Positions 1 to 64,000 of a stretch of DNA of 64,000 nucleotides are shown one piece after another; position 1 is the first letter of the stretch, and every line of letters begins with the position of its first letter. Both the position numbers and the translations under genes were made by a program. Source of the stretch: Hymenobacter lucidus (GTDB lineage Bacteria > Bacteroidota > Bacteroidia > Cytophagales > Hymenobacteraceae); the NCBI RefSeq assembly GCF_020447265.1, contig NZ_JAJADR010000007.1, positions 62,001-126,000 on the forward strand, given 5' to 3'. The notes under the pieces were generated by a model that was not told where the DNA came from, ran no database searches, and worked only from the letters and a program-made list of their open reading frames with translations.

Positions 1-1938
1 CGGCTGCGCGGCCAGCGCGACGGCCGCCCCGTAGGCGACGTGGTAGAAGTAGTGCACCGGGTGAAAACCGAAATCGTGGGGCAGCTCAAGCTGCAGGGCG
101 GCTTCGGTTTCGTGTCGCCCGACCACCGCAAGCTGTACTTCGACGTGTTCGTGCCCTTCGAGGCACTGAATGGTGCCAACGACGGCGAGAAGGTGCTGGT
201 GCGCATCACCGAGTGGCCCGAGGACAGCAGCCGCCAACCCGTGGGCGAAATCGTGCGCAGCTTTGGCCCCGCCGGCCAGAACGAAGCCGAGATTAACGCC
301 ATCATGGCCGAATTCGGTTTGCCTTTCGAATTCCCCGCCGATGTGGAGGAAGAATCGGAAGCCATTCCCGACGTGATTCCCGAGGAGGAAATTGCCAAGC
401 GCCGCGACTTCCGTCCCATCACCACCTTCACCATCGACCCCGCCGACGCCAAGGACTTCGACGATGCGCTCAGCATTCAGAAGCTGGAAAACGGGCACTG
501 GGAAATCGGCGTGCATATTGCCGACGTGACGCACTACGTGACGCCCGGCACCATGCTGGAGAAGGAAGCCAAGCACCGCGCCACCTCCGTCTACCTCGTC
601 GACCGGGTGATTCCGATGCTGCCCGAGCGGCTCTCCAACGGCGTCTGCTCGCTGCGGCCCCACGAGGATAAGCTCACGTTTTCGGCCGTGTTTGAGCTCG
701 ACGAGAAAGGCAAGCTCTACGATTCGTGGTTCGGCAAAACCATCATTCACTCCGACCGCCGCTTCTCCTACGAGGAGGCCCAGGAGCGCATCGAAAGCGG
801 CGAAGGTGAGTACGCCGCCGAAATCGTGCTGATGAATGACATGGCCAAGAAGATCTGCGCCGAGCGGTTCCGCAAGGGCGCCATCAGCTTCGAAACCCAG
901 GAAGTGAAGTTCCGCCTCGATGAGAATGGCAAGCCGCTGGGTGTGTACGTGAAGGAGCGCAAGGACGCCCACAAGATGATTGAGGAGTTTATGCTGATGG
1001 CTAACCGCAAGGTGGCCGAGTTCGTGTACGGCCTCAAAAAGACCAAGCCGCGCTTCACGATGGTGTACCGGACCCACGATGCGCCGGACGCCGACCGGCT
1101 CCAGAACTTCGCCCTCTTCGCCCAGAAGTTTGGCCACACCCTGGACCTTAGCAACCCCAAAAAGCTGAGCACCGAGCTCAACGATTTGTCGATGGAAGTG
1201 GTGGGCCGCCCCGAGCAGAACGTCATCCAGACGCTGGCCGTGCGCACCATGTCGAAGGCCAAGTACAGCACCGAGCCGCTGGGCCACTTCGGCCTGGCCT
1301 TCGAGCACTACTCGCACTTCACCTCGCCCATCCGCCGCTACCCCGATATGATGGCCCACCGCCTGCTGGAGCACTACCTGCAGGGCGGCAAAAATGTGAA
1401 GACCGAGCCCGTGGAGGAAGAGTGCAAACACTCCTCCGAGCGCGAGAAGCTGGCCGCCAATGCCGAGCGCGCCAGCATCAAATACAAGCAGGTCGAGTTC
1501 ATGACCAACGTCATCGGCGAGCAGTTCAAGGGCGTCGTGTCGGGCCTGACCGAGTGGGGCCTGTACGTGGAAATCGAGGAGAATAAGTGTGAAGGCATGA
1601 TTCGCCTGAGCGACCTACCCGGCGACTTCTACGAGCTCGACAAGGACAACTACCGCCTCATCGGGCAGCGCAACAAGAAGATCATCCAGTTCGGCGATGA
1701 AATCCAGGTTATCGTAAAAGCCGCCAACCTGCTTGACCGTACCATCGACTTCGAGGTAGTAGACGACCGGCCCGACTCGGTGAAAGCCCGCGAGAAGGAC
1801 GAGCGCCGCAACAGCCGCGGCGGCGACCGTTCGGACCGCTCCCGTGGCCCGCGTGGCGAAAAGCCCGGCGGTGGCCGTGGCCCCGGCGGCAAGGGTGGCG
1901 GAGGCCGCAGCGGTGGTGGCGACAAGCGCCGTCGGTAG
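1..1938 (+). CDS. rnr: Ribonuclease R, 5' end missing
   Basis: 3'-to-5' exoribonuclease of the RNB family that degrades structured RNA. The reading frame is open from base 1, so the true start lies upstream of the window. The cold-shock-like region comes first, then the RNB catalytic core with its metal-binding Asp cluster (DPADAKDFDDA, about nt 445-477) and a C-terminal S1 RNA-binding domain (about nt 1525-1770). The last 45 or so codons are an Arg/Gly-rich basic tail with repeated GG and RG units, which the family often has in some form but which is long and low-complexity here. Single gene followed by a strong hairpin. Confidence 0.97.
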   Translation, partial: RLRGQRDGRPVGDVVEVVHRVKTEIVGQLKLQGGFGFVSPDHRKLYFDVFVPFEALNGANDGEKVLVRITEWPEDSSRQPVGEIVRSFGPAGQNEAEINAIMAEFGLPFEFPADVEEESEAIPDVIPEEEIAKRRDFRPITTFTIDPADAKDFDDALSIQKLENGHWEIGVHIADVTHYVTPGTMLEKEAKHRATSVYLVDRVIPMLPERLSNGVCSLRPHEDKLTFSAVFELDEKGKLYDSWFGKTIIHSDRRFSYEEAQERIESGEGEYAAEIVLMNDMAKKICAERFRKGAISFETQEVKFRLDENGKPLGVYVKERKDAHKMIEEFMLMANRKVAEFVYGLKKTKPRFTMVYRTHDAPDADRLQNFALFAQKFGHTLDLSNPKKLSTELNDLSMEVVGRPEQNVIQTLAVRTMSKAKYSTEPLGHFGLAFEHYSHFTSPIRRYPDMMAHRLLEHYLQGGKNVKTEPVEEECKHSSEREKLAANAERASIKYKQVEFMTNVIGEQFKGVVSGLTEWGLYVEIEENKCEGMIRLSDLPGDFYELDKDNYRLIGQRNKKIIQFGDEIQVIVKAANLLDRTIDFEVVDDRPDSVKAREKDERRNSRGGDRSDRSRGPRGEKPGGGRGPGGKGGGGRSGGGDKRRR

Positions 1939-1942
1939 GGGC

Positions 1943-2102
1943 GTGTCATTGCGAGGAACGAAGCAATCCGTCCTCTGAAATGTGCCGAGCTTTCTAAACT
2001 GAAAAGCCCTTTCCCGCGTGAGCAGGAAAGGGCTTTCTGGTAAAAGGATGTTTGTCACGAGCAGAGGACGGATTGCTTCGTCCTGCGTCCTCGCAATGAC
2101 AC
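1943..2102. repeat. Dispersed palindromic repeat family A, paired copies in inverted orientation
   Basis: The 34-bp segment at 1943-1976 (starting GTGTCATTGCGAGG) reappears inverted at 2063-2102, starting AGAGGACGGATTGCTTCG, with a few extra bases in the middle. The two arms enclose the rnr terminator. A third half-copy lies at 2705-2740. The GTCATTGCGAGG core resembles a repeat found in intergenic regions of many bacterial genomes, here recalled rather than searched. Confidence 0.8.
2003..2036 (+). terminator. Hairpin terminator after rnr
   Basis: A 12-bp perfect stem (AAAGCCCTTTCC / GGAAAGGGCTTT) with a 10-base loop, followed by a short T-containing tract. It lies between rnr and the convergent TonB-C gene, so it could serve both directions. 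Confidence 0.75.
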
Positions 2103-2115
2103 CTGGAAAAACTGA

Positions 2116-2628
2116 TCAGCGAAACTCGACCGGGTACGTTAATTCCATATCAGCAATTCCACCTTCCCGTCGGCCGGGCGTAAACCGGGGCGCTTTGCTC
2201 ATCAGTTCCACTGCTGCCGCATCGTAAGCAGCATTGATTCCATTGCCGGGTTTTACGTGAGCATCGGTTACGGCCCCCGATTTCAGCACCGTAAACGTGA
2301 CCTGTACTATCCCGGATTCCCGGGGACCTTTGGGGCGTTTCAGGAACTTCCGGACATAGTTGTGATAATTATAGCTGCCACCCGGAAATTCCGGCACTAT
2401 TTCCACTCTGGTCAATTTGCCGGAGGCTTTAGCGGCCGAATCGATAACTACCTCTACCGTGCCCTCGGCCCGACGAGCCGGCGGCGTGTTGGTAGCGGGC
2501 CGTGTTGGTTTGGCTACCGGTGCCGGCGGCTGGGCTTCCCAGCGGTTGTAGGAAGTCTGGGCCTTGGCAAAAACGGGTAGGAGCAGCAGAGCCGCGCCGA
2601 GTAGCTGGAAGCGTAGTTGTAGGAACAT
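2116..2628 (-). CDS. Secreted TonB C-terminal-like (energy transducer) protein
   Basis: Protein of 170 residues with an N-terminal signal peptide (hydrophobic stretch ending AKAQ), a Pro/Thr/Ala-rich linker (about 30-55) and a TonB-C-like domain. Recognisable elements are PEFPGG, a YVRKFL-like helix, GIVQVTFTVLKSGAV, an AYDAAAVELM-like helix and PRFTPGRREGG. Bacteroidota carry many such proteins. Canonical TonB couples the proton-motive-force complex ExbBD to outer-membrane receptors, but this one has a cleavable-looking signal rather than a clear anchor, so its partner is unknown. Single gene convergent with rnr. Confidence 0.8.
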   Translation of the reverse strand: MFLQLRFQLLGAALLLLPVFAKAQTSYNRWEAQPPAPVAKPTRPATNTPPARRAEGTVEVVIDSAAKASGKLTRVEIVPEFPGGSYNYHNYVRKFLKRPKGPRESGIVQVTFTVLKSGAVTDAHVKPGNGINAAYDAAAVELMSKAPRFTPGRREGGIADMELTYPVEFR

Positions 2629-2704
2629 AGCGCTGTCGGGTAGAATAGCGTAGGAAGTTACCCTTTTGCCCGGCTTTCTGGAAGAAGGTCAGGTCCTACC
2701 GCGC

Positions 2705-2740
2705 AGAGGACGGATGGCTTCGGGTGCGCCTCGCAATGAC
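2705..2740. repeat. Half-copy of dispersed repeat family A
   Basis: Begins AGAGGACGGATGGCTTCG and ends CCTCGCAATGAC, matching the right arm at 2063-2102 with a few changes and a small deletion. No inverted partner is present here. It abuts a family B half-copy, so two unrelated repeat families sit side by side just upstream of the prenyl synthase gene. Confidence 0.7.
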
Positions 2741-2751
2741 AGGCAGTACGC

Positions 2752-2791
2752 CAGAACAAAACTCACCAACTCACCATTTCACTAAATCACC
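2752..2791. repeat. Half-copy of dispersed repeat family B
   Basis: Contains CAGAACAAAACTCACC and ACCATTTCACTAAATCACC, the same words that form the right arms of the two full elements at 36621-36728 and 36915-37012. It lies 10 to 40 bases upstream of the likely prenyl synthase promoter region (TACCTTTC at 2803-2810). Confidence 0.65.
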
Positions 2792-2832
2792 GCCACCGTG
2801 CGTACCTTTCCACCGCACCTTTTTGATGCTCT

Positions 2833-3804
2833 GTGAATCTGTCTTTCTTCTCCGATAAAATCACCGCCGCTCTGGCGCAGCAGCGCTACGGCGAGGCCCC
2901 CGAGGCCCTCTACGAACCCATCCGCTACATCATGGCCCTGGGCGGGAAGCGCATCCGGCCGCTGCTCACGCTGCTGGGCGCCCACCTCTTCACCGACGAC
3001 CTTGACCCGATTATCAAGCCGGCCCTGGGCACTGAGGTGTTTCACAACTTCACCTTGCTCCACGACGACATCATGGACCAAGCCCCGCTGCGACGCGGAC
3101 AGCCCACGGTGCACGAGAAGTGGAATGCCAACGTGGCCATCCTCAGCGGCGACGTAATGCTGGTGCGGGCCTATGAGCTGTTTCTGGACGTGCAACCCGA
3201 GCTGTTGGCTACGGTGCTGCGCAAGTTCAGCCAGACGGCCGCCGAGGTCTGCGAAGGCCAGCAGTGGGACATGAACTTTGAAACCAACGAGCAGGTCAGC
3301 ATCCCGCAATATCTGGATATGATTCGGCTGAAAACGGCAGTGCTGCTGGGCTTCTGCCTGGAGCTGGGCGCGCTGCTCGGCGGTGCTTCCCCCGAGGCCG
3401 CCGACCACCTGCGCCAGTTCGGCACCGATATCGGCCTGGCTTTCCAGCTCCGCGACGACCTGCTCGACGTGTACGGCGACGCGGCCACGTTCGGTAAGCG
3501 CGTCGGCGGCGACATCGTCTCGGATAAGAAAACCTTCCTGCTGCTCACGGCCCAGGCCCAGGCTGATGCTGCGCAACGTGCTACCCTGGCCCGCCACATC
3601 GGCCAGCCCCTCGCCGATGCCGATGCTAAGGTGCAGGCCGTGCGCGCCATCTATGATGAGCTGAACATTCGCCCGCAAACCGAAAGCCTCATCAACCAGT
3701 ATTTCCAGGACGCGCTGCAGCACCTGGAGCGGGTGCCGGTGGCAGCTGGGCGAAAAGAGCCGCTCCGGCAGCTGGCCCTGCAGCTGATGGAACGCGAAAG
3801 CTAA
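2833..3804 (+). CDS. Polyprenyl (isoprenyl) diphosphate synthase
   Basis: Trans-prenyltransferase that condenses isopentenyl diphosphate onto an allylic diphosphate. Both Asp-rich Mg-binding motifs are present: DDIMD at residues 78-82 and DDLLD at 208-212, along with GGKR near residue 37 and a basic RR after the first motif. An aromatic residue (Phe73) five positions before the first motif hints at a short-to-medium chain product, which sequence alone cannot settle. The start is GTG at 2833; the ATG at 2826 is in another frame. At 323 residues the length is normal. A candidate partner pathway is menaquinone or the GGGP-synthase-like enzyme at 49.7 kb. Confidence 0.93.
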   Translation: MNLSFFSDKITAALAQQRYGEAPEALYEPIRYIMALGGKRIRPLLTLLGAHLFTDDLDPIIKPALGTEVFHNFTLLHDDIMDQAPLRRGQPTVHEKWNANVAILSGDVMLVRAYELFLDVQPELLATVLRKFSQTAAEVCEGQQWDMNFETNEQVSIPQYLDMIRLKTAVLLGFCLELGALLGGASPEAADHLRQFGTDIGLAFQLRDDLLDVYGDAATFGKRVGGDIVSDKKTFLLLTAQAQADAAQRATLARHIGQPLADADAKVQAVRAIYDELNIRPQTESLINQYFQDALQHLERVPVAAGRKEPLRQLALQLMERES

Positions 3805-3838
3805 GCCAGCCAGATACCGCGTTTTTTTGCCCGCTGCG

Positions 3839-3865
3839 AAGACTTAGCCGCTTAGGCTAGGTCTT
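3839..3865 (+). terminator. Hairpin terminator after the prenyl synthase
   Basis: An 11-bp stem (AAGACTTAGCC / GGCTAGGTCTT, one G-T pair) with a 5-base loop, followed by TGTTCGTTC. It sits in the gap between the prenyl synthase and the rhomboid gene. Confidence 0.5.
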
Positions 3866-3941
3866 TGTTCGTTCTACGGTCTGCAAAGCTGCCAGGGCCG
3901 CTAAATTCTTCTCTTGTCTTCACTTTTCGAAATCCTCCTGC

Positions 3942-4586
3942 ATGCTTACGCTTAGTCCTCCCCTGATTCTGCTCCTGCTCACAGCCGGAATATCCATTTA
4001 TGCTTGGTCGAATGAGAAGCTGATGGAAAGCTGGATTCTCAACCCGGTGCGCGTGCGCCAGCACGGCGAGTGGTACCGCCTGCTTACCTCCGGCTTCCTG
4101 CATGCCGACTGGATGCACCTTATCTTCAACATGATTGCCTTTTACTCTTTTGGGCAGGTGGTGCAGGATACGCTGGTGGCCATCAGCGGCACTACCATTG
4201 GCCTGCTTCAGTTTCTGGGCTTGTACCTGGGCGGCATCATCGTTTCTGATCTGCCAACCTACTTTCGCCACCGCTCTGACCCCGACTACCGCAGCCTGGG
4301 GGCCTCGGGTGGGGTAGCAGCCGTGCTGTTTGCCAGTATCCTGTTCAATCCCGTAGGCGGCGAAGGTCAGGGTATTATCATCTTCCCGATTCCGTTTCCC
4401 ATCAAGCCCTTCATTTTCGGGTTTCTCTATCTGGGCTATTCCTACTATATGGGCCGCCGGCGCGGCGACAATATCAACCACGATGCTCACTTTTACGGCG
4501 CACTCTACGGTATCATCCTGACACTCATTTATTTACCGGAAGCAGCGCCGCATTTTTGGAGCGAAATCCAACGGTTTATATTTTAA
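3942..4586 (+). CDS. Rhomboid family intramembrane serine protease
   Basis: Multi-pass membrane protein of 214 residues. The rhomboid catalytic dyad is visible as Ser122 in GASGG and His183 in NHDAHFYGA, with the conserved H59-LIF-N63 that supports the oxyanion region and a WYRLLTSGFLH segment typical of the L1 region. It is expected to cleave transmembrane segments of other membrane proteins; its substrate cannot be deduced. It stands between the prenyl synthase and a small lipoprotein gene, all on the plus strand but with gaps over 100 bases. Confidence 0.92.
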   Translation: MLTLSPPLILLLLTAGISIYAWSNEKLMESWILNPVRVRQHGEWYRLLTSGFLHADWMHLIFNMIAFYSFGQVVQDTLVAISGTTIGLLQFLGLYLGGIIVSDLPTYFRHRSDPDYRSLGASGGVAAVLFASILFNPVGGEGQGIIIFPIPFPIKPFIFGFLYLGYSYYMGRRRGDNINHDAHFYGALYGIILTLIYLPEAAPHFWSEIQRFIF

Positions 4587-4700
4587 TAAACTGATAGTCA
4601 GAAGGTTGTAAACGCAATATAGCTGCGCTTATATCCATTCCGAAAGTCGTGCGTAAAGAGCCGCATATTCTCCTTCCACACTTCCAACACCTGACTTCTC

Positions 4701-4970
4701 ATGAATAAGCTCGCCACCTTCGCCAACCGGATTCCTGTTGCTGCTCTGCTGCTCACGCTCACCTCACTTGTATCGAGCTGCTCCGGGCGCCGCAGCGACG
4801 GTTCGCTTACCATCTTCGGTATTGCTTACCTGATCATCGCCGTGCTGGCAGTTATCAGCTTGCTTAAGCAGGACTGGTCGTTGGGCAAGAAGCTGATCTG
4901 GGGGCTTATCATCTGGGTGTTCCCCTTCGGCGGCTCCATCATTTACTTCCTGTTTTCAGGTCGCAAGTAA
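4701..4970 (+). CDS. Small PLDc_N-type membrane lipoprotein
   Basis: Protein of 89 residues. An N-terminal hydrophobic stretch ends in a lipobox-like LVSSC. Two further transmembrane helices carry the pattern of the PLDc_N (phospholipase D nuclease N-terminal) domain, with a WVFPFGGSIIYFLF-like C-terminal segment, but there is no HKD nuclease domain. Stand-alone PLDc_N proteins have no known activity. A strong bidirectional hairpin follows directly. Confidence 0.75.
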   Translation: MNKLATFANRIPVAALLLTLTSLVSSCSGRRSDGSLTIFGIAYLIIAVLAVISLLKQDWSLGKKLIWGLIIWVFPFGGSIIYFLFSGRK

Positions 4971-4993
4971 CGGTCCTCATTCGATCCTTATTT

Positions 4994-5037
4994 AAAAAGG
5001 AAGCCCCGCCACAAATCTGTGGCGGGGCTTCCTTTTT
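4994..5037. terminator. Strong bidirectional terminator
   Basis: A 20-bp perfect inverted repeat (arms 4994-5013 and 5018-5037) with a GC-rich core GGAAGCCCCGCC, a 4-base loop, and A/T tracts on both sides. It lies between the convergent PLDc_N-type gene and the DUF2939-like gene and can end transcription from either. Confidence 0.92.
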
Positions 5038-5064
5038 GCTTTCGGGCGGGTACAGTCTGTTGCG

Positions 5065-5688
5065 TTAGTCACGCTTCAGCAGCCGGTCTTTTTCCAGGCG
5101 CGCCACGTGCTTCAGCAGCTCGCCGGTATTCGTGATTTCCTTTACCTGCCAATAGTCGCCTTTGTCCTGCATCTTCACCTCAATCACCATCGTGGTGTCG
5201 TACTTGGGCTGGGTAATCTCGATGCCGACCAGCGCCTGGCCGCCCTGCTCGTTTACGTACTTGATGTCTTTGAACTTGCTTTCGGCATCCACCACTTTGC
5301 TCGCCAACCCCGCCAGCGACACTTTCACCGTACGCTCGGGCTGTGCGGCCACAGCGGCTTCCAGCGAGCCGGTTTCTACGTAGTTTCTCACCTCTTTGTG
5401 CGCGGCCTTGGCCAGCTGGGGCTTCAGGAGTCGTAGTGCACCTTTAAAGGCAAATGAGCCGGGGTTGAGCAGGCCCAGCACCGAGCTTTGCTGCGTTACT
5501 TGGTCTACCAAGCTGCCGGTGACTTGGTCTACATCCACGTAGCGCTCAAAAGCAGCCATGTCGTGGTCCTGAGTAGCCTTGGCGGCCTGCATCAGTGAGT
5601 ATTCCGGTCCGGTAGTCAAGCTACGGTAGTACAGATAGCCGCCCACGCCCAATACGGCGAGAACTACCAGCAGAAGAATCTTTTTCAT
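5065..5688 (-). CDS. DUF2939-like membrane-anchored protein
   Basis: Protein of 207 residues with one N-terminal transmembrane segment (about 4-21) ending near a YLYYR motif, then a soluble domain starting PEYSLMQAAKATQDHDMAAFERYVDVDQV, the pattern of DUF2939 proteins (a residue-poor helix pair after the anchor). Function unknown. The single gene is read toward the strong hairpin at 4994-5037. The ATG start at 5688 is well placed before the hydrophobic segment. Confidence 0.7.
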   Translation of the reverse strand: MKKILLLVVLAVLGVGGYLYYRSLTTGPEYSLMQAAKATQDHDMAAFERYVDVDQVTGSLVDQVTQQSSVLGLLNPGSFAFKGALRLLKPQLAKAAHKEVRNYVETGSLEAAVAAQPERTVKVSLAGLASKVVDAESKFKDIKYVNEQGGQALVGIEITQPKYDTTMVIEVKMQDKGDYWQVKEITNTGELLKHVARLEKDRLLKRD

Positions 5689-5903
5689 GGAGAACAGATA
5701 GGAAGAAGTTGGGCCGTAAAAATATCGGTTTTAGTGCCTATTCCACTGCCTGCTTGCGCGTCGTTGCTCTTAGTTTTTGTCGTTTGTTAGCCTTGCCGCT
5801 CTCCCCAGCAGACAATACAGAGCCTATAATCTTGGTTTAGCCTGAACATCCATTCAGACGGGTGCTACTTGGCGCTTTGCTACCCTCGTGCGTATGTAGC
5901 GCT

Positions 5904-6764
5904 ATGAATGCTTCTGCTACCACCAATACCGGCTTCATGCGGCCCGAAGTGCATGGTCACCGAGGTTGCCGTGGTCTGTGGCCGGAAAATACCCTACCGG
6001 CTTTCCGGCACGCTGTGGCCTTGGGCGTCGATGTACTGGAGCTGGATGTGGTCATTTCGAGTGACGGGCAGGTTGTCGTATCGCACGAGCCTTGGTTTTC
6101 CGCCGCCATCTGCCGCCTGCCGAACGGCCAGCCAATTGACCCCACTCAGGAGCGGCAGCACAACCTATATCAGATGCCGTATGCTCATATCAAGCAATAC
6201 GACTGCGGCCTTACTCGTCACCCAAATTTCCCTGAACAGCAACTGCTGCCTGCCTATAAGCCCTTGCTGCGCGAAGTAATCCGTAGCGTGGAAATGCAGG
6301 TAGCGCAACTGGACCGAGCTCCGGTTCGCTATAGTATTGAACTGAAAACGGAGCCTGCAGGTGATGCTGTTTTTCATCCGCATCCCGACGAATTTGTGGC
6401 GTTAGTACTGGCTGTAATAGGGGAGGAGCTAACTGAGCCGCGCACCACGATTCTGTCTTTTGACCACCGGATTTTGCAGCAGGCCCAAGCCGCCGCGCCC
6501 CACATTCCACTGTGCCTTTTGATAGAAGACCAAGTGCCGCTGGCCGAACACTTACGGGCGCTTGGCTTCGTTCCGCAGGTGCTTGGCCCCGCGCATTGGT
6601 TGCTGACACCCGAGCTGCTGGCTACTGTCAAAAACCTCGATATGCGCCTCGTGCCCTGGACGGTGAACGACATTATAACGATGCGGCGACTAATCGAAGC
6701 TAGCGTAACGGGTATCACTACCGATTACCCGGACCGGCTGTTGCAGTTGCTGGCGTCCTGGTAG
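5904..6764 (+). CDS. Glycerophosphodiester phosphodiesterase family protein
   Basis: Hydrolyses glycerophosphodiesters to glycerol-3-phosphate and an alcohol in a Ca/Mg-dependent manner. GDPD landmarks are HGHRG near the N-terminus, ENTLPAF, LELDVVISSDG with VVSHE, SIELKTEP, and a C-terminal WTVND and GITTDYPD. It is 286 residues from the ATG at 5904. An in-frame GTG at 5862 would add a short stretch containing PSCVC, which could be read as a lipobox; I prefer the ATG. Orphan gene next to the AT-rich island. Confidence 0.9.
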   Translation: MNASATTNTGFMRPEVHGHRGCRGLWPENTLPAFRHAVALGVDVLELDVVISSDGQVVVSHEPWFSAAICRLPNGQPIDPTQERQHNLYQMPYAHIKQYDCGLTRHPNFPEQQLLPAYKPLLREVIRSVEMQVAQLDRAPVRYSIELKTEPAGDAVFHPHPDEFVALVLAVIGEELTEPRTTILSFDHRILQQAQAAAPHIPLCLLIEDQVPLAEHLRALGFVPQVLGPAHWLLTPELLATVKNLDMRLVPWTVNDIITMRRLIEASVTGITTDYPDRLLQLLASW

Positions 6765-6901
6765 TGAGCCTCCCTTCTTCACGTGCTGTCCGCATCGGGT
6801 TTAATGGTGTGGAACATTGTTGCGTGTATAAATCACGTAGGCCCTGGCAATAGCCCCGATGTACAGAATACAGTAGGATATAATTAAACAGTATTGTATC
6901 T

Positions 6902-7024
6902 GTTACAGAGTTGCAATTACATTAAATGAGAATATGTAACGAAATTGCCTTGTAACGATGCACTGTAACTTGTAATGTATTTAGTGTTACACCTGTTGTT
7001 TTGTATCATTCCGAAACATGTTAC
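6902..7024. promoter_or_regulatory. Cluster of TGTAAC motifs upstream of the small HTH gene
   Basis: The hexamer TGTAAC (either strand) occurs at 6902-6907, 6935-6940, 6951-6956, 6964-6969 and 6986-6991, with GTTAC again at 7020-7024 and a near match at 6971-6976. Five more lie inside the gene (7302, 7338, 7344, 7362, 7425). The surrounding 6765-7110 gap of 346 bases is AT-rich and holds no other gene. Repeated short motifs next to a DNA-binding gene suggest an autoregulatory operator or iteron-like site; that role is inference. Confidence 0.5.
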
Positions 7025-7110
7025 GTATCATGTTATTTGTATAGTGTTTTTTGTTTCAATGGAACACTTTTAACATCTTTACACCCCACTCATATTACAA
7101 GGCGCAGTCT

Positions 7111-7497
7111 ATGCCACACCAAGGCGAAATCCTTCAGGAAGCTATTAAAAGCAGCGGTATTTCCATTACACGTATCGTGGAGGAGCTTGGTATTACCCGT
7201 CCAACTATCTATCGTAAGTTTAAAGACGAAACGCTTGATTACGCATTTGTAAAGCGAATCGGTGGCATTATCGGACATGACTTTTCAGGCGAATTTACTT
7301 CGTTACAACAGGGTGTATTGCCTTTTGTATCGCAACCTGTAACTGTAACGAATAATACACCTGTAACACTGCGTTCAAATGTGTTGCATTCACCTGATGT
7401 TGATGCTGCGAAACAGCTTATGGTGTTACAAACGAAGTACATAGCCCTCTTGGAGGCCTACAATGAGCTCCTTATGAAGGTGTACGGCCCTAAATGA
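7111..7497 (+). CDS. Small helix-turn-helix DNA-binding protein
   Basis: Protein of 128 residues. The first 60 or so form an HTH domain (GEILQEAIKSSGIS, then ITRIVEELGITRPTIYRKF as the recognition helix pair, then a GGIIGHDFS segment seen in Bacteroidota HTH proteins). The C-terminal 30 residues look like a short amphipathic helix suited to dimerisation. An upstream TTG at 7051 is in frame, but the ATG at 7111 begins the recognisable domain. Base composition is clearly more AT-rich than the neighbours, hinting at foreign origin or a constrained DNA site. The stop codon lies inside the parS palindrome. Confidence 0.75.
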   Translation: MPHQGEILQEAIKSSGISITRIVEELGITRPTIYRKFKDETLDYAFVKRIGGIIGHDFSGEFTSLQQGVLPFVSQPVTVTNNTPVTLRSNVLHSPDVDAAKQLMVLQTKYIALLEAYNELLMKVYGPK

Positions 7498-7539
7498 CAA
7501 AAATGTTCCACGTGAAACATTTTTGTCATTTAGGGCCGT
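7484..7539. other. parS-type centromere site inside a 56-bp palindrome
   Basis: Two 24-bp arms (7484-7507 and 7516-7539) are exact reverse complements around an 8-base centre with a single mismatch. The middle 16 bases, 7504-7519, read TGTTCCACGTGAAACA, which matches the known ParB-binding parS consensus TGTTNCACGTGAAACA at every position. In many bacteria parS sites cluster near the chromosomal origin. The palindrome includes the last codons and the TGA (7495-7497) of the HTH gene and could also form a terminator hairpin between it and the convergent thioesterase gene. No parA or parB lies in the window. Confidence 0.85.
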
Positions 7540-7574
7540 TGAAAAATAGCGTCGTAATTGGTGTTCAGCCTAGG

Positions 7575-8135
7575 TTAGTAGGCAATCTGGCAACGCTCTT
7601 GATGTAACAGATGCAACTCCTGTTGCACTGCTAAACCAGACAAAGCATTGTCGAATTCAGCCCGGCTACGCTCCCGGAATTCGCGTCGCTTAATCGATTC
7701 CAGAAAGCGCCGGGTGTCTTCGTGAGTCTCTAGGGTGAGGCCCGGCACCAGAGTGGGTTGGCCCAGGTCGTCCTTGGCTACCATCGTAAAGTAGGAGGTG
7801 TTGGTATGCTTCACAGTACCGCTCCTAACATCCTCGGCAATTACCTTGATGCCGACCAGTAGGGAAGTCTTACCCACATAGTTTACCGAGGCCAGCAACG
7901 ATACCAGCTCGCCCACTTCTACCGGCTGCAGAAAGTTGACCCCGTCTACACTCACCGTCACGCAGTAGGTGCCGGCGTGCTTAGAGGCCGCAGCGTAGGC
8001 TACCTTGTCCATGAGCGAGAGAAGAATGCCGCCGTGAATCTTGCCGCCGAAATTGGCGTAGGCCGGAATCATCAGCTCAGTGAGCGTGACCCGGGAATAT
8101 GACACCGGGCGAAAGTCTGGTTTGGGAAAACTCAT
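7575..8135 (-). CDS. Acyl-CoA thioesterase, hotdog fold
   Basis: Hydrolyses acyl-CoA to free acid and CoA. A single hotdog domain (about residues 10-130) shows NFGGKIHGGILLSLMDKVAY, the segment that carries the active-site region in YciA/BFIT-type thioesterases, and VSVDGVNFLQPV with its strand-turn. The C-terminal 55 residues form a charged helical extension. Substrate chain length cannot be read from sequence. Convergent with the HTH gene across the parS palindrome. Confidence 0.88.
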   Translation of the reverse strand: MSFPKPDFRPVSYSRVTLTELMIPAYANFGGKIHGGILLSLMDKVAYAAASKHAGTYCVTVSVDGVNFLQPVEVGELVSLLASVNYVGKTSLLVGIKVIAEDVRSGTVKHTNTSYFTMVAKDDLGQPTLVPGLTLETHEDTRRFLESIKRREFRERSRAEFDNALSGLAVQQELHLLHQERCQIAY

Positions 8136-8563
8136 AGGTAGAGTCTGGAGGAATAAGAGATGAAAGGGGATATGAATCAGCAGCGTGAAACTACTGCCTT
8201 AGTAGCTACGCCATCTGTTGCCGGCTCGGTGAATACAGCCAAGCCAGCACTAACACAAATATCAGAAAGTAGGCAGGGCAGCCTAGCAGCTGTAAGCCGG
8301 TCAAGACCTCACGCTTATAAAGTGCGTTGACGCTTCAACTTATGCTGCAGCTAGAATCTGGTCAGCCTCTAGCAACAAGTAGCAAGCTCACTTGCTGAAT
8401 ATTGTTAATAGAGTTGATAGCCTCATTTGGTAAGAGGCGGATTTGGTCTTGGAGGCAACAACAAAATAAGCTGAGAAAGTAAACCGGTGCTTGTGTGCTG
8501 GCCACGGAAATGCGGCGCACTGTTATTCAGCTCTGCAACAATCTTTGGATTTAGCGCTGGCCG
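8136..8563. other. 428-base intergenic region without a supported gene
   Basis: Lies between the thioesterase start and the dciA end. Two weak short frames exist: a 52-codon plus-strand frame from ATG 8172 and a 32-codon minus-strand frame (TTG at 8302-8304, stop at 8206-8208) that would encode one hydrophobic helix resembling the end of a membrane protein. Neither has a convincing start. No hairpin, RNA gene or DnaA-box pattern was noticed. Confidence 0.4.
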
Positions 8564-8881
8564 CTACAGGAACACAACCTCTTTAATCACCTGCTCACCT
8601 ACCTCCGCGTTGATCAGGTCCAGAACCTTAGTCTTAGCCATTACCAGCTCGTGCTTGAGCGGGGCCGAACTAAGCCGCACAAACAGCTTACCCTGGCTAA
8701 TATATACCTCCTGGGTTTTCAGTGCCACGGCCTTGCCCATGATTCGTTCCCAACTCGAAACCACCATCGTTTCATTGAGCTTGCCCTGCAGGCGGTAAGC
8801 CTTCAGCAAAGCCGTAATTCCCTCCTTCAAGGTGAGGACGTCGGCTTTGCGGGAATTTTCGGGCGAGTTATATTTTTTCAA
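8564..8881 (-). CDS. dciA: DciA-like / DUF721 protein
   Basis: Protein of 105 residues from a TTG start at 8881; there is no ATG before the conserved core. The VVSSWERIMGKAVALKTQEVYISQGKLFVRLSSAPLKHEL region is the typical DUF721 fold with its W-x-x-I-x-G signature. DciA helps load the replicative helicase DnaB in bacteria that lack DnaC. It lies 94 bases downstream of recF on the same strand, a common Bacteroidota arrangement. A TAnnTTTG-type promoter element lies at 8954-8961, so it may also have its own promoter. Confidence 0.85.
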   Translation of the reverse strand: MKKYNSPENSRKADVLTLKEGITALLKAYRLQGKLNETMVVSSWERIMGKAVALKTQEVYISQGKLFVRLSSAPLKHELVMAKTKVLDLINAEVGEQVIKEVVFL

Positions 8882-8953
8882 AACAAAGGGCCTATAATAC
8901 GCGCGAAAATACGGGCATCTGCCAGGCCCGAGGGCAGTGGATTGTGCTGGCTA

Positions 8954-8961
8954 CAAAGGTA
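8954..8961 (-). promoter_or_regulatory. -7 element TACCTTTG upstream of dciA
   Basis: On the minus strand these bases read TACCTTTG, an exact match to the Bacteroidota -7 consensus TAnnTTTG. It would start transcription about 65 bases before the dciA start and sits just beyond or overlapping the recF end. No clear -33 TTTG was identified. Confidence 0.45.
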
Positions 8962-8975
8962 CAGCAGAAGCTAGC

Positions 8976-10085
8976 CTAGAGCGGCGTCACCCGGCCATTT
9001 TCTACCCGGAAGCGGCTAATTTGCTCCGACAGATTAGCCAAGGCTTTATCGGTGCGCTCTAGGTGGGTATCGGTCAGAAACACCTGCCCGAAGGTCTGGT
9101 CGGCTACTAGCTGGAGCAGCCGGGTGATACGCTTCTCATCGAGCCGGTCGAAGATATCATCGAGCAGCAGAATGGGCTTGTGCTGCTTGCGGGTAGCGGC
9201 TATTTCAAATTGGGCCAGCTTGAGCGCAATGGCGTACGATTTTTGCTGGCCCTGTGAGCCGTAGCTTTTCACCGACACGCCATCCATCAAAAACACGAAG
9301 TCGTCTTTGTGTGGGCCTACGGTGGTGCGTTGCAGCGCCAAGTCCTTGCGCTCGAAGGTGCGTAGCAAATGGCCAAAGTCGGCATCAGGCAGCTGGCTCT
9401 TATATTCTAACGTTACCTGCTCCCGGCTGTCGGCCAGCTGCTGGTAGTGGCGCTGGAAGATAGGAGTGAAGTCGGCCAGGAACTGCTGGCGCAGTGCTAC
9501 CAACTGCGTGCCCACGGGAGCCAACTGCTCATCCAATACTAATAGGTAGTCGCGGTCGTAACCCTGCCGGTCGGCGGCTTGCTTGAGCAGGGCGTTGCGC
9601 TGGCGCAGGATGTGGTTGTAGGAAATGAGCAACTCCAGGTACTCGTGGCTGAGCTGCGAAATCAGGCTGTCGAAATAGCGCCGACGCTCCTCGCTGCCCT
9701 GCCGGATTAGGTCGGTATCGTAGGGCGAAATAAGCACTACGGGGAAGCGGCCAATGTGGTCGGAGATACGCTCGTAGGCCTGCTTGTTGTGAGTCACAGC
9801 TTTCTTCTGCCCGGCCCGCAAGCTGCACTGAATTGTCTCGCGCACATCATCGGGCGGAGTGCAAAACCGACCCTTCACCACGAAGAACTCCTCGCCCTGT
9901 TTTATGCTTTGGGCATCGGCGGTAGTGAAAGCACTCTTAGTTAACGCCAAGTAATGGATAGCATCGAGCAGATTGGTCTTGCCGCTGCCGTTGTCGCCGA
10001 TGAAGCAGTTGATGTGCGGCGAGAGCTGCAGGGTTGCTTCATCGTAGTTTTTAAAGAACAGCAGATGTAGGGTTTCAAGAATCAT
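8976..10085 (-). CDS. recF: DNA replication and repair protein RecF
   Basis: SMC-like ATPase that helps load RecA at single-strand gaps (RecFOR pathway). From ATG 10085 the protein is 369 residues: Walker A GDNGSGKTN at 30-38, the ABC-type signature SYGSQGQQKSYAIALKL near residue 290, and Walker B PILLLDDIFDRLD. Upstream in-frame codons to 10139 would add 18 unneeded residues and would overlap the divergent pdhA promoter, so the ATG at 10085 is preferred. It is followed by dciA. Only 65 bases separate it from pdhA on the other strand. Confidence 0.95.
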   Translation of the reverse strand: MILETLHLLFFKNYDEATLQLSPHINCFIGDNGSGKTNLLDAIHYLALTKSAFTTADAQSIKQGEEFFVVKGRFCTPPDDVRETIQCSLRAGQKKAVTHNKQAYERISDHIGRFPVVLISPYDTDLIRQGSEERRRYFDSLISQLSHEYLELLISYNHILRQRNALLKQAADRQGYDRDYLLVLDEQLAPVGTQLVALRQQFLADFTPIFQRHYQQLADSREQVTLEYKSQLPDADFGHLLRTFERKDLALQRTTVGPHKDDFVFLMDGVSVKSYGSQGQQKSYAIALKLAQFEIAATRKQHKPILLLDDIFDRLDEKRITRLLQLVADQTFGQVFLTDTHLERTDKALANLSEQISRFRVENGRVTPL

Positions 10086-10150
10086 TCGGGTTCGGAATTG
10101 CAATCCTTTTACGTACTTTCGCATCCCAAACGCGAACAACCGAGAGTACG

Positions 10151-11320
10151 ATGGCGGAGACGAAAGTAAAGGCTACCCCAAGCGCTTCCAATTCGGCGAA
10201 AAAATCGTCGAGCAAGAAGACTACCCCCCAAGCAGATGTTGCCACCAAAACGGTGAAGCAACCAGACCCGGTTTTGCCTCCGGCCAACGATGACGCGGAT
10301 GGCACAGCTCCCCGCGCTACGTCGCCCGGCAAGCCGCAATTTCCGAAGGAGACCTATCTGCAGTGGTACGAGCAGATGCAGCTCATGCGCAAGTTTGAGG
10401 ATAAGGCTGGTCAGCTCTACGGTCAACAGAAGATTAAGGGTTTCTGCCACCTCTACATCGGTCAGGAGGCCTGCGTAGCCGGAGCCGTATCGGCGCTGGA
10501 GAAAGGGGATAAGTGGATTACCGCTTACCGCGACCATGCCCACCCGTTGGCCCTGGGCACTTCGCCCAACGCCATCATGGCTGAGCTGTTTGCTAAAGCC
10601 ACCGGTTGCTCCAAAGGCAAAGGTGGCTCGATGCACATGTTCGATAAGGAAGTAAACTTCGTTGGCGGCCACGGCATCGTGGGCGGGCAGGTGCCCATGG
10701 GTGCCGGCCTGGCCTTTGCCGAGAAGTATAACAAGACCGGTAAGCTCTGCATCTGCTACATGGGCGACGGTGCCGTACGGCAGGGCGCTTTGCACGAGGC
10801 CTTCAACATGGCTATGCTGTGGAAGCTGCCCGTCATATTCGTCGTTGAAAACAACGGCTATGCTATGGGTACTTCGGTGCAGCGCACCTCGAACGTAACC
10901 GAGCTGTTCCACATCGGCCGCGGCTACGACATGCCATCGGAGCCCGTGAACGGGATGAACGTAGAGGACATCCACGACGCCGTAGCCCGTGCCGCCGAGC
11001 GTGCCCGTGCTGGTGAAGGCCCCACGTTCTTGGAGTTCAAAACCTACCGCTACAAAGGGCACTCGATGAGCGACCCGGCCAAGTACCGCACCAAGGAAGA
11101 GCTGGAAGACTACCGCTCACGCGACGCCATCGAACAGGTGCGCCACACCATCCTGACCCACAACATGGCAACGGAAGAAGAGCTGACCGTCATCGACGAG
11201 AAGATCAAGGCGCAGGTGCAGGAGTCGGTGGAGTTTGCCGAGAACTCGCCTTACCCCACCGCCGACGAGCTGTACAAAGACGTCTACGTGCAGCAGGACT
11301 ATCCTTACATCCGCGACTAA
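10151..11320 (+). CDS. pdhA: Pyruvate dehydrogenase E1 component, alpha subunit
   Basis: Alpha subunit of the thiamine-diphosphate enzyme that decarboxylates pyruvate and passes acetyl to the E2 lipoyl domain. The TPP-binding motif runs from GDGAVRQG (205-212) to VVENNGYAMG (231-240). GHSMSDPAKYR near 305 matches the regulatory/active-site loop of E1-alpha. The first 60 residues are an unusual Lys/Ser/Ala/Pro-rich disordered extension before the catalytic domain begins at KETYLQWYEQM. The beta subunit and E2 are not adjacent. A TACTTTCG element at 10114-10121 could be its promoter. Confidence 0.95.
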   Translation: MAETKVKATPSASNSAKKSSSKKTTPQADVATKTVKQPDPVLPPANDDADGTAPRATSPGKPQFPKETYLQWYEQMQLMRKFEDKAGQLYGQQKIKGFCHLYIGQEACVAGAVSALEKGDKWITAYRDHAHPLALGTSPNAIMAELFAKATGCSKGKGGSMHMFDKEVNFVGGHGIVGGQVPMGAGLAFAEKYNKTGKLCICYMGDGAVRQGALHEAFNMAMLWKLPVIFVVENNGYAMGTSVQRTSNVTELFHIGRGYDMPSEPVNGMNVEDIHDAVARAAERARAGEGPTFLEFKTYRYKGHSMSDPAKYRTKEELEDYRSRDAIEQVRHTILTHNMATEEELTVIDEKIKAQVQESVEFAENSPYPTADELYKDVYVQQDYPYIRD

Positions 11321-11371
11321 CCTTAGCGGAGTTTTACCCGGCTGTCCGGCCGACCTTTTGAAAGCCTAGTA

Positions 11372-12148
11372 ATGTCTAAGATTCCCTACACGCGCAATAG
11401 CCCGCAAAACCGTCCGCAGCAGTCACAGGTGCCCGCGGATCCGAACCAGCCTCTCGAAGGTGACTTGGTAACCGAGCATCCTTTGCTGGAAGACCCGGAT
11501 GCGCTGGCCGCCCGCCTCGCCAACACCGAGGATTTTCTGCGCCGGAAAAAGAGCATCCTGCTGGGCTTGTTGACGGTGGTAGTGCTGGCCGTAGTAGGAG
11601 CATTCGGATACTATACTTGGCGCCAGTCGCAGGACAAGAAAGCGCAGGCCGCCATGTTCCAGGCTGTGAACTACTGGGAAGCCGACTCGCTGAATAAGGC
11701 TATGAAAGGCGACGGACAATACGACGGCCTCGAAGCAGTTGCTTCGGAGTATGGTGGAACCAAGGCCGGCAACCTGGCTAACTTCTACGCTGGCGTGGGC
11801 GCTCTGAAGCAGGGCAAGTACCAAGCGGCTATCGACTACCTGGAAGACTTTAGCTCGGACGATCTGCTGGTGCAGGCCCGCGCTTACGCTCTGCTCGGCG
11901 ATGCCAATATGGAGCTCAACAAGTACAAAGAAGCCGCCGACCTGTATAACAAGGCAGCCAATTACAACGCCAACGAATTCTTCTCGCCCGGCTACCTGAT
12001 GAAGGAAGCCACGGCCCGCGAGATGAACAAGGACTACGACGGTGCCCTGAAGGCCTACGACAAAATCCTGACCGACTACCAGAACGCGCAGGAGGCCTCC
12101 GAAGCCAAGCAGTTCAAGGCCCGGGTTGAAGGCTTGGCCAGCAAATAA
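11372..12148 (+). CDS. Membrane-anchored tetratricopeptide-repeat protein
   Basis: Protein of 258 residues: a Pro/Gln-rich cytoplasmic N-terminus, one transmembrane helix at about 61-82, and a periplasmic region with several TPR-like helix pairs (LANFYAGVGALKQGKYQAAIDYLEDF, ARAYALLGDANMELNKYKEAADLY, MKEATAREMNKDYDGALKAYDKIL). The layout resembles YfgM-type proteins, which associate with the Sec translocon and periplasmic chaperones; that parallel is inference. It starts 51 bases after pdhA, so the two may be co-transcribed, and a hairpin follows. Confidence 0.82.
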   Translation: MSKIPYTRNSPQNRPQQSQVPADPNQPLEGDLVTEHPLLEDPDALAARLANTEDFLRRKKSILLGLLTVVVLAVVGAFGYYTWRQSQDKKAQAAMFQAVNYWEADSLNKAMKGDGQYDGLEAVASEYGGTKAGNLANFYAGVGALKQGKYQAAIDYLEDFSSDDLLVQARAYALLGDANMELNKYKEAADLYNKAANYNANEFFSPGYLMKEATAREMNKDYDGALKAYDKILTDYQNAQEASEAKQFKARVEGLASK

Positions 12149-12167
12149 GCCACCGAGTACCAAGATA

Positions 12168-12202
12168 AAAGCTGCGCTTTTCCGCAAGGAGGGCGCAGCT
12201 TT
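12168..12202 (+). terminator. Hairpin terminator before ribH
   Basis: A 10-bp perfect stem (AAAGCTGCGC / GCGCAGCTTT) with a 15-base loop, followed by GTTTTATAG. It separates the TPR gene from ribH. Confidence 0.75.
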
Positions 12203-12238
12203 GTTTTATAGCAAACCGACCACCCAACGAAGACCGTT

Positions 12239-12715
12239 ATGGCTACTTCCCTCAAAAATCTCAGCGACTACACCGCTACCACCTTTGTCGATATCTCCGA
12301 AAAGCGGTTTGGCATTGTGGTAGCCGAATGGAACCGCGAAATCACCGACGTGCTGGCCCAGGGCGCTTACGAGACGCTGGTGAAGCACGGTGCCAAAGAG
12401 GAAAACATCTACCGCAACTCGGTGCCAGGCAGCTTCGAACTCACGCTGGGCGCCCAGTTTCTGGCCCAGCACGAGGAAATCGACGCGGTGATTTGCTTAG
12501 GCGTTGTCATCAAGGGCGACACCAAGCATGATGACTACATCAACCACGCCGTAGCCAATGGCCTGACTAACGTCGGGCTGAAGTTCAATAAGCCCGTGAT
12601 TTTCGGGTTGGTAACCACCAATACTCTGGAGCAGGCCCAGGACCGGGCCGGCGGCAAGCACGGCAACAAAGGAGTGGAAGCCGCCGCCGCTGCTATCCAT
12701 ATGCTCGGCTTCTAA
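12239..12715 (+). CDS. ribH: 6,7-dimethyl-8-ribityllumazine synthase
   Basis: Penultimate step of riboflavin synthesis: joins 5-amino-6-ribitylamino-uracil with 3,4-dihydroxy-2-butanone-4-phosphate. At 158 residues it has normal family length. Conserved segments are NSVPGSFELTLGAQFLA, CLGVVIKGDTKHDDYI (with the catalytic His) and PVIFGLVTTNTLEQAQDRAGGKHGNKG. No FMN riboswitch-like structure was recognised upstream, and no other rib gene lies in the window. Confidence 0.96.
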   Translation: MATSLKNLSDYTATTFVDISEKRFGIVVAEWNREITDVLAQGAYETLVKHGAKEENIYRNSVPGSFELTLGAQFLAQHEEIDAVICLGVVIKGDTKHDDYINHAVANGLTNVGLKFNKPVIFGLVTTNTLEQAQDRAGGKHGNKGVEAAAAAIHMLGF

Positions 12716-12756
12716 GCCATCTACCAAGCTGGACTATAGCCAAAGAATATTCGTAG

Positions 12757-12789
12757 TTGGCTGATTATCGGACAAAAGCGTAGCTTTGC
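12757..12789 (+). promoter_or_regulatory. Promoter of the Bacteroidota type before the DksA-like gene
   Basis: TTGG at 12757-12760, a 20-base spacer and TAGCTTTG at 12781-12788 match the TTTG / TAnnTTTG pattern. The leader to the start codon at 12959 would be about 160 bases, unusually long for this window, and nothing else is encoded in it. Confidence 0.55.
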
Positions 12790-12958
12790 GGCCAAATAGC
12801 GCAGGCCAACGCTAAAACCGGAAACCCAGTCTCTGCGGGGCTGCGCAGCAAACTTATTTGAAAGGACTGCTGTTAAAAAGCCAAATATGCCGGGATTTTG
12901 CTACAGCCTTGCTTAGTAAAAACGTAATAGTCAAATAATTAACCTCTCCCTGAACCCC

Positions 12959-13342
12959 ATGAGTGAAGAAAACCTACGCTATTCCAGGGAAGAACTGGCT
13001 GAGTTTGCGGAAATCATCCAAGATAAACTCAACGCAGCCCGCAAGGAAGTAGCATTCATCAAAGAGACTCTGAGCCGCAAGAACGATTCAGGGACTGACA
13101 ACACGGCTTCCTCGGCTAAGGTACTGGAAGACGGTGCCGACACGGCCGAGAAGGAAAGCATGAACCAGTTGGCCTCCCGCCAGATGAAGTTCATCCAGCA
13201 GCTCGAAAACGCACTGGTACGCATCAAGAACGGTACGTACGGCGTGTGCATCGGCACTGGTAAGCTTATCCCCAAGGAGCGTCTGCGGGCCGTGCCCCAC
13301 ACCCAGCACTCCATCGAAGCCAAAATGGCGCGCCGCGACTAG
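12959..13342 (+). CDS. DksA/TraR-type protein with a degenerate zinc finger
   Basis: Protein of 127 residues: a coiled-coil region (about 1-90) and a C-terminal finger-like segment, GTYGVCIGTGKLIPKERLRAVPHTQHSIEAK. The spacing is that of the DksA zinc finger, but only one of the four Cys is left and two His occur where the second pair would be, so zinc binding is uncertain. DksA-type proteins bind the RNA polymerase secondary channel and modulate the ppGpp response. Length and position favour a stand-alone regulator. It precedes rluB by 170 bases. Confidence 0.85.
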   Translation: MSEENLRYSREELAEFAEIIQDKLNAARKEVAFIKETLSRKNDSGTDNTASSAKVLEDGADTAEKESMNQLASRQMKFIQQLENALVRIKNGTYGVCIGTGKLIPKERLRAVPHTQHSIEAKMARRD

Positions 13343-13512
13343 CCGCCCTTTTCCCGTTCCACTTCCTTGCCCGGACTTTCGGCAGGCGGCCTTCACCATC
13401 CGCGCCGCTGGTCCGGGCACTGTTTTCCGGGCTAGTCTGTTAGCCCACCAATTTTCCCTCCTGATTTATTTTCACCTCGTACCGTAGCGATACGGCACTT
13501 ATACTTGCAACC

Positions 13513-15354
13513 ATGGGCAAGAAGCATAACGACGACAACTCTGCCCGGCGCGGCCGCCCCGGCGACCGGCCAGCCGGTAATTTTGGCAACAGCAGCGGCC
13601 CCCGCAAATTCTCTTCCCGCCCCGGCGAAGGAGGATTTGGCGGCAACCGCTCCGGCAGCGAAGGCGTTGGCCGCAACTTTTCCTCCCGTCCTTCTTCCGA
13701 CCGGCCCAGCTCGGGTGGCGGCAACCGCTTCGGTGGCTCAGAAGGTGGCCCACGTAAATTCGGTAGCACCTCCGGCGGCTTTGGCCGCGGCGAAGCATCC
13801 GGCAACCGGGGCGGCTTCGGCGGCCCGCGCCGTGAAGGTGGCAGCGACGACCGTCGCTCCTTCGGCCGCGACAATGACCGCAACGCCCCGCGCCGCTTTG
13901 AAGGTCGCGAGGAGCGCCGGGATGAGCGCCCCGCCCAGCCTTATAATCCTAAGGCTAACTGGCCCGGCCAGCCGTACCGGCAGGAAGGCAAGCCCGCCGT
14001 GCCGCGGGGCGGCGCCGGGGAACGCAACCGCAAGTTCAACAAGGTAAACCCTAACCCCGTTGAGCCGCCCAAGTCCCGAGTGCCCGATGCTCCGGCCACA
14101 TTTGAGCGCGACCCCAATACCGGTCCCGACCGCGCTATCCGCCCGGCCCGTCCGTTCGATTTCCGCCAAGTGCCCGAAGGCTACAACCGCGAGGAAAAGC
14201 CCCGGACCGAGCGCCGCGAAGGCGACTTCGACCGCCGGGAAGAAGGCCAGCGCCCAGAGCGTCGCGAAGGCGGCTTCGGCCGCGACCGGGATGAGCGTCG
14301 GAGCACGCCTGACCGCCGCGAAAGTGGCTTTGGCAACCGCAGCTTCGGCGAGCGGCCCAGCTTTGGCAGCAAGCCTTATGGCGACAAGGGCAACACCCGC
14401 GGTGATGCCAAGCCGCGCGCTTTCGGCGACAAGCCGGCCTATGGTGACAAGCGTGAGGCGCGGCAGTATGGCGAGCGTCCTGAGCGGACGGAGCGCCCGG
14501 CCAAGCCAGCGTTTGATAACCGCGCCGACAAGCCCAAGCGGGGTGAAGTAGCCGGGGAAGCACCCGACTACAAAAGCCTGCGCCACTACGAGGAGGATAA
14601 AACCCGCGGCAACAAGCGCCGGCGGGTAGAAGACGACTCGCACGCCGACACCACGCGCCTGAACCGCTATATTGCCAACGCGGGCATTTGCTCCCGGCGG
14701 GAAGCCGACTCACTGATTGCCGCCGGCGAAATTAAAGTGAACGGTGAGGTGGTGACGGAAATGGGCTACCAGGTGCAGCCCACCGACACGGTGCAGTATG
14801 GCAAAACCAACCTAAAGCGGGAAAAGCATGTGTACGTGCTGCTCAATAAGCCCAAGGATTTCCTGACCACCACCGATGACCCCGAAGGCCGCCGCACGGT
14901 AATGGAGCTGGTAGCCTCGGCGTCGAAGGAGCGCATCTTCCCGGTGGGCCGCCTCGACCGTAACACGACGGGCCTGTTGCTATTTACCAACGATGGGGAA
15001 GTGGCGCAGAAACTGTCGCACCCGTCGCACAAGAATAAAAAGATCTATCAGGTTGAGCTAAACCAGCCGCTGACGGAAGAGCACCTCGGCCAGATTGCTG
15101 CTGGTGTGGAGCTGGAAGATGGCAAAGCCGACGTGGACGACGTAGCCGTGGTAGCTGGCAACCCGCACTTTGTGGGTATCGAGCTGCACCTGGGCCGGAA
15201 CCGCATCGTGCGCCGTATTTTCGAGCACTTGGGCTACGACGTCGTTTCGCTGGACCGGGTACAGTACGCGGGCCTGACCAAAAAGGACCTGCCCCGCGGC
15301 AAATGGCGCTTCCTGACCGAGAAAGAGGTGATTCGCCTCAAGTATTTCCTGTAA
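13513..15354 (+). CDS. rluB: 23S rRNA pseudouridine synthase (RluB/RsuA family) with a 375-residue disordered extension
   Basis: The C-terminal 235 residues are a normal RsuA/RluB enzyme: S4 RNA-binding domain (about 380-440, TRLNRYIANAGICSRREAD) and a pseudouridine synthase domain with catalytic Asp482 in GRLDRNTTG and LGRNRIVRRIFEHLGYDV. The first 375 or so residues are low-complexity, rich in Arg, Gly, Asp, Phe and Ser, with repeated FG, RRE and ERP units and no fold. Many Bacteroidota members carry some extension, but this one is longer than the enzyme. A TATACTTG element at 13500-13507 ends 5 bases before the ATG, so a leaderless transcript is possible. Confidence 0.93.
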   Translation: MGKKHNDDNSARRGRPGDRPAGNFGNSSGPRKFSSRPGEGGFGGNRSGSEGVGRNFSSRPSSDRPSSGGGNRFGGSEGGPRKFGSTSGGFGRGEASGNRGGFGGPRREGGSDDRRSFGRDNDRNAPRRFEGREERRDERPAQPYNPKANWPGQPYRQEGKPAVPRGGAGERNRKFNKVNPNPVEPPKSRVPDAPATFERDPNTGPDRAIRPARPFDFRQVPEGYNREEKPRTERREGDFDRREEGQRPERREGGFGRDRDERRSTPDRRESGFGNRSFGERPSFGSKPYGDKGNTRGDAKPRAFGDKPAYGDKREARQYGERPERTERPAKPAFDNRADKPKRGEVAGEAPDYKSLRHYEEDKTRGNKRRRVEDDSHADTTRLNRYIANAGICSRREADSLIAAGEIKVNGEVVTEMGYQVQPTDTVQYGKTNLKREKHVYVLLNKPKDFLTTTDDPEGRRTVMELVASASKERIFPVGRLDRNTTGLLLFTNDGEVAQKLSHPSHKNKKIYQVELNQPLTEEHLGQIAAGVELEDGKADVDDVAVVAGNPHFVGIELHLGRNRIVRRIFEHLGYDVVSLDRVQYAGLTKKDLPRGKWRFLTEKEVIRLKYFL

Positions 15355-15366
15355 CCAAGCAACCTG

Positions 15367-15398
15367 CAGGCTGGCTGTTGACTCATACAGCCAGCCTG
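15367..15398 (+). terminator. Hairpin terminator after rluB
   Basis: A 12-bp perfect stem (CAGGCTGGCTGT / ACAGCCAGCCTG) with an 8-base loop, followed by TTTGTCTTAC. It separates rluB from the coaX operon. Confidence 0.8.
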
Positions 15399-15479
15399 TT
15401 TGTCTTACTACTGCTTACAGAAGCGGTAGGTAAGTCCGCTGGCAGCCCCACTGCTTCCAGAACTCACTTTTATCAGTCC

Positions 15480-16223
15480 ATGCGTACCCTCGCTCTCGAT
15501 ATTGGCAACACGGCCGTGAAATACGGCTGCTTTGAGGGTGACCTACTCAGCGAAACAGCCGTGGCTGCTTCCATTGAAACCATAAGTAGCTTAGTGGAGC
15601 GGGTACGGCCGGAGCATATTATCATAAGCTCCGTAGCCGCCGAAGTGGCTGGCTGGGCGCAGCAATGGCAGCAGCATGTCAAGGGGAGGGTGCTGGAGTT
15701 TAAACCGGCTACCACTTCGCTGCCGATTCGCAACGCTTACGCTACGCCCCACACGCTCGGGGCCGACCGGCTGGCCGCCGCAGTGGCCGCCGCCTGGTTT
15801 GGGCCCGCTCATGATACGCTCATCATCGACGCGGGTACGGCCATTAAGTGCGACCTAGTGGAAGCGGGCCACACGTTTCGGGGTGGTAGTATTGCGCCCG
15901 GGTTGCGGCTGCGTTTCGAGGCGCTGCACACGTTTACCGGCCGGCTGCCGTTGGTAGCTAGGCCAACCGATGTGGATGCTGCTGTGACCCTGATTGGCGA
16001 CGATACGCAGGCCGCTATTCGCAGCGGAGTGCTGAACGGAGCTGTGGCGGAAATAAACGGGTTTATTGCGGAATATAGGCTCCGATATCCTGATTTGAGA
16101 ATAGTACTGGCCGGCGGCGACGCGGGCTTTTTTCAACCACGGCTGAAAGGCCGTATCTTTGTCATTCCGGAGCTCGTGCTCATTGGGCTTCACCGAATAC
16201 TGGTGCATAATGTTGAAAACTAA
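15480..16223 (+). CDS. coaX: Type III pantothenate kinase
   Basis: First step of coenzyme A synthesis, phosphorylating pantothenate with ATP. At 247 residues it shows the ASKHA-type P-loop region LALDIGNTAVKYG, then TPHTLGADRLAAAVAA, LIIDAGTAIKCDLVE and GGSIAPGLRLRFEALHTFTGRLP. A longer open frame begins at 15303 inside rluB, but the family N-terminus starts at the ATG at 15480. Its last 14 bases overlap the next gene, so it heads an operon with the outer-membrane barrel, lptC, a small membrane protein and probably the PpiD-like foldase. Confidence 0.94.
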   Translation: MRTLALDIGNTAVKYGCFEGDLLSETAVAASIETISSLVERVRPEHIIISSVAAEVAGWAQQWQQHVKGRVLEFKPATTSLPIRNAYATPHTLGADRLAAAVAAAWFGPAHDTLIIDAGTAIKCDLVEAGHTFRGGSIAPGLRLRFEALHTFTGRLPLVARPTDVDAAVTLIGDDTQAAIRSGVLNGAVAEINGFIAEYRLRYPDLRIVLAGGDAGFFQPRLKGRIFVIPELVLIGLHRILVHNVEN

Positions 16224-17571
16224 ATCGGCTGGCTTTGTAGGGCTGGTAGTATTGGGCCTGATGGCCGCCCCGAACGTTCATGGCCAAGGCCTGGGCAACT
16301 CTCCCTATTCGCGCTTAGGGCTGGGCGACTATACTCCCAACCTAGGCGGAGTGCGGCAGCAGGGCATGGGTGGCATCGGCTTGGCCGCGCCCAACAGCAG
16401 CAACGTCAACGACATCAACCCGGCGCTGCTCTACTACACGGGCCGCACCACGTATGAGGCCGGGTTCAACGGGCAGTACAAAACGCTGCGCAATGCCACT
16501 ACTTCCAATAAAACCGGCAGTGGTACGCTGGGCTATCTGGCCTTGAGCTTCCCCATCTCCAAATACTGGGCTGCCGCGGCTGGTCTGAAACCCTTCAGCT
16601 CGGTTGATTACGAGTCGAACACCGTGGAGAAGGTAGCCAACGACCCTAATCTGGCGCAGGTAGTAAAGCAGCAGAAAGGCGAAGGCGAAATAACCGAGGC
16701 CTATATGTCGCATGCCGTGCGGGTGGCTAAAGGTCTGACGCTGGGCGTAACGGCCTCCTATATCTTCGGCACAATAGACGAATCTATCGGCTCGGCTGTG
16801 GTGCCTGCCATCAATGACCCAAACACGACGGAAGACGACCCGACCCAATCAGCGGTTGTCGACCACGTGCATTACTCCGATTTTGCCTTCCGGGCGGGCC
16901 TACACTACCGGGGCAAAGCCAGCGAAAAGCTCAATTACAACCTCGCGGGTGTGTATAGCTTCCAAACCAAATTGGGCGGTACGCGCAGCAGCTCGCTGCG
17001 CCGGGAGGATGTCAGCGGTCTGCTGCTGGAAGAACTTGCTCTGGCCAGCGACGAGAAAGGCTCGGCTACACTGCCGGCTCTCACGCAGCTGGGCGTCAGC
17101 TTCGACAATAACAAGAACTGGAGCGCCAGTCTCGACGTGGCCCAGCAGCAATGGTCCAAGTTCAAAGGCTTTGCGGGTCCGGGTGCCAACATTGCCCTCA
17201 ACAACACGATGCGCATCGGCGTGGGCGGCGAATATACCCCCGACGCTACCTCCGTCGACAACTACTTCAAGCGGGTAAGCTACCGGGCGGGCTTGAGTGT
17301 AAGCCAGATGCCCTACCGCCCCTCGGGCCAGACGCTCTACGACCGGGCCGTGAGCTGGGGCTTTGCTTTCCCTATGCCCTCTGCCACGCCACTCGAAGCT
17401 ACTATCATCAGTCTGGCCTTCACCTACGGGCAGCGCGGCAATACCGACGCCAACACGCTCACGGAAGGCGGCACAACCCGTGTTATCAGCAACGTGAAGG
17501 AAGATTACGTGCGGATGCAGCTGGGCGTGACGCTTAACAACCGCTGGTTTATCAAACGCCGGATTGAGTAA
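16210..17571 (+). CDS. Outer-membrane beta-barrel protein
   Basis: Protein of 453 residues with a signal peptide (cleavage near NVHGQ), the motif NSPYSRLGLGDY, and alternating hydrophobic strands typical of OmpP1/FadL-like or PorV-like barrels. The start is the ATG at 16210, which overlaps coaX by 14 bases and implies translational coupling. Between coaX and lptC in Bacteroidota one often finds such an uncharacterised barrel. Transport of hydrophobic substrates is the family guess; the substrate is unknown. Confidence 0.75.
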   Translation: MLKTKSAGFVGLVVLGLMAAPNVHGQGLGNSPYSRLGLGDYTPNLGGVRQQGMGGIGLAAPNSSNVNDINPALLYYTGRTTYEAGFNGQYKTLRNATTSNKTGSGTLGYLALSFPISKYWAAAAGLKPFSSVDYESNTVEKVANDPNLAQVVKQQKGEGEITEAYMSHAVRVAKGLTLGVTASYIFGTIDESIGSAVVPAINDPNTTEDDPTQSAVVDHVHYSDFAFRAGLHYRGKASEKLNYNLAGVYSFQTKLGGTRSSSLRREDVSGLLLEELALASDEKGSATLPALTQLGVSFDNNKNWSASLDVAQQQWSKFKGFAGPGANIALNNTMRIGVGGEYTPDATSVDNYFKRVSYRAGLSVSQMPYRPSGQTLYDRAVSWGFAFPMPSATPLEATIISLAFTYGQRGNTDANTLTEGGTTRVISNVKEDYVRMQLGVTLNNRWFIKRRIE

Positions 17572-17584
17572 GCTGCTTCTCACC

Positions 17585-18157
17585 ATGCCTGCGTACCGCG
17601 TAAACTGGTTGCTCTGGAGTGCTTTGCTGGTCGCTGGCAGTAGCTGGAGTTGCCAGAAAAAGGACGCGGAAGTAGCCGCCAAACCGGTGGTGTACAAAGG
17701 CCCAATGGCCGAAACGAACAACGTACTCACCTTGCTCAGCGACTCGGCCAAGCTCCAAATCCGGCTGACGGCACCGCTGGAGCAAACCTTTGAAACCGGG
17801 GACCAGATTTACCCCAAAGGCGTGAAGGTCAGCTTCTACGGCGAGGGGGGCAAAACAGTGATTAACACCCTGGAAGGCAAGTACGCCAAGTATGACAAGG
17901 CGAAAAACTTCTACGTGGTGCGCGGCGACGTGAAGGTGGCCAACCAGGTGAAGCAGCAGAAGATGAATACCGAAGAGCTGTTTTACGACCGGGTCAAAGC
18001 CACCATCTACACCAAGCCCGAAACCAAGGTGCGGGTAGAAACGCTGACCGAAGTGCTGACCGGCAACGGCCTCACCGCCACCCAGGATTTCTCCCGCTAC
18101 AGCATTCTGCACCCGACGGGCGTATTTACCGTCAATCAGGCCCCTCCGGCCCAATAA
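17585..18157 (+). CDS. lptC: LPS export protein LptC
   Basis: Protein of 190 residues. The N-terminal hydrophobic segment ends in a lipobox-like GSSWSC. The rest is an LptC/LptA-type beta-jellyroll with alternating NTLEGKYAKYDKAKNFYVVRGDVKVANQ and DRVKATIYTKPETKVRV strands, matching the Bacteroidota LptC form. LptC links LptBFG in the inner membrane to the periplasmic LptA bridge. The ATG at 17585 is preferred to a TTG 21 bases earlier. It starts 14 bases after the barrel gene. The ATPase of the same system, lptB, lies far away at 30.7 kb. Confidence 0.85.
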   Translation: MPAYRVNWLLWSALLVAGSSWSCQKKDAEVAAKPVVYKGPMAETNNVLTLLSDSAKLQIRLTAPLEQTFETGDQIYPKGVKVSFYGEGGKTVINTLEGKYAKYDKAKNFYVVRGDVKVANQVKQQKMNTEELFYDRVKATIYTKPETKVRVETLTEVLTGNGLTATQDFSRYSILHPTGVFTVNQAPPAQ

Positions 18158-18168
18158 ATGCTTCTCGT

Positions 18169-18453
18169 ATGCGCATCGACCCCTCCATGTGGCGCACCAT
18201 TCTGTTTTCGCTGGGCGTCGTCACGTTCGTTATCGGCGTGTATCAGACGCTGGTGGAAAACGACCCCAAAGAGCCCATGGCCAGCCTGCAGCGCAACTAC
18301 TGGCTGTTTATGATTTCCCTGGCCTGCGTCATGTACTACCGCTACCTCAAACAGCGGCAGAAGGAGCAGGACTTTCTGGCCAAGGAGCAGAACAAGCCGA
18401 AAATTCCGCCGAAATCGGGCAAGCCAAACCCGCGCAACAAGCGCCGAAACTAG
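18169..18453 (+). CDS. Small two-helix membrane protein
   Basis: Protein of 94 residues with two transmembrane helices (about 9-27 and 44-59) and a very basic, Lys/Arg/Pro-rich C-terminal tail (KPKIPPKSGKPNPRNKRRN). It follows lptC by 12 bases and precedes the PpiD-like gene. The family is not recognised. A role in the envelope operon is inferred only from position. Confidence 0.7.
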   Translation: MRIDPSMWRTILFSLGVVTFVIGVYQTLVENDPKEPMASLQRNYWLFMISLACVMYYRYLKQRQKEQDFLAKEQNKPKIPPKSGKPNPRNKRRN

Positions 18454-18585
18454 CTTTCTACCTGAAACTTGCACGCCCGGACCCTCCTCCGGGCGTTCTG
18501 GCGTCGGGCCGGTTTTGAATGTCCGGCGGATTCTGGTTATTTTGCGCCTCTTTCTACTTTTCTTACCGCGCTTTTTTTCAAGTAA

Positions 18586-20718
18586 ATGGCATTAATTAAC
18601 ACGATCCGAGAAAAATCGAGCTGGGCTGTTGGCATCGTCGCCATCGGTCTGCTGCTCTTTATCGTCGGGGGAGACCTGATAGGCGGTAAAAACCGCCTGT
18701 TTAACCGTAATGAGAATTCGGTAGGCGAAATAGCCGGCGAGCAAGTAGATTATAACGAATTTCAGGCTGCTCTGGAGCAAGCCAAGCAGAACTATATTCA
18801 GCAGCAGGGCCGCCAGCCCGACGAGCAGGCTATGGGCTACCTGCGCGACCAAGCCTGGAACCAGACCATTTACCGCATTGCCTTTGCCAAGGAGTTCGAA
18901 AAGCTCGGCATTGCCGTTTCCGACGACGAGCTGACTGACATGGTGCAGGGGAAAAACATTCATCCCAGCATCCGTCAGGCCTTCACCGACCAGCAAACCG
19001 GCCAGTTCGACCGCGCCAAAGTGGTGGAATACCTGAAAAACCTCGACAAGCTGCCTCCCCAGTCGCGCGACGCCTGGTACAACTTCGAAGCCAACCTGGG
19101 CCCGGAGCGCATGGGCAACAAGTACAACAACCTGCTCAAGCTCTCGACCTACGTGACCACCGCCGAGGTAAAGCAGTACAACGAGAACCAGAACACCCGC
19201 GCCAGCATCCGCTACTTGTTCGTGCCTTACTTCTCCATTTCGGATTCGGCCGTGAAGGTAACCGACGCGCAGCTGCAGGCTTACCTCGATAAGAACAAAG
19301 GCCGCTACAAAGTGGAAGCTGGCCGCAGCATCGAGTATGTGACCATTCCGGTAACGGCTTCGGTAGAAGACAGCACCACGGTGAAGAAGACGGTAGAAGA
19401 CCTGGCCAACCAGTTCCGCACTGCCCCCAACGACTCCGTATTCGCCAAAATCAACACAGACCCCGAGCACCCCTACAGCTCGGCCTACGTGTCGCCGGCC
19501 GATATGCCCGAGAAGCTGCGTCAGCAGCTACCCCTCACGGTTGGTCAGGTATATGGCCCCTTCGCCGAAAATGGCGTGTATTCCATCTTCAAAGTGACTG
19601 GTCAGAAAGCCGGCGCCCAGGCTTCGGCCCGTGCCAGCCACATCCTCATCAAGCCCGATGCTCCAACGCCGGAAGCCAAAGCTGCCGCTCTGGCCAAAGC
19701 CAAAGACATACTGGCCAAAATCAAAGCTGGGGCTGACTTTGCCGCCATGGCTCGTCAGTTTGGCACCGACGGCACCACCGCTACCGGCGGCGACCTGGGC
19801 TGGTTCACGCAGGGCCGCATGGTGCCCGAATTTGAGAAAGCCGTATTCGCCGCTACCTCGGCCGGCCTGCTGCCCGCCCCGGTAGAAACCTCGTTCGGCT
19901 ACCATATCATCAAGGTAACCGCTCCTAAAAACAGCCAGACCTACCAGATTGCCGCCGTGCAGAAAAGCATTCTGCCTTCCGATGCTACCCGCGACGCTGC
20001 GTATGCCCGCGCCCAGGAGCTGAAAGGCAAAGCCACCGACCTCGCCTCGTTCCGGGCTGCCGTAGCCGCCGACAAGACCCTGCAGAAGCAGGAAGCCAAA
20101 GGCCTCGCCAGCGACGCCCGCGCCGTAAACAACCTGCAGAACGCACGGGACCTAGTGCGCTGGGCCTACGGTGCCGGCCAGGCTGGCAAGAAAACGGCCA
20201 TCGGTGACATCTCCGAAGTATATGAAATCGGTGACCAGTACGTAATTGCCGTCCTCACCGAGGAGCGCGCCAAAGGCGTTGCCGACGTGGCCAGCCTGAA
20301 ACAGGAGCTGTCGGCGGCCGTGCGCAACGAAGAGAAAGCCAAGCAGATCATCGAGAAGCTGAACGGCAAGAAAGGCACGCTGGAGCAGATTGCCGCCGCT
20401 TACGGCCCCACGGCCCAGGTGAAAACCGCCGACAACGTAGTACTCGGCACCGGCGTAATTCAGGGCCTGGGCGGCGAGCCGCTGGCCGTAGGCAAAGCCT
20501 TCGGCGTGAAGCCCGGTCAGCAGTCGGCCCCGTTCCAGGGTGAGCAGGGCGTACTGATTGTAGAGCCCGTGAAAATCGAGAAGCCTACCATCCCAACCGA
20601 CGTGAAAACGGTTCGTCAGCAGCTGACGGCCCAACGCTCGGCCCGTGCCGATGGCGCCATCTACGAAGCGGTGAAAGCCAACGCCAACATCAAAGACGAG
20701 CGCACCAAGTTCTTCTAG
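18586..20718 (+). CDS. ppiD: PpiD-type periplasmic peptidyl-prolyl isomerase foldase
   Basis: Protein of 710 residues: an N-terminal transmembrane anchor (about 12-32), a SurA_N-like chaperone domain with SVGEIAGEQVDYNEFQAALEQ, and one parvulin domain at about 345-442 with ARASHILIKPD, GGDLGWFTQGRMVPEFE and SFGYHIIKVT. The C-terminal 250 residues are helical chaperone-like sequence with a second, degenerate parvulin-like segment. PpiD assists folding of proteins leaving the Sec channel. It is 132 bases after the small membrane gene, so co-transcription with the lptC cluster is plausible. Confidence 0.9.
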   Translation: MALINTIREKSSWAVGIVAIGLLLFIVGGDLIGGKNRLFNRNENSVGEIAGEQVDYNEFQAALEQAKQNYIQQQGRQPDEQAMGYLRDQAWNQTIYRIAFAKEFEKLGIAVSDDELTDMVQGKNIHPSIRQAFTDQQTGQFDRAKVVEYLKNLDKLPPQSRDAWYNFEANLGPERMGNKYNNLLKLSTYVTTAEVKQYNENQNTRASIRYLFVPYFSISDSAVKVTDAQLQAYLDKNKGRYKVEAGRSIEYVTIPVTASVEDSTTVKKTVEDLANQFRTAPNDSVFAKINTDPEHPYSSAYVSPADMPEKLRQQLPLTVGQVYGPFAENGVYSIFKVTGQKAGAQASARASHILIKPDAPTPEAKAAALAKAKDILAKIKAGADFAAMARQFGTDGTTATGGDLGWFTQGRMVPEFEKAVFAATSAGLLPAPVETSFGYHIIKVTAPKNSQTYQIAAVQKSILPSDATRDAAYARAQELKGKATDLASFRAAVAADKTLQKQEAKGLASDARAVNNLQNARDLVRWAYGAGQAGKKTAIGDISEVYEIGDQYVIAVLTEERAKGVADVASLKQELSAAVRNEEKAKQIIEKLNGKKGTLEQIAAAYGPTAQVKTADNVVLGTGVIQGLGGEPLAVGKAFGVKPGQQSAPFQGEQGVLIVEPVKIEKPTIPTDVKTVRQQLTAQRSARADGAIYEAVKANANIKDERTKFF

Positions 20719-20742
20719 GCCGGCCAACAGCCGGAAGCAAGC

Positions 20743-20775
20743 AAAAGGGCTGTATCTTCGGGTACGGCCCTTTTT
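20743..20775 (+). terminator. Hairpin terminator after the PpiD-like gene
   Basis: AAAAGGGC pairs with GCCCTTTT around a short loop containing CTTCGG, followed by a T run (TTTTTGTTTGG). Confidence 0.75.
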
Positions 20776-20931
20776 GTTTGGCCCGTAATGCAGCCCGAAA
20801 GCTGCGGCTGGCTTCCTTCGGGCAGACAGCAACAATGAGCAGGACTACGCGGTTGGTTTTCGGGCCCGAATGAATGAAAGTAAGCCCCGGCCGGTTTACT
20901 GTCTGATTGTTACTTCACTGGCTTCTGCGCT

Positions 20932-22767
20932 ATGCGTTTTTTCTCTTTGCGTCGCTTTGTAAAATTTGCTCCGGCTCTGGTGCTGGGCCTGGGTTTGACG
21001 ATACAGTCGGCGCAGGCCCAGGACGACGGTGGCATTGCCCTGGCCCGGGAATACGCCCGCAAGGGTGAGAATGAGAAGGCCGCCTTCCTGTTTGGCCGGT
21101 TGCGCAGCGAAGAGCAGGCCGCGCCCAACGTGCTGCCCGACTACCTCACGGTGCTCGAAAACCTGAAGCGCTACAAGGACGCCGAAAAGCTGGTGAAAAA
21201 AGCTATTCGGCAGCGCCCCGAAGAGCCGGCCTACGGTGTGGCCTTGGGTAGCCTTTACACCACCGCCGGCGACGCGCCGGCCGCTGCCAAGCAGTATGAG
21301 CGGGTAGTGAGCCAGCTCACGGCTGCGCAGGTAGTACCCGTCGCCACCGAGTTTATGCGCCGCAACCTGCCCGAGTGGGCCGAAAAAGTCTACCTGAAAG
21401 GCCGTGCCCTTACCAAAGACGACACCGAGTACGCGCCCCAGCTGATTCAGCTCTACACCCAGTCGGGCCAAACGGACAAGGTGATGACCGAGACGCTGCG
21501 CCTGGTGCAGGACGATGAGCAGCAGCTGCCCTTCGTGCGCAATATGCTCCAGAACAGCCTGCGCGAAGACAAGGACTTCGATGCCCTGGAAAAGGTGCTG
21601 TTTGCCAACGTGCAGAAGTACCCCGAGCGGGCCGTGTACAGCGAGCTGCTGCTGTGGCTGCAGATGCAGCGCCGCGACTTCACCGGAGCCCTGGTGCAGG
21701 CCAAGGCCCTCGACCGGCGCGGCCGTACCGAAGGTGCCCGGGTAATGGAGCTGGCCGCTATTGCCCAGCGCAACAAAGATTTCGAAAGCGCCATTGCCGG
21801 CTTCGAGTACGTGACGCGCGAATACCGCGGGGGCATGTACTACCGCCTGGCCCGGCAGCGGTTGGTGCAGGCCCGCGAAGAGCAGGTACGCGCTACGTAT
21901 CCGGTCGATTCGGCTAAAATCCGGGGGCTGATAGGGGAGTACCAGAACGTGCTGACGGAACTGGGTAAAACTCCCGAAACGGCCTCGGTGCTGCGCAGTA
22001 TGGCTGCGCTCTATGCCTTCCAGCTCGATGAGAAAGACAAGGCAATGGCCATGCTGCAGGAAGTAATTGACCTGCCCCGCGCCAGCCTCGATGTGGTGGA
22101 TGAAGCCAAAATCAACCTGGCCGATATCTACCTGCTGCGCGGGGAGCCCTGGGAAGCTACGCTGCTGTATTCGCAGGTGGAAAAGTCGCACAAAGAGTCG
22201 CCGGTGGGCTACGAGGCCAAGCTGCGCAACGCCCGCCTGAGCTACTACGCCGGCGACTTTAAGCTGGCCAAAAGCCACCTGGACATTCTCAAGGAAGCCA
22301 CCAGTCGTGAAATTGCCAACGACGCCATGCAGCTCAGCCTGCTCATCACCGACAACACGGCCATGGACACCTCGGGCGTAGCCCTGCGCGACTACTCAGC
22401 CGTGGAGCTGCTCGTGTTCCAGAACAAGCTGGACGCAGCGCTCAAGGGCCTCGATAATCTGCTGCAGAAATACCCCGGCCACGCCCTCACCGATGACGCC
22501 TGGTACCTGAAAGCCCAGCTGCAGCGCCGCATGGGCGACTACCCCGCGGCTTTGACCACGCTCGAAAAGATTACGGCCAACCCCAAATACGACGTGCTCA
22601 GCGACGACGCGCTGTTTCTGACGGCCAGTATTGCCGAGGAAAACCTACAGGACCGCGAGAAAGCCAAAACGCTCTACAACCAGCTGCTGGTGAAATACCC
22701 CGGCAGCATCTACACCGCCGAGGCCCGCAAACGCTTCCGCAAGCTGCGCGGCGACGCGGTGAATTAG
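20932..22767 (+). CDS. Secreted tetratricopeptide-repeat protein
   Basis: Protein of 611 residues with a signal peptide (cleavage after SAQAQ) and TPR units through nearly the whole length, for example NVLPDYLTVLENLKRYKDAEKLVKKAI, AYGVALGSLYTTAGDAPAAAKQYERV and ALFLTASIAEENLQDREKAKTLYNQLLVKYPGS. The last unit resembles outer-membrane lipoprotein assembly TPRs of the BamD type. Function unknown; scaffolding in the envelope is inferred. It ends 73 bases before a small convergent frame and 316 bases before recJ. Confidence 0.8.
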   Translation: MRFFSLRRFVKFAPALVLGLGLTIQSAQAQDDGGIALAREYARKGENEKAAFLFGRLRSEEQAAPNVLPDYLTVLENLKRYKDAEKLVKKAIRQRPEEPAYGVALGSLYTTAGDAPAAAKQYERVVSQLTAAQVVPVATEFMRRNLPEWAEKVYLKGRALTKDDTEYAPQLIQLYTQSGQTDKVMTETLRLVQDDEQQLPFVRNMLQNSLREDKDFDALEKVLFANVQKYPERAVYSELLLWLQMQRRDFTGALVQAKALDRRGRTEGARVMELAAIAQRNKDFESAIAGFEYVTREYRGGMYYRLARQRLVQAREEQVRATYPVDSAKIRGLIGEYQNVLTELGKTPETASVLRSMAALYAFQLDEKDKAMAMLQEVIDLPRASLDVVDEAKINLADIYLLRGEPWEATLLYSQVEKSHKESPVGYEAKLRNARLSYYAGDFKLAKSHLDILKEATSREIANDAMQLSLLITDNTAMDTSGVALRDYSAVELLVFQNKLDAALKGLDNLLQKYPGHALTDDAWYLKAQLQRRMGDYPAALTTLEKITANPKYDVLSDDALFLTASIAEENLQDREKAKTLYNQLLVKYPGSIYTAEARKRFRKLRGDAVN

Positions 22768-22840
22768 AATTAACAGCCGTAACTAAGCCGAGCAGCTGGC
22801 TCTGTTTTGCTTTCGGTAAAGCCGGGCTGGCCGTTGTGGC

Positions 22841-22954
22841 CTAGCGGAAGAAAATAAACATAATTGCCAGGGCCAGCAGAAATATCAGGTACATCAGGCC
22901 ATCGGTCAGGATGTATTGTTTGTACTGCTTGTAAAACGCAATCAGCTTCTTCAT
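22841..22954 (-). CDS. Possible 37-residue single-helix membrane protein
   Basis: Too short to be found by length filters. It has an ATG start (22954) and TAG stop (22841). The N-terminus is basic/aromatic (MKKLIAFYKQYKQYILTDG), followed by one transmembrane helix of about 16 residues ending in FFR. The pattern of a short basic/aromatic head and a single helix is typical of real bacterial small membrane proteins, and the frame sits alone in the gap between the TPR gene and recJ. No promoter was identified, and conservation is untested. Confidence 0.45.
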   Translation of the reverse strand: MKKLIAFYKQYKQYILTDGLMYLIFLLALAIMFIFFR

Positions 22955-23042
22955 GGCGGCGGGTTCGGGCAACGGGAAGGCAAAAATAGGCATTCGGGCC
23001 CGGCCCGGCCGGCAACAATCGGGAGGACCGCCGTTTTCTTCT

Positions 23043-23050
23043 TACTTTTG
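23043..23050 (+). promoter_or_regulatory. -7 element TACTTTTG before recJ
   Basis: Exact TAnnTTTG match located 33 bases before the recJ ATG. A clear -33 TTTG was not seen at the expected distance. Confidence 0.4.
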
Positions 23051-23083
23051 AAGATAACGCCCGTTAGGGCCCGCCGCCGAATT

Positions 23084-24808
23084 ATGGAAAAAAGATGGAT
23101 CCGCAAGCCTGCGCCTGAGCCCACTAAGGTTAGGCATCTGGCCGACGCTTTGCGCGTCAATGAAACCATCATTGCGCTGCTCTGCCAGCGCGGAGTGTGT
23201 TCCTACGACGAAGCCTTCCAGTATTTCCGCCCCAGCCTCGACCAGCTGCCCGACCCGCTGCGCATGCGCGACATGGACCGTGCCGTCGACCGGCTGATCA
23301 CGGCTTTGCACGAAGGCCAGAAAGTACTGGTATTCGGCGACTATGATGTGGATGGCACCACGTCGGTGGCGGTGGTTTTCTCCTACCTGCGGACTCTTTT
23401 CGGCCCTGAGCGGGTCGACTACTACATTCCGGACCGCTACAAGGAAGGCTACGGCATTTCCGAGGCCGGCATCGACTACGCGCTAGAGCAGAATTTCAGC
23501 CTCATCATTGCTCTCGACTGCGGCGTGAAGGCCGTAGACCGCATCGACTACGCCAACGAGCGGGGCGTCGACTTCATCATCTGTGACCACCACTTGCCCG
23601 GCACCGAGCTGCCGAAAGCTGTGGCCGTCCTCGACCCCAAGCGTGCCGACTGTGAATACCCATTCAAGGAGCTTTCCGGCTGCGGCGTCGGCTTTAAGCT
23701 GATGCAGGCCCTGTGCCAGCACCTGGGCCTGGATGAAGCGCCCCTGTATGAACTGCTGGACTTGGTGGCCATTAGTATTGCGGCCGATATCGTGCCTATC
23801 GGGGGCGAAAACCGCATTCTGGCCTACCACGGTCTGCGCCAGCTAAACGACCGGAGCAAGGAGCTGCGGCCGGGCGTGGCGGCCCTGCGCGAGCTGGCCG
23901 GCCTGCGCGAAGGGGAGTTGACTATCAGTAGTCTGGTATTCGGGTTTGCGCCGCGCATCAACGCCGCCGGCCGCATGGGCGACGCCAAACGCTCGGTGGC
24001 CATGCTGCTGGCCGAAACCAAAGAGGAGGCCGTGGAGAAAACCGGGGTGGTGGACAAAACCAACATCGAGCGGCGCGGCTTCGATACCAGCATCACCAAG
24101 GAGGCGCTGAGCATGATTGAGGACGATGCGTCGCTAATTAATGCTCACTCCACGGTACTCTATAAGGAAGACTGGCATAAAGGTGTTATCGGCATCGTGG
24201 CCTCGCGCTGCCTCGACAAGTACTACCGCCCTACCATCATCCTGACCCAGAGCAACGGCAAAGCTACCGGCTCGGCCCGCTCGGTGGTGGGTTTCGATGT
24301 GCATCAGGCCATTAGTGAGTGCGCCGATTTGCTCGACCAATACGGCGGGCACATGTACGCGGCCGGCCTCACGCTACCGGTCGAAAACGTGGCCAAGTTC
24401 CGGGAGCGGTTTGAGCAGGTAGTAGCCGACCGGATTCTGCCCGAGCAGCTGATTCCGCCGGTGGAAATTGACGCCGTGCTACGCCTCGATGAAGTAACCG
24501 ACAGCTTTTACAAGCTGCTGCACCAGATGGAGCCTTTCGGCCCGGGCAACCCTAACCCGGTGTTCGAGTCGGAATTCGTGTACGCTACGCCTGATTCGGC
24601 GCGCGTGGTGGGCAACTCTCACCTGAAGCTGACCCTCACCCAGGACGGGCGCCATACCGTGGATGCCATTGGCTTCGGCCTAGCTGAGTACCACGAGCGA
24701 ATCACCGACGGCCACCCGTTCAACGTGTGTTACACGGTGGAAATCAACGAATACCGGGGACACCGCACCCTGCAGCTGCGGGTGAAGGATATCCGCTGGA
24801 CGGAATAG
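23084..24808 (+). CDS. recJ: Single-stranded-DNA-specific exonuclease RecJ
   Basis: 5'-to-3' exonuclease of the DHH superfamily that acts in RecFOR recombination and mismatch repair. The ATG at 23084 gives 574 residues; an earlier frame from 22916 adds non-homologous sequence. Motif I DYDVDGTTS is at 86-94, the DHH motif ICDHHLPG near 166-173, and the DHHA1 region with GSARSVVGFDVHQAI and YGGHMYAAGLT follows. Normal family length. The gene for a co-acting repair protein, recF, is 13 kb away. Confidence 0.95.
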   Translation: MEKRWIRKPAPEPTKVRHLADALRVNETIIALLCQRGVCSYDEAFQYFRPSLDQLPDPLRMRDMDRAVDRLITALHEGQKVLVFGDYDVDGTTSVAVVFSYLRTLFGPERVDYYIPDRYKEGYGISEAGIDYALEQNFSLIIALDCGVKAVDRIDYANERGVDFIICDHHLPGTELPKAVAVLDPKRADCEYPFKELSGCGVGFKLMQALCQHLGLDEAPLYELLDLVAISIAADIVPIGGENRILAYHGLRQLNDRSKELRPGVAALRELAGLREGELTISSLVFGFAPRINAAGRMGDAKRSVAMLLAETKEEAVEKTGVVDKTNIERRGFDTSITKEALSMIEDDASLINAHSTVLYKEDWHKGVIGIVASRCLDKYYRPTIILTQSNGKATGSARSVVGFDVHQAISECADLLDQYGGHMYAAGLTLPVENVAKFRERFEQVVADRILPEQLIPPVEIDAVLRLDEVTDSFYKLLHQMEPFGPGNPNPVFESEFVYATPDSARVVGNSHLKLTLTQDGRHTVDAIGFGLAEYHERITDGHPFNVCYTVEINEYRGHRTLQLRVKDIRWTE

Positions 24809-24844
24809 TCTGCCCGGCGAATATCCTTTTTCACACCAGTATTA

Positions 24845-25462
24845 TTACCGCGCCTGGGGAGCCACGAAGTATTCCGTGGTTTTGCCGGCTTGCTTCAGTA
24901 CGCCTTTGCGCGTGGTTTTCACTAGATAGTCGCCGCGCAGAAACTTGACCTCCTTCAGCGGATTGCGGCCGGATACGTTGGACGTAACAGTGGCATAATT
25001 GCCCGATTCCAGCTTTATTACCGTGGCCTGCGCTTTAGGGTCTACCTCATAGTAGTCGAAAGCCTGCAAGCGCACCAGCTGGCCATCCTGGTAGTATTCG
25101 GCCAGCGCTACGTTGCCCCCAACCGTGTAGTAAAACACTTTCTCGACAACTGTGCCCACGCTCTTGTGCTTAACAATGTGCTTTTTTAGCAGCAAGCGGG
25201 GCAGCTTATCGGGTTGAAAGCTGGCCGTAGTGGGGCTGGGCGTGGTAACGTAGCCTTTAGTGCAGAGCCGGGTGCCGCCCGTAGCCACAAACGAGGTCTT
25301 GAAAAAGCTGATCTGCGCGTCCTTCTGGCTGCGAATGACGGCCGCGCGCTGAAACAGGGAGTCGCGCTCCGTGGCGAAGCGGGCCGGGTCGGTAGACTGC
25401 GCCTGTAGGGAAAGAGACGTAAGCAGCGTAAGACTGGTGCCAACAATAAACCGACTGAGCAT
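24845..25462 (-). CDS. Secreted protein of unknown function
   Basis: Protein of 205 residues from ATG 25462, with a signal peptide (MLSRFIVGTSLTLLTSLSLQAQ). The mature part is soluble with alternating basic strands, no Cys pairs of note and no recognised motif. A TTG nine bases earlier (25471) is in frame but less likely. Convergent with recJ. Nothing in the sequence names a role. Confidence 0.65.
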   Translation of the reverse strand: MLSRFIVGTSLTLLTSLSLQAQSTDPARFATERDSLFQRAAVIRSQKDAQISFFKTSFVATGGTRLCTKGYVTTPSPTTASFQPDKLPRLLLKKHIVKHKSVGTVVEKVFYYTVGGNVALAEYYQDGQLVRLQAFDYYEVDPKAQATVIKLESGNYATVTSNVSGRNPLKEVKFLRGDYLVKTTRKGVLKQAGKTTEYFVAPQAR

Positions 25463-25849
25463 TGGTCGCAATGAGAATAGATGAAAATGAGTCGGTGCGA
25501 AAATAATGGCTTGCCGACCGTCTGGCCAAATTGCCTTATTGTTACTCCGGCCGTAGCTGTCATCACGCCCACAACAACCGCCTGTAGAGGTAAATGCACT
25601 CAGGCCAGCGACGGAGCAGAGACCAGGCCCGTGCTAGTGGTCTGAGCTGTGACCAGACGATGCGCACGAATAGGGCCGGCCCGACGATTGTGGCAGAGCA
25701 GATAGTGGCCGGTCCAAAAGCGGTATATTGCCATAGTGTTTATAGGTAATTTCATTCGCCTAGAGGTGTTGCCAGCCCTTTTATAATAGCCGCAGCGTTT
25801 TTACCAGCATCCAACGGACTCTGCCAGTCCACTTCATTATCTGCTTCTA
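25463..25849. other. 387-base intergenic region upstream of the acyltransferase-P450 gene
   Basis: Contains no open frame with a credible start and no hairpin with a T-run. An AT-rich patch (TTTATAGGTAATTTC, about 25738-25752) and TTTTATAATAG (about 25788) could hold a promoter for the fusion gene, but no clear TTTG/TAnnTTTG pair was found. Confidence 0.35.
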
Positions 25850-28141
25850 ATGCTTCGGTTTCAAGCTTTACCCCGCGCCCTGGTGGCCCGCTATGCGCCG
25901 CCCATTGTTAAACAGCTAATGCGGCGCACCTGGCATCGCCTCCGGCAGCTGGGGCGCAAAAGTCCGGCCCAGCGCCTGCTGTTTACCTTCAACGGCCGTC
26001 ACCCGTACGCGCCGGGCACGGGCCGCGACCTGTATGCCCACGAGCCGGCGTTTCGCACCACGGTTCAGGAATGTGAGCGGGTCCTGACCCAGGTGTTGGG
26101 CGGCCCTTCCATCATCAGCAACTTCACCGGGCCGCCCGCCGCCCCCGATTTCTTTGCCGATGAAGCCCGGCTGCTGCTCACCAACGTGGTGATGCAGCTG
26201 GCCCTGGTGGAGCTGTGGCTGGCCCACGGGGTGCAGCCGGAGGGGGTGCTGGGCGTTAGCGTGGGAGAAGCGGCGGCCGTGTACGCCGCCGGGGGCCTGA
26301 GCCTGCCGGATGCTCTGCGCGTGGGCCTGAACTGCTGCGTCGTCAGTCAGGTTTCCCGCCCTGACTACACGCTGCTGGTGGTCAATGCCGGTTTTGCCAC
26401 GGTAGGCCGGTTGACGGACGCGTGTCCCGTCGAGCTGCTGGTCGTGCTGCTGGTGGATGCCGGGTGTTGCCTGGCGTTGTGCCCCAAAGTCGATGTGGCT
26501 GCAGCCCAGCAGTATCTGGCCGCGCATGGTATCAGCAGCACCGCGCCGCCAACCAGTCTGATCTGGCCGTATCATTCGCCGCATCTGGCTCAGCACCTGG
26601 AGGCGTTACGCGCGCCCCTGCAAGACGTTTGCCCGCAGCCGTTGGCGCTTCCCTGCTACCTGGGCACGGCCGGCCGCCAGCTGCCGGTGGGTACGGTGCT
26701 GGGGCCGGAATACTGGCTGTCGCTGGTTCAATACCCGCTAGACATTCACGGAACCTTGGGAGCCGCCCTGGCCGACGGCTATCAACTCTTCCTACCCATT
26801 GGGGTCGATTCCTTTCCTTTTCTGCGCGACCCGGCCCAGCGTGCTAGCTTGGCCGGCGTGCAGGTATTGCCCGGGCTCCAGCCGCCGCAGCCGGAGCTAA
26901 CGACGATTGGGGCCAACCGGAAGCTGCTGGCCGACTACGGGCTGGTGAAAAAACACCCGCTCCCGCGGCCCGCGTTTGGAGCCGCCACTTTCATCACGCA
27001 GTTCTCGCTGGGGGCGCTGGAAACCAGCGCCGACCCGTACTCCGCCTACGCGCATCTGCTCCGTCAGGGCGGTCTACATTTCCTGCCGGCTAACAACAGC
27101 TGGCTGGTGCTGGATACCGCGCTGATTAACGCCGTGCTCCGGGAGCCGCTGGTCTTTTCGAGCAGTCCCAACGCCGGTTTTGAAAGTGCGCTGATCGGGG
27201 CCGACCCGCCCGTGCATACTGCCAACCGGCAGCTGTTGCAGCCCTTCTTTGCCCCCAAGCAATTGGCCGGGCTGCGTGAATTCACGGAGGCAATGGTGGC
27301 TGAGCTGAGCACAACGCTGCAAGCGCAGCCATCTTTCGACTTCGTCAATGACTTTACCATTCCGCTGACCCAGGCCGTGAGTGCCCAGCTACTAGGACTG
27401 ACCGCCGACGAGCGCCAAAGCCTGCAACGCTGCCTACCCGGCCATGCCTACCAGCTCGACTACCTGGAGGCGCTGACCAGCTTCTTCGACGAATACCTCC
27501 AGCGGCAGCAACCCACTGCCGCGCCGACGATCCTGAATCATCTGCTCACCCTCACCCAAGCGGGACAACTAGCCCAGGATACGGCCATCAGCCTGATAAA
27601 GACCATGTGGCTGGCCAGTATTGTCACTAGCAGCATGCTGATGAGCAATGCGGCGTACTACCTGCTCACACACCCCACCGTAGCTGATCAGCTGCGGGAC
27701 AACCCTTCGCTCGTCGAGCCATTTATTGAGGAAATCCTGCGCCTGGAGCCGTCCCTCAGTGCCATTGCGCGCGTAACAACCCAGGCGGTAACGCTCGGTG
27801 ACCAAGAGCTGCCAGCCGGGGCATTCGTGGTGTGCAGCATTGTAGCCGCCAACCGGGACCCAGCGTATTACTCTAAACCCGATGAAGTAGACTTGAGCCG
27901 ACGGCCGGCACGACACCTGTCGTTTGGCGGCGGGATTCATGCCTGCTTGGGCGCGCACTTGGCCCGCCTAGAGGCACGCACGGTGCTACACTGGCTGATA
28001 GCCCAAGGGCCCGGCTTCCGCCAGGTAAACCCCTCCGCCCCAGCCGAGTATTTCCCCTCCCACACTTTTCGCGCGCTGAATACACTGCCCGTCTCTTGGC
28101 CCTCCACGCCTGATGACTCTTTGCCGCTTAGCGGTACTTAG
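25850..28141 (+). CDS. Fusion of a PKS-type acyltransferase domain and a cytochrome P450
   Basis: 763 residues. About 42-345 resemble the malonyl-CoA:ACP acyltransferase fold: LFTFNGRHPYAPGTGRDLY replaces the usual FPGQGSQ start, GVSVGE (Ser137) replaces GHSxGE, and Pro-Tyr-His-Ser (His242) supplies the second catalytic residue. About 382-750 form a P450: DPPVHTANR (C helix), EILR (E628, R631) and FGGGIHACLG with heme-ligand Cys699. In the I helix the usual acidic-Thr pair is VT (V592, T593), so normal O2 activation may be altered. No ferredoxin, ketosynthase or ACP gene is adjacent. The start ATG is clear. Function is unknown; acting on a tethered acyl group is inference. Confidence 0.88.
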   Translation: MLRFQALPRALVARYAPPIVKQLMRRTWHRLRQLGRKSPAQRLLFTFNGRHPYAPGTGRDLYAHEPAFRTTVQECERVLTQVLGGPSIISNFTGPPAAPDFFADEARLLLTNVVMQLALVELWLAHGVQPEGVLGVSVGEAAAVYAAGGLSLPDALRVGLNCCVVSQVSRPDYTLLVVNAGFATVGRLTDACPVELLVVLLVDAGCCLALCPKVDVAAAQQYLAAHGISSTAPPTSLIWPYHSPHLAQHLEALRAPLQDVCPQPLALPCYLGTAGRQLPVGTVLGPEYWLSLVQYPLDIHGTLGAALADGYQLFLPIGVDSFPFLRDPAQRASLAGVQVLPGLQPPQPELTTIGANRKLLADYGLVKKHPLPRPAFGAATFITQFSLGALETSADPYSAYAHLLRQGGLHFLPANNSWLVLDTALINAVLREPLVFSSSPNAGFESALIGADPPVHTANRQLLQPFFAPKQLAGLREFTEAMVAELSTTLQAQPSFDFVNDFTIPLTQAVSAQLLGLTADERQSLQRCLPGHAYQLDYLEALTSFFDEYLQRQQPTAAPTILNHLLTLTQAGQLAQDTAISLIKTMWLASIVTSSMLMSNAAYYLLTHPTVADQLRDNPSLVEPFIEEILRLEPSLSAIARVTTQAVTLGDQELPAGAFVVCSIVAANRDPAYYSKPDEVDLSRRPARHLSFGGGIHACLGAHLARLEARTVLHWLIAQGPGFRQVNPSAPAEYFPSHTFRALNTLPVSWPSTPDDSLPLSGT

Positions 28142-28214
28142 GAAGGGGAAATGCTGCGGTCTGGTTTCGTAAAGCGTGAGTATCGATGCTGCTGAAAGGT
28201 AGAAATCCAGGTAA

Positions 28215-28595
28215 TTATCTACGATGATGGGCCGGCCGGCCCACCCACCACGCCCACAGAATAAGCCCGGCTTGCAGCGGCAGCCGGGCCCAGGCCAGCC
28301 AAGGTGCCACGCCCAGGCCCGCGCCGCTGGTCTGCGCCATATACACATTGGCCGGAAACACGGCCACCAGCAGCGCAATCAGGCCCCAGGCCGCCCAGCA
28401 GTGGGTGCGGCGGGGTAGTAGCAGCGCACCCAGCACCACTTCGGCCACGCCGCTGAGCAGCACCAGTTCCCGGTGCCACGGCAAATAGGGCGGCATAATG
28501 CGCAGGTAGGGCTCGGGCTTGAGGAAATGCAGCACGCCGGCGCCCACGAAAAGCAAGGCCAGGGTGTAGCGGCTAATAGTTTTGAGGCGGGACAT
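28215..28595 (-). CDS. DoxX-like membrane protein
   Basis: Protein of 126 residues from ATG 28595, with four transmembrane segments and the DoxX-type pattern ALLFVGAGVLHFLKPEPYLRIMPPYLP at the N-terminus. DoxX family proteins are linked to quinone oxidation or sulfur metabolism in some organisms, with no firm role here. It is convergent with the acyltransferase-P450 gene, 73 bases apart. The open frame upstream to 28655 lacks a plausible start. Confidence 0.75.
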   Translation of the reverse strand: MSRLKTISRYTLALLFVGAGVLHFLKPEPYLRIMPPYLPWHRELVLLSGVAEVVLGALLLPRRTHCWAAWGLIALLVAVFPANVYMAQTSGAGLGVAPWLAWARLPLQAGLILWAWWVGRPAHHRR

Positions 28596-28655
28596 TTGGG
28601 CGTAGCGGGGTGAGTGGGAGGGACGGAAGCGGCAACTTACGGCCTCGCCCGGCAA

Positions 28656-28687
28656 TTTGGGCTGCCCCTACGTACTGCGTACCTTCG
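28656..28687 (+). promoter_or_regulatory. Promoter of the Bacteroidota type before the M61 peptidase
   Basis: TTTG at 28656-28659, a 20-base spacer and TACCTTCG at 28680-28687 (7 of 8 positions of TAnnTTTG). Transcription would begin about 40 bases before the ATG at 28731. Confidence 0.6.
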
Positions 28688-28730
28688 CCGGGCGTTGTAG
28701 CCCTCGGTTGCTATCCTATTTTTTCGACTC

Positions 28731-30575
28731 ATGAAACTGTATTATCTCGCCCTTGGGCTGGGGCTGGCTGCGGCGGTTCCGGCAGTAGCCCAGCAGTCCG
28801 CCGGCTACCAGATCAGCCTCGACCTGCAACAGCCAGCTAACGACCGGGTACGGGTCGTTATCAATACGCCGCCCGTAAAGGAGGCGCAGGCTACCTATGT
28901 GATGCCCTCGGTAGTGCCCGGCTCTTACTCCAAGAAAGACTACGGCCGCTTCGTACAGGGCTTTACGGCCTTCGACCGGAAGGGTCAGAAGCTGAAAGTA
29001 AAGCAGCAGGGAGCCAACCTGTTCGTCATCGAAAAAGCGGGCAGTCTGGCGCGTATCGAATACCTGGTAGACGATACCTGGGACGTGAAGCAGGACGACG
29101 GCTTCATCTTCCAGCCCGGCGGCACCAACTTCGAGGCCGGCCAGAACTTCGTGCTCAACCATTACGGCCTCTACGGCTACCTCGAAGGCTATAAGATGCA
29201 GCCCTACCAGGTGACAGTGGCTAAGCCCGCCGACCTCTACGGTGCCACTTCCCTGCCGGTGAAGCGCGCCACGCCCACCCAGGACGTGTTTACGGCTGAT
29301 AGCTACGTGGAGCTGGCCGACGCGCCTATTCTCTACAGCCGCCCCGATACGGCCAGCTTTAGCACCGGCGGCGCCCGGATTTCGGTGTCAGTAGTGTCGG
29401 AAACCGGGGCGGTGAAGGCCGTGCAGGTGCGCGAGATTATGCGCCCTATGGCCGAGGCCCTCACCAAGTTCTTCGGCCAGATGCCGGTGCCGACCTACCA
29501 TTTTCTGATGTACTTCCCGAGCTTCTCCTCGCCGCTGGCCAGCAAAAACGGCGGCTACGGGGCTATGGAGCACTCGTATTCGTCGGTATATTTTCTGCCC
29601 GAAGTGCCCCAGGAAGAACGCCTGCGCAGCATGGTGCAGGAAGTGGCCTCGCACGAGTTTCTGCACATGCTAGCCCCGCTCAACATTCACAGCCGCGAAA
29701 TCGGCGAGTTCGACTTCCGCAACCCTAAGATGTCGCAGCACCTGTGGCTCTACGAGGGCGTTACGGAGTACATTGCCCAGCTCGTGCAGGTGCGCGGCGG
29801 CTTGAGCACGCCCACCGAGTTTCGGGAGCGGATGAAGGAGAAAATCGACAAGGCCGACAAGTACCCCACGGTTTCCTTCACCGAAATGAGCCGCAAAATT
29901 CTGGAGGCGCCCTACAAGGACATGTACGACAACGTGTACGACAAGGGCGCCCTCATCGGCCTGCTGCTCGATATCCGGATTCAGGAGCTGAGCCAGGGCC
30001 GCCAGAGCCTGCGCGACGTGCTGCTGGCCCTGCGCGCCAAGTACGGTCCCACCCGCTCCTTCGAGGATGCCGCGCTGATTCCGGAAGTGGTGGCCCTCAC
30101 CAACCCCGCCATTCAGCAGTTTTTCGACCAGTACGTCATCGGCAACCAGCCTTTGCCCTACGCTGAGTACTTCGATAAAATCGGGTGGCGCTATCAGGCC
30201 ACGGGCCGCCGCACCATCAAGGCGTTTGGCCAGCTCGGCTTCAGCTACGACACCGAGAAAAAGCAGTTTCTGGTGGCTGGCACCAAGGCCGATGAAAATG
30301 CCTTCGGCCTGCAGGAAGGCGACGTAATCGTGGCCGTGAATGGCACGGCCGTGGACATGGGCAACGCGGAAAAGCTGCTGCGCCCCCTCGTGGAGCCTAC
30401 CACCAACGACGCCGTAAAAGTCCGGTTTCAGTCGGGCGCGGCCAAAACCACTCAGGAGCGCCAGGCCACGCCCCGCGAGTTTGAGGTGGAAGTGAAGAAT
30501 GCCCTGGACGAAGTCCCCGCGCCCACACCGGCCCAGCTCCAGCTGCGCGGCCAGGTGCTGAAGCCGCTCGGCTAA
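28731..30575 (+). CDS. Secreted M61-type aminopeptidase with PDZ domain
   Basis: 614-residue gluzincin-like protein with signal peptide (cleavage near PAVAQQ). The N-terminal beta-sandwich domain (about 25-180) is followed by the catalytic domain with zinc motif HEFLH (308-312) and the downstream Glu in WLYEGVTEY, and a C-terminal PDZ-like domain (about 500-580, FGLQEGDVIVAVNGTAVDMGNAEKL). M61 enzymes of Bacteroidota cleave glycine or hydrophobic N-terminal residues. Single gene with its own promoter; lptB follows 92 bases later. Confidence 0.9.
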   Translation: MKLYYLALGLGLAAAVPAVAQQSAGYQISLDLQQPANDRVRVVINTPPVKEAQATYVMPSVVPGSYSKKDYGRFVQGFTAFDRKGQKLKVKQQGANLFVIEKAGSLARIEYLVDDTWDVKQDDGFIFQPGGTNFEAGQNFVLNHYGLYGYLEGYKMQPYQVTVAKPADLYGATSLPVKRATPTQDVFTADSYVELADAPILYSRPDTASFSTGGARISVSVVSETGAVKAVQVREIMRPMAEALTKFFGQMPVPTYHFLMYFPSFSSPLASKNGGYGAMEHSYSSVYFLPEVPQEERLRSMVQEVASHEFLHMLAPLNIHSREIGEFDFRNPKMSQHLWLYEGVTEYIAQLVQVRGGLSTPTEFRERMKEKIDKADKYPTVSFTEMSRKILEAPYKDMYDNVYDKGALIGLLLDIRIQELSQGRQSLRDVLLALRAKYGPTRSFEDAALIPEVVALTNPAIQQFFDQYVIGNQPLPYAEYFDKIGWRYQATGRRTIKAFGQLGFSYDTEKKQFLVAGTKADENAFGLQEGDVIVAVNGTAVDMGNAEKLLRPLVEPTTNDAVKVRFQSGAAKTTQERQATPREFEVEVKNALDEVPAPTPAQLQLRGQVLKPLG

Positions 30576-30654
30576 CCGGCAGAAGTTCGAATACTACCTA
30601 CAAGGCCACTTTTTCGGCCCGTTTCTCCCGCCCCGGCTTCTGATTCCTAACGCC

Positions 30655-30662
30655 TACCTTTG
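30655..30662 (+). promoter_or_regulatory. -7 element TACCTTTG immediately before lptB
   Basis: Exact TAnnTTTG match ending 5 bases before the lptB ATG at 30668. By the usual geometry, transcription would begin at or within one or two bases of the ATG, giving a leaderless message. No convincing TTTG was found at -33. Confidence 0.45.
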
Positions 30663-30667
30663 CCTCA

Positions 30668-31399
30668 ATGATTCTGCGCGCTGAACACCTAGTAAAAACC
30701 TACAAGTCCCGAACCGTCGTCAACGATATGTCGCTGTCGGTGGAGCAGGGCGAAATCGTGGGACTGCTCGGGCCCAACGGAGCTGGCAAAACCACCTGCT
30801 TCTACATGACCGTAGGCATGGTGAAGCCCAACAGCGGCCGGGTGTTTCTCGACGATGAGGACATCACCAAAATGCCCATTTACCAGCGGGCCTTGCGCGG
30901 CGTGGGCTACCTAGCCCAGGAGGCCTCCGTGTTCCGCGACCTGACGGTAGAGGAGAATATTCTGGCCGTGCTGGAAATGACCAAGCTCTCCAAAAAAGCC
31001 CAGCGCGACAAGATGGAAGAGCTTCTCAATGAGTTCAGCCTCACCCACGTGCGTAAGAACATGGGCCGGGTGCTGAGCGGCGGGGAGCGGCGGCGCACCG
31101 AAATTGCCCGTGCCCTGGCCGTCGACCCCAAGTTTGTGCTGCTCGACGAGCCCTTCGCCGGCGTGGACCCCATTGCTGTGGAAGAAATTCAGGGCATCGT
31201 GGCTAAGCTCAAGCACAAGAACATCGGCATCCTCATCACCGACCACAACGTGAACGAAACGCTCAGCATCGTCGACCGGGCCTATCTGCTCTTCGAGGGC
31301 AAGCTGCTCAAGGCCGGTACCGCCGAGGAACTGGCCGCCGACGAAACCGTGCGCCGCGTGTACCTGGGCAAGCACTTCGAGTACAAGCGCAAAATCTAA
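30668..31399 (+). CDS. lptB: LPS export ABC transporter ATPase LptB
   Basis: ATPase that powers the LptFGC lipopolysaccharide extractor. 243 residues, normal length. Walker [10 protein letters not shown] at 35-43, ABC signature [15 protein letters not shown] (about 136-150), Walker [14 protein letters not shown], and the H-loop [10 protein letters not shown]. The RRTEIARAL variant and [16 protein letters not shown] are typical of LptB. Its partner lptC is at 17.6 kb; lptF and lptG are not in the window. Confidence 0.95.
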
Positions 31400-31547
31400 A
31401 CCGGGAGCAGGGGCGAGGCACCGATTTCAGGCGTGGCAGCCCGGTCGGGCCAATTTGCGTATAGGGCCCACCCACCAAAGCATGCTTCGGTGAAAAGGCG
31501 TTTATTTCGCCTGACAACCTGCTTTCCCACCCGGCAATCGACCCTGA

Positions 31548-33065
31548 ATGATTGATTCTATCCTGACCTGGACCGTGCAGCGGCGGCTAGCCAGCATCGA
31601 CCATTTTCGCCAGCATCCGCACGAGGTGCAGGCACGGGTGCTACAGGAACTGCTACTGAAGGCCCGGGCCACGGAATGGGGGCAGCGCTACGGCTTCGCG
31701 GATGCCCCTAATGCGGCCGAGTTTGCCCGGCGGGTGCCCATCAGCAGCTACGAAGCGCTGTATCCGGCCATCGAGCGGGTGCTGCGCGGGGAGCCCGACG
31801 TGCTCTGGCCCGGCCGGGTGCAGTGGTTTGCCAAGTCGAGCGGTACTACCAACGCCCGCAGCAAATTTATTCCCGTTACTCGCGAGGCCCTGCACGAGTG
31901 CCACTACCGCGCCGGCCGCGACATGACGGCCCTAGCCACGGCTTTATACCCCGAAAACCGCGTGCTGGCGGGCAAAACGCTGTCCTTGGGTGGTACGCAC
32001 GCTCCCAACCCGTTTCGGCCCGACGAGGCCGATTCCCGCGTCGGTGATGTGTCGGCCGTCATCATGCAGAATCTGCCGTCGTGGGCCGAATACCTGCGTA
32101 CCCCGCCCCTGGAGCTGGCCTTGCTGGATGAGTGGGAGGAGAAGATTGAGCGCATTGCCCGCCACGTACTCACGGTAGACGTGTCGGTGCTGGCCGGTGT
32201 GCCCACCTGGATGATTGTGCTGCTGCGCCGCGTGACGGAGCTGGCCGGGGCTAGCAATATCACGGAGGTATGGCCCAACCTGAGTTTGTTTCTGCACGGG
32301 GCGGTGGCGTTTGGGCCGTATCGGGAGCTGTTTCGCCAGCTGATTCCCTCGGAGCAGATGAGCTACCTCGAAATCTACAATGCCTCCGAGGGCTACCTGG
32401 CCCTGCAGGATCAGCGGGGCTCCGAAGACCTGCTGCTGCTGCTCGACCACGGCATCTACTACGAGTTTATGCCCCTCGACCAGTTTGATGCCGAACACCC
32501 GCAAGCCGTGCCGCTGGATCAAGTAGAGTTGGGCAAAACCTACGCCCTGGTGCTCAGTACCAATGCGGGGCTGTGGCGCTACAGCATCGGCGATACGGTG
32601 CGCTTCACCAGCCTGGCGCCCTACCGTATCCGCATTACGGGCCGTACCAAGCACTTTCTGAATGCCTTTGGCGAGGAAGTCGTCATCGAAAATGCCGATG
32701 CCGCCATTGCCGCCGCCTGCCGCGCCACCGGTACCACCGTGCGCGACTATACTGCCGCCCCCATCTACTTTGACGCCTCAGCCGCTTCCCGGGGCGGCCA
32801 CCAGTGGCTTATCGAGTTCAGCCAGCCGCCCCAGCAGCCAGAGCGGTTCACCGCTGTGCTCGACCAGAAGTTGCGGGAGCTGAATTCGGATTACGACGCC
32901 AAGCGGCACCGCAACCTGGCCCTGGAGCCGCCAATGCTCACCGTGGCCAGCACCGGCACATTTACTCGTTGGCTGGCTAGCAAAGGCAAACTCGGCGGCC
33001 AGCACAAAGTGCCACGCTTGAGCAATTCCCGCGAAATCATCGAAGAGGTACTACGCCAGGTATAG
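31548..33065 (+). CDS. GH3-type acyl-adenylating amidosynthetase
   Basis: 505-residue member of the GH3 family, the ATP-dependent enzymes that in plants join hormones to amino acids. The ATP/phosphate loop FAKSSGTTNARSKFIPVT (about 98-115) and the C-terminal LWRYSIGDTVRFTSLAPYRIRITGRTKHFLNAFGEEV region are conserved. Bacterial members are common in Bacteroidota but their substrates are unknown. The gene is alone, followed by a 264-base AT-rich gap. Confidence 0.88.
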   Translation: MIDSILTWTVQRRLASIDHFRQHPHEVQARVLQELLLKARATEWGQRYGFADAPNAAEFARRVPISSYEALYPAIERVLRGEPDVLWPGRVQWFAKSSGTTNARSKFIPVTREALHECHYRAGRDMTALATALYPENRVLAGKTLSLGGTHAPNPFRPDEADSRVGDVSAVIMQNLPSWAEYLRTPPLELALLDEWEEKIERIARHVLTVDVSVLAGVPTWMIVLLRRVTELAGASNITEVWPNLSLFLHGAVAFGPYRELFRQLIPSEQMSYLEIYNASEGYLALQDQRGSEDLLLLLDHGIYYEFMPLDQFDAEHPQAVPLDQVELGKTYALVLSTNAGLWRYSIGDTVRFTSLAPYRIRITGRTKHFLNAFGEEVVIENADAAIAAACRATGTTVRDYTAAPIYFDASAASRGGHQWLIEFSQPPQQPERFTAVLDQKLRELNSDYDAKRHRNLALEPPMLTVASTGTFTRWLASKGKLGGQHKVPRLSNSREIIEEVLRQV

Positions 33066-33329
33066 CCTCATAAAGCTCTCTTTTCAGACTGGCCCTATCA
33101 GTTAACCTAGGGCTTGGGAAAGCACAATTGCTCGGTTAAAATGCCAAATAACCTTGATTCATCACGGCATCAGAAACGGTGCTGAAATCAGGCTACTGAA
33201 GTTATTCTCAAATATTTATAAAGAATCGGGTAAACTTTTAACCTATGGCAATATTTTTTGCGTTGCCCGGACTTGTTCTAATATAATAACTTATATATTG
33301 TCGGATTATTAACGTTCACGCTCACACCC

Positions 33330-33563
33330 GTGCCCGCTATTCCGACCTCTTCTTCTCGCCCCTACGTTTCCCGCCGCAAGCGTAGCCATTCCTCCGAATC
33401 ATCGGGGCTAAGTGCTAAAGCCACGGCTGGCCTGCTCAGCCTGCTGATCTTCGCCCTGCTGGCTAGTCTGGCCGTTATTGCCGCTCACCTGCCCGATGAA
33501 GAGCCGGGCCGCGCACCCAACACGATAAGCGCCGCCGTCACTGCTCCGGCTACGAACCAGTAA
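33330..33563 (+). CDS. Small single-pass membrane protein, function unknown
   Basis: 77-residue open frame from a GTG at 33330: a Ser/Arg-rich N-terminus (SSRPYVSRRKRSHSSESS), one transmembrane helix (about 34-53) and a Pro/Ala/Thr-rich tail. The 264 bases before it are AT-rich with no other gene. No family recognised; it could be a real small protein or a chance frame. It ends 27 bases before the convergent AIM24-like gene. Confidence 0.45.
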   Translation: MPAIPTSSSRPYVSRRKRSHSSESSGLSAKATAGLLSLLIFALLASLAVIAAHLPDEEPGRAPNTISAAVTAPATNQ

Positions 33564-33590
33564 CGGCGGGACATTCTATCGACTCTACGT

Positions 33591-34373
33591 TTACTCGTCC
33601 AGCACGCCGCCTACTAGGCGGCCTAGTACGCTGCCACTTTCTTTCGAGGCATTGCCGCCATTGGGTGCCAGCGCCTGAATCAGCTTTTTCACCGGCATCG
33701 ACTGCAGCCACACCCGGCCAGTACCTTGCAGGGTGGCCAGCAACAGCCCTTCGCCGCCAAAAATCATGGATTTCAGGCCGCCGGCGCGGGCAATGCTGAA
33801 GTTGATGCTGGGCTCGAAAGCTACCACGCAGCCCGTATCCACGCGCAGCAGCTCGTTATTGAGTTGCTTCTCGATGATGGTACCGCCCGCGTGAATAAAA
33901 GCTTTACCGTCGCCGGTTAGCTTTTCCAGAATGAAGCCCTCCCCGCCAAAAAAGCCGGCCCCAAACTTCTGGTTGAAGTGAATCCCGATTTTGGTACCCC
34001 GGGCCGCGGCCAGAAATCCATCCTTCTGTACGATTAGGCCCTGGGGCATGGTGCCCAGGTCTACCGGGATAATGGTGCCGGGGTAGGGGGCCGAAAAGGC
34101 TACGCGGCTTTTGCCGTAGCCGCCCCGGTGCGTAAAGTGGGTCATAAACAGCGATTCGCCGGTAATCAGGCGGGTACCGGCCGAGAACAGCTTGCCCAAA
34201 ATGCCCTGGTCGGGCTCCGAGCCGTCGCCCATCTTGGTTTCGAAGGCTATGCCTTCTTCCATGTACACCATGGCGCCGGCTTCAGCAATGACGGTTTCAT
34301 TGGGGTCAAGCTCCACTTCCAGCACCTGGATGTCGGAGCCAAGAATGCGGTAATCTACGTCGTGGGACTGCAT
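33591..34373 (-). CDS. AIM24/TIGR00266 family protein
   Basis: 260-residue all-beta protein of the TIGR00266 (AIM24-like) group: YRILGSDIQVLEVELDPNETVIAEAGAMVYMEEGI at the N-terminus, then repeated glycine-rich beta-turn segments such as TRLITGESLFMTHFTHRG and FGAGFFGGEGFILEKLTGDGKAF. The eukaryotic AIM24 works in mitochondrial inner-membrane organisation; the bacterial role is unknown. No signal peptide, so probably cytoplasmic. Confidence 0.85.
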   Translation of the reverse strand: MQSHDVDYRILGSDIQVLEVELDPNETVIAEAGAMVYMEEGIAFETKMGDGSEPDQGILGKLFSAGTRLITGESLFMTHFTHRGGYGKSRVAFSAPYPGTIIPVDLGTMPQGLIVQKDGFLAAARGTKIGIHFNQKFGAGFFGGEGFILEKLTGDGKAFIHAGGTIIEKQLNNELLRVDTGCVVAFEPSINFSIARAGGLKSMIFGGEGLLLATLQGTGRVWLQSMPVKKLIQALAPNGGNASKESGSVLGRLVGGVLDE

Positions 34374-34449
34374 ATGCGAGAGGTTAAGGCGAATAACGAG
34401 CCCAAGTATAGCAAACTGCCAATAATCAGGGGAAGTAGCCCCAAAATAA

Positions 34450-34480
34450 AGCGGCGCTCTTCCATTGGAAAAGCGCCGCT
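34450..34480 (-). terminator. Hairpin terminator downstream of the 34.5-34.9 kb gene
   Basis: A 9-bp perfect stem (AGCGGCGCT / AGCGCCGCT) with a 13-base loop; on the minus strand it is followed by TTTATTTT. It lies just past the end of the small gene at 34511-34885. Confidence 0.75.
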
Positions 34481-34510
34481 AAATATCCTTTGCAGAGAAG
34501 ACCAAACAGC

Positions 34511-34885
34511 TTATTCTTTGCTTAACTCGCCACGCACGTCGGCTTCAGCGTCGGCTTCGGGCTCGTTTTTCGCGCCCTTCTTCTTGGCCTCAGTGCTGGT
34601 GCGGCGCATGAAGTCTTCGTCGGACTCTTCGGGTTCGGCCGCCCCGTTTTCCAACGGAAAATCTTCGTCGTCTTCGACCTTCTCGCCAAACTGTCCGTCG
34701 CGGTTCACCAGCTTCTTGTCGCGCACGTGCTGGTTGAGGAAGTGGTTGATTTCCTCGATGGAGTAGTTGGAGGTGATTTCGCCCAGCGGATTGACCTTGA
34801 TTTCGAAGCCTTCCAGGTCTTTGTGCACCCGGGCTTTTTTCTCGGGGTCGGTTTTCTTGCTCTTGTTGACGGGTTTCTTAGCCAT
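34511..34885 (-). CDS. Acidic conserved hypothetical protein
   Basis: 124 residues: a Lys-rich N-terminus (MAKKPVNKSKKTDPEKKARVHK), a central conserved-looking core (LEGFEIKVNPLGEITSNYSIEEINHFLNQHVRDKKLVNRDG) and an acidic low-complexity tail. No membrane segment or signal. The core resembles a small Bacteroidota protein of unknown function. It lies between gltX and AIM24 on the minus strand. Confidence 0.7.
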   Translation of the reverse strand: MAKKPVNKSKKTDPEKKARVHKDLEGFEIKVNPLGEITSNYSIEEINHFLNQHVRDKKLVNRDGQFGEKVEDDEDFPLENGAAEPEESDEDFMRRTSTEAKKKGAKNEPEADAEADVRGELSKE

Positions 34886-35003
34886 GATGTCGTCCGTAGG
34901 TAGGTGTGTGCTACGCCAGCGCCTTGCCCAAACACGAAGGCCGCTCCGTACCGATAGTACGAAGCGGCCCCGGTGCCGGATGCCCGAATTTTAAAACGGC
35001 TGG

Positions 35004-36563
35004 TTAGGCGCTGGCTTTGTCGGCCAGGCGCGCCACGGCGGATTCAATGCGCTGCGCCGTTTCCTGCGCCCCAATGATGCTCATAATGGCCATCAGGTCG
35101 GGGCCGGCGGCTACACCGGTAACTACCGTGCGCAAAGCCTGCAATACCTGCCCGATTTTCACGCCCTGGCGCTCCAACACCATCGTCAGCAGGGTTTTGA
35201 TGCCCTCGGGCGTAGTATCGTTGTGGGCGGGCAGCTCCTGGGCAAATTGCAGCAAAGCCGAAGCCGTAGCGGCATTCCACTTCTTGCTGATGACCTGCTC
35301 GTCGTAGCTTTCGGGGGCAATAAAGAAGTACTGCGCCTCGCGCCAGAAGTCCTGCGGGAAGGTCACGCGTTCCTTCATTGCGCCTACAATCTGCACGGCC
35401 TTCTCTTCGGAGCACTCGATGTTGTGCTCTCGCAGGGCCGTGAGCAGGAACTGGGCCAGCTCGGTATCGGGCTTGGCGCGCAGGTAATGCTCGTTGTACC
35501 AGCGCACCTTGTTCTGGTCGAAGCGGGCCGGCGACTTGCTCACCCGCTCAATGCTGAAAGCCTCAATCAGCTCCGGCATGGAGAAAATTTCCTGCTGGGA
35601 GCCGGGGTTCCAGCCCAGAAAGGCCAGGAAGTTGATGAAGGCGTCGGGCAGGTAACCACTCTCGCGGTAGCCGCTGCTCACCGTGGGCTGGCCGGTTTCG
35701 GAGTCCACACCGTGCCATTCGAGCGGGAATACGGGGAAGCCGAGCTTGTCGCCGTCGCGTTTGCTGAGCTTGCCGGTGCCGTCGGGCTTGAGCAGCAGGG
35801 GCAGGTGGGCAAACTGCGGCATGGTGTCTTCCCAGCCGAAATAGCGGTAGAGCAGCACGTGCAGCGGGGCCGAGGGCAGCCACTCTTCGCCCCGGATTAC
35901 GTGGGTGATTTCCATCAGATGGTCATCCACGATGTTGGCCAGGTGATAGGTCGGCATGCCGTCCGACTTCATCAGCACCTTGTCGTCGATGCTGCTGGAA
36001 TGGACCACTACCCAGCCCCGAATCATGTCGTTGAAGCGTACTTCCTCCTTGCGCGGCACTTTCAGACGAATCACGTAGGGCGCGCCGCTGTCGAGCAGTT
36101 GCTTCACCTCGTCTTCGGGCAGCGTGAGGGAGTTGCGCATCTGAGTGCGCGTAATGCTGTTGTACTGCGGGTTGGGCACCTTGGCGGCCGTTAGGCGGGC
36201 GCGCATGGCGTCCAGCTCTTCAGGCGAGTCGAAGGCATAGTAGGCATGGCCGCTGTTGATGAGCTGCATGGCGTACTGCATATACATCGGCTTCCGCTCA
36301 CTCTGCCGGTAGGGCGCGTGCGGGCCGGGCGTCTCGCTCCACGGGCTTTCGTCGAGCTCGATGCCGCACCATTTCAGGGATTCGGCAATGTACTTTTCAG
36401 CACCGGGCACGAAGCGGTTCTGGTCGGTGTCTTCGATGCGCAATAGCATCTTACCGCCCATCTTGCGGGCAAACAAATAGTTATACAGCGCCGTGCGCAC
36501 GCCACCGATATGTAACGGTCCCGTAGGGCTGGGCGCAAAGCGCACCCGTACTTCTCTCTCCAT
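35004..36563 (-). CDS. gltX: Glutamate--tRNA ligase
   Basis: Class I aminoacyl-tRNA synthetase charging tRNA-Glu. 519 residues. The Rossmann fold starts VRVRFAPSPTGPLHIGG (HIGH-type motif), and KLSKR is the second ATP motif (about residue 270). GESP-like catalytic residues and the helical anticodon-binding domain follow. Normal length for a full-length GluRS. A stable GC-rich hairpin at about 34939-34969 lies past its end and could stop transcription. The family B repeat begins 58 bases upstream. Confidence 0.96.
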   Translation of the reverse strand: MEREVRVRFAPSPTGPLHIGGVRTALYNYLFARKMGGKMLLRIEDTDQNRFVPGAEKYIAESLKWCGIELDESPWSETPGPHAPYRQSERKPMYMQYAMQLINSGHAYYAFDSPEELDAMRARLTAAKVPNPQYNSITRTQMRNSLTLPEDEVKQLLDSGAPYVIRLKVPRKEEVRFNDMIRGWVVVHSSSIDDKVLMKSDGMPTYHLANIVDDHLMEITHVIRGEEWLPSAPLHVLLYRYFGWEDTMPQFAHLPLLLKPDGTGKLSKRDGDKLGFPVFPLEWHGVDSETGQPTVSSGYRESGYLPDAFINFLAFLGWNPGSQQEIFSMPELIEAFSIERVSKSPARFDQNKVRWYNEHYLRAKPDTELAQFLLTALREHNIECSEEKAVQIVGAMKERVTFPQDFWREAQYFFIAPESYDEQVISKKWNAATASALLQFAQELPAHNDTTPEGIKTLLTMVLERQGVKIGQVLQALRTVVTGVAAGPDLMAIMSIIGAQETAQRIESAVARLADKASA

Positions 36564-36620
36564 AAAAACAGAAATTCGCGTCGAATCTGACTAGAAACGT
36601 GCCGCGAAGGTACAAAGATC

Positions 36621-36728
36621 AAATGGTGATTTAGTGAGATGGTGAAATGGTGAGTTGTTGTTCCGTTGGCGCTATTTGCGCGGTCAGAACGACAAACTTA
36701 CCATTTCATTATCTCACTAAATCACCAC
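36621..36728. repeat. Dispersed palindromic repeat family B, copy 1
   Basis: Left arm (GTGATTTAGTGAGATGGTGA and ATGGTGAGTTGTTGTTC) and right arm (CAGAACGACAAACTTACC and ATTTCATTATCTCACTAAATCACC) are near-complementary around a centre containing GCGCTATTTGCGC. It ends at the stop codon of the 61-residue gene. A similar element follows that gene's start, so the two bracket it exactly. Confidence 0.75.
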
Positions 36729-36913
36729 TACTCCCGATTGCGGAAGGTTAGGTAGAGGATGAGACCCAGCAGCGTGATGCCGCCCCGGATAACCCAGGCC
36801 ACGGTGGCGCCCCACTGGTCAATCCAGGTGAGGAGCATGGATTTCATGCCCAGCGAAGGCAAAATCAACGACAGCAGGCCGAGCAGGAGCAAGCCTAGTC
36901 CAAGTTCTTTCAT
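36728..36913 (-). CDS. Small two-helix membrane protein between repeats
   Basis: 61 residues with two hydrophobic helices (about 3-20 and 37-56). Plausible ATG at 36913. The gene is flanked on both sides by family B palindromes that touch its start and stop codons, so its promoter and terminator may lie in or beyond them. No family recognised; it may be a real small membrane protein or a passenger caught between repeats. Confidence 0.6.
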   Translation of the reverse strand: MKELGLGLLLLGLLSLILPSLGMKSMLLTWIDQWGATVAWVIRGGITLLGLILYLTFRNRE

Positions 36914-36914
36914 A

Positions 36915-37012
36915 CAGTGAAATTGTGAAGTGGTGAAATAGCGAGTTGTTGTTCAATATGCGCAATAGCACACAGTCAGAACGAAAAACTCACTATTTCA
37001 CTACCTCACCAA
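36915..37012. repeat. Dispersed palindromic repeat family B, copy 2
   Basis: Left arm (AGTGAAATTGTGAAGTGG and AAATAGCGAGTTGTTGTTC) and right arm (GTCAGAACGAAAAACTCACT and ATTTCACTACCTCACC) around a centre with ATGCGCAATAGC. It shares the words GAGTTGTTGTTC and CAGAACGA with copy 1 and the half-copy at 2752-2791. Confidence 0.75.
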
Positions 37013-37016
37013 GGCT

Positions 37017-37403
37017 CTATTTTACGGCGATGCACGAAATTTCTACCTGCACGTCTTTAGGCAGGCGGCTTACTTCCACGGTTTCGCGGGCCGGGGCGTA
37101 GTCGGCCTCGAAGTAGCTACCGTAGATTTCGTTGATCAGGCCAAAGTTGCCGAGGTCTTTCACGAAGATGCTGCACTTCACCACGTCGCGCAGGGTGAGG
37201 CCGGCGGCGCCCAGCACGGCCTGCAGGTTACGCATCACCTGGTGGGTTTCGGCGGCTACGTCGCCATTGCCAACGAGCTGGCCGGTGGTAGCATCCAAGG
37301 CAACCTGGCCCGAGACGTACACGGTGTTGCCGGCCTGAATAGCCTGGCTGTAGGGGCCGATAGGAGCAGGGGCTTCGGGTGAGTAAATGATGGTGTTGGC
37401 CAT
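37017..37403 (-). CDS. ridA: RidA family reactive-intermediate deaminase
   Basis: 128-residue RidA/YjgF/UK114 protein that hydrolyses 2-aminoacrylate and related enamines. Family marks are YSPEAPAPIGPYSQAIQAGNTVYVSGQ, the catalytic-region Arg in ARETVEVSRLPKDVQVEI, and a normal length. Single gene with the ATG at 37403; family B copy 2 ends just beyond its stop. Confidence 0.95.
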   Translation of the reverse strand: MANTIIYSPEAPAPIGPYSQAIQAGNTVYVSGQVALDATTGQLVGNGDVAAETHQVMRNLQAVLGAAGLTLRDVVKCSIFVKDLGNFGLINEIYGSYFEADYAPARETVEVSRLPKDVQVEISCIAVK

Positions 37404-37511
37404 AAGAAGTAAGTTGGGAAAGGCAGGTAAGTTTTAAGGCAGAAAGCTAAGCAATAACGGTGGGCCGGTAGCTGCACGCAGCTACAGGATGGCATGAAGC
37501 GGCGGTAATCC

Positions 37512-39008
37512 TCAAGGCGCAACGACCTGCTCTGCCGACACTCGGATACTTTTTTTACCGAAAAACTCGGCGTAAGCCTGATTCGACCAATCGTCGGTAG
37601 TAGGAGTAATGTCGTAGAAAAGCAGCGTTTTCGACGGGTTGCGCAGCGGTTCTACTACCACGTCCGGAGTGTTGGCCGACTCCCAGGAGTGCAGGTATTG
37701 GTAGCGGGCCGTCAACTGCGCATCGTAGCGCGCCGCCGCGCCGCTTAGCCAGTCCTGGTAGGCTAGCATGATGTTGTTGGTATTGTCGACTTTTTCGCGG
37801 CCCCGGGCTCGGAACCGATGCCCCACTGCAAACGCCAGTACCACCCAGCCCACAAGCAGCCAGTGAGCATAAGCCGGCACCGCGTCGGCCGGTGCAGTAG
37901 CGCGGCTCCAATAGCGCCGGGCCCAGGCGTGGGCATTCACAAACCAGCCCACCAGAAAAAATAAGTACAGCACGTTCTGGGAGCGAGGCGGCATGGATGT
38001 GCTGGTAGCATAATGCGCCAGCGAGAAGACGATAATAACCGAAACGGGTAGCAACAGAGTAATAAAGAGCGGGTTTTGCGCCAGCCGGTTCAAGGGTAGG
38101 TCCGGCACGCGGCTTAGGCGGTAGCTGAGCGGGGCCAGCAGCACGGTAATAGCCAGCAGTACCCCGTTGCCCAGCCAGTTGATCAGGCACCGGTAGGCCG
38201 ACAGCGCGCCCCTGTCGACGGCTTGCAGCACCGTGTACTGTTGCCGGTGCTCATGCATCCGGACGAAGTTGCCGGGCGCCAGAAACGCCACGGCACAGGC
38301 GGCCACTACCACCGCGCTGAGCAGCATATATTCCCAATCGATCCGGCGCTGTTGGATGCAGCGCAGCAGGGTGAAGCTGCCGAGGCCAACCAGCAGGGGC
38401 AGGGCATTGGTTTCGTTGCCGCCTACTACTACACTGGCTAGCAGCGCCGCAACACCCAGCCACTTGCGGCGAGCAGCCCCGGCCGGCATGTTGGCATGGC
38501 GCACCAAGGCACCCAGCAACAGTAGCGTTAAGCAGGCCGGTACCATATAGTTGTAGTCACTGGTAATCCAGTAGAACCCTTCTGCCGGGCTTGGCATTTG
38601 AAACAGGAAAAGAGCCGTTAGTGCTCCTGCCGCTAGCCAGGCGTACCGCCGCTTGTACTGCTCGCCCAGCAGCACACGGAATAGCAGATAAGCCGCTACG
38701 GGCAGCAGCAGAATCATCAGCAGGCACACGAGACCGTAGCCCTCAGTGATGTAACCGTAAGCCACCGGATTCAGCAGCCCCCACAGCGCAGCAGCGGTGT
38801 AGCGGCCCGTCCAATGGTAATACATATAAGAAATGTAGCCCCAGTGCCCGTGTTTGCTCACATCGTTGGCGGTCAGAAAATCATCGGCCGACGGGTGAGC
38901 ATACCAGCATAGCGCCACGAAGGGCAGCAGGCTTAGGACGCCGGTAATTCCTATTAAAAACGAAACAGTTGACTGTGAAAAACGCGTCGGGGATAAAGCT
39001 GCTTTCAT
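37512..39008 (-). CDS. DUF6056 multi-pass membrane protein
   Basis: 498 residues with about ten transmembrane helices. Near the N-terminus a periplasmic loop carries HPSADDFLTANDVSKHGHWGY, an acidic pair after a first helix like that of lipid-linked GT-C glycosyltransferases. The DUF6056 family has no proven function; transfer of a sugar to an envelope glycan is inference. Gene alone between the ridA region and glmS. Confidence 0.72.
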   Translation of the reverse strand: MKAALSPTRFSQSTVSFLIGITGVLSLLPFVALCWYAHPSADDFLTANDVSKHGHWGYISYMYYHWTGRYTAAALWGLLNPVAYGYITEGYGLVCLLMILLLPVAAYLLFRVLLGEQYKRRYAWLAAGALTALFLFQMPSPAEGFYWITSDYNYMVPACLTLLLLGALVRHANMPAGAARRKWLGVAALLASVVVGGNETNALPLLVGLGSFTLLRCIQQRRIDWEYMLLSAVVVAACAVAFLAPGNFVRMHEHRQQYTVLQAVDRGALSAYRCLINWLGNGVLLAITVLLAPLSYRLSRVPDLPLNRLAQNPLFITLLLPVSVIIVFSLAHYATSTSMPPRSQNVLYLFFLVGWFVNAHAWARRYWSRATAPADAVPAYAHWLLVGWVVLAFAVGHRFRARGREKVDNTNNIMLAYQDWLSGAAARYDAQLTARYQYLHSWESANTPDVVVEPLRNPSKTLLFYDITPTTDDWSNQAYAEFFGKKSIRVSAEQVVAP

Positions 39009-39055
39009 ACACTGAAAGAGGTAGTAATTGACCTTATATAGAATTGGAAAGGCAT

Positions 39056-39088
39056 AAAAAGAGCGCCCTTTGCGGAGGCGCTCTTTTT
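39056..39088 (-). terminator. Hairpin terminator after glmS
   Basis: A 12-bp perfect stem (AAAAAGAGCGCC / GGCGCTCTTTTT) with a 9-base loop and T/A runs; on the minus strand it lies just past the glmS stop at 39110. Confidence 0.85.
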
Positions 39089-39109
39089 GTATTCAGTGAT
39101 GTACAAAAC

Positions 39110-40945
39110 TTACTCTACCGTCACCGACTTAGCCAAGTTACGGGGCTGGTCGACGTTGCAGCCGCGCAGAACGGCAATGTGGTAGGAAAGCAGCTGCAGC
39201 GGAATCACCGATACCAATGGCATCAGTACTTCGCTCGTAGCGGGTACCTCGATGGTGAATTCAGCCATAGCCGGAATTACTGTGTCGCCTTCCGTTACTA
39301 CGGCAATGATGCGGCCTTTGCGGGCCTTCACTTCCTGGATGTTCGATACTACTTTCTCGTACGAGCTGTCTTTGGTAGCAATAACCACCACGGGCATGTT
39401 CTCGTCGATAAGCGCAATCGGACCGTGCTTCATCTCGGCCGCCGGATAGCCTTCGGCGTGGATGTAGCTGATTTCCTTGAGCTTAAGCGCACCTTCCAGG
39501 GCTACAGGGAAGTTGTAGCCGCGGCCCAAATACAGGAAGTTAGTCGAATCCTTGAAGATTTCGGCAATGGCCTCAATCTCATTGTTTAGCAACAGCGCCT
39601 TTTCAACTTTCGATGGAATGTTGCTCAACTCTACCATCAGTTCCCGCAGCTTAGAGTCGGTAAGAGTGCCGCGCTTGTGGCCCACAATCATGGCCAGCAG
39701 CGTCAGTACCGTAACCTGGGCCGTGAAAGCCTTGGTCGAAGCCACCCCAATTTCGGGGCCGGCGTGCGTGTAAGCACCCGCGTCGGTAGCGCGAGCAATG
39801 CTCGAGCCTACCACGTTGCAGATACCGAAGATGGTAGCGCCTTTGCTCTTGGCCAACTCAATGGCCGCCAGCGTGTCGGCCGTTTCGCCCGACTGAGAAA
39901 TAGCCAGCACGATGTCGCGCTCGGTGATAATGGGGTTGCGGTAGCGGAACTCGGAGGCGTATTCCACTTCCACCGGAATGCGGGCCAGGTCCTCAATGAG
40001 GTATTCTGCTACCAAGCCGGCGTGCCACGAAGTACCGCAGGCCACGATGATGATCCGGTCGGCATTGACAAACTTCCGCTCGTAGGCCCGGATACCGCCC
40101 ATGTTCAGGTGGCCGGCCTCCAGCTCCAGACGACCCCGCATGGAATCGAGGATAGAGCGGGGCTGTTCGAAGATTTCCTTGAGCATGAAATGCTCGTAGC
40201 CGCCTTTCTCAATGCTGTCCAGCTCCAACTCCAGCTTCTGGATATACGGCGTCTGCTGCACGTCTTCCTTCGAGCGGATATCGAGCTTACCGTCGCGGAT
40301 AACTACGATTTCGTAGTCGTTCACATACACTACCTCGTTGGTATACTCAATGATGGGCGTAGCATCCGAAGCCAGGAAGAACTCATCTTTGCCGATACCG
40401 ATTACCAGCGGGGAGCCTTTACGGGCCGCAATCAGCTGATTAGGGTCGTCTTTGCTCAGTACCACGATGGCGTAGGCTCCTACTACTTCGTGCAGGGCCA
40501 AGCGCACGGCCTCTTCCAGCGAGCAGCTGTTCTGCTTCTGGATTTCCTCAATCAGATTGACGAAGACTTCCGTGTCGGTATCGGAGTGAAAAACGTGGCC
40601 TTGCTTCTGCAAGTGGGTCTTCAGAGCCGCGTAGTTCTCGATGATGCCGTTGTGGATGATGGCAATCCGCTCGGAGGTAGAGTAGTGCGGGTGAGCATTT
40701 GAATCGTTCGGTTCGCCGTGGGTAGCCCAGCGCGTGTGGCCCATGCCAATGTGCGCGTGCGTATCCTTCTCGGCAATGAAGTTCTCAAGTTCCTGAACTT
40801 TGCCCTTCTTCTTATAAACGTTCAGGGCTCCGTTCAGCAGGGCAACGCCTGCCGAGTCGTAGCCGCGGTACTCCAGGCGACGCAGGCCTTTTATGATAAT
40901 GGGGCAAGCCTCACGGTACCCGATGTAAGCGACGATTCCGCACAT
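39110..40945 (-). CDS. glmS: Glutamine--fructose-6-phosphate aminotransferase
   Basis: Makes glucosamine-6-phosphate, the first step toward UDP-GlcNAc for peptidoglycan and LPS. 611 residues: class-II glutaminase with N-terminal catalytic Cys (MCGIVAYIGYREACP), then two SIS sugar-isomerase domains (CGTSWHAGL, SQSGETADTLAA, and EGYPAAEMKHGPIALID), and a C-terminal LAKSVTVE that matches the conserved GlmS end. No glmS ribozyme-like sequence was recognised upstream. Confidence 0.97.
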   Translation of the reverse strand: MCGIVAYIGYREACPIIIKGLRRLEYRGYDSAGVALLNGALNVYKKKGKVQELENFIAEKDTHAHIGMGHTRWATHGEPNDSNAHPHYSTSERIAIIHNGIIENYAALKTHLQKQGHVFHSDTDTEVFVNLIEEIQKQNSCSLEEAVRLALHEVVGAYAIVVLSKDDPNQLIAARKGSPLVIGIGKDEFFLASDATPIIEYTNEVVYVNDYEIVVIRDGKLDIRSKEDVQQTPYIQKLELELDSIEKGGYEHFMLKEIFEQPRSILDSMRGRLELEAGHLNMGGIRAYERKFVNADRIIIVACGTSWHAGLVAEYLIEDLARIPVEVEYASEFRYRNPIITERDIVLAISQSGETADTLAAIELAKSKGATIFGICNVVGSSIARATDAGAYTHAGPEIGVASTKAFTAQVTVLTLLAMIVGHKRGTLTDSKLRELMVELSNIPSKVEKALLLNNEIEAIAEIFKDSTNFLYLGRGYNFPVALEGALKLKEISYIHAEGYPAAEMKHGPIALIDENMPVVVIATKDSSYEKVVSNIQEVKARKGRIIAVVTEGDTVIPAMAEFTIEVPATSEVLMPLVSVIPLQLLSYHIAVLRGCNVDQPRNLAKSVTVE

Positions 40946-40976
40946 AGTGTGTCAGAGAAAGAGATGTTGAGAGAAA

Positions 40977-41022
40977 AATCACTCCGGCCCGGCCCTTCAA
41001 CAAAGGCCGTGCCGGAGTGATT
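40977..41022 (-). terminator. Hairpin terminator after the DUF4270 gene
   Basis: A 12-bp perfect stem (AATCACTCCGGC / GCCGGAGTGATT) with a long loop that can extend pairing; on the minus strand a T-rich tail follows. It separates the DUF4270 gene from glmS. Confidence 0.7.
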
Positions 41023-41042
41023 CGTATGAAATCAGCTGATCC

Positions 41043-42536
41043 TTAGCGCAACTTGGATGAGTATACGCGCAACTTAATTTTCTGGGCGTCCAGTACGCTC
41101 CGATTTAGCGACAGGCCGAATGAGCGGCGCAGCACCGGACTGAGCATCAAAGAGGCGGCCTGCTCACCCAATTGATTAGCCAAGTAAGCCTGCAGATAGG
41201 TGGTGATAACCACGCTGTAGTATTTGTTGGTCGGGCTGAGGTTATATAGGGTCACGACGGCTTCGTTACCCTGTCCTAATTGGTTTTGCAGATTTGCCTG
41301 TACAATCCGCTCCACTGGCGAAATGTTCACGGTACGCAGTAGCACCCGATTTTGGGCGTTTAGCTCGTAGAGGAATGCCTGAGTCGGGTTGGGAAACAAG
41401 GCGCCGCCCGACGATTTTACCGGAATAATCAATTCAGCCCGGTTGATGGCCAGTGCCGACTGGTCGCGCAACGCATCCAGCCCCGTGAAAGTCAGCTTGG
41501 CAGCCAAACCTACACCTTCCTGCATATACGCCAGGTTGTCAGTGGTGCGCACCGATTGCGTGCCATTAGCCAAGACATCGAAGGGCGCTTTCAGTGCCGT
41601 TGAAATCTGGCTGTAATAGCGTGGAGCGTTCGGGTCGCTGCTGGCGTAGGAAGTACCCAGACGAATAGTGTAGGGCTGTGGCACGTAGGGCTGCGTTCTG
41701 CCCGTTTTGGTCGAGTGGAAATAAACGAAAATCCGGTTATCGACCGAGCGGTTAATGCCTAGTACCGCGCTGCTATACCCTGCAGCAGGAGCAATGGCAA
41801 GGCCTTTAATTATTTCGTCCAGCTTAGCCTGCGTGAAAGAAGCGTCGTTCAACGCCCCAAATAAACGGGTAGCCAGCTCGGAGTTGCGCACCTGGTCTTT
41901 GTGCAGCACCAGCCGAATTGTCGGATCTGGAACGGTAACAGTAGTCGTACTATCGACGGTGCCCGGAACCTTGTTACCGTCCGCATTCTTGATCAGCTTT
42001 TTCAGCCCATTGGCCCGCTCTTCCTTCTTGGTTCGGTTGAGCGAGCTTATCAGATTGGTACCAATGGCTGAACCCAACGCCACGTCAGCGACGCCCGCGT
42101 TATAGGTTTTCTTCTCGTTGAGTGGTTCCGCCAGCGGAAGCAGGTCGAAGTGAACTGGCTGGGCCGAGCTGCCATACACCTGGTCGAAGGCCGATACGAC
42201 CACCACCGAGTCGAGTTTGGCATTGGTAAACTGGTGCGGTAGTGAATCGGGGCTGGTGCGCAGGTTGTAGAGCACCTTGGCCGTAGTGGTACCCAGCACG
42301 TTGTCCGTAACCCGTCCTACCAAAGCCCGGTCGGCATTCAGGGTTTCCACTGAGTCCTGCAGGATGGTAGCCGCTTCCACTGGGTAGTCGCGGTATTCAG
42401 TGTTGATAGGTGAAGTGCCCGGCAGCTCAACCCCCAGGTCGTTGGGGTCTTCGCAGCTGGTGGTAGCCAGCAGCAGGGCAGTGGAAACAAGGGAAACCGA
42501 AGCTATTCGGAAGGCGCTGCTAATTGGCCAGTTCAT
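41043..42536 (-). CDS. DUF4270 lipoprotein
   Basis: 497 residues from ATG 42536. A signal sequence ends in a lipobox-like LATTSCED, then DPNDLGVELPG, the typical start of the DUF4270 family. The rest is beta-rich with no known catalytic motif. The family is surface-lipoprotein-like and specific to Bacteroidota; its function is unknown. Its start overlaps the end of the upstream starch-synthase-like gene by 17 bases, so the two are probably translationally coupled. Confidence 0.85.
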   Translation of the reverse strand: MNWPISSAFRIASVSLVSTALLLATTSCEDPNDLGVELPGTSPINTEYRDYPVEAATILQDSVETLNADRALVGRVTDNVLGTTTAKVLYNLRTSPDSLPHQFTNAKLDSVVVVSAFDQVYGSSAQPVHFDLLPLAEPLNEKKTYNAGVADVALGSAIGTNLISSLNRTKKEERANGLKKLIKNADGNKVPGTVDSTTTVTVPDPTIRLVLHKDQVRNSELATRLFGALNDASFTQAKLDEIIKGLAIAPAAGYSSAVLGINRSVDNRIFVYFHSTKTGRTQPYVPQPYTIRLGTSYASSDPNAPRYYSQISTALKAPFDVLANGTQSVRTTDNLAYMQEGVGLAAKLTFTGLDALRDQSALAINRAELIIPVKSSGGALFPNPTQAFLYELNAQNRVLLRTVNISPVERIVQANLQNQLGQGNEAVVTLYNLSPTNKYYSVVITTYLQAYLANQLGEQAASLMLSPVLRRSFGLSLNRSVLDAQKIKLRVYSSKLR

Positions 42537-43332
42537 TATAAAGCGTGTAGTAAGAGGAAAGCAGTTGGTCGCCGGTACCAACCTGGCCGATCTGACGTTT
42601 CTGCGAGTACTCCGAAAACAGGGCGTTCAGGTTGTCGCTGAAGTCCTCGTCGGATTTCACCACGGAGTCGGCATATTCCATGCCCACTTTGATGAAGCCG
42701 CCAAAGTCGGCCGTTTTGAGCGCGGCCAGCATTTCGTCATCAATGTCCAGCATTTTGGCCTTCTCGATGATGTCGCCTTCAAATTTGTGGCTGAACTCGT
42801 TGTTGTAGACCGTGAAGACTGACTTGGCATCCTTAAAGATAGGATCCTTCTTGTAGGTGGTCTTCAGGTACATCGGAATCAAGCCGGTCATCCAGTCGTT
42901 GCAATGAACGATGTCGGGTGCCCAGCCCAGCTTTTTCACGGTTTCGAGCACGCCTTTGCAGAAAAAGATGGCGCGCTCATCGTTGTCGGCGTGGAACTTA
43001 TCGTTTTTGTCGACCAGCACCGACTTGCGGTGGAAGTAATCTTCGTTATCGATGAAGTATACTTGCAGCTTCGCATTTGGAATAGAAGCCACTTTGATGA
43101 TAAGCGGCTTTTCCTCCTCACCCACGGCGATGTTGATGCCGGACAGGCGCACTACCTCATGCAAACGGTTCTTACGCTCGTTGATAATACCAAAGCGGGG
43201 CACGAAAATGCGGATTTCCATCCCCATCTCCTGCATTCCCTGCGGTAGCATACGCAGAAACTCCGCTACCTTGGTCGTCTGCAAAAACGGGTTAATTTCC
43301 GTGGCAGCGTAAAGTATTCTCAACTTGGACAT
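42520..43332 (-). CDS. Starch/glycogen-synthase-like protein, catalytic N-terminal domain only
   Basis: 270 residues matching the GT5 N-terminal Rossmann domain: ILYAATEINPFLQTTKVAEFLRMLPQ, GMEIRIFVPRFG, DIVHCNDWMTGLIPMYL and a YNNEFSHKF segment. The full glycogen synthase is about 480 residues with a second GT-B domain; here that half is absent. The usual KTGGL ADP-glucose loop reads TTKVAEFL, so normal activity is doubtful. Similar short forms are known in Bacteroidota next to panC. It is divergent from panC across a 120-base gap and overlaps the DUF4270 gene. Confidence 0.85.
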   Translation of the reverse strand: MSKLRILYAATEINPFLQTTKVAEFLRMLPQGMQEMGMEIRIFVPRFGIINERKNRLHEVVRLSGINIAVGEEEKPLIIKVASIPNAKLQVYFIDNEDYFHRKSVLVDKNDKFHADNDERAIFFCKGVLETVKKLGWAPDIVHCNDWMTGLIPMYLKTTYKKDPIFKDAKSVFTVYNNEFSHKFEGDIIEKAKMLDIDDEMLAALKTADFGGFIKVGMEYADSVVKSDEDFSDNLNALFSEYSQKRQIGQVGTGDQLLSSYYTLYNELAN

Positions 43333-43452
43333 ATAGAGTCAGTTGGTGTGATTGGGATAGGGCAACACTTTGGGATGCACAAAATTAAGCATTTTTGAGC
43401 GAATTATCAATTAAACCAGCCCCGGCACCCTGCCAACGGGCCTTTTCACCCT

Positions 43453-44310
43453 ATGGAGATACTGCAATCGGCAGCCGCGTTGCAAGCCCAGACCGAAATC
43501 TGGCGTCAAAACAAATTGCGCATCGGCTTGGTGCCTACCATGGGGGCGCTCCACGAAGGGCATCTGCAACTGGTGCGAGCCGCCGCGCAGGAGAATGATG
43601 TGGTGGTGGTCAGCGTATTCGTGAACCCCACGCAGTTTGGCAACGCCGAAGACTTCCGCCTCTACCCCCGCGTGCCCGAAGCCGATGCCGAGCTGCTGGG
43701 CCCCGCAGGCTGCACCGCGCTGTTTCTGCCCGCAGTAGAGCAGATGTACCCGCAGCCCACGGTGCTACGCTTCGACTTCGGACCCCTGGAGCGGGTGATG
43801 GAAGGGGAACACCGGCCGGGGCATTTCAACGGCGTGGCCACGGTGGTGAGCAAGCTGTTTCACTTGAGCCGGCCGCACCGGGCTTACTTCGGCCAGAAAG
43901 ATTTGCAGCAAGTGGCCGTTATCCGGCAGCTCATTGCCGATTTGTCGTTTGACCTGGAACTGGTGGCGTACCCGACCATTCGGGAGGCCGACGGGCTGGC
44001 TATGTCGTCGCGCAACCGGCGGCTGGCCCCGGCCGACCGTGCCGTAGCGCCCCGGCTCTACGAAGCTCTAGCATTGGGGGCTTCGCTCGTGGAAGAGCAG
44101 ATATCCACTCCCGAAGCGGTGCAGCAGGCCGTAGAGCAGTTTCTGGCCGCCGATCCGGCTATTCAGCTCGAATACTTTGCCCTGGCCGATGGCCGCACCC
44201 TGCAGCCTATCATCGGCACCTGGACGCCGGGCAGCGTGGTAGCGTTGTGCCTGGCCGCCTACGTGGGCGGCGTACGGCTGATCGACAATGTGCTGGTGAC
44301 ACTGGCGTAG
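43453..44310 (+). CDS. panC: Pantothenate synthetase
   Basis: Joins pantoate and beta-alanine with ATP. 285 residues with family landmarks VPTMGALHEGHLQLVR (HIGH-like), FVNPTQFGNAEDFRLYPR, EHRPGHFNGVATVVSKLF, YFGQKDLQQVAVIRQL, TIREADGLAMSSRNRRL. It is followed by panD 84 bases later, giving the last two pantothenate steps together, while the next step, coaX, is at 15.5 kb. Confidence 0.96.
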   Translation: MEILQSAAALQAQTEIWRQNKLRIGLVPTMGALHEGHLQLVRAAAQENDVVVVSVFVNPTQFGNAEDFRLYPRVPEADAELLGPAGCTALFLPAVEQMYPQPTVLRFDFGPLERVMEGEHRPGHFNGVATVVSKLFHLSRPHRAYFGQKDLQQVAVIRQLIADLSFDLELVAYPTIREADGLAMSSRNRRLAPADRAVAPRLYEALALGASLVEEQISTPEAVQQAVEQFLAADPAIQLEYFALADGRTLQPIIGTWTPGSVVALCLAAYVGGVRLIDNVLVTLA

Positions 44311-44357
44311 CGACGCCGGGCTGATGAGCATCCATGAGGGGTTCAGCGTGATTTAGC

Positions 44358-44365
44358 TACCTTTG
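44358..44365 (+). promoter_or_regulatory. -7 element TACCTTTG before panD
   Basis: Exact TAnnTTTG match 28 bases before the panD ATG, suggesting that panD can be transcribed separately from panC. No clear -33 TTTG was found. Confidence 0.45.
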
Positions 44366-44393
44366 CAGCCTGAAAATCACCTGTTCTTTACCC

Positions 44394-44741
44394 ATGCATA
44401 TCGAAGTTCTCAAGTCCAAAATTCACCGGGCCAAAGTTACCCAGGCCGAGCTGCACTACGTCGGCAGCGTCACGATTGACGAAGACCTGCTGGATGCGGC
44501 CAACATGGTGGAAAATGAGAAAGTTACCATCGTCAACGTCAATAACGGGGAGCGTTTTGAGACGTACACCATCCGGGGGGAGCGGGGCTCGGGTATGGTG
44601 TGCCTGAACGGGCCCGCCGCCCGGCGCGTGGCCGTGGGCGACATCGTTATTATTTTCTCGTATGCCCTGATTGACTTTGCCGAAGCCCGTGAGCATAAGC
44701 CCACGCTGGTGTTTCCGGATCAACACAATCGGTTGGTATAA
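44394..44741 (+). CDS. panD: Aspartate 1-decarboxylase
   Basis: Makes beta-alanine for pantothenate. 115 residues; the self-cleavage site that generates the pyruvoyl cofactor is Gly24-Ser25 ([10 protein letters not shown]), as in E. coli, and Arg/Tyr segments follow in [15 protein letters not shown] and CLNGPAARR. Follows panC. Confidence 0.96.
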
Positions 44742-44830
44742 AGCGCCGGATCAGCCAGCCGCTCTGTTGGCCAAGGAGCGGCCGGACTTGCGGAGTCCCA
44801 TAGTCGGTATTTGTTGCGTGGACGGTATTC

Positions 44831-45880
44831 ATGAAAAGACTGCTTAATATTCTAAAATACGCCCTGCTCTTATCGGTTTCGGGGCTGCTGATGTGGTATG
44901 CCGTGCAGGGCCAGGACTTGAGCAGCATTGGCCGCCACATGCGGCAAGCCAACTATTCTTGGCTGATCATCACGATGACTCTCTCGTGCCTGGGCTACTT
45001 CAGCCGCGCCTACCGTTGGAAGATGCAATTGGACGCCACCAAGCACACCGCGCCTTTCTGGGACGTATACCACGCCATGATGGTGGGCTACCTGGCTAAC
45101 ATGGTGCTGCCGCGCATGGGCGAGGTTATCCGCTGCTCTATTCTGCAGCGCACCAGCAAAGTGCCGGTACAAGTAGCCCTGGGTACCGTCGTGACGGAGC
45201 GCGTCATCGACGTGCTGGTGCTGTTGCTACTACTAGGCAGCACTCTGCTGCTCGATTTCAACACTTTCTGGTCGTTTGTAACCGATAAAGTGCTGGGTGG
45301 CCGCTACGACGAGCTGGCCCGCAACCGTACGCCGCTGCTGGTGGCAGCCGGTATTGGGCTGCTGCTGCTGCTGGGACTAGCTTATGGGTTGTTTCGCAAC
45401 CTGGAGCGGCTGCGGCAAAGCGCGCTGTTCAACAAGGTAGTCGTGTTTGCAAAAGGTTTGCTGGCGGGTGTTTTCAGCATCCTGAAGATGGAGAATAAAG
45501 GGCTTTTCCTGCTCCATACCTTCTTCACCTGGCTCGTGTATTACCTGATGGACTACCTGGCCTTCCGGTGCTTTCCGGCTACTTATTCTCTGGATATGCG
45601 CGCAGGACTGGCCGTACTCACCTTCGGCGCCTTCGGCATGGCAGCTCCGGTGGCCGGTGGCATCGGACCGTTTCACGTGATGGTACAAGGCATTCTGTTG
45701 GCCTACGGTATTAGTAAGGAAGCCGGTATTGCCTACGCCCTGGTTGTGCACGGCTCCCAGACGATACTGGTGGTGCTCATGGGTGGTATCAGCTTCGTGG
45801 CTAGCATGGTAAAATCGGGCAAAACGCTACGGCAACTGGCGGCCGAGCCAACTCTAGCAGTAACAACCGATGTGGAGTAA
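44831..45880 (+). CDS. Lysylphosphatidylglycerol-synthase-like integral membrane protein (flippase-like)
   Basis: 349 residues, about 8 transmembrane helices, matching the LPG_synthase_TM fold seen in MprF N-terminal half and other bacterial lipid flippase-like proteins. ARAYRWKMQLDA and GYLANMVLPRMGEVIRCSIL are typical of the family. Substrate unknown. Its end overlaps rfaE2 by 11 bases. Confidence 0.88.
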   Translation: MKRLLNILKYALLLSVSGLLMWYAVQGQDLSSIGRHMRQANYSWLIITMTLSCLGYFSRAYRWKMQLDATKHTAPFWDVYHAMMVGYLANMVLPRMGEVIRCSILQRTSKVPVQVALGTVVTERVIDVLVLLLLLGSTLLLDFNTFWSFVTDKVLGGRYDELARNRTPLLVAAGIGLLLLLGLAYGLFRNLERLRQSALFNKVVVFAKGLLAGVFSILKMENKGLFLLHTFFTWLVYYLMDYLAFRCFPATYSLDMRAGLAVLTFGAFGMAAPVAGGIGPFHVMVQGILLAYGISKEAGIAYALVVHGSQTILVVLMGGISFVASMVKSGKTLRQLAAEPTLAVTTDVE

Positions 45881-46355
45881 AGACAAAATACTAGGTACTG
45901 AAGCCCTGCTGCCGCAACTGGAGCAGTGGCGCGCCGCCGGCCGCAAAATTGTGTTTACCAACGGCTGCTTCGATCTGCTCCACCTGGGCCACGTCGACTA
46001 CCTGGAAAAAGCCCGTAGCCTGGGCGACGTACTGGTGCTGGGCCTTAATACCGACGCTTCGGTAAGCCGGCTCAAGCCTGGCCGGCCGCTACAGGACGAA
46101 GTGTCACGCGCCCGGATTCTGGCGTCCCTTTTGTTTGTGGATGCCGTGGTTCTGTTCGACGAGCCGACTCCGTTGGAGCTGATTACGCTGGTCCAACCCG
46201 ACATTTTGGTGAAGGGCGACGACTACGCCGTCAGTGGAATTGTCGGCCACGAATTGGTGTTGGCTAATGGCGGGCAGGTACTCACCGTACCGCTCGTACA
46301 GGGCTACAGCACCACGCGCATCGTCGAGCGGATCCGGGCCCAGTTTCACTCCTAA
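45870..46355 (+). CDS. rfaE2: D-glycero-beta-D-manno-heptose 1-phosphate adenylyltransferase
   Basis: 161-residue nucleotidyltransferase corresponding to the C-terminal half of HldE, activating heptose for the LPS core. The HIGH-like motif is TNGCFDLLHLGHVDYLEKA; PDILVKGDDYAV and GYSTTRIVERI are the other family marks. Stand-alone form, as usual in Bacteroidota. Coupled by overlap to the upstream membrane gene. Confidence 0.94.
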   Translation: MWSKDKILGTEALLPQLEQWRAAGRKIVFTNGCFDLLHLGHVDYLEKARSLGDVLVLGLNTDASVSRLKPGRPLQDEVSRARILASLLFVDAVVLFDEPTPLELITLVQPDILVKGDDYAVSGIVGHELVLANGGQVLTVPLVQGYSTTRIVERIRAQFHS

Positions 46356-46368
46356 CGCACTTTTCCCC

Positions 46369-47067
46369 ATGCACTATAACGCAAGTCCGATTATGTTCCT
46401 GGTCCTCGCGGCCATGGTAGTAAGCTGGCTGATTCAGTGGCGGCTGCGCAGTAAATTCGCGCAGTACGCCAAAATCGGGTTGCAGTCGGGCCTGACAGGC
46501 CGGCAGATTGCTGAGCTCATGCTGGCCGACCACGGCATCACCGATGTGCGCGTCATCTCGGCCGAAGGCCGTCTTACCGACCACTACAACCCCGCCGATA
46601 AGACCGTAAACCTGAGTGAGGCTGTGTACGAGGAGCGTAGTGCCGCCGCCGCCGCCGTAGCCGCCCACGAGTGCGGCCACGCCGTGCAGCACGCCACAGC
46701 CTATAGCATGCTGCAGTTCCGCTCGGCTATGGTGCCCGCCCTGAGCGCTGTATCCACCTACATGCCCTGGATTCTGATGGCCGGCGTCTTCATGATTCGC
46801 ACCACGGTTATTCCATTGGGCGTGGGCATTGCGCTGTTCTCGCTCACCACGCTATTCTCGTTTGTCACGCTGCCCGTCGAGTTTGACGCCAGCCGCCGGG
46901 CCCTGGCCTGGATTGACAAGCGCGGCATCGTAACGCCCCAGGAGCACACGATGGCCAAAGATGCCCTCTGGTGGGCCGCCATGACCTACGTGGTGGCCGC
47001 CCTCAGCTCCCTGGCTACGCTACTATACTATGTCAGCATTTTCCTGGGTGGCCGCGACCGGCGCTAA
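46369..47067 (+). CDS. Membrane zinc metallopeptidase (YugP-like)
   Basis: 232 residues. One N-terminal helix (about 7-22), then VRVISAEGRLTDHYNPADKTVNLSEAVYEERS and the zinc motif HECGHAVQ (HExxH type), then helices in the second half. Family of bacterial integral membrane metallopeptidases of unknown substrate. ATG at 46369, 14 bases after rfaE2; an in-frame extension from 46234 would overlap it. Strong hairpin follows. Confidence 0.9.
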   Translation: MHYNASPIMFLVLAAMVVSWLIQWRLRSKFAQYAKIGLQSGLTGRQIAELMLADHGITDVRVISAEGRLTDHYNPADKTVNLSEAVYEERSAAAAAVAAHECGHAVQHATAYSMLQFRSAMVPALSAVSTYMPWILMAGVFMIRTTVIPLGVGIALFSLTTLFSFVTLPVEFDASRRALAWIDKRGIVTPQEHTMAKDALWWAAMTYVVAALSSLATLLYYVSIFLGGRDRR

Positions 47068-47095
47068 ACAATAGGCTGATTAACTGCTTTTAAAG

Positions 47096-47124
47096 CGGGC
47101 CGCTTGGATGTTCTGAGCGGCCCG
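47096..47124 (+). terminator. Hairpin terminator after the metallopeptidase gene
   Basis: A 9-bp stem (CGGGCCGCT / AGCGGCCCG) with an 11-base loop and a TTTTTG tail. Confidence 0.8.
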
Positions 47125-47336
47125 TTTTTGTTGGACGGCCCAGCTGCCGCCCGCTTTTTCGTTTAAGCCAGTACTAAGGAAGTCCGCTTTTCATACTCTG
47201 GCCCAACTACAGAAGGCGGCTTGCCGAATAAAATTGCGGCCTACCTGCTTATTGTCCAACATCTACGGGTTAATTTTGAACCTACATTCCGCCGCCTACA
47301 AGCGGTACCATTCTCTCCCACCCAAGCATATTCCCA

Positions 47337-48476
47337 ATGGATTTTCAGCTCACTGAAGAACAACTAGCCGTCCAGTCGGCAGCCCGCGACTTTGCCCAGA
47401 ACGAACTCTGGGCCGGCGTAATTGAGCGCGACGAACACCAGAAATTTCCCGCTGAGCAAGTGAAGAAGATGGGCGAGCTAGGCTTCCTGGGCATGATGGT
47501 GAGCCCCGAGTACGGCGGCGGCGGCATGGATACGGTATCGTACGTGCTGGCCATGGAGGAGATTTCCAAGGTCGATGCATCCTGCTCCGTTATCATGTCG
47601 GTGAATAACTCGCTGGTGTGCTGGGGCCTGGAGAAATACGGCACCGAGGAGCAGAAGCGCAAGTATCTGCCCCGCCTCACCAGTGGCGAAATCATCGGCG
47701 CCTTCTGCCTCTCCGAGCCCGAAGCTGGCTCCGATGCTACTATGCAGCGCACCACGGCCGAAGACAAAGGTGACCATTACCTGCTGAACGGCACCAAAAA
47801 CTGGATTACCAACGGCAGCTCAGCTTCCGTATACTTGGTGGTGGCCCAAACCAACCCCGAGCTCAAGCACCGCGGTATCAACGTGCTGATTGTGGACAAG
47901 GACATGCCCGGCTTCGTAGTTGGTCCCAAGGAAAACAAACTCGGCATCCGGGGCTCCGACACGCACTCCCTGATGTTCACGGATGTGAAAGTACCCAAGG
48001 AAAACCGCATCGGTGAAGACGGCTTCGGCTTCAAGTTTGCCATGCAGGTGCTGGCCGGCGGCCGCATCGGCATTGCAGCGCAGGCTCTGGGTATTGCTTC
48101 CGGCGCTTTCGAGCTGTCGTTGAAGTACTCCAAGGAACGCAAGGCTTTCGGCGTTGAAATCTCCAAGCACCAAGCCATTCAGTTTAAGCTGGCTGATATG
48201 GCTACCAACATCGATGCGGCCCGCCTGTTGTGCCTGCAAGCTGCCCACGATAAAGACGCTCACCAGGACTACGCCAAGTCGGGTGCGATGGCCAAGCTGT
48301 TTGCCTCCAAAACGGCTATGGATACGGCCGTAGAAGCCGTTCAGATCCACGGGGGCTACGGTTTTGTGAAGGAATTCCACGTGGAGCGTATGATGCGCGA
48401 CGCCAAAATCACGCAGATTTACGAAGGAACTTCGGAGATTCAGAAAATTGTAATCTCACGTGAATTGCTTAAGTAA
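47337..48476 (+). CDS. Acyl-CoA dehydrogenase
   Basis: 379-residue FAD enzyme that introduces the alpha-beta double bond in acyl-CoA (short/branched chain type by length). Marks: FCLSEPEAGSDA, FGVEISKHQAIQFKLADMATNIDAARLL, the catalytic-base region IYEGTSEIQKIVISREL. The electron acceptor ETF is not nearby, but the membrane Fe-S pair at 55-57 kb could belong to this electron path (inference). Confidence 0.95.
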   Translation: MDFQLTEEQLAVQSAARDFAQNELWAGVIERDEHQKFPAEQVKKMGELGFLGMMVSPEYGGGGMDTVSYVLAMEEISKVDASCSVIMSVNNSLVCWGLEKYGTEEQKRKYLPRLTSGEIIGAFCLSEPEAGSDATMQRTTAEDKGDHYLLNGTKNWITNGSSASVYLVVAQTNPELKHRGINVLIVDKDMPGFVVGPKENKLGIRGSDTHSLMFTDVKVPKENRIGEDGFGFKFAMQVLAGGRIGIAAQALGIASGAFELSLKYSKERKAFGVEISKHQAIQFKLADMATNIDAARLLCLQAAHDKDAHQDYAKSGAMAKLFASKTAMDTAVEAVQIHGGYGFVKEFHVERMMRDAKITQIYEGTSEIQKIVISRELLK

Positions 48477-48511
48477 TTCTGGAATTGCCTAAAAGTCAGA
48501 ATCATTGCATT

Positions 48512-48538
48512 AAACCCAGCCATAAATTGGCTGGGTTT
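48512..48538 (+). terminator. Hairpin terminator after the acyl-CoA dehydrogenase
   Basis: An 11-bp perfect stem (AAACCCAGCCA / TGGCTGGGTTT) with a 5-base loop and a T-run. Confidence 0.85.
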
Positions 48539-48635
48539 TTCGTTTTTGTGAATTTTTATATGTTATTTTGCATTGTCTAAATCCAGCCCCTCAACTGGCC
48601 GGTTTTACCCCGGTACCCCAACCACCCCCTAGAAT

Positions 48636-49559
48636 ATGGAAGATTACAATAAAGTGATAGAGTCGCTTGGTGTACGATACATTAAAGCGAAAAATCTGGT
48701 GCTTCAGCAGCCGTTTACGGTGCGGAATTATTACGATGTCGGCAATAACCTTATTCTGCTGCACAAGGGCCGCGTAGCCTTCGGCGACGAGGAGCAGGTA
48801 GTAGAAGAAGGCGAAATGCTGTTCATCCCCGGTGGCCGCGCTACCAAGGTGAGCTACGGCGAGGCGGCCGGCAAAGTCATTACCAACGACGACCTGATCA
48901 GCAATAAGGACAAGTTTTTCCACTCGAATGCCGATCTGGACCTGATTGGCGACGCCGAAGAAAGCCACAGCCACGTGAGCTTCGAGGCCAAGGTGTTCGA
49001 CTCGGTCAACTTCTTCGCCTCACTCGATGTGCCTGCCTTCCTGATTACCGGCAATTCCAAGCTGGCCAATCTGGTAATTAAGGTAGTAGAAGAAAGCCTG
49101 CAGGAGTTGCCCGGCCGCGAGCGTCTCATCACCATCTACACCGAGAATATAGTGGTGGAGATTGTGCGCTACATCCTGAAAAACAAGATGTTTGTGGAGC
49201 AGCTGGCTACCAACAGCACCTACTTCAAAGACCCGCGCCTCATTGACCTCTTCAACTACATCAAGGAGAACATCGGTGGCGACCTGTCGAACAAAGTGCT
49301 GTCGAGCGTGGCTAACGTGAGTGAGGACTATGTAGGCCAGTACTTCAAGATGCTAACCGGCATCAACCCCCAGGACTACATCGAGTACCAGCGCATGGAA
49401 CGGGCCGTATTCCTGCTCCGTACCACCAAGAAAAGCATCCGCGACATTGGCAAGGAAGTGGGCTACAAGGACACAGCCTATTTCTGCCGCCGCTTCAAAA
49501 TGATGTTTGGCATTCCGGCCGGCAAGATGCGCCGCCGCGAATCGGCCATGAACATCTAA
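48636..49559 (+). CDS. AraC family transcriptional regulator
   Basis: 307 residues. An N-terminal cupin-like sensor domain (HKGRVAFGDEEQVVEEGEMLFIPGG) and a C-terminal double-HTH AraC domain (LSSVANVSEDYVGQYFKMLTGINPQDYIEYQRMERAVFLLRTTKKSIRDIGKEVGYKDTAYFCRRFK). Ligand unknown. Flanked by two hairpins; single gene. Confidence 0.9.
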   Translation: MEDYNKVIESLGVRYIKAKNLVLQQPFTVRNYYDVGNNLILLHKGRVAFGDEEQVVEEGEMLFIPGGRATKVSYGEAAGKVITNDDLISNKDKFFHSNADLDLIGDAEESHSHVSFEAKVFDSVNFFASLDVPAFLITGNSKLANLVIKVVEESLQELPGRERLITIYTENIVVEIVRYILKNKMFVEQLATNSTYFKDPRLIDLFNYIKENIGGDLSNKVLSSVANVSEDYVGQYFKMLTGINPQDYIEYQRMERAVFLLRTTKKSIRDIGKEVGYKDTAYFCRRFKMMFGIPAGKMRRRESAMNI

Positions 49560-49572
49560 GTAGCCGGATAAC

Positions 49573-49620
49573 CCAATAGAAAGCCCCGCTTCAAGCAATT
49601 GAAGCGGGGCTTTCTATTGG
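49573..49620. terminator. Strong bidirectional terminator
   Basis: A 22-bp perfect inverted repeat (arms 49573-49594 and 49599-49620) with GC-rich core AAGCCCCGCTTC and a 4-base loop. It sits between the convergent araC and GGGP-synthase-like genes. Confidence 0.93.
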
Positions 49621-49659
49621 TGGTGTTTTGAGCCGGACGCTCTTTCAGCCGGCTGGATC

Positions 49660-50430
49660 TTATACCGTTACGTCGAGCACCGTATTGAACGTGCGGACTA
49701 CCCGGGATACTTCGGCCAAAAAGTCGGGTGCTTTTTCAATCTGGTTGCCGATAACGATGACGTCGGCGCCGGCAGCTAGGGCCGTGTGAGCTTTTTCGGC
49801 GGTATTGATGCCGCCACCCACAATCAGGGGTGTATCGGTAGCCTGGCGCACGGCCCGGATGGTAGCTGAGGAAACGGGATACATAGCGCCACTACCGCCA
49901 TCGAGGTACATCAGGCGCAAGCCCAGTTGCTCGCCGGCCATGGCCGTGCAGGCTGCAATAGTAGGCTTATCGTAGGGCAGGGGAGTAGTGCCACTCATGT
50001 AGCTGGCCGTAGTCTGGCGACCGGTATCAACCAGCATGTAGCCGGTGGGCAGAATCTGCAGGTTGCTGGCCCGTAACAGCGGAGCCGCTACTACGTGCTG
50101 GCCAATGAGAAAATCCGGGTTGCGGCCCGAAATCAGGGACAGCAGCAAAATACCATCAGCGTTGGTGTCGAGATGAAGACTGTGGCTGGGAAAAAGCAAC
50201 ACCGGCACGGCGCTGCAGCTTTTTATCAAACGAATGAGCGACGCCTGGTGAGAAGTCATCACCAGGCTGCCGCCCACGAAAAAGTAATCAACCGGGTTTA
50301 CTTCACTTAATTCCAGCAGCTGCCGGCACCCTGCCTCATCCAGGTTATCCGGGTCGAGCAGGACGGCCAGAGACTTCTGGCCCCGGGCACGGCGCTTACT
50401 GAGGGTTTCATGCAGGCTTGTGAGGCGCAT
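49660..50430 (-). CDS. Geranylgeranylglyceryl/heptaprenylglyceryl phosphate synthase-like
   Basis: 256-residue TIM-barrel of the PcrB/GGGPS family, which joins a prenyl diphosphate to glycerol-1-phosphate. Landmarks are SLAVLLDPDNLDEAG, YFFVGGSLV, LLLSLISGRNPDFLIG, MYLDGGSGAMYPV and PLIVGGGIN with AGADVIVIGN. GGGPS was first known from archaeal lipid synthesis, and group-II forms occur in Bacteroidota. ATG at 50430 overlaps the next gene by 23 bases; a longer frame to 50544 lies in that gene's sequence. Product chain length unknown. Confidence 0.9.
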   Translation of the reverse strand: MRLTSLHETLSKRRARGQKSLAVLLDPDNLDEAGCRQLLELSEVNPVDYFFVGGSLVMTSHQASLIRLIKSCSAVPVLLFPSHSLHLDTNADGILLLSLISGRNPDFLIGQHVVAAPLLRASNLQILPTGYMLVDTGRQTTASYMSGTTPLPYDKPTIAACTAMAGEQLGLRLMYLDGGSGAMYPVSSATIRAVRQATDTPLIVGGGINTAEKAHTALAAGADVIVIGNQIEKAPDFLAEVSRVVRTFNTVLDVTV

Positions 50431-51163
50431 CCGCTTCGTCGTGGTGATACGTAAAGTCGATATCCTTCGTCTCGGGTTCGTAAGCCGTCGAACTGGGGGA
50501 AGTCGCAAGGTCGGGATTTTTGACCATAGGTAGATAATCGCCAACTTTTTTCGCTACGTATGCCATCAATACGGCCGTTACCTGCGCAATAAGCATCTTT
50601 CCAGTATCCGACTGCATAAAGCTCTGGAAAGCAGAAGCCATCAGGTTAGCCGCTTCCGAAGAAGGAGCCGCCGGCTGTTGGTAAGCCGGCACCGGATAGG
50701 AACGGCCCGATGCGCGGGAAACCGGCGGAAATGGGTCGATGTCCGAATCGGTGTGGTACACATCCGGGGCCAGGTGGGCCCGCTCGTGTGAAGGAGCCTG
50801 CGCGCCCCGGTCGGCCTGGTGTGGGTGAGCTGAGCCAAAGCCCAGATCATCGGCTACCGATGTATCGACGTGAGAATAATGCTTGTCGGCGTGGCGGATC
50901 TTGCGGCGCGACTGGGCTACCCGCTCGTGCATGTCCAACTCCTCCAGTCCTTCATCGAAGGCCGAGCGCTTCTTGCTGAATACTTTCTTGATCAGCCAGA
51001 TGCTACCGACCAGGCCCGCGCCGATGATGGCGTATTTGCCTACCTGTTGGGTTTTTTCCTTGATTTCATCAACGTCGCCCTGCAGTGCCCGCTCGTACTC
51101 AAGCTTTTGGCGCTCCAGAAATTCCTTTTCGTCCTCGAACAGTGGATTGGTCAGCTCAGCCAT
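50408..51163 (-). CDS. Conserved hypothetical protein with membrane helices
   Basis: 251 residues: coiled N-terminus (FEDEKEFLERQKLEYERAL), one transmembrane helix near residues 43-61, a long His/Pro/Asp-rich disordered linker and a second helix near 190-205. It overlaps the GGGP-synthase-like gene at its end and follows the DUF1469-like gene by 8 bases, so the three form an operon. Function not recognised. Confidence 0.7.
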   Translation of the reverse strand: MAELTNPLFEDEKEFLERQKLEYERALQGDVDEIKEKTQQVGKYAIIGAGLVGSIWLIKKVFSKKRSAFDEGLEELDMHERVAQSRRKIRHADKHYSHVDTSVADDLGFGSAHPHQADRGAQAPSHERAHLAPDVYHTDSDIDPFPPVSRASGRSYPVPAYQQPAAPSSEAANLMASAFQSFMQSDTGKMLIAQVTAVLMAYVAKKVGDYLPMVKNPDLATSPSSTAYEPETKDIDFTYHHDEADAPHKPA

Positions 51164-51171
51164 GAGGTAGA

Positions 51172-51549
51172 TTATGCTTGACGTTTGTCAGATTTGTAGA
51201 TGGTGTTGTTCAGCAGCTTGTCGGCCAGGCCCTGGAACAATTTTTTGTCGACGCCCACCAGGAAGATGATGAGCAGTACCAGATAGAAGCCGGCTACGGC
51301 CCCGAAACCCCAGTACGGGCTGTCGAAGGCCACATTGAGGGCCAGACCAGCGAAGATGCTCAGAAAGATCAGGAACATCAGGGCAATCAGGCCCATAGCG
51401 GCACCGTGCATGGTGCCTACGAAAGCCAGCTTGACTTTCTCCTGCACTTCCAGGCGCACCAAGTCGATGCGGGTATCGAGGTAGCCTTTCAGGTTGCCCA
51501 CCAAGCTGTCGTTGCGGGGCGTTTTGGAATCGTCGTCGTCGTAAGCCAT
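51172..51549 (-). CDS. DUF1469 / phage-holin-superfamily-III-like membrane protein
   Basis: 125 residues from ATG 51549: an acidic N-terminus (AYDDDDSK), the amphipathic segment NLKGYLDTRIDLVRLEVQEKVKLAF, then two transmembrane helices. This matches the DUF1469 (YqjE-like) family, often annotated as a holin-like protein without lytic function. First gene of the operon with the 251-residue protein and the GGGP-synthase-like gene. The longer open frame to 52287 is not coding; the J-domain gene occupies it in the opposite strand. Confidence 0.78.
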   Translation of the reverse strand: MAYDDDDSKTPRNDSLVGNLKGYLDTRIDLVRLEVQEKVKLAFVGTMHGAAMGLIALMFLIFLSIFAGLALNVAFDSPYWGFGAVAGFYLVLLIIFLVGVDKKLFQGLADKLLNNTIYKSDKRQA

Positions 51550-51699
51550 ACGGCGTGGAGAAGAATAGCGAGAAAAGATGTTAGAGAGGTCGGAAGCCAC
51601 CAAGTGAGCCAGAAAGCCGTTTTGTGGTTTGTGCTTCCATACGCAAACCAGTACGTCTTGTCTGACATTTGCGTTACTTTTACTATATACAGTCGCGCT

Positions 51700-52842
51700 T
51701 TGAGCCACACGCATTATCAAACTCTCGGGGTTTCCAGCACCGCTACGGCTCAGGAAATAAAACTGGCCTATAAACAGTTGGCTATTCAGTTTCACCCTGA
51801 TAAGCACGGCGGTAGCACCCGATTCGAGGAGCAGTTCAAGGCTGTGAATGCCGCCTACCGCATTCTGAGCGACCCGGCTCGCCGCGCTGCCTACGACCAC
51901 CAACTGCGGACCGCCGCCGCCCGGGCCGAAGAAGCCCGTCGGCAGCAGCAGTACCGGGCTCAGGGCCAGTATGTGTACGGAGTGCCCATGCCACCGCCCG
52001 CCCCGCTGCGCACCCGCCCCCCAGCCGGCTCCACCGAGCGGCATTACCAGAAAATGCCCAAGCGCCGTGCCAGCTTCACGCGCCGCGACTACCTGCTCAC
52101 GGCGGGCTTGTTTGCGCTCTTGCTGCTCTTTATTCTGGCAGTGAAGGTGACCATGGACCGCGTGACGGCAACCAGCAACTACGAAAACGGCCTGCGGGCG
52201 TACGTGAGCCGGCAGTGGAGCACCGCACACGGCTTTTTTTCTGAAACGCTGAAGTTCAAGCCAACTGACAAGAACGCGCTGCGGCACCGGGCCGAAATCG
52301 AGCAGCTTATTTACCGTAACTACAAAGCGGCCCAGCTCGATTACAAAGCCGCCTTGCGCGAAACTGATTCGCGTAAGGCGGCGGCCGTGCTGCTTTACCG
52401 CCTAGGCCAATGCCAGGCTGCGCTGGCCCAGAAAGACTCGGCGCAGCGCAGCCTGACGCACGCTTTGGCCCTCGACTCGACGCTCAGCGCGGCTTGGCTG
52501 GCCCGGGGCGAGTTGCGACTTTTTGAGCTGCTGCAATTTGGAGGCGCCATCAACGACTTATCCGTAGGGCTGCGCCAGCGGGAAGCTGCTGGGCAACTTC
52601 AATCATCGAAATACCTGACGTACCGCGGGCTGGCTTTCTACAAACTGCGTGAGTTTGGCGCAGCTCGGGAAGACTACCGCCAGGTGCTGCTACAGAATCC
52701 GAAAAACGGACAGGTGCATTTTCTACTGGGGCGACTGGCGCAGCAGGAAGGCAATACGGCTGCAGCCTGTGAGTTTTTCCGGCGGGCCGTGCAGCTGGGC
52801 TACTTGTATGGCGGCGAGGCGCTAAAGCAAAACTGCCAGTAG
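51700..52842 (+). CDS. J-domain protein with transmembrane helix and TPR repeats
   Basis: 380 residues from a TTG start (51700), the best start consistent with the domain: J-domain with HPD at about 27-36 (LAIQFHPDKHGGS), then a Pro/Gln-rich linker, one transmembrane helix (about 135-157) and TPR-like repeats to the end. A membrane J-protein could recruit DnaK to a membrane site. Divergent from the DUF1469 operon, with 150 bases between starts. Confidence 0.82.
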   Translation: MSHTHYQTLGVSSTATAQEIKLAYKQLAIQFHPDKHGGSTRFEEQFKAVNAAYRILSDPARRAAYDHQLRTAAARAEEARRQQQYRAQGQYVYGVPMPPPAPLRTRPPAGSTERHYQKMPKRRASFTRRDYLLTAGLFALLLLFILAVKVTMDRVTATSNYENGLRAYVSRQWSTAHGFFSETLKFKPTDKNALRHRAEIEQLIYRNYKAAQLDYKAALRETDSRKAAAVLLYRLGQCQAALAQKDSAQRSLTHALALDSTLSAAWLARGELRLFELLQFGGAINDLSVGLRQREAAGQLQSSKYLTYRGLAFYKLREFGAAREDYRQVLLQNPKNGQVHFLLGRLAQQEGNTAAACEFFRRAVQLGYLYGGEALKQNCQ

Positions 52843-52889
52843 CGGGGCAGGCCGAATAAGCCACATAGCCCAGTTTTTGCCAAATTATT

Positions 52890-52906
52890 TAGTAAAATAT
52901 ATACTA
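52890..52906. promoter_or_regulatory. Candidate operator before umuD
   Basis: TAGTA and TACTA separated by 7 bases form a dyad (TAGTAAAATATATACTA) in an AT-rich stretch 50 bases before the umuD ATG. Because umuDC is commonly under SOS control, this could be the repressor site; the Bacteroidota SOS motif is not well enough known to me to confirm it. Confidence 0.35.
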
Positions 52907-52955
52907 TTTTAATTAGCAATACGTATCATTGCGGCAAACCTATTGTGCTGTCGTT

Positions 52956-53420
52956 ATGAGCCGAGTTGTTGTCCTGAATGTGCTGCGGAAGCCACTGCTG
53001 CCTTTTTTTCAGTCTCGGGTGCCGGGCGGGTTTCCGTCGCCTGCCGAAGACCATGTGGGTGCTAAGCTAGACCTGAATGCACTGCTGCTGCCTCATCCGC
53101 ACGCCACGTACCTGGTGAAGGTGGAAGGGCACAGCATGACCGGAGGCGACTCCGGAATCCGGGATGGGGCGCTGCTGGCCGTTGATTGTCGCCTCACTCC
53201 GCAGCACAACGACGTCATTATTGCGGTAGTTGAGGGCCAGCATACGGTGAAGCGCCTACTCAAACGGCAGGACACGTGGTGGCTAGTGCCCGACAACCCA
53301 ACTTTCCCATCGATTCCACTGACTGGCGAGCCGGACCTGTACGACTGCTGGGGCGTAGTCACGTATGTACTGACTGAAACCCGCCCGGGCAAACTCTCGC
53401 GCCATGTTCGCGTTGGTTGA
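52956..53420 (+). CDS. umuD: UmuD-type SOS mutagenesis protein
   Basis: 154 residues. Self-cleaving S24 family peptidase domain: Ser60 in GHSMTGG and Lys99 in TVKRLL form the dyad, and a Gly-Gly before FPSPAED (residues 24-26) is the likely cleavage site, at the same place as in E. coli UmuD. The ATG at 52956 is preferred; a TTG at 52929 would add 9 residues. It overlaps umuC by 17 bases. Confidence 0.93.
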   Translation: MSRVVVLNVLRKPLLPFFQSRVPGGFPSPAEDHVGAKLDLNALLLPHPHATYLVKVEGHSMTGGDSGIRDGALLAVDCRLTPQHNDVIIAVVEGQHTVKRLLKRQDTWWLVPDNPTFPSIPLTGEPDLYDCWGVVTYVLTETRPGKLSRHVRVG

Positions 53421-54708
53421 TTGTAACAACTTCTACGTGAGTTGTGAGCGGGCTTTTCAACCCCGGCTGGAAGGCAAGCCGGTGGTAGTTCTCAGCAACA
53501 ATGACGGCTGTATCGTGTCGCGTTCCGCCGAAGCCAAGGCCCTGGGCATTCGGATGGGAACCCCATACTTCCAGGCCCGGCCAGTGCTGGATCAGCACCA
53601 GGGCTACGCCTTTTCCTCGAACTATGCCTTGTATGGCGATATGTCGCGGCGTGTGATGGGCTACCTGGCCGAGGTGGCTCCCGAAGTAGAGGTGTATTCC
53701 GTGGATGAGGCTTTCCTCAACCTTACGGGTATGGAGCAGTGGCAAGGCGACCTGGAAGCGTACGGCCGCCGCATTCAGGCCGGTATCAGGCAGTATGTGC
53801 ACCTGCCCACCTGTGTTGGTATTGCGTCTACTAAAACCCTGGCCAAGCTGGCTAATCACGTCGTCAAGAAAAGCACCGCCCACCACGGAGTGCTGTGTCT
53901 GGATTCGCCGGAGCAGTGCCGCTGGGCCTTGGAACAGGTGGCCGCGGCAGACGTATGGGGAATCGGCCGCCAACAGGCGGCCAGGTTGCAAGCGCACGGT
54001 ATTACAACGGCTGCCGAGCTGGCCGAGGTGTCGGAGGCGTGGGCCCGCCGCCATTTGGGCGGCGTAGTTGGGGCCCGCCTTGTGCGGGAGCTGCAAGGGC
54101 AGGCCTGCCTAGAGCTGACTCCCAGCGACGATGCACTGCCCCAGCGGCATAGCATAGCCCACACCCGCAGCTTTGGTACGCCCCTGACGGCCTATCAGCC
54201 GCTGCTCGGTGCGGTAGCGGCATTTGCCACCCGTGCCGCGGAAAAGCTGCGCCGCCAGAATAGTGCCGTCAATATTCTCACAGTATTCCTGAGCAAAAAC
54301 CGGCACGGGTCGGCGCCCGCCCCGCATACCACTTCTGCTACCCTGAATCTGCCCGCCGCCACGAGCGACACCGCCGAATTGATTCGATATGCCCGCACCG
54401 CTCTCAAAAGAATCTGGCAACCGGGTAGCGCCTACAAGAAAGCCGGGGTGGTTTTTGCCGGATTGGAAACGGCCGGCGCGCAACAGCTCAACTTGTTTGA
54501 AGCGTCGGGTCAGACGGCGCAGCGCGTCAGGCTGATGGCCGAGCTCGACAGGCTTAACGCCCACTATGGGGCCGGCACTGTTGGGTTTGCCACGGCGCTG
54601 CCAGGAAAAGGCGAGAACTGGAGCGGAAAAAAAGACCTACGGACCCCGGCTTATACTACCTGCTTCAAGGAGCTCTGGTGCATCCACATGGACGGCGGCT
54701 TTCTGTAG
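53404..54708 (+). CDS. umuC: UmuC-type translesion DNA polymerase V catalytic subunit
   Basis: 434-residue Y-family polymerase: ALVDCNNFYVSCERAF at the N-terminus, YSVDEAFLNL carrying the two palm acidic residues, IGIASTKTLAKLAN-like segment, little finger, and a DUF4113-like C-terminus (GKKDLRTPAYTTCFKELWCIHM). Translationally coupled to umuD. Performs error-prone lesion bypass with activated UmuD. Confidence 0.95.
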   Translation: MFALVDCNNFYVSCERAFQPRLEGKPVVVLSNNDGCIVSRSAEAKALGIRMGTPYFQARPVLDQHQGYAFSSNYALYGDMSRRVMGYLAEVAPEVEVYSVDEAFLNLTGMEQWQGDLEAYGRRIQAGIRQYVHLPTCVGIASTKTLAKLANHVVKKSTAHHGVLCLDSPEQCRWALEQVAAADVWGIGRQQAARLQAHGITTAAELAEVSEAWARRHLGGVVGARLVRELQGQACLELTPSDDALPQRHSIAHTRSFGTPLTAYQPLLGAVAAFATRAAEKLRRQNSAVNILTVFLSKNRHGSAPAPHTTSATLNLPAATSDTAELIRYARTALKRIWQPGSAYKKAGVVFAGLETAGAQQLNLFEASGQTAQRVRLMAELDRLNAHYGAGTVGFATALPGKGENWSGKKDLRTPAYTTCFKELWCIHMDGGFL

Positions 54709-54773
54709 CCAAGGCGCCAGCCACGGCGCAACTCATGTCGGCCTGTGGGGCGGCAAGAGCGTAAAGCCACAAA

Positions 54774-54806
54774 AAAAGCCCTTCTGCGGGATGCAGAAGG
54801 GCTTTT
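54774..54806 (-). terminator. Terminator of tRNA-Phe
   Basis: A 14-bp perfect stem (AAAAGCCCTTCTGC / GCAGAAGGGCTTTT) with a 5-base loop and a T-run on the minus strand, starting 4 bases after the tRNA 3' end. Confidence 0.88.
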
Positions 54807-54809
54807 CAG

Positions 54810-54882
<73 letters not shown>

Positions 54883-54924
54883 AGCTCGTGGCCCCCGCTG
54901 GCCGGTTATTGCCGTTGGGGAGCA

Positions 54925-54954
54925 CAAAAGTAGTAAACCAAAACGAACCTGCAA
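54925..54954 (-). promoter_or_regulatory. Promoter of tRNA-Phe
   Basis: On the minus strand TTGC (54951-54954) is followed after 18 bases by TACTTTTG (54925-54932), matching the TTTG / TAnnTTTG pattern, about 40 bases before the mature tRNA. Confidence 0.6.
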
Positions 54955-54999
54955 GGCTCAGCGAAAAAAAACTTTCAGATAAAAAAGCCGTAATTTGTT

Positions 55000-56424
55000 A
55001 TGCATAACGAGTATATTTCGGCCCTAACCCCAAACCTACCCTTTCCCGTGCACTTCTCCATCCAAAACCTCCTCTTCTTGCTCGTCGCGGCGGCAGGCTT
55101 CGGCCTGTTTGCGTGGCAGGTGCGCAAGGTCCGGGCTAATATCCTCGTCGGGCGCGACCGGGATATGTCGGGCAACGTCAGTGAGCGACTCAACAAGACT
55201 CTGCTGGTGGCATTTGGCCAGCAGAAGATGTTTAAGCGCATTACGCCCGCTTTGCTGCACATGATAGTGTACGTGGGCTTCATCGTTATCAACGTCGAGG
55301 TCATCGAAATAATGATTGACGGCCTGTTTGGCACGCACCGCGCCCTGAGTTTTCTGGGGCCGCTCTACAGCTTGCTGGTCGGCACCAATGAGGTATTGGG
55401 TGCCCTGGTAATTGTGGCGGTGGCGGCCTTCTGGTGGCGGCGCAACGTGGGCGGCGTACGCCGCTTTACGGGGCCAGAGTTGCGGATGTGGCCCAAGATG
55501 GACGCCAACATCATTCTCTACGTCGAGGTGATTCTGATGATTGCGCTCTTCACGATGAATGCCGCCGACCTGAAGCTACATGGCCCTGAGCTACCGGGTG
55601 CTTTCCCTATTAGCTCTCTGCTCACGGGCCTATTGCCAAGCAGCCCGGAAGCTCTGCACGTACTGGAGCGCGTAGGCTGGTGGGCGCATATTGTGGGCAT
55701 TCTGTGCTTTCTGAACTACCTGCCCAGCTCCAAGCACTTCCACATCATCATGGCGTTTCCGAACGTGTACTACTCCCGCTTGGTACCGCAGGGGCAGTTT
55801 TCGAACGTGGACAGCATCACCCACGAGGTGAAGGCCATGATGGACCCGTCTTACGTGGTGCCGGCCCCGGCTACCAATCCCGATGGCTCGGCCATGGCAC
55901 CCACGCCATTCGGGGCCAAGGACGTGGATGATCTGGCCTGGACGAACCTGCTGAACGCGTATTCCTGCACCGAGTGTGGCCGCTGCACCTCCGTATGCCC
56001 CGCCAACCTGACCGGTAAGCTGCTCTCGCCCCGCAAAATCATCATGGATACCCGCGACCGGGTGGAAGAGAAGTACAACTCACCGCTGATTTTTCAGCCC
56101 AACCTCTACGGCTCCGAAGCCAAGCACGCCGAGCAGGAAGTGCTCGACAAGGAAACTCACACGCTGCTGCGCGGCTACGTAACGCCCGAGGAGCTATGGG
56201 CCTGCACTACTTGCAATGCCTGTGTAGAGGCCTGCCCCGTGAACATCAATCCGTTGGAAAGCATTATAGAAATGCGCCGCTTCCTGGTGCTGGAAGAGTC
56301 GGCCGCGCCCAACTCGCTGAACGTGATGTTCTCCAACATCGAAAACAACGGTGCGCCGTGGGCCTTCTCACCGTCGGACCGCTTCAACTGGGCCGACGAG
56401 CTGTTCGTGGCCGAGAAAGCATAA
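55000..56424 (+). CDS. Membrane-bound Fe-S protein, heterodisulfide-reductase-type
   Basis: 474 residues. N-terminal half has about five transmembrane helices of the nitrate-reductase-gamma/HdrE-like type. The C-terminal half has two 4Fe-4S sites, CTECGRCTSVCP (about 325-336) and CTTCNACVEACP (about 404-415). It probably passes electrons to or from quinones. With the next gene it forms a two-gene module; an acyl-CoA dehydrogenase/ETF to menaquinone route is a plausible role (inference). A repeat of family C separates the two genes. Confidence 0.88.
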   Translation: MHNEYISALTPNLPFPVHFSIQNLLFLLVAAAGFGLFAWQVRKVRANILVGRDRDMSGNVSERLNKTLLVAFGQQKMFKRITPALLHMIVYVGFIVINVEVIEIMIDGLFGTHRALSFLGPLYSLLVGTNEVLGALVIVAVAAFWWRRNVGGVRRFTGPELRMWPKMDANIILYVEVILMIALFTMNAADLKLHGPELPGAFPISSLLTGLLPSSPEALHVLERVGWWAHIVGILCFLNYLPSSKHFHIIMAFPNVYYSRLVPQGQFSNVDSITHEVKAMMDPSYVVPAPATNPDGSAMAPTPFGAKDVDDLAWTNLLNAYSCTECGRCTSVCPANLTGKLLSPRKIIMDTRDRVEEKYNSPLIFQPNLYGSEAKHAEQEVLDKETHTLLRGYVTPEELWACTTCNACVEACPVNINPLESIIEMRRFLVLEESAAPNSLNVMFSNIENNGAPWAFSPSDRFNWADELFVAEKA

Positions 56425-56430
56425 AGTGAG

Positions 56431-56523
56431 TTGTCAGTTGCTGGTTGTCAGTTGTCAGGAAACAGGCAATGAGAACCGGCTGCTGACGGCTTCCCTGACA
56501 ACTAAAAACTGACAACTGTCAAC
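56431..56523. repeat. Dispersed palindromic repeat family C, copy 1
   Basis: Left arm built of TTGTCAGTTGCTGGTTGTCAG and right arm of CTGACAACTAAAAACTGACAACTG, mutually complementary, around a variable centre. It fills the gap between the two Fe-S genes. Copy 2 is at 63651-63748 and shares the left-arm sequence almost base for base. Confidence 0.75.
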
Positions 56524-56532
56524 AAAGAATAT

Positions 56533-57435
56533 ATGGCTGAGCAACTTGCCAAACGCCCCATCAACGTTCCTCTCATGTCCAATCTGGCGGCGGCCGGGGA
56601 GGAGCCCGAAATTCTGTTCTGGGTGGGCTGCGCCGGGGCTTTCGACGACCGGTACAAGCGCGTAACTCGGGCTTTCGTCCGGATTCTGGAGCACGCCAAT
56701 GTAAAGTACGCCGTGCTGGGCATGGAAGAGACCTGCACCGGCGACCCGGCTAAGCGCGCTGGTAACGAGTTCCTGTTTCAGATGCAGGCCGTGCAGAACA
56801 TTACCACCTTCGAGGGCTACGGCATCAAGAAGATTGTAACGGCCTGCCCGCACTGTTTCAACACGATTAAAAACGAGTATCCGGCCCTGGGCGGCAACTA
56901 CGAGGTCATTCACCACAGCACCTTCCTGCAGCAGCTCATCAACGAAGGCCGGGTGGGCGTGGCCGGTGGCGGCGAGTTCAAGGGCCAGCGCATCACCTTC
57001 CACGATTCCTGCTACCTAGGCCGGGCCAACAACATCTACGAGGCCCCGCGCGAGGTGCTGGCCGTGCTGGATGCCGACTTGGTAGAAATGAAGCGCAGCA
57101 AGGCCAACGGTCTGTGCTGCGGCGCAGGTGGCGCCCAGATGTGGAAGGAGCCCGAGCCTGGTAAGAAAGACATCAACGTGGAGCGTACCGAGGAAGCCCT
57201 GGCTGCCCTGGATGGCAACGCTGCCGCGCTGGCTAACCTCTACGGCGTGGAAAGCGGCAACGCCGGCGCCACGCCTGCCCCGCGCAACAGCCAGCAAGGC
57301 AGCATCATTGCCGTATCGTGCCCCTTTTGCATGACCATGATGAGCGACGGAGTGAAGAACAAGGAGCGCGAAAATAACGTGCAGGTCTTCGACATTGCTG
57401 AGCTTATTGCCACAGCCGAAGGCCTGAACGCCTAA
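56533..57435 (+). CDS. CCG-domain (HdrB/GlpC/LutA-type) Fe-S oxidoreductase subunit
   Basis: 300 residues with two Cys-rich CCG-type domains: FWVGCAGAFD, with METCTGDPAKRAGNE and ACPHCFNTIKNEY, and HDSCYLGRANNIYEAPREVL with GLCCGAGGAQMW and a late CPFCMTMM. CCG domains hold noncanonical Fe-S clusters in heterodisulfide reductase B subunits and related proteins. No membrane segment; pairs with the upstream membrane Fe-S protein, which supplies the ferredoxin-type clusters. A strong hairpin follows. Confidence 0.92.
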   Translation: MAEQLAKRPINVPLMSNLAAAGEEPEILFWVGCAGAFDDRYKRVTRAFVRILEHANVKYAVLGMEETCTGDPAKRAGNEFLFQMQAVQNITTFEGYGIKKIVTACPHCFNTIKNEYPALGGNYEVIHHSTFLQQLINEGRVGVAGGGEFKGQRITFHDSCYLGRANNIYEAPREVLAVLDADLVEMKRSKANGLCCGAGGAQMWKEPEPGKKDINVERTEEALAALDGNAAALANLYGVESGNAGATPAPRNSQQGSIIAVSCPFCMTMMSDGVKNKERENNVQVFDIAELIATAEGLNA

Positions 57436-57486
57436 CGCGGCCTAACGCTTTGTCCGTAAGCACAATTTGCGGCGGCGGAGAGCTGA

Positions 57487-57527
57487 ATAAACCTGCCCCG
57501 GCGGAACTTCCGACCGGGGCAGTTTAT
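57487..57527 (+). terminator. Hairpin terminator after the Fe-S gene pair
   Basis: ATAAACCTGCCCCGG pairs with CCGGGGCAGTTTAT (one bulged C in the left arm) around a 12-base loop. Confidence 0.75.
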
Positions 57528-57627
57528 GTTTGTAGGAGAAGAGTCCGATTCCAGGCTGCGCCGTTGCGGGACAGTGCCGGGCGGGCTCCAGGTTCCTTTT
57601 TTTCGTTTCTGGCTCAAGCTCCAACAT

Positions 57628-58113
57628 ATGTACGTTCCCTTCGCACAGCTCCCGGCTACGGCCCGGATCTGGATTTACCAAGCTAGCCGCCCCTTCACCG
57701 ACGCCGAAATTGCCGCGGTAGAGCCCGAGCTGCAGCGCTTTGCGGCGGAGTGGACCAGCCACGGCCGCACACTGGAGGCATCGGCTGCTATTCTGCACCA
57801 TCAGTTTCTGGTTGTCGGGCTGAATGAGGCTGTAGCCGACGCCAGTGGTTGCTCCATCGATGCGTCGGTGCGGTTTGTTCGGCTGGTAGAAGAGCAGCTA
57901 AATCTGCAGTTGCTGGAAAAGTCGCAGCTGGCGTTTCTCGTGGATGGTCAAGTGCAGCTCATCGACCGGCGGCAGTTGCGGGAAGTAATAGCCGCCGGGC
58001 AGCTAACGGCCGAGACGCCCTATTTCGACAACACCGTGGCCGAAAACGGTCGGCTTCGGCAGGCGTGGCCGGCGCCGGCCGCAACGACCTGGCTAGCAAA
58101 ATATTTCGCCTAG
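57628..58113 (+). CDS. Conserved hypothetical protein (often labelled ABC transporter ATPase)
   Basis: 161 residues from ATG 57628 (MYVPFAQLPATARIWIYQASRPF). No Walker A or ABC signature, so the common database label is not supported. Family features are WIYQASRPFTDAEIAAVEPELQRFAAEWTSHG and HHQFLVVGLNEAVADASGCSIDASVRFVR. Function unknown. The open frame to 57526 lies in the preceding terminator. Confidence 0.75.
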   Translation: MYVPFAQLPATARIWIYQASRPFTDAEIAAVEPELQRFAAEWTSHGRTLEASAAILHHQFLVVGLNEAVADASGCSIDASVRFVRLVEEQLNLQLLEKSQLAFLVDGQVQLIDRRQLREVIAAGQLTAETPYFDNTVAENGRLRQAWPAPAATTWLAKYFA

Positions 58114-58222
58114 CGGAAAATGTTTTTTGCCGCTCAGTGGAATAATAGGTAAACTTAGTATAATTGCCAGGCTCAAGATGGCATAATGCCGAGCCGTGTA
58201 CCATTTCACTCCACCTACATCC

Positions 58223-60151
58223 ATGAGGAAATTACTGTTTGTGTGCGCCGCGGCAGGCTCGGCTGCTATGCTGAGCAGTTGTGCTACGACGGGCAGCATG
58301 AGCAAAGCTGATAAACGCTTCGCCCGTGGTGAATACGAAACTGCAATTGAATTATACAAAGCGGACGTCGCCAAAGGCAAGAACATTGCCATGGCCAATT
58401 TCCGCGTGGCGGAGTCGTATAGACTCTCGAACCGCATTGAGCAGGCTGAGTCCTACTACAAGGCGGCAGTGGATGGCGGAGTGAAAAACCCGGACGCGGC
58501 TTTCTACTACGGGCTGGCATTGAAAGCCAACGGCAAATTCGACGAGGCTGCTACCCAGTTTGATGCTTACACCCAGAACGGCACCAACCGGACGCTGGCA
58601 GCCCGGGCCGAAATGGAAGCCAAAAACTCCCGCCTCGGCACCCAGATAGTGGCCATGCGCACCAACAACGAGGTGATGCCGCTCGACCAGATTAATACGC
58701 CCTCAGCCGAGTTTAGTGCAACCATGATGCCGACGACCAAGGAATTGGTATTTGCTTCGGGGCGCGAAGGCAAGAAATACGCCGGCAACGGGGAAGGCTT
58801 CAACGACCTGTTTGCCATCAAATTTGACGACGAGGCCAAGATGAGCGGCGGTACGGTGCGCAAGCTGGAGCCGGCCTTCAACACCGAGGACATGCACGAG
58901 GCCAGTGCTACTTACTCGCCCGATGGTAAGATGGTGGTGTTTGCCCGCTCCAACAACGGCTCGAAGAAAGGCTACCTCAGCGTTGACTTGTGGTCGTCGT
59001 TCTTCAAAAACGGCGTTTGGGAAGAGCCCAAGTTGATTAACATCAATGACCGGACGGCCGACGACTTCTCGCCGGTATTCTCGCCCGATGGGCAGACACT
59101 GTATTTCGCCTCGGGCCGCAAAGGCGGCTCGGGTGGCAACGATATCTACAAAGCCACGCTGGGCGCCAATGGCCGCTTCACACCGGCCGAAAACCTGGGT
59201 CCGGAAGTAAACACGGCCGGCAATGAGAACTTCCCCGCCGTGGCCCCCGATGGCACGCTGTACTTCTCTTCCGACGGGCATCCCGGCCTGGGCAAGCTCG
59301 ACATCTTCGTGCTCAACAAGGGCAAGGTAGAAAACCTGGGCGCCCCCATTAACAGCAACAGCGACGACTTTGCGCCCTTCTTTACGGGCAAGGATATGGG
59401 CGTTTTCGCTTCTAACCGCTCGGGCGGCAAAGGCAGCGACGACCTATACATGTTCCGCAAAAAGCCGCTCAAGCTCGTTACCTTCTACGCCGACGGTACC
59501 CTAGTGGAGCGCAACGACAAAACCGGCGAAACCCTGCCCGTAGCCAACGAAACGGTAGCCGTATTCGACAGCAAAGGCCAGAAGTTGCAGGAAGTGACTT
59601 CGGGAGCTGATGGTAAGTTCACGGTGAAGCTTGACTCGGCCGCTGCCAGCTATTCGCTTATTGCCGACCGCGCCGGCTATTTCTCGGCCCGCAATGGTGT
59701 GAGCACCGTAGGCCGTAAGCCGAGCCAGGCCGAGCTGACTAGCGAAATGACCGACATCAAGGTGCCTGTGACGCTCACGCTGACCAAAATCGTAAAGAAC
59801 AAGGCCATTGTGGTCGACAATATCTTCTACGATTACAACAAGTGGGACATTCGGACGGATGCTGCTACCGAGCTGGACAAGCTGGTACAGACGCTGAACG
59901 ACAATCCCAAAATTACCATTGAGCTTAGCTCGCACACCGACTCCCGCGGTAAGGATGCTTACAACCAGACTCTGTCGCAGAAGCGCGCGCAGTCGGCTGT
60001 CGACTACATCATCTCGAAAGGTGTGGATAAGAGCCGGATTACGGCCAAGGGCTACGGCGAAACCCGCCCGGTGCTGAAAAATGCCAAGACTGAGGAGGAC
60101 TACCAGCGCAACCGTCGCACGGAGTTCAAGGTGACGAAAATCTCCGAATAG
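58223..60151 (+). CDS. PorE-like OmpA lipoprotein (TPR, beta-propeller, CRD, OmpA)
   Basis: 642 residues from ATG 58223. A lipobox LSSC follows the signal segment. Order of domains: TPR-like repeats (about 20-140), PD40/WD40-like propeller units (FSATMMPTTKELVFASGREGKKYAG, ATYSPDGKMVVFARSNNGS, FSPDGQTLYFASGRKGGSGGNDIY), a carboxypeptidase-regulatory-like segment (about 430-500), and a C-terminal OmpA peptidoglycan-binding domain (NPKITIELSSHTDSRGKDAYNQTLSQKRAQSAVDYI). This is the architecture of PorE of the type IX secretion system and its paralogs; true PorE cannot be told from paralogs here. Confidence 0.88.
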   Translation: MRKLLFVCAAAGSAAMLSSCATTGSMSKADKRFARGEYETAIELYKADVAKGKNIAMANFRVAESYRLSNRIEQAESYYKAAVDGGVKNPDAAFYYGLALKANGKFDEAATQFDAYTQNGTNRTLAARAEMEAKNSRLGTQIVAMRTNNEVMPLDQINTPSAEFSATMMPTTKELVFASGREGKKYAGNGEGFNDLFAIKFDDEAKMSGGTVRKLEPAFNTEDMHEASATYSPDGKMVVFARSNNGSKKGYLSVDLWSSFFKNGVWEEPKLININDRTADDFSPVFSPDGQTLYFASGRKGGSGGNDIYKATLGANGRFTPAENLGPEVNTAGNENFPAVAPDGTLYFSSDGHPGLGKLDIFVLNKGKVENLGAPINSNSDDFAPFFTGKDMGVFASNRSGGKGSDDLYMFRKKPLKLVTFYADGTLVERNDKTGETLPVANETVAVFDSKGQKLQEVTSGADGKFTVKLDSAAASYSLIADRAGYFSARNGVSTVGRKPSQAELTSEMTDIKVPVTLTLTKIVKNKAIVVDNIFYDYNKWDIRTDAATELDKLVQTLNDNPKITIELSSHTDSRGKDAYNQTLSQKRAQSAVDYIISKGVDKSRITAKGYGETRPVLKNAKTEEDYQRNRRTEFKVTKISE

Positions 60152-60170
60152 CGTCACTGATTTTACTTAA

Positions 60171-60210
60171 CAAAAAAGGCCCTGTACAGCAATGTGCAGG
60201 GCCTTTTTTG
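60171..60210 (+). terminator. Hairpin terminator after the PorE-like gene
   Basis: A 14-bp perfect stem (CAAAAAAGGCCCTG / CAGGGCCTTTTTTG) with a 12-base loop. Confidence 0.9.
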
Positions 60211-60362
60211 TTGGTAGCTGCTTGTCATTCAGTAGAATTTTTTAGCGAAAATAAGGATGAGCAACAATTCGGCCCCGAGCCAAGTTCCGGAACTGGCACA
60301 ATCCTTGGCTTTAAGGAGAATACGGAGGCGGACGGGCCGCTTGCCGGAAAGCTCTTGTTGCC

Positions 60363-61241
60363 ATGAAAAAGGCGCTACTCCTCTGCTTCGGCCTGCTCGT
60401 GTTGCTGGCCACCGACCTTAAGGCCGCTCCGGCCAATGTGAACTTTGCCTCGGAGCGTGGCATTCCCTTTCAACTCGTGTTTGATGGCCGGCCGCTGACG
60501 CGTGGCGGTGCCCGGCAGGTGCATATCGACCGGTTGGTACCAGGCTACCACTCGGCTGAGTTTTTCATTCCGACGCGCTATGGTCGCCCGATCAGCTACC
60601 GTACCCGCGTGTACCTCGACCCCGGCCTGGAAACGAGCTACGTGCTGGTAACGCGCCAGGGCTACCCGCCGGTGCTGCGCAAAGTAGCCGCCGTGCCCCT
60701 GCGTGGCCCCCGCGGCGGTGGCTATTACCCAAACGGCGGCTACGACCCGCGCTACGATGACCGGGGAGGCCGCAACGACGGCTACTACGATGACTCGTAT
60801 GGCAGCAACCAGGGTAATAGTGGCAACGGTGACTATGCCAACGGCAACGGTAACAATGGCGGCGGGTACACCAACGGCTCCGGTAGTACCAACGACCCAT
60901 ATGATTCCTATCCGCCGGCCGGGGGACAGTACCCCGGCGGCTCGGTGAGCAGCTACCGCACTATGCAGCCCCAGGATGTAGATGCGTTGGTAAGCAGCGT
61001 ACGGAGTAAGTCGTTTGACAGTAGCCGCTTGAGCGTGGCCAAGCAGGCCCTGGAGCAGTCCGTTATTCAAGCCGATGATCTGAAGCGGCTCCTGGGCACG
61101 ATGGACTTTGAGAACTCCAAGGTGGAGCTGGCTAAGTTTGCCTATCCGCACGTAGCCGACCAGCAGAATTTCTACCGCGTTTACGACTCTTTTCAGTTCG
61201 AGTCCAACATCAAAGAGGTACAGGACGCCACGAAACGCTAG
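60363..61241 (+). CDS. Secreted DUF4476 protein with a Gly/Asn/Tyr-rich linker
   Basis: 292 residues: signal peptide (cleavage near LKAAP), an N-terminal beta-rich domain (about 25-115), a low-complexity Gly/Asn/Tyr/Asp-rich linker (about 115-190), and a C-terminal DUF4476 helical domain (MQPQDVDALVSSVRSKSFDSSRLSVAKQAL and later FAYPHVADQQNFYRVYDSF). Function unknown. Strong hairpin follows. Confidence 0.85.
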   Translation: MKKALLLCFGLLVLLATDLKAAPANVNFASERGIPFQLVFDGRPLTRGGARQVHIDRLVPGYHSAEFFIPTRYGRPISYRTRVYLDPGLETSYVLVTRQGYPPVLRKVAAVPLRGPRGGGYYPNGGYDPRYDDRGGRNDGYYDDSYGSNQGNSGNGDYANGNGNNGGGYTNGSGSTNDPYDSYPPAGGQYPGGSVSSYRTMQPQDVDALVSSVRSKSFDSSRLSVAKQALEQSVIQADDLKRLLGTMDFENSKVELAKFAYPHVADQQNFYRVYDSFQFESNIKEVQDATKR

Positions 61242-61254
61242 AGGTCAAGTTAAG

Positions 61255-61299
61255 GTCACAAAAAAGGCTCCTGCACTGTGCAGGAGCCTTTTTTGTGAC
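61255..61299. terminator. Strong bidirectional terminator
   Basis: A 22-bp perfect inverted repeat (61255-61276 and 61278-61299), core GGCTCCTGCAC, flanked by T/A runs, between the convergent DUF4476 and DUF4293 genes. Confidence 0.92.
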
Positions 61300-61316
61300 A
61301 GGTTGGTAATAGCTGT

Positions 61317-61793
61317 CTACCGGAGTCGGTCCATGGAGCGCACCAGTTGCTCGTCGCGGCGGATGAAGCGGTTGGCCAGCAGGTTGAGAAGTAGGGCCAC
61401 GGTGGGCAGGTAAAAGCCGGCTTCGTAGGTACCAGGCATTTTTATGTTCAGCATTTTCTCGCCTATGCCCGAGTAGTAAAAGCAGGCCCCGAGAGTGGCG
61501 ACAATCAGCACCAGATTCAGCATGCCGAGCTTGAGCTGCAGGAAACGGTTGCGGTACTGGGCTATTTCAAACAAGGCCACGGCGGCCGAAAGCAGCGCCA
61601 GCGCCGCAATGGCATAGGTATGGGTGGGCACCGACATGCCGGCATCGGCGTGGGCGTAGGCGAGCGTGGTGGCCGTAAGCACCAACTCCTGGCCGCTGGC
61701 CGGGTCGAGCTTGCTCCAGATGGGCACAAACACCACGCTGAGCATAGCCAAAGCCAGCAGGAAGAGAAACACGCTTTGGATTCTTTGTATCAT
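61317..61793 (-). CDS. DUF4293 membrane protein
   Basis: 158 residues from ATG 61793 (MIQRIQSVFLFLLALAML), with four transmembrane helices and the DUF4293 N-terminal signature. Function unknown; family restricted to Bacteroidota. Its start is 90 bases from the divergent thiolase start. Confidence 0.85.
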   Translation of the reverse strand: MIQRIQSVFLFLLALAMLSVVFVPIWSKLDPASGQELVLTATTLAYAHADAGMSVPTHTYAIAALALLSAAVALFEIAQYRNRFLQLKLGMLNLVLIVATLGACFYYSGIGEKMLNIKMPGTYEAGFYLPTVALLLNLLANRFIRRDEQLVRSMDRLR

Positions 61794-61883
61794 CTTTGTA
61801 GTTGTAAAAATCTGGCCCGCGCCTACCGGTGCGCCGGTCGGCAAAAGTAGCCAACAACGACCGGAATAACCGCATTCAAGAAA

Positions 61884-63086
61884 ATGCCAACTGCTTATAT
61901 CGTGGACGCCGTCCGCACCCCCATTGCCAAATTTGCCGGTGCCCTCAGCAGCGTACGTCCCGACGACCTAGCCGCGCACGTCTTGCGCGAGCTGTTACGC
62001 CGTAATCCTTCGGTGGATAAATCGGCGGTAGAAGATGTAATTATCGGGGCCGCCAACCAGGCCGGCGAAGACAACCGCAACGTGGCCCGCATGGCGGCGC
62101 TGCTGGCGGGCCTGCCCATCACGGTGCCCGGCGTAACCGTAAACCGCCTCTGCGCCTCGGGTTTGCAGAGCATTATGGATGCTTCGCGGGCCATTATGAG
62201 CGGCGAGGGAGACATTTACCTGGCGGGTGGCACCGAAAGCATGACGCGGGCCCCCTTCGTCATGGCTAAGTCGGAAACGGCTTTCGGCCGCGAGCTGACG
62301 GCCCACGACACCACGCTGGGCTGGCGCTTCGTGAATCAGAAGCTTTCCAAGATGCACCACCCGTATGCCATGGGCGAAACGGCCGAAATCGTGGCCCGCA
62401 AGTACGGCATCACGCGGCAGGAGCAGGATGAGTTTGCCTTCAACTCGCAGCGCAAATACCAACGGGCTTTGGAAAAAGGCCGTTTCCGCCGCGAAATCGT
62501 GCCCGTATTCGTGCCTAGTCCCAAAGGCGACACCGCTTTGTTCGACACCGACGAGCCGCCGCGTTTGTCGTCGATGGAGAAGCTGGCCAGCATCCGGCCC
62601 GCCTTTCAGCCCGTGGATGGCACCGTAACGGCCGGCAACTCGGCCGGTATCAACGACGGAGCCGCGGCGGTGCTGGTGGTGAGCGAAGAGGCGCTGAAGC
62701 GCTACAACCTGAAGCCCATGGCCCGGGTGGTGTGTTCGGCCGTGGCCGGCGTCGACCCGTCGGTGATGGGCCTGGGGCCGGTGCCCGCCACGCTGAAGGT
62801 ACTGCAGCGCGCAGGCCTGACGCTGAACGACATCGACCTGATTGAGCTCAACGAAGCCTTTGCTGCTCAGAGTATTGCCTGCGTGCGCGACCTGGAGCTG
62901 GACATGGACAAGGTGAACGTGAACGGTGGCTCCATTGCCATCGGCCACCCGCTGGGCGCCAGTGGGGCGCGCATCACGGCCACGCTGCTGCACGAGATGC
63001 AGCGCCGCGAAGGAGCCCGCTACGGCCTCGTAACGATGTGCGTGGGCGTAGGGCAGGGAGCCGCTACCATTTTCGAGAAACTGTAG
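61884..63086 (+). CDS. Acetyl-CoA C-acyltransferase (thiolase)
   Basis: 400-residue thiolase that cleaves or forms beta-ketoacyl-CoA. Active Cys region [36 protein letters not shown] and catalytic His in [17 protein letters not shown], with the C-terminal Cys in [10 protein letters not shown]. Works with the acyl-CoA dehydrogenase type chemistry elsewhere in the window. Single gene ahead of a GNAT gene, 18 bases away. Confidence 0.94.
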
Positions 63087-63104
63087 CCCTTACTCCGCAA
63101 GCCG

Positions 63105-63650
63105 ATGGCCGATTCCCTGCTCCGCCCGACGCTTGCGCTGCCCCTGGACGGCGTGCGGCTGCGGCCCTGGCACCTGCACGACGCCCCGGTACTGGCCGAA
63201 ACTGCCAACGACTGGGGAATCTGGCAAAACCTGCGGGACGTGTTTCCGCATCCTTACCGGCTGGAAGACGCCTACTGGTATATCGGCCTGACTACCGACC
63301 CGGCCTCGACTGATATTCACCTAGCCATTGAGGTAGCCGGAGAAGCCGTGGGGGCCATTAGCGTGCTGTTCAAAGACGACATCAACCGGTGCAGCGCCGA
63401 AATCGGCTACTGGCTGGGGCGGCAATACTGGGGGCGGGGTATCGTAGCTGAGGCGGTGAAAGTGCTGACGGAGTACACCTTTGCCCACTTCGAGGTTAGC
63501 CGGCTGTACGCGGAAATCTTTGCGCGCAACGCCGGCTCGGCGCGGGTGCTCAGCAAGGCGGGCTACCAGCTGGAAGCCCGGCTGCGCAACAGCATCGTGA
63601 AGGAAGGCGTGGTGCAGGACGCGCTGCTATTCGCGGCGCTCAAATCGTAG
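63105..63650 (+). CDS. RimJ/RimL-type GNAT N-acetyltransferase
   Basis: 181 residues: the acetyl-CoA site YWLGRQYWGRGIVAEAVKVLTEY (Q/RxxGxG/A-like) and the RLYAEIFARNAGSARVLSKAGYQ segment are typical of RimJ/RimL acetyltransferases. Substrate unknown. It is coupled to the thiolase gene by an 18-base gap. Confidence 0.9.
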   Translation: MADSLLRPTLALPLDGVRLRPWHLHDAPVLAETANDWGIWQNLRDVFPHPYRLEDAYWYIGLTTDPASTDIHLAIEVAGEAVGAISVLFKDDINRCSAEIGYWLGRQYWGRGIVAEAVKVLTEYTFAHFEVSRLYAEIFARNAGSARVLSKAGYQLEARLRNSIVKEGVVQDALLFAALKS

Positions 63651-63748
63651 TTGTCAGTTGCTGGTTGTCAGTTGTTAGTCCATGGACTTCTCCTTTTCGA
63701 AGACAATTAACTAAGCCGCTGACAACTGACAACCAATACCTAACAACT
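63651..63748. repeat. Dispersed palindromic repeat family C, copy 2
   Basis: Left arm TTGTCAGTTGCTGGTTGTCAG matches copy 1 at 56431; right arm CTGACAACTGACAACC, with a second partner near the end. The element starts at the stop codon of the GNAT gene and ends just before the truA start. Confidence 0.75.
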
Positions 63749-63755
63749 GAAAAAC

Positions 63756-64000
63756 TTGCGCTACTTTCTTCATCTGGCTTACGAAGGCACCCAGTACCAC
63801 GGCTGGCAGGTGCAGCCCAATACCCTCACGGTGCAGCTGGAGCTGGAGCGGTGCCTGAGCCAGGTGCTGCGCCAACCCATCCGAATTCTGGGTAGTGGCC
63901 GCACTGATACCGGCGTGCACGCCAGTCACCAGGTAGCCCACTTCGACGCCGAAATTCCCGAGACGCTGGACGAGGCCACGGTGGTATACCGCCTCAACCG
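63756..64000 (+). CDS. truA: tRNA pseudouridine(38-40) synthase TruA, 3' end missing
   Basis: First 81 codons of TruA: LRYFLHLAYEGTQYHGWQVQ, then the active-site region GSGRTDTGVHA with the catalytic Asp. Starts at a TTG (63756); in-frame CTG at 63747 is an alternative, with TAA at 63741 as the limit. Continues beyond the window edge. Its start lies directly after repeat C copy 2. Confidence 0.93.
   Translation, partial: MRYFLHLAYEGTQYHGWQVQPNTLTVQLELERCLSQVLRQPIRILGSGRTDTGVHASHQVAHFDAEIPETLDEATVVYRLN

Follow-up and report, generated by a model that had tools for sequence, protein, structure and literature searches.

The window analysed here is a stretch of 64,000 nucleotides from Hymenobacter lucidus (contig NZ_JAJADR010000007.1, positions 62,001 to 126,000), and the gene under study in it is a single intact frame of 763 residues without an internal stop, whose features are collected in Table 1. 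The N-terminal half matches the Pfam family Acyl_transf_1 (PF00698) at residues 47–317, with E = 1.4e-15 and 58 bits against a cut-off of 32.7, and the C-terminal half matches p450 (PF00067) at residues 538–717, with E = 2.6e-23 and 83 bits against a cut-off of 22.8. The initial annotation had described an acyltransferase (AT) joined to a cytochrome P450 in one protein, and the intact frame and the two Pfam domains over their cut-offs confirm this. The residues that it had named, Ser137 in GVSVGE, His242 in WPYHSPH, E628–R631, Cys699, and Val592, are also correct. The NCBIfam matches were all below the cut-offs, to P450 families for the C-terminal half and, for the N-terminal one, to families of the PKS or FabD type; the highest score was that of TIGR04515, a family of P450-derived glycosyltransferase activators, with 132.4 bits against a family cut-off of 343. 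The PDB matches of the P450 half include CYP143, PikC, and CYP107 entries and the biotin-synthesis P450 3ejb. Structure prediction of the fusion from a three-sequence input gave a pLDDT of 37 and a pTM of 0.31, values too low for the model to be of use.

Table 1. Features of the AT-P450 gene, in window coordinates.
Feature	Position	Strand	Evidence
Complete AT-P450 fusion gene, 763 aa	25850..28141	+	Pfam, full-length relatives
Acyltransferase half, residues ~41–345	25970..26884	+	PF00698 47–317; alignment with FabD and PKS ATs
Catalytic Ser137 (GxSxGE), same in 8/8 fusions	26258..26260	+	Alignment
Cys162 in the column of the FabD/PKS carboxylate-binding Arg; 0/8 fusions with Arg there	26333..26335	+	Alignment
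Catalytic His242 (PYH), same in 8/8 fusions	26573..26575	+	Alignment
Linker joining the halves, residues ~346–385, low conservation	26885..27004	+	Alignment
Cytochrome P450 half, residues ~386–750	27005..28099	+	PF00067, PDB matches
I-helix ASIVT: Val592 in the acid position, Thr593 retained	27614..27628	+	P450 comparison
ExxR motif E628–R631	27731..27742	+	P450 comparison
Heme-ligand Cys699 in FGGGIHACLG	27944..27946	+	P450 comparison

The AT-P450 gene is isolated, with recJ on one side and, on the other, a small ORF followed by the gene of an M61 peptidase. In four other genomes (G223, G470, G471, and G500), recJ is located about 0.4–0.7 kb from the M61 gene with no AT-P450 in between, and in G223 and G471 the small ORF sits between the two. 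The AT-P450 gene was either inserted in the lineage of the window or lost elsewhere, and insertion is the simpler explanation. The initial annotation had seen no ACP, ketosynthase, ferredoxin, or reductase gene adjacent to the fusion, and this holds, as none was found with Pfam and/or NCBIfam among 11 neighbouring genes. Furthermore, a motif scan found nothing ACP-like among the ORFs of 60–160 residues in window positions 18000–36000. The one match to an iron–sulphur pattern in the same range, at 31990–32178, is taken as chance, since it lies inside a GH3 gene.

The search for other two-domain AT-P450 fusions that the initial annotation had proposed found them in eight distinct genomes, including that of the window. 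Full-length relatives with 64% identity were confirmed by tblastn in Hymenobacter sp. CA1UV-4 and M29, and a profile search of 120 Hymenobacter genomes yielded, among the matches listed, full-length fusions in 7 (G000, which is the window's, G024, G520, G477, G511, G478, and G471). One further fusion, in G165, came from a sample of 395 genomes of the phylum. It belongs to another class, has an open frame of 754 residues with 31% identity, and is the sole case among 92 genomes of its family. Searches of 128, 341, and 395 genomes with strict E-value limits found no further fusion genome; the phylum sample and the 341- and 395-genome searches were drawn from larger groups, with at most 2–3 candidates scored per genome, and fusions can have been missed, given the sampling, the number of candidates, and the E-value limits. 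An assembly error or a frameshift joining two genes is ruled out, because the same full-length two-domain frame recurs in these eight genomes, and the data support a fusion that is real and old. Two Nostoc plasmid matches that covered both halves were rejected as adjacent separate genes, a P450 followed by a PKS, and a Mycobacterium plasmid match was a lone P450 gene. For the window gene, dN/dS comes to 0.10 and 0.28 with its two nearest relatives, 0.33 with G477, and 0.42 with G511; with dS of 0.96–2.4, near or above 1, these ratios are rough and indicate constraint on the gene, no more. By the same rough measure, the AT half has a higher dN/dS than the P450 half in three of the four window comparisons (G024, G477, and G511; not CA1UV-4).

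The AT halves of the fusions were aligned with one FabD-like protein encoded in the same genome, eight PKS AT domains, and one stand-alone AT relative (P0010 of G471). Ser137 and His242 align with the catalytic Ser and His of the FabD-like protein and the PKS ATs, and both residues, likewise G135, G139, and E140, are the same in all eight fusions, down to about 30% identity. The PGQGSQ/GQGSQ-type loop has become FxFxGR in all eight and in the stand-alone AT, and the His of GHSxG is lost in every fusion. The column of the Arg, which we take to be the residue that binds the malonyl carboxylate, is R in nine of nine comparison proteins, and it is C, Y, Y, C, G, G, L, and S in the eight fusions and V in the stand-alone AT. 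By this mark, the AT half would not be a malonyl transferase, and the retention of Ser and His with the loss of Arg fits a non-malonyl acyltransferase. The fusion resembles FabD and the type I PKS ATs (PF00698) in a fold family match over cut-off and in having the GxSxGE Ser and the His in register, but it differs from them in the absence of the carboxylate Arg and GQGSQ, in carrying a P450, and in having no ACP or ketosynthase among the neighbours scanned. The usual acyl acceptor of FabD-type ATs is a carrier thiol rather than an alcohol. The G511 fusion has an Arg two positions before the carboxylate-Arg column. In the stand-alone AT, the His is in PTH, not PYH, and its gene adjoins a fatty-acid desaturase gene.

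The P450 half has the heme Cys, the ExxR motif, and the I-helix Thr in all eight fusions, in which it is like bacterial class I P450s (CYP143, PikC, and CYP107). In contrast to these enzymes, it has an AT domain at its N terminus, and the I-helix acid that precedes the Thr is absent, the residue being V, T, P, S, or A in all eight. This acid is kept in 27 of 28 comparison P450s, which are 25 of 26 stand-alone proteins and both of two cyclase fusions. Some active P450s lack one member of the I-helix acid–alcohol pair. With the acid absent from every fusion, ordinary monooxygenation by the AT-P450 would not be assured. Judged from their residues, both halves look catalytic but specialised, since the key residues are kept, while Arg and GQGSQ are lost in one half and the I-helix acid is lost in the other.

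What surrounds the gene in the other genomes? The seven fusions outside the window all belong to glycan gene sets that also encode UbiA and a small class II terpene cyclase-like protein, here called the toroid. In six of these seven loci, all six of them from Hymenobacter, the AT-P450 lies between Wzm and Wzt. The order in G024, G477, and G478 is GT4, GT2, UbiA (on the opposite strand), Wzm, AT-P450, Wzt, toroid, and Acyl_transf_3; G024 has a further Acyl_transf_3 gene. The G520 locus has GT4, UbiA, Wzm, AT-P450, Wzt, toroid, and an Acyl_transf_3 gene, that of G471 has the full set except a clear Acyl_transf_3 partner, and that of G511, at a contig end, has toroid, Wzt, AT-P450, Wzm, UbiA, and a fragment of GT2. 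The genes at the G165 locus follow each other as toroid, a weak sulfotransferase-like gene, AT-P450, GT4, GT2, and UbiA, and an upstream ABC-ATPase-like ORF has a weak Wzt match (E = 3e-5). The Wzm permease and the Wzt ATPase are thus found beside glycosyltransferases in six of the seven Hymenobacter loci, the exception being the window, and do not adjoin the G165 gene. A Wzt_C domain was matched in Wzt over the cut-off in G478 and below it in G024. Among the neighbours scanned there is no ACP, ketosynthase, ferredoxin, or reductase, and the motif scan found no ACP-like ORF in 11 stretches. The window copy is the sole orphan among the eight, so the glycan context was hidden from the initial annotation.

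Among the 120 genomes, the toroid was matched in 20 (E up to 1e-3), with two of the matches weak or partial, UbiA in 22 (E up to 1e-20), and Wzm in 14 (E up to 1e-30). The toroid is found in seven of seven fusion genomes and 13 of 113 others, two of the 13 being weak or partial (Fisher p = 1.3e-6), and UbiA and Wzm are each found in six of the seven fusion genomes (p = 1.3e-4 and 5.4e-6, respectively), in tests that count related genomes as independent and ignore kinship. The sole fusion genome without a UbiA and a Wzm match, at E limits of 1e-20 and 1e-30, respectively, is that of the window, which has GT4 and the toroid on another contig. Given the orphan AT-P450, the GT4–toroid pair elsewhere, and the lack of a UbiA or Wzm match, the window copy may serve a reduced pathway. 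All 14 genomes with Wzm have UbiA, and five of them (G006, G473, G481, G492, and G514) have no intact toroid. The 12 toroid loci fetched outside the fusion sets are all without AT-P450; three have GT4, GT2, UbiA, Wzm, Wzt, and toroid, with a Wzm–Wzt gap of 43–138 bp, eight have GT4, UbiA, and toroid, and that of the window genome has GT4 and toroid. Thus, the parts of the gene set are separable, which counts against a tight pathway. In the stretches fetched around stand-alone P450s (L055-L058, L092, L136-L138, and L140-L142) and around the stand-alone AT in L139, no match to the partners in the fusion sets was found apart from the P450 or AT itself.

The toroid has about 350 residues and a weak Pfam match to squalene-hopene cyclase, which narrowly exceeds the cut-off in G165 and falls short of it in G478. 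Against the PDB, a profile of 15 toroid sequences gave matches to bacterial drimenol synthase with E = 8e-10 and to squalene-hopene cyclase with E = 1.3e-6. The best PDB-matched stretch, profile positions 190–348, lies behind the DxDD motif, so the motif is read from its position and pattern. In the 15 rows, D113 and D115 of DxDDT are invariant and D116 and T117 are nearly so; the G500 toroid has a degenerate motif, DTDS. From the beta-domain homology and the DxDD-type motif, the toroid is probably class II terpene cyclase-like. Single-domain class II cyclases act on UbiA products in bacterial meroterpenoid pathways, as for merosterolic acid. The DxDTT motif of drimenol synthase has been proposed to initiate cyclisation via protonation (PMC9128629, in the part of the article available to us). 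The toroid is homologous to the beta domain of the HAD-type drimenol synthases described in that part and shares a DxDD-type motif with them, but it is a single domain with no HAD half, and the AT-P450 itself is no cyclase. In the PDB, chlorophyll synthase was the sole match of the UbiA profile (two sequences, E = 1.4e-7), and both Asp motifs are invariant (N77, D78, D81, and D85; D210 and D214). A decaprenyl-phosphate-type phosphoribosyltransferase, a candidate prompted by the available portion of PMC11127046, is disfavoured for UbiA by this single kind of PDB match.

In a midpoint-rooted tree of 36 P450s, in which unusual letter make-up was flagged in 10 of the 36 rows, including both cyclase fusions and five AT-P450s, the eight AT-P450s form one clade (100/96) and group with two P450-cyclase fusions (99/98). 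The P450 halves of these two proteins, in G1164 and G995, were also the top two matches after the window in a search of the class. The proteins have 716 and 717 residues and a C-terminal toroid domain with DLDDT or DVDDT, which matches the toroids of the AT-P450 loci with blastp E down to 8e-15. UbiA is the next gene in both cases, and Wzm and Wzt homologues are in the locus. Thus, the nearest P450 lineage in the tree shares its UbiA, Wzm, and Wzt neighbours with the AT-P450, whereas it carries a C-terminal cyclase-like domain, no N-terminal AT, and a normal I-helix, GNETT. The tree grouping and the shared neighbour types give one P450 lineage with two branches, whose fusion partner is an AT in the first and a cyclase in the second and whose neighbours are similar. 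Among the genes tested, which were not all the same at the two cyclase-fusion loci, those of G1164 additionally include a TylF-type methyltransferase and a PhyH dioxygenase, and an asparagine-synthase-type amidotransferase is present in both loci.

The reading that we favour, if tentatively, is that the AT-P450 may be a two-activity tailoring enzyme in a surface-glycan or glycolipid pathway with a prenyl-derived group. The fusion itself, its distribution, its kept and lost residues, its neighbours, and the related P450-cyclase fusions are observed, whereas we infer every catalytic step and product of this pathway. UbiA would link an acceptor to a prenyl chain, which the small class II cyclase would fold in an acid-started cyclisation. 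The P450 half would oxidise the cyclised isoprenoid, and the Ser–His pair of the AT half would move a non-carboxylated acyl group to the new hydroxyl or to a neighbouring sugar. GT4 and GT2 would build the glycan, and Wzm/Wzt would export it. Points against this reading are the lack of a ferredoxin or reductase among the neighbours scanned, the missing I-helix acid, the separable parts of the gene set, and the preference of FabD-type ATs for a thiol acceptor. A cyclised isoprenoid is a more likely substrate for the P450 half than an ACP-bound acyl chain, because the motif scan found no carrier protein in the 11 stretches and the P450 lineage travels with a cyclase-like domain, UbiA, and Wzm/Wzt.

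The initial annotation had suggested that the AT domain loads an acyl group that the P450 then oxidises. Applied to these loci, the AT half would take an acyl chain from CoA or ACP and hold or deliver it, the P450 half would hydroxylate it in the manner of P450s that act on carrier-bound acyl chains, and the oxidised acyl group would decorate the glycan. The retained Ser–His pair and the loss of the malonyl-type Arg fit a simple acyl substrate, the P450 half has 3ejb, an acyl-ACP P450, among its PDB matches, and the stand-alone AT relative is encoded beside a fatty-acid desaturase gene in G471. However, the motif scan found no ACP-like ORF in the 11 stretches, and the P450 lineage is linked with a cyclase-like domain of the terpene kind, with UbiA, and with Wzm/Wzt, so that acyl-chain oxidation, although possible, is rather unlikely.

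The other idea in the initial annotation, an AT half that serves for docking without catalysis, is improbable, also in the form in which it holds the substrate and the P450 alone reacts. The loss of GQGSQ, the GHSxG His, and the carboxylate Arg in all eight fusions speaks for it, as does the higher dN/dS of the AT half in three of the four window comparisons, but the catalytic Ser and His, with G135, G139, and E140, are invariant in all eight at identities down to about 30%. Hence, of the earlier interpretation, the real and seemingly undescribed fusion stands, and an AT half that only docks is disfavoured.

We give marginally less weight still to a decaying window copy, gained horizontally as an orphan without a working pathway. 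Its lone position between recJ and M61, where G223, G470, G471, and G500 have no such gene, is in keeping with such an origin, as is the lack of a UbiA or Wzm match in the genome of the window within the E limits applied; against decay, the gene has an intact frame and its key residues, the dN/dS values against the nearest relatives are 0.10 and 0.28 (rough, with dS near or over 1), and GT4 and the toroid are retained elsewhere in the genome. Finally, DesVIII and EryCII are P450-derived glycosyltransferase activators, and a similar non-redox helper role for the P450 half, for which the top NCBIfam score of TIGR04515 and the glycosyltransferase genes near all seven other loci (in G511, as pieces at the contig end) might argue, is very improbable, since 132 bits is far under the cut-off of 343 and such activators lack the heme Cys that, with ExxR, is present in all eight fusions.

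The initial annotation did not recall the fusion as a described enzyme class, and we found no description of it in the open-access PMC literature, judged by titles and abstract openings; nor was there anything on an AT-P450 in that literature on P450 fusions or on a terpene cyclase with UbiA, a glycosyltransferase, and a transporter. The AT-P450 differs from both P450 BM3 and CYP221 in its partner, a FabD/PKS-type AT. CYP221 is a fusion of an acyl-CoA dehydrogenase and a P450, and we know of no natural P450 fusion that joins a FabD/PKS-type AT. P450 BM3 is like the AT-P450 in that a P450 is covalently joined to another enzyme, there its reductase (PMC7261786, in the part available). Both halves of the AT-P450 come from well-known families, and it is their union in one chain for which no description was found; it looks like a new joining of familiar domains in a seemingly undescribed gene set. 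It also represents a natural P450 family that lacks the I-helix acid, together with an AT family that has lost the malonyl-binding Arg.

The fusion leads to a recurring set of UbiA, a cyclase-like toroid, and a P450 inside glycan export loci. Wzt-type exporters often recognise a chemical modification at the chain end (PMC9445017, in the part available to us), so that a cap is one possible role for the modified group and a lipid anchor is another. It is conceivable, though we hold this less firmly than the tailoring role itself, that some Bacteroidota surface glycans carry a cyclised, P450-oxidised, and acylated isoprenoid, either as a cap that Wzt recognises or as a lipid anchor of a new kind, and that the AT-P450 and the P450-cyclase are parallel fusion solutions for its tailoring. 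If such a product exists, it would be a surface glycan with a terpenoid modification, and the gene set would provide a short, testable gene list.

Three Hymenobacter genomes (stretches L107 in G033, L110 in G523 and L117 in G500) carry the same glycan gene set as the AT-P450 loci, minus AT-P450. Here, Wzm is followed directly by Wzt, with a gap of 43-138 bp, and AT-P450 does not lie between them; therefore, AT-P450 is an optional module of the glycan gene set. The window genome itself has, on contig C16, a GT4-toroid pair of the same kind as those in the AT-P450 gene sets. A UbiA gene is absent beside this pair, and present beside the corresponding pair in eight other small sets.

Coordinates of the features discussed
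Feature	Location	Strand	Remarks
GT4 + toroid pair	L106:8007-10224		window genome
Short toroid gene piece	G500:C1:1846339-1847462		beside second Wzm copy
Short toroid gene piece	G505:C1:2976171-2976431
Short toroid gene piece	G473:C9:59195-59389
P0010, AT-half relative without P450	L090:9265-10326		G471; 353 residues
208-residue ORF	window 24845-25471	-	between recJ and AT-P450
GH3-family protein gene	window 31548-33065	+	adjoins lptB
P450 + class II terpene cyclase-like fusion	L170:9586-11736		G1164
P450 + class II terpene cyclase-like fusion	L171:9237-11390		G995

Both P450-cyclase fusion genes are housed in Wzm/Wzt glycan loci and encode proteins of 716-717 residues; no description of such a fusion was found in the open-access PMC full texts searched. 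The P0010 gene adjoins genes for a fatty-acid desaturase and PRPP synthetase, and its genome also carries the AT-P450 fusion.

In the window, the 208-residue ORF gave no Pfam match, and tblastn against the recJ-M61 site in four relatives gave none either; the ORF may have arrived together with AT-P450. The GH3-family protein scored 424 bits against the lyso-ornithine lipid synthetase OlsH model, under the cut-off of 620.

The toroid gene pieces in three genomes may be the remains of lost gene sets.
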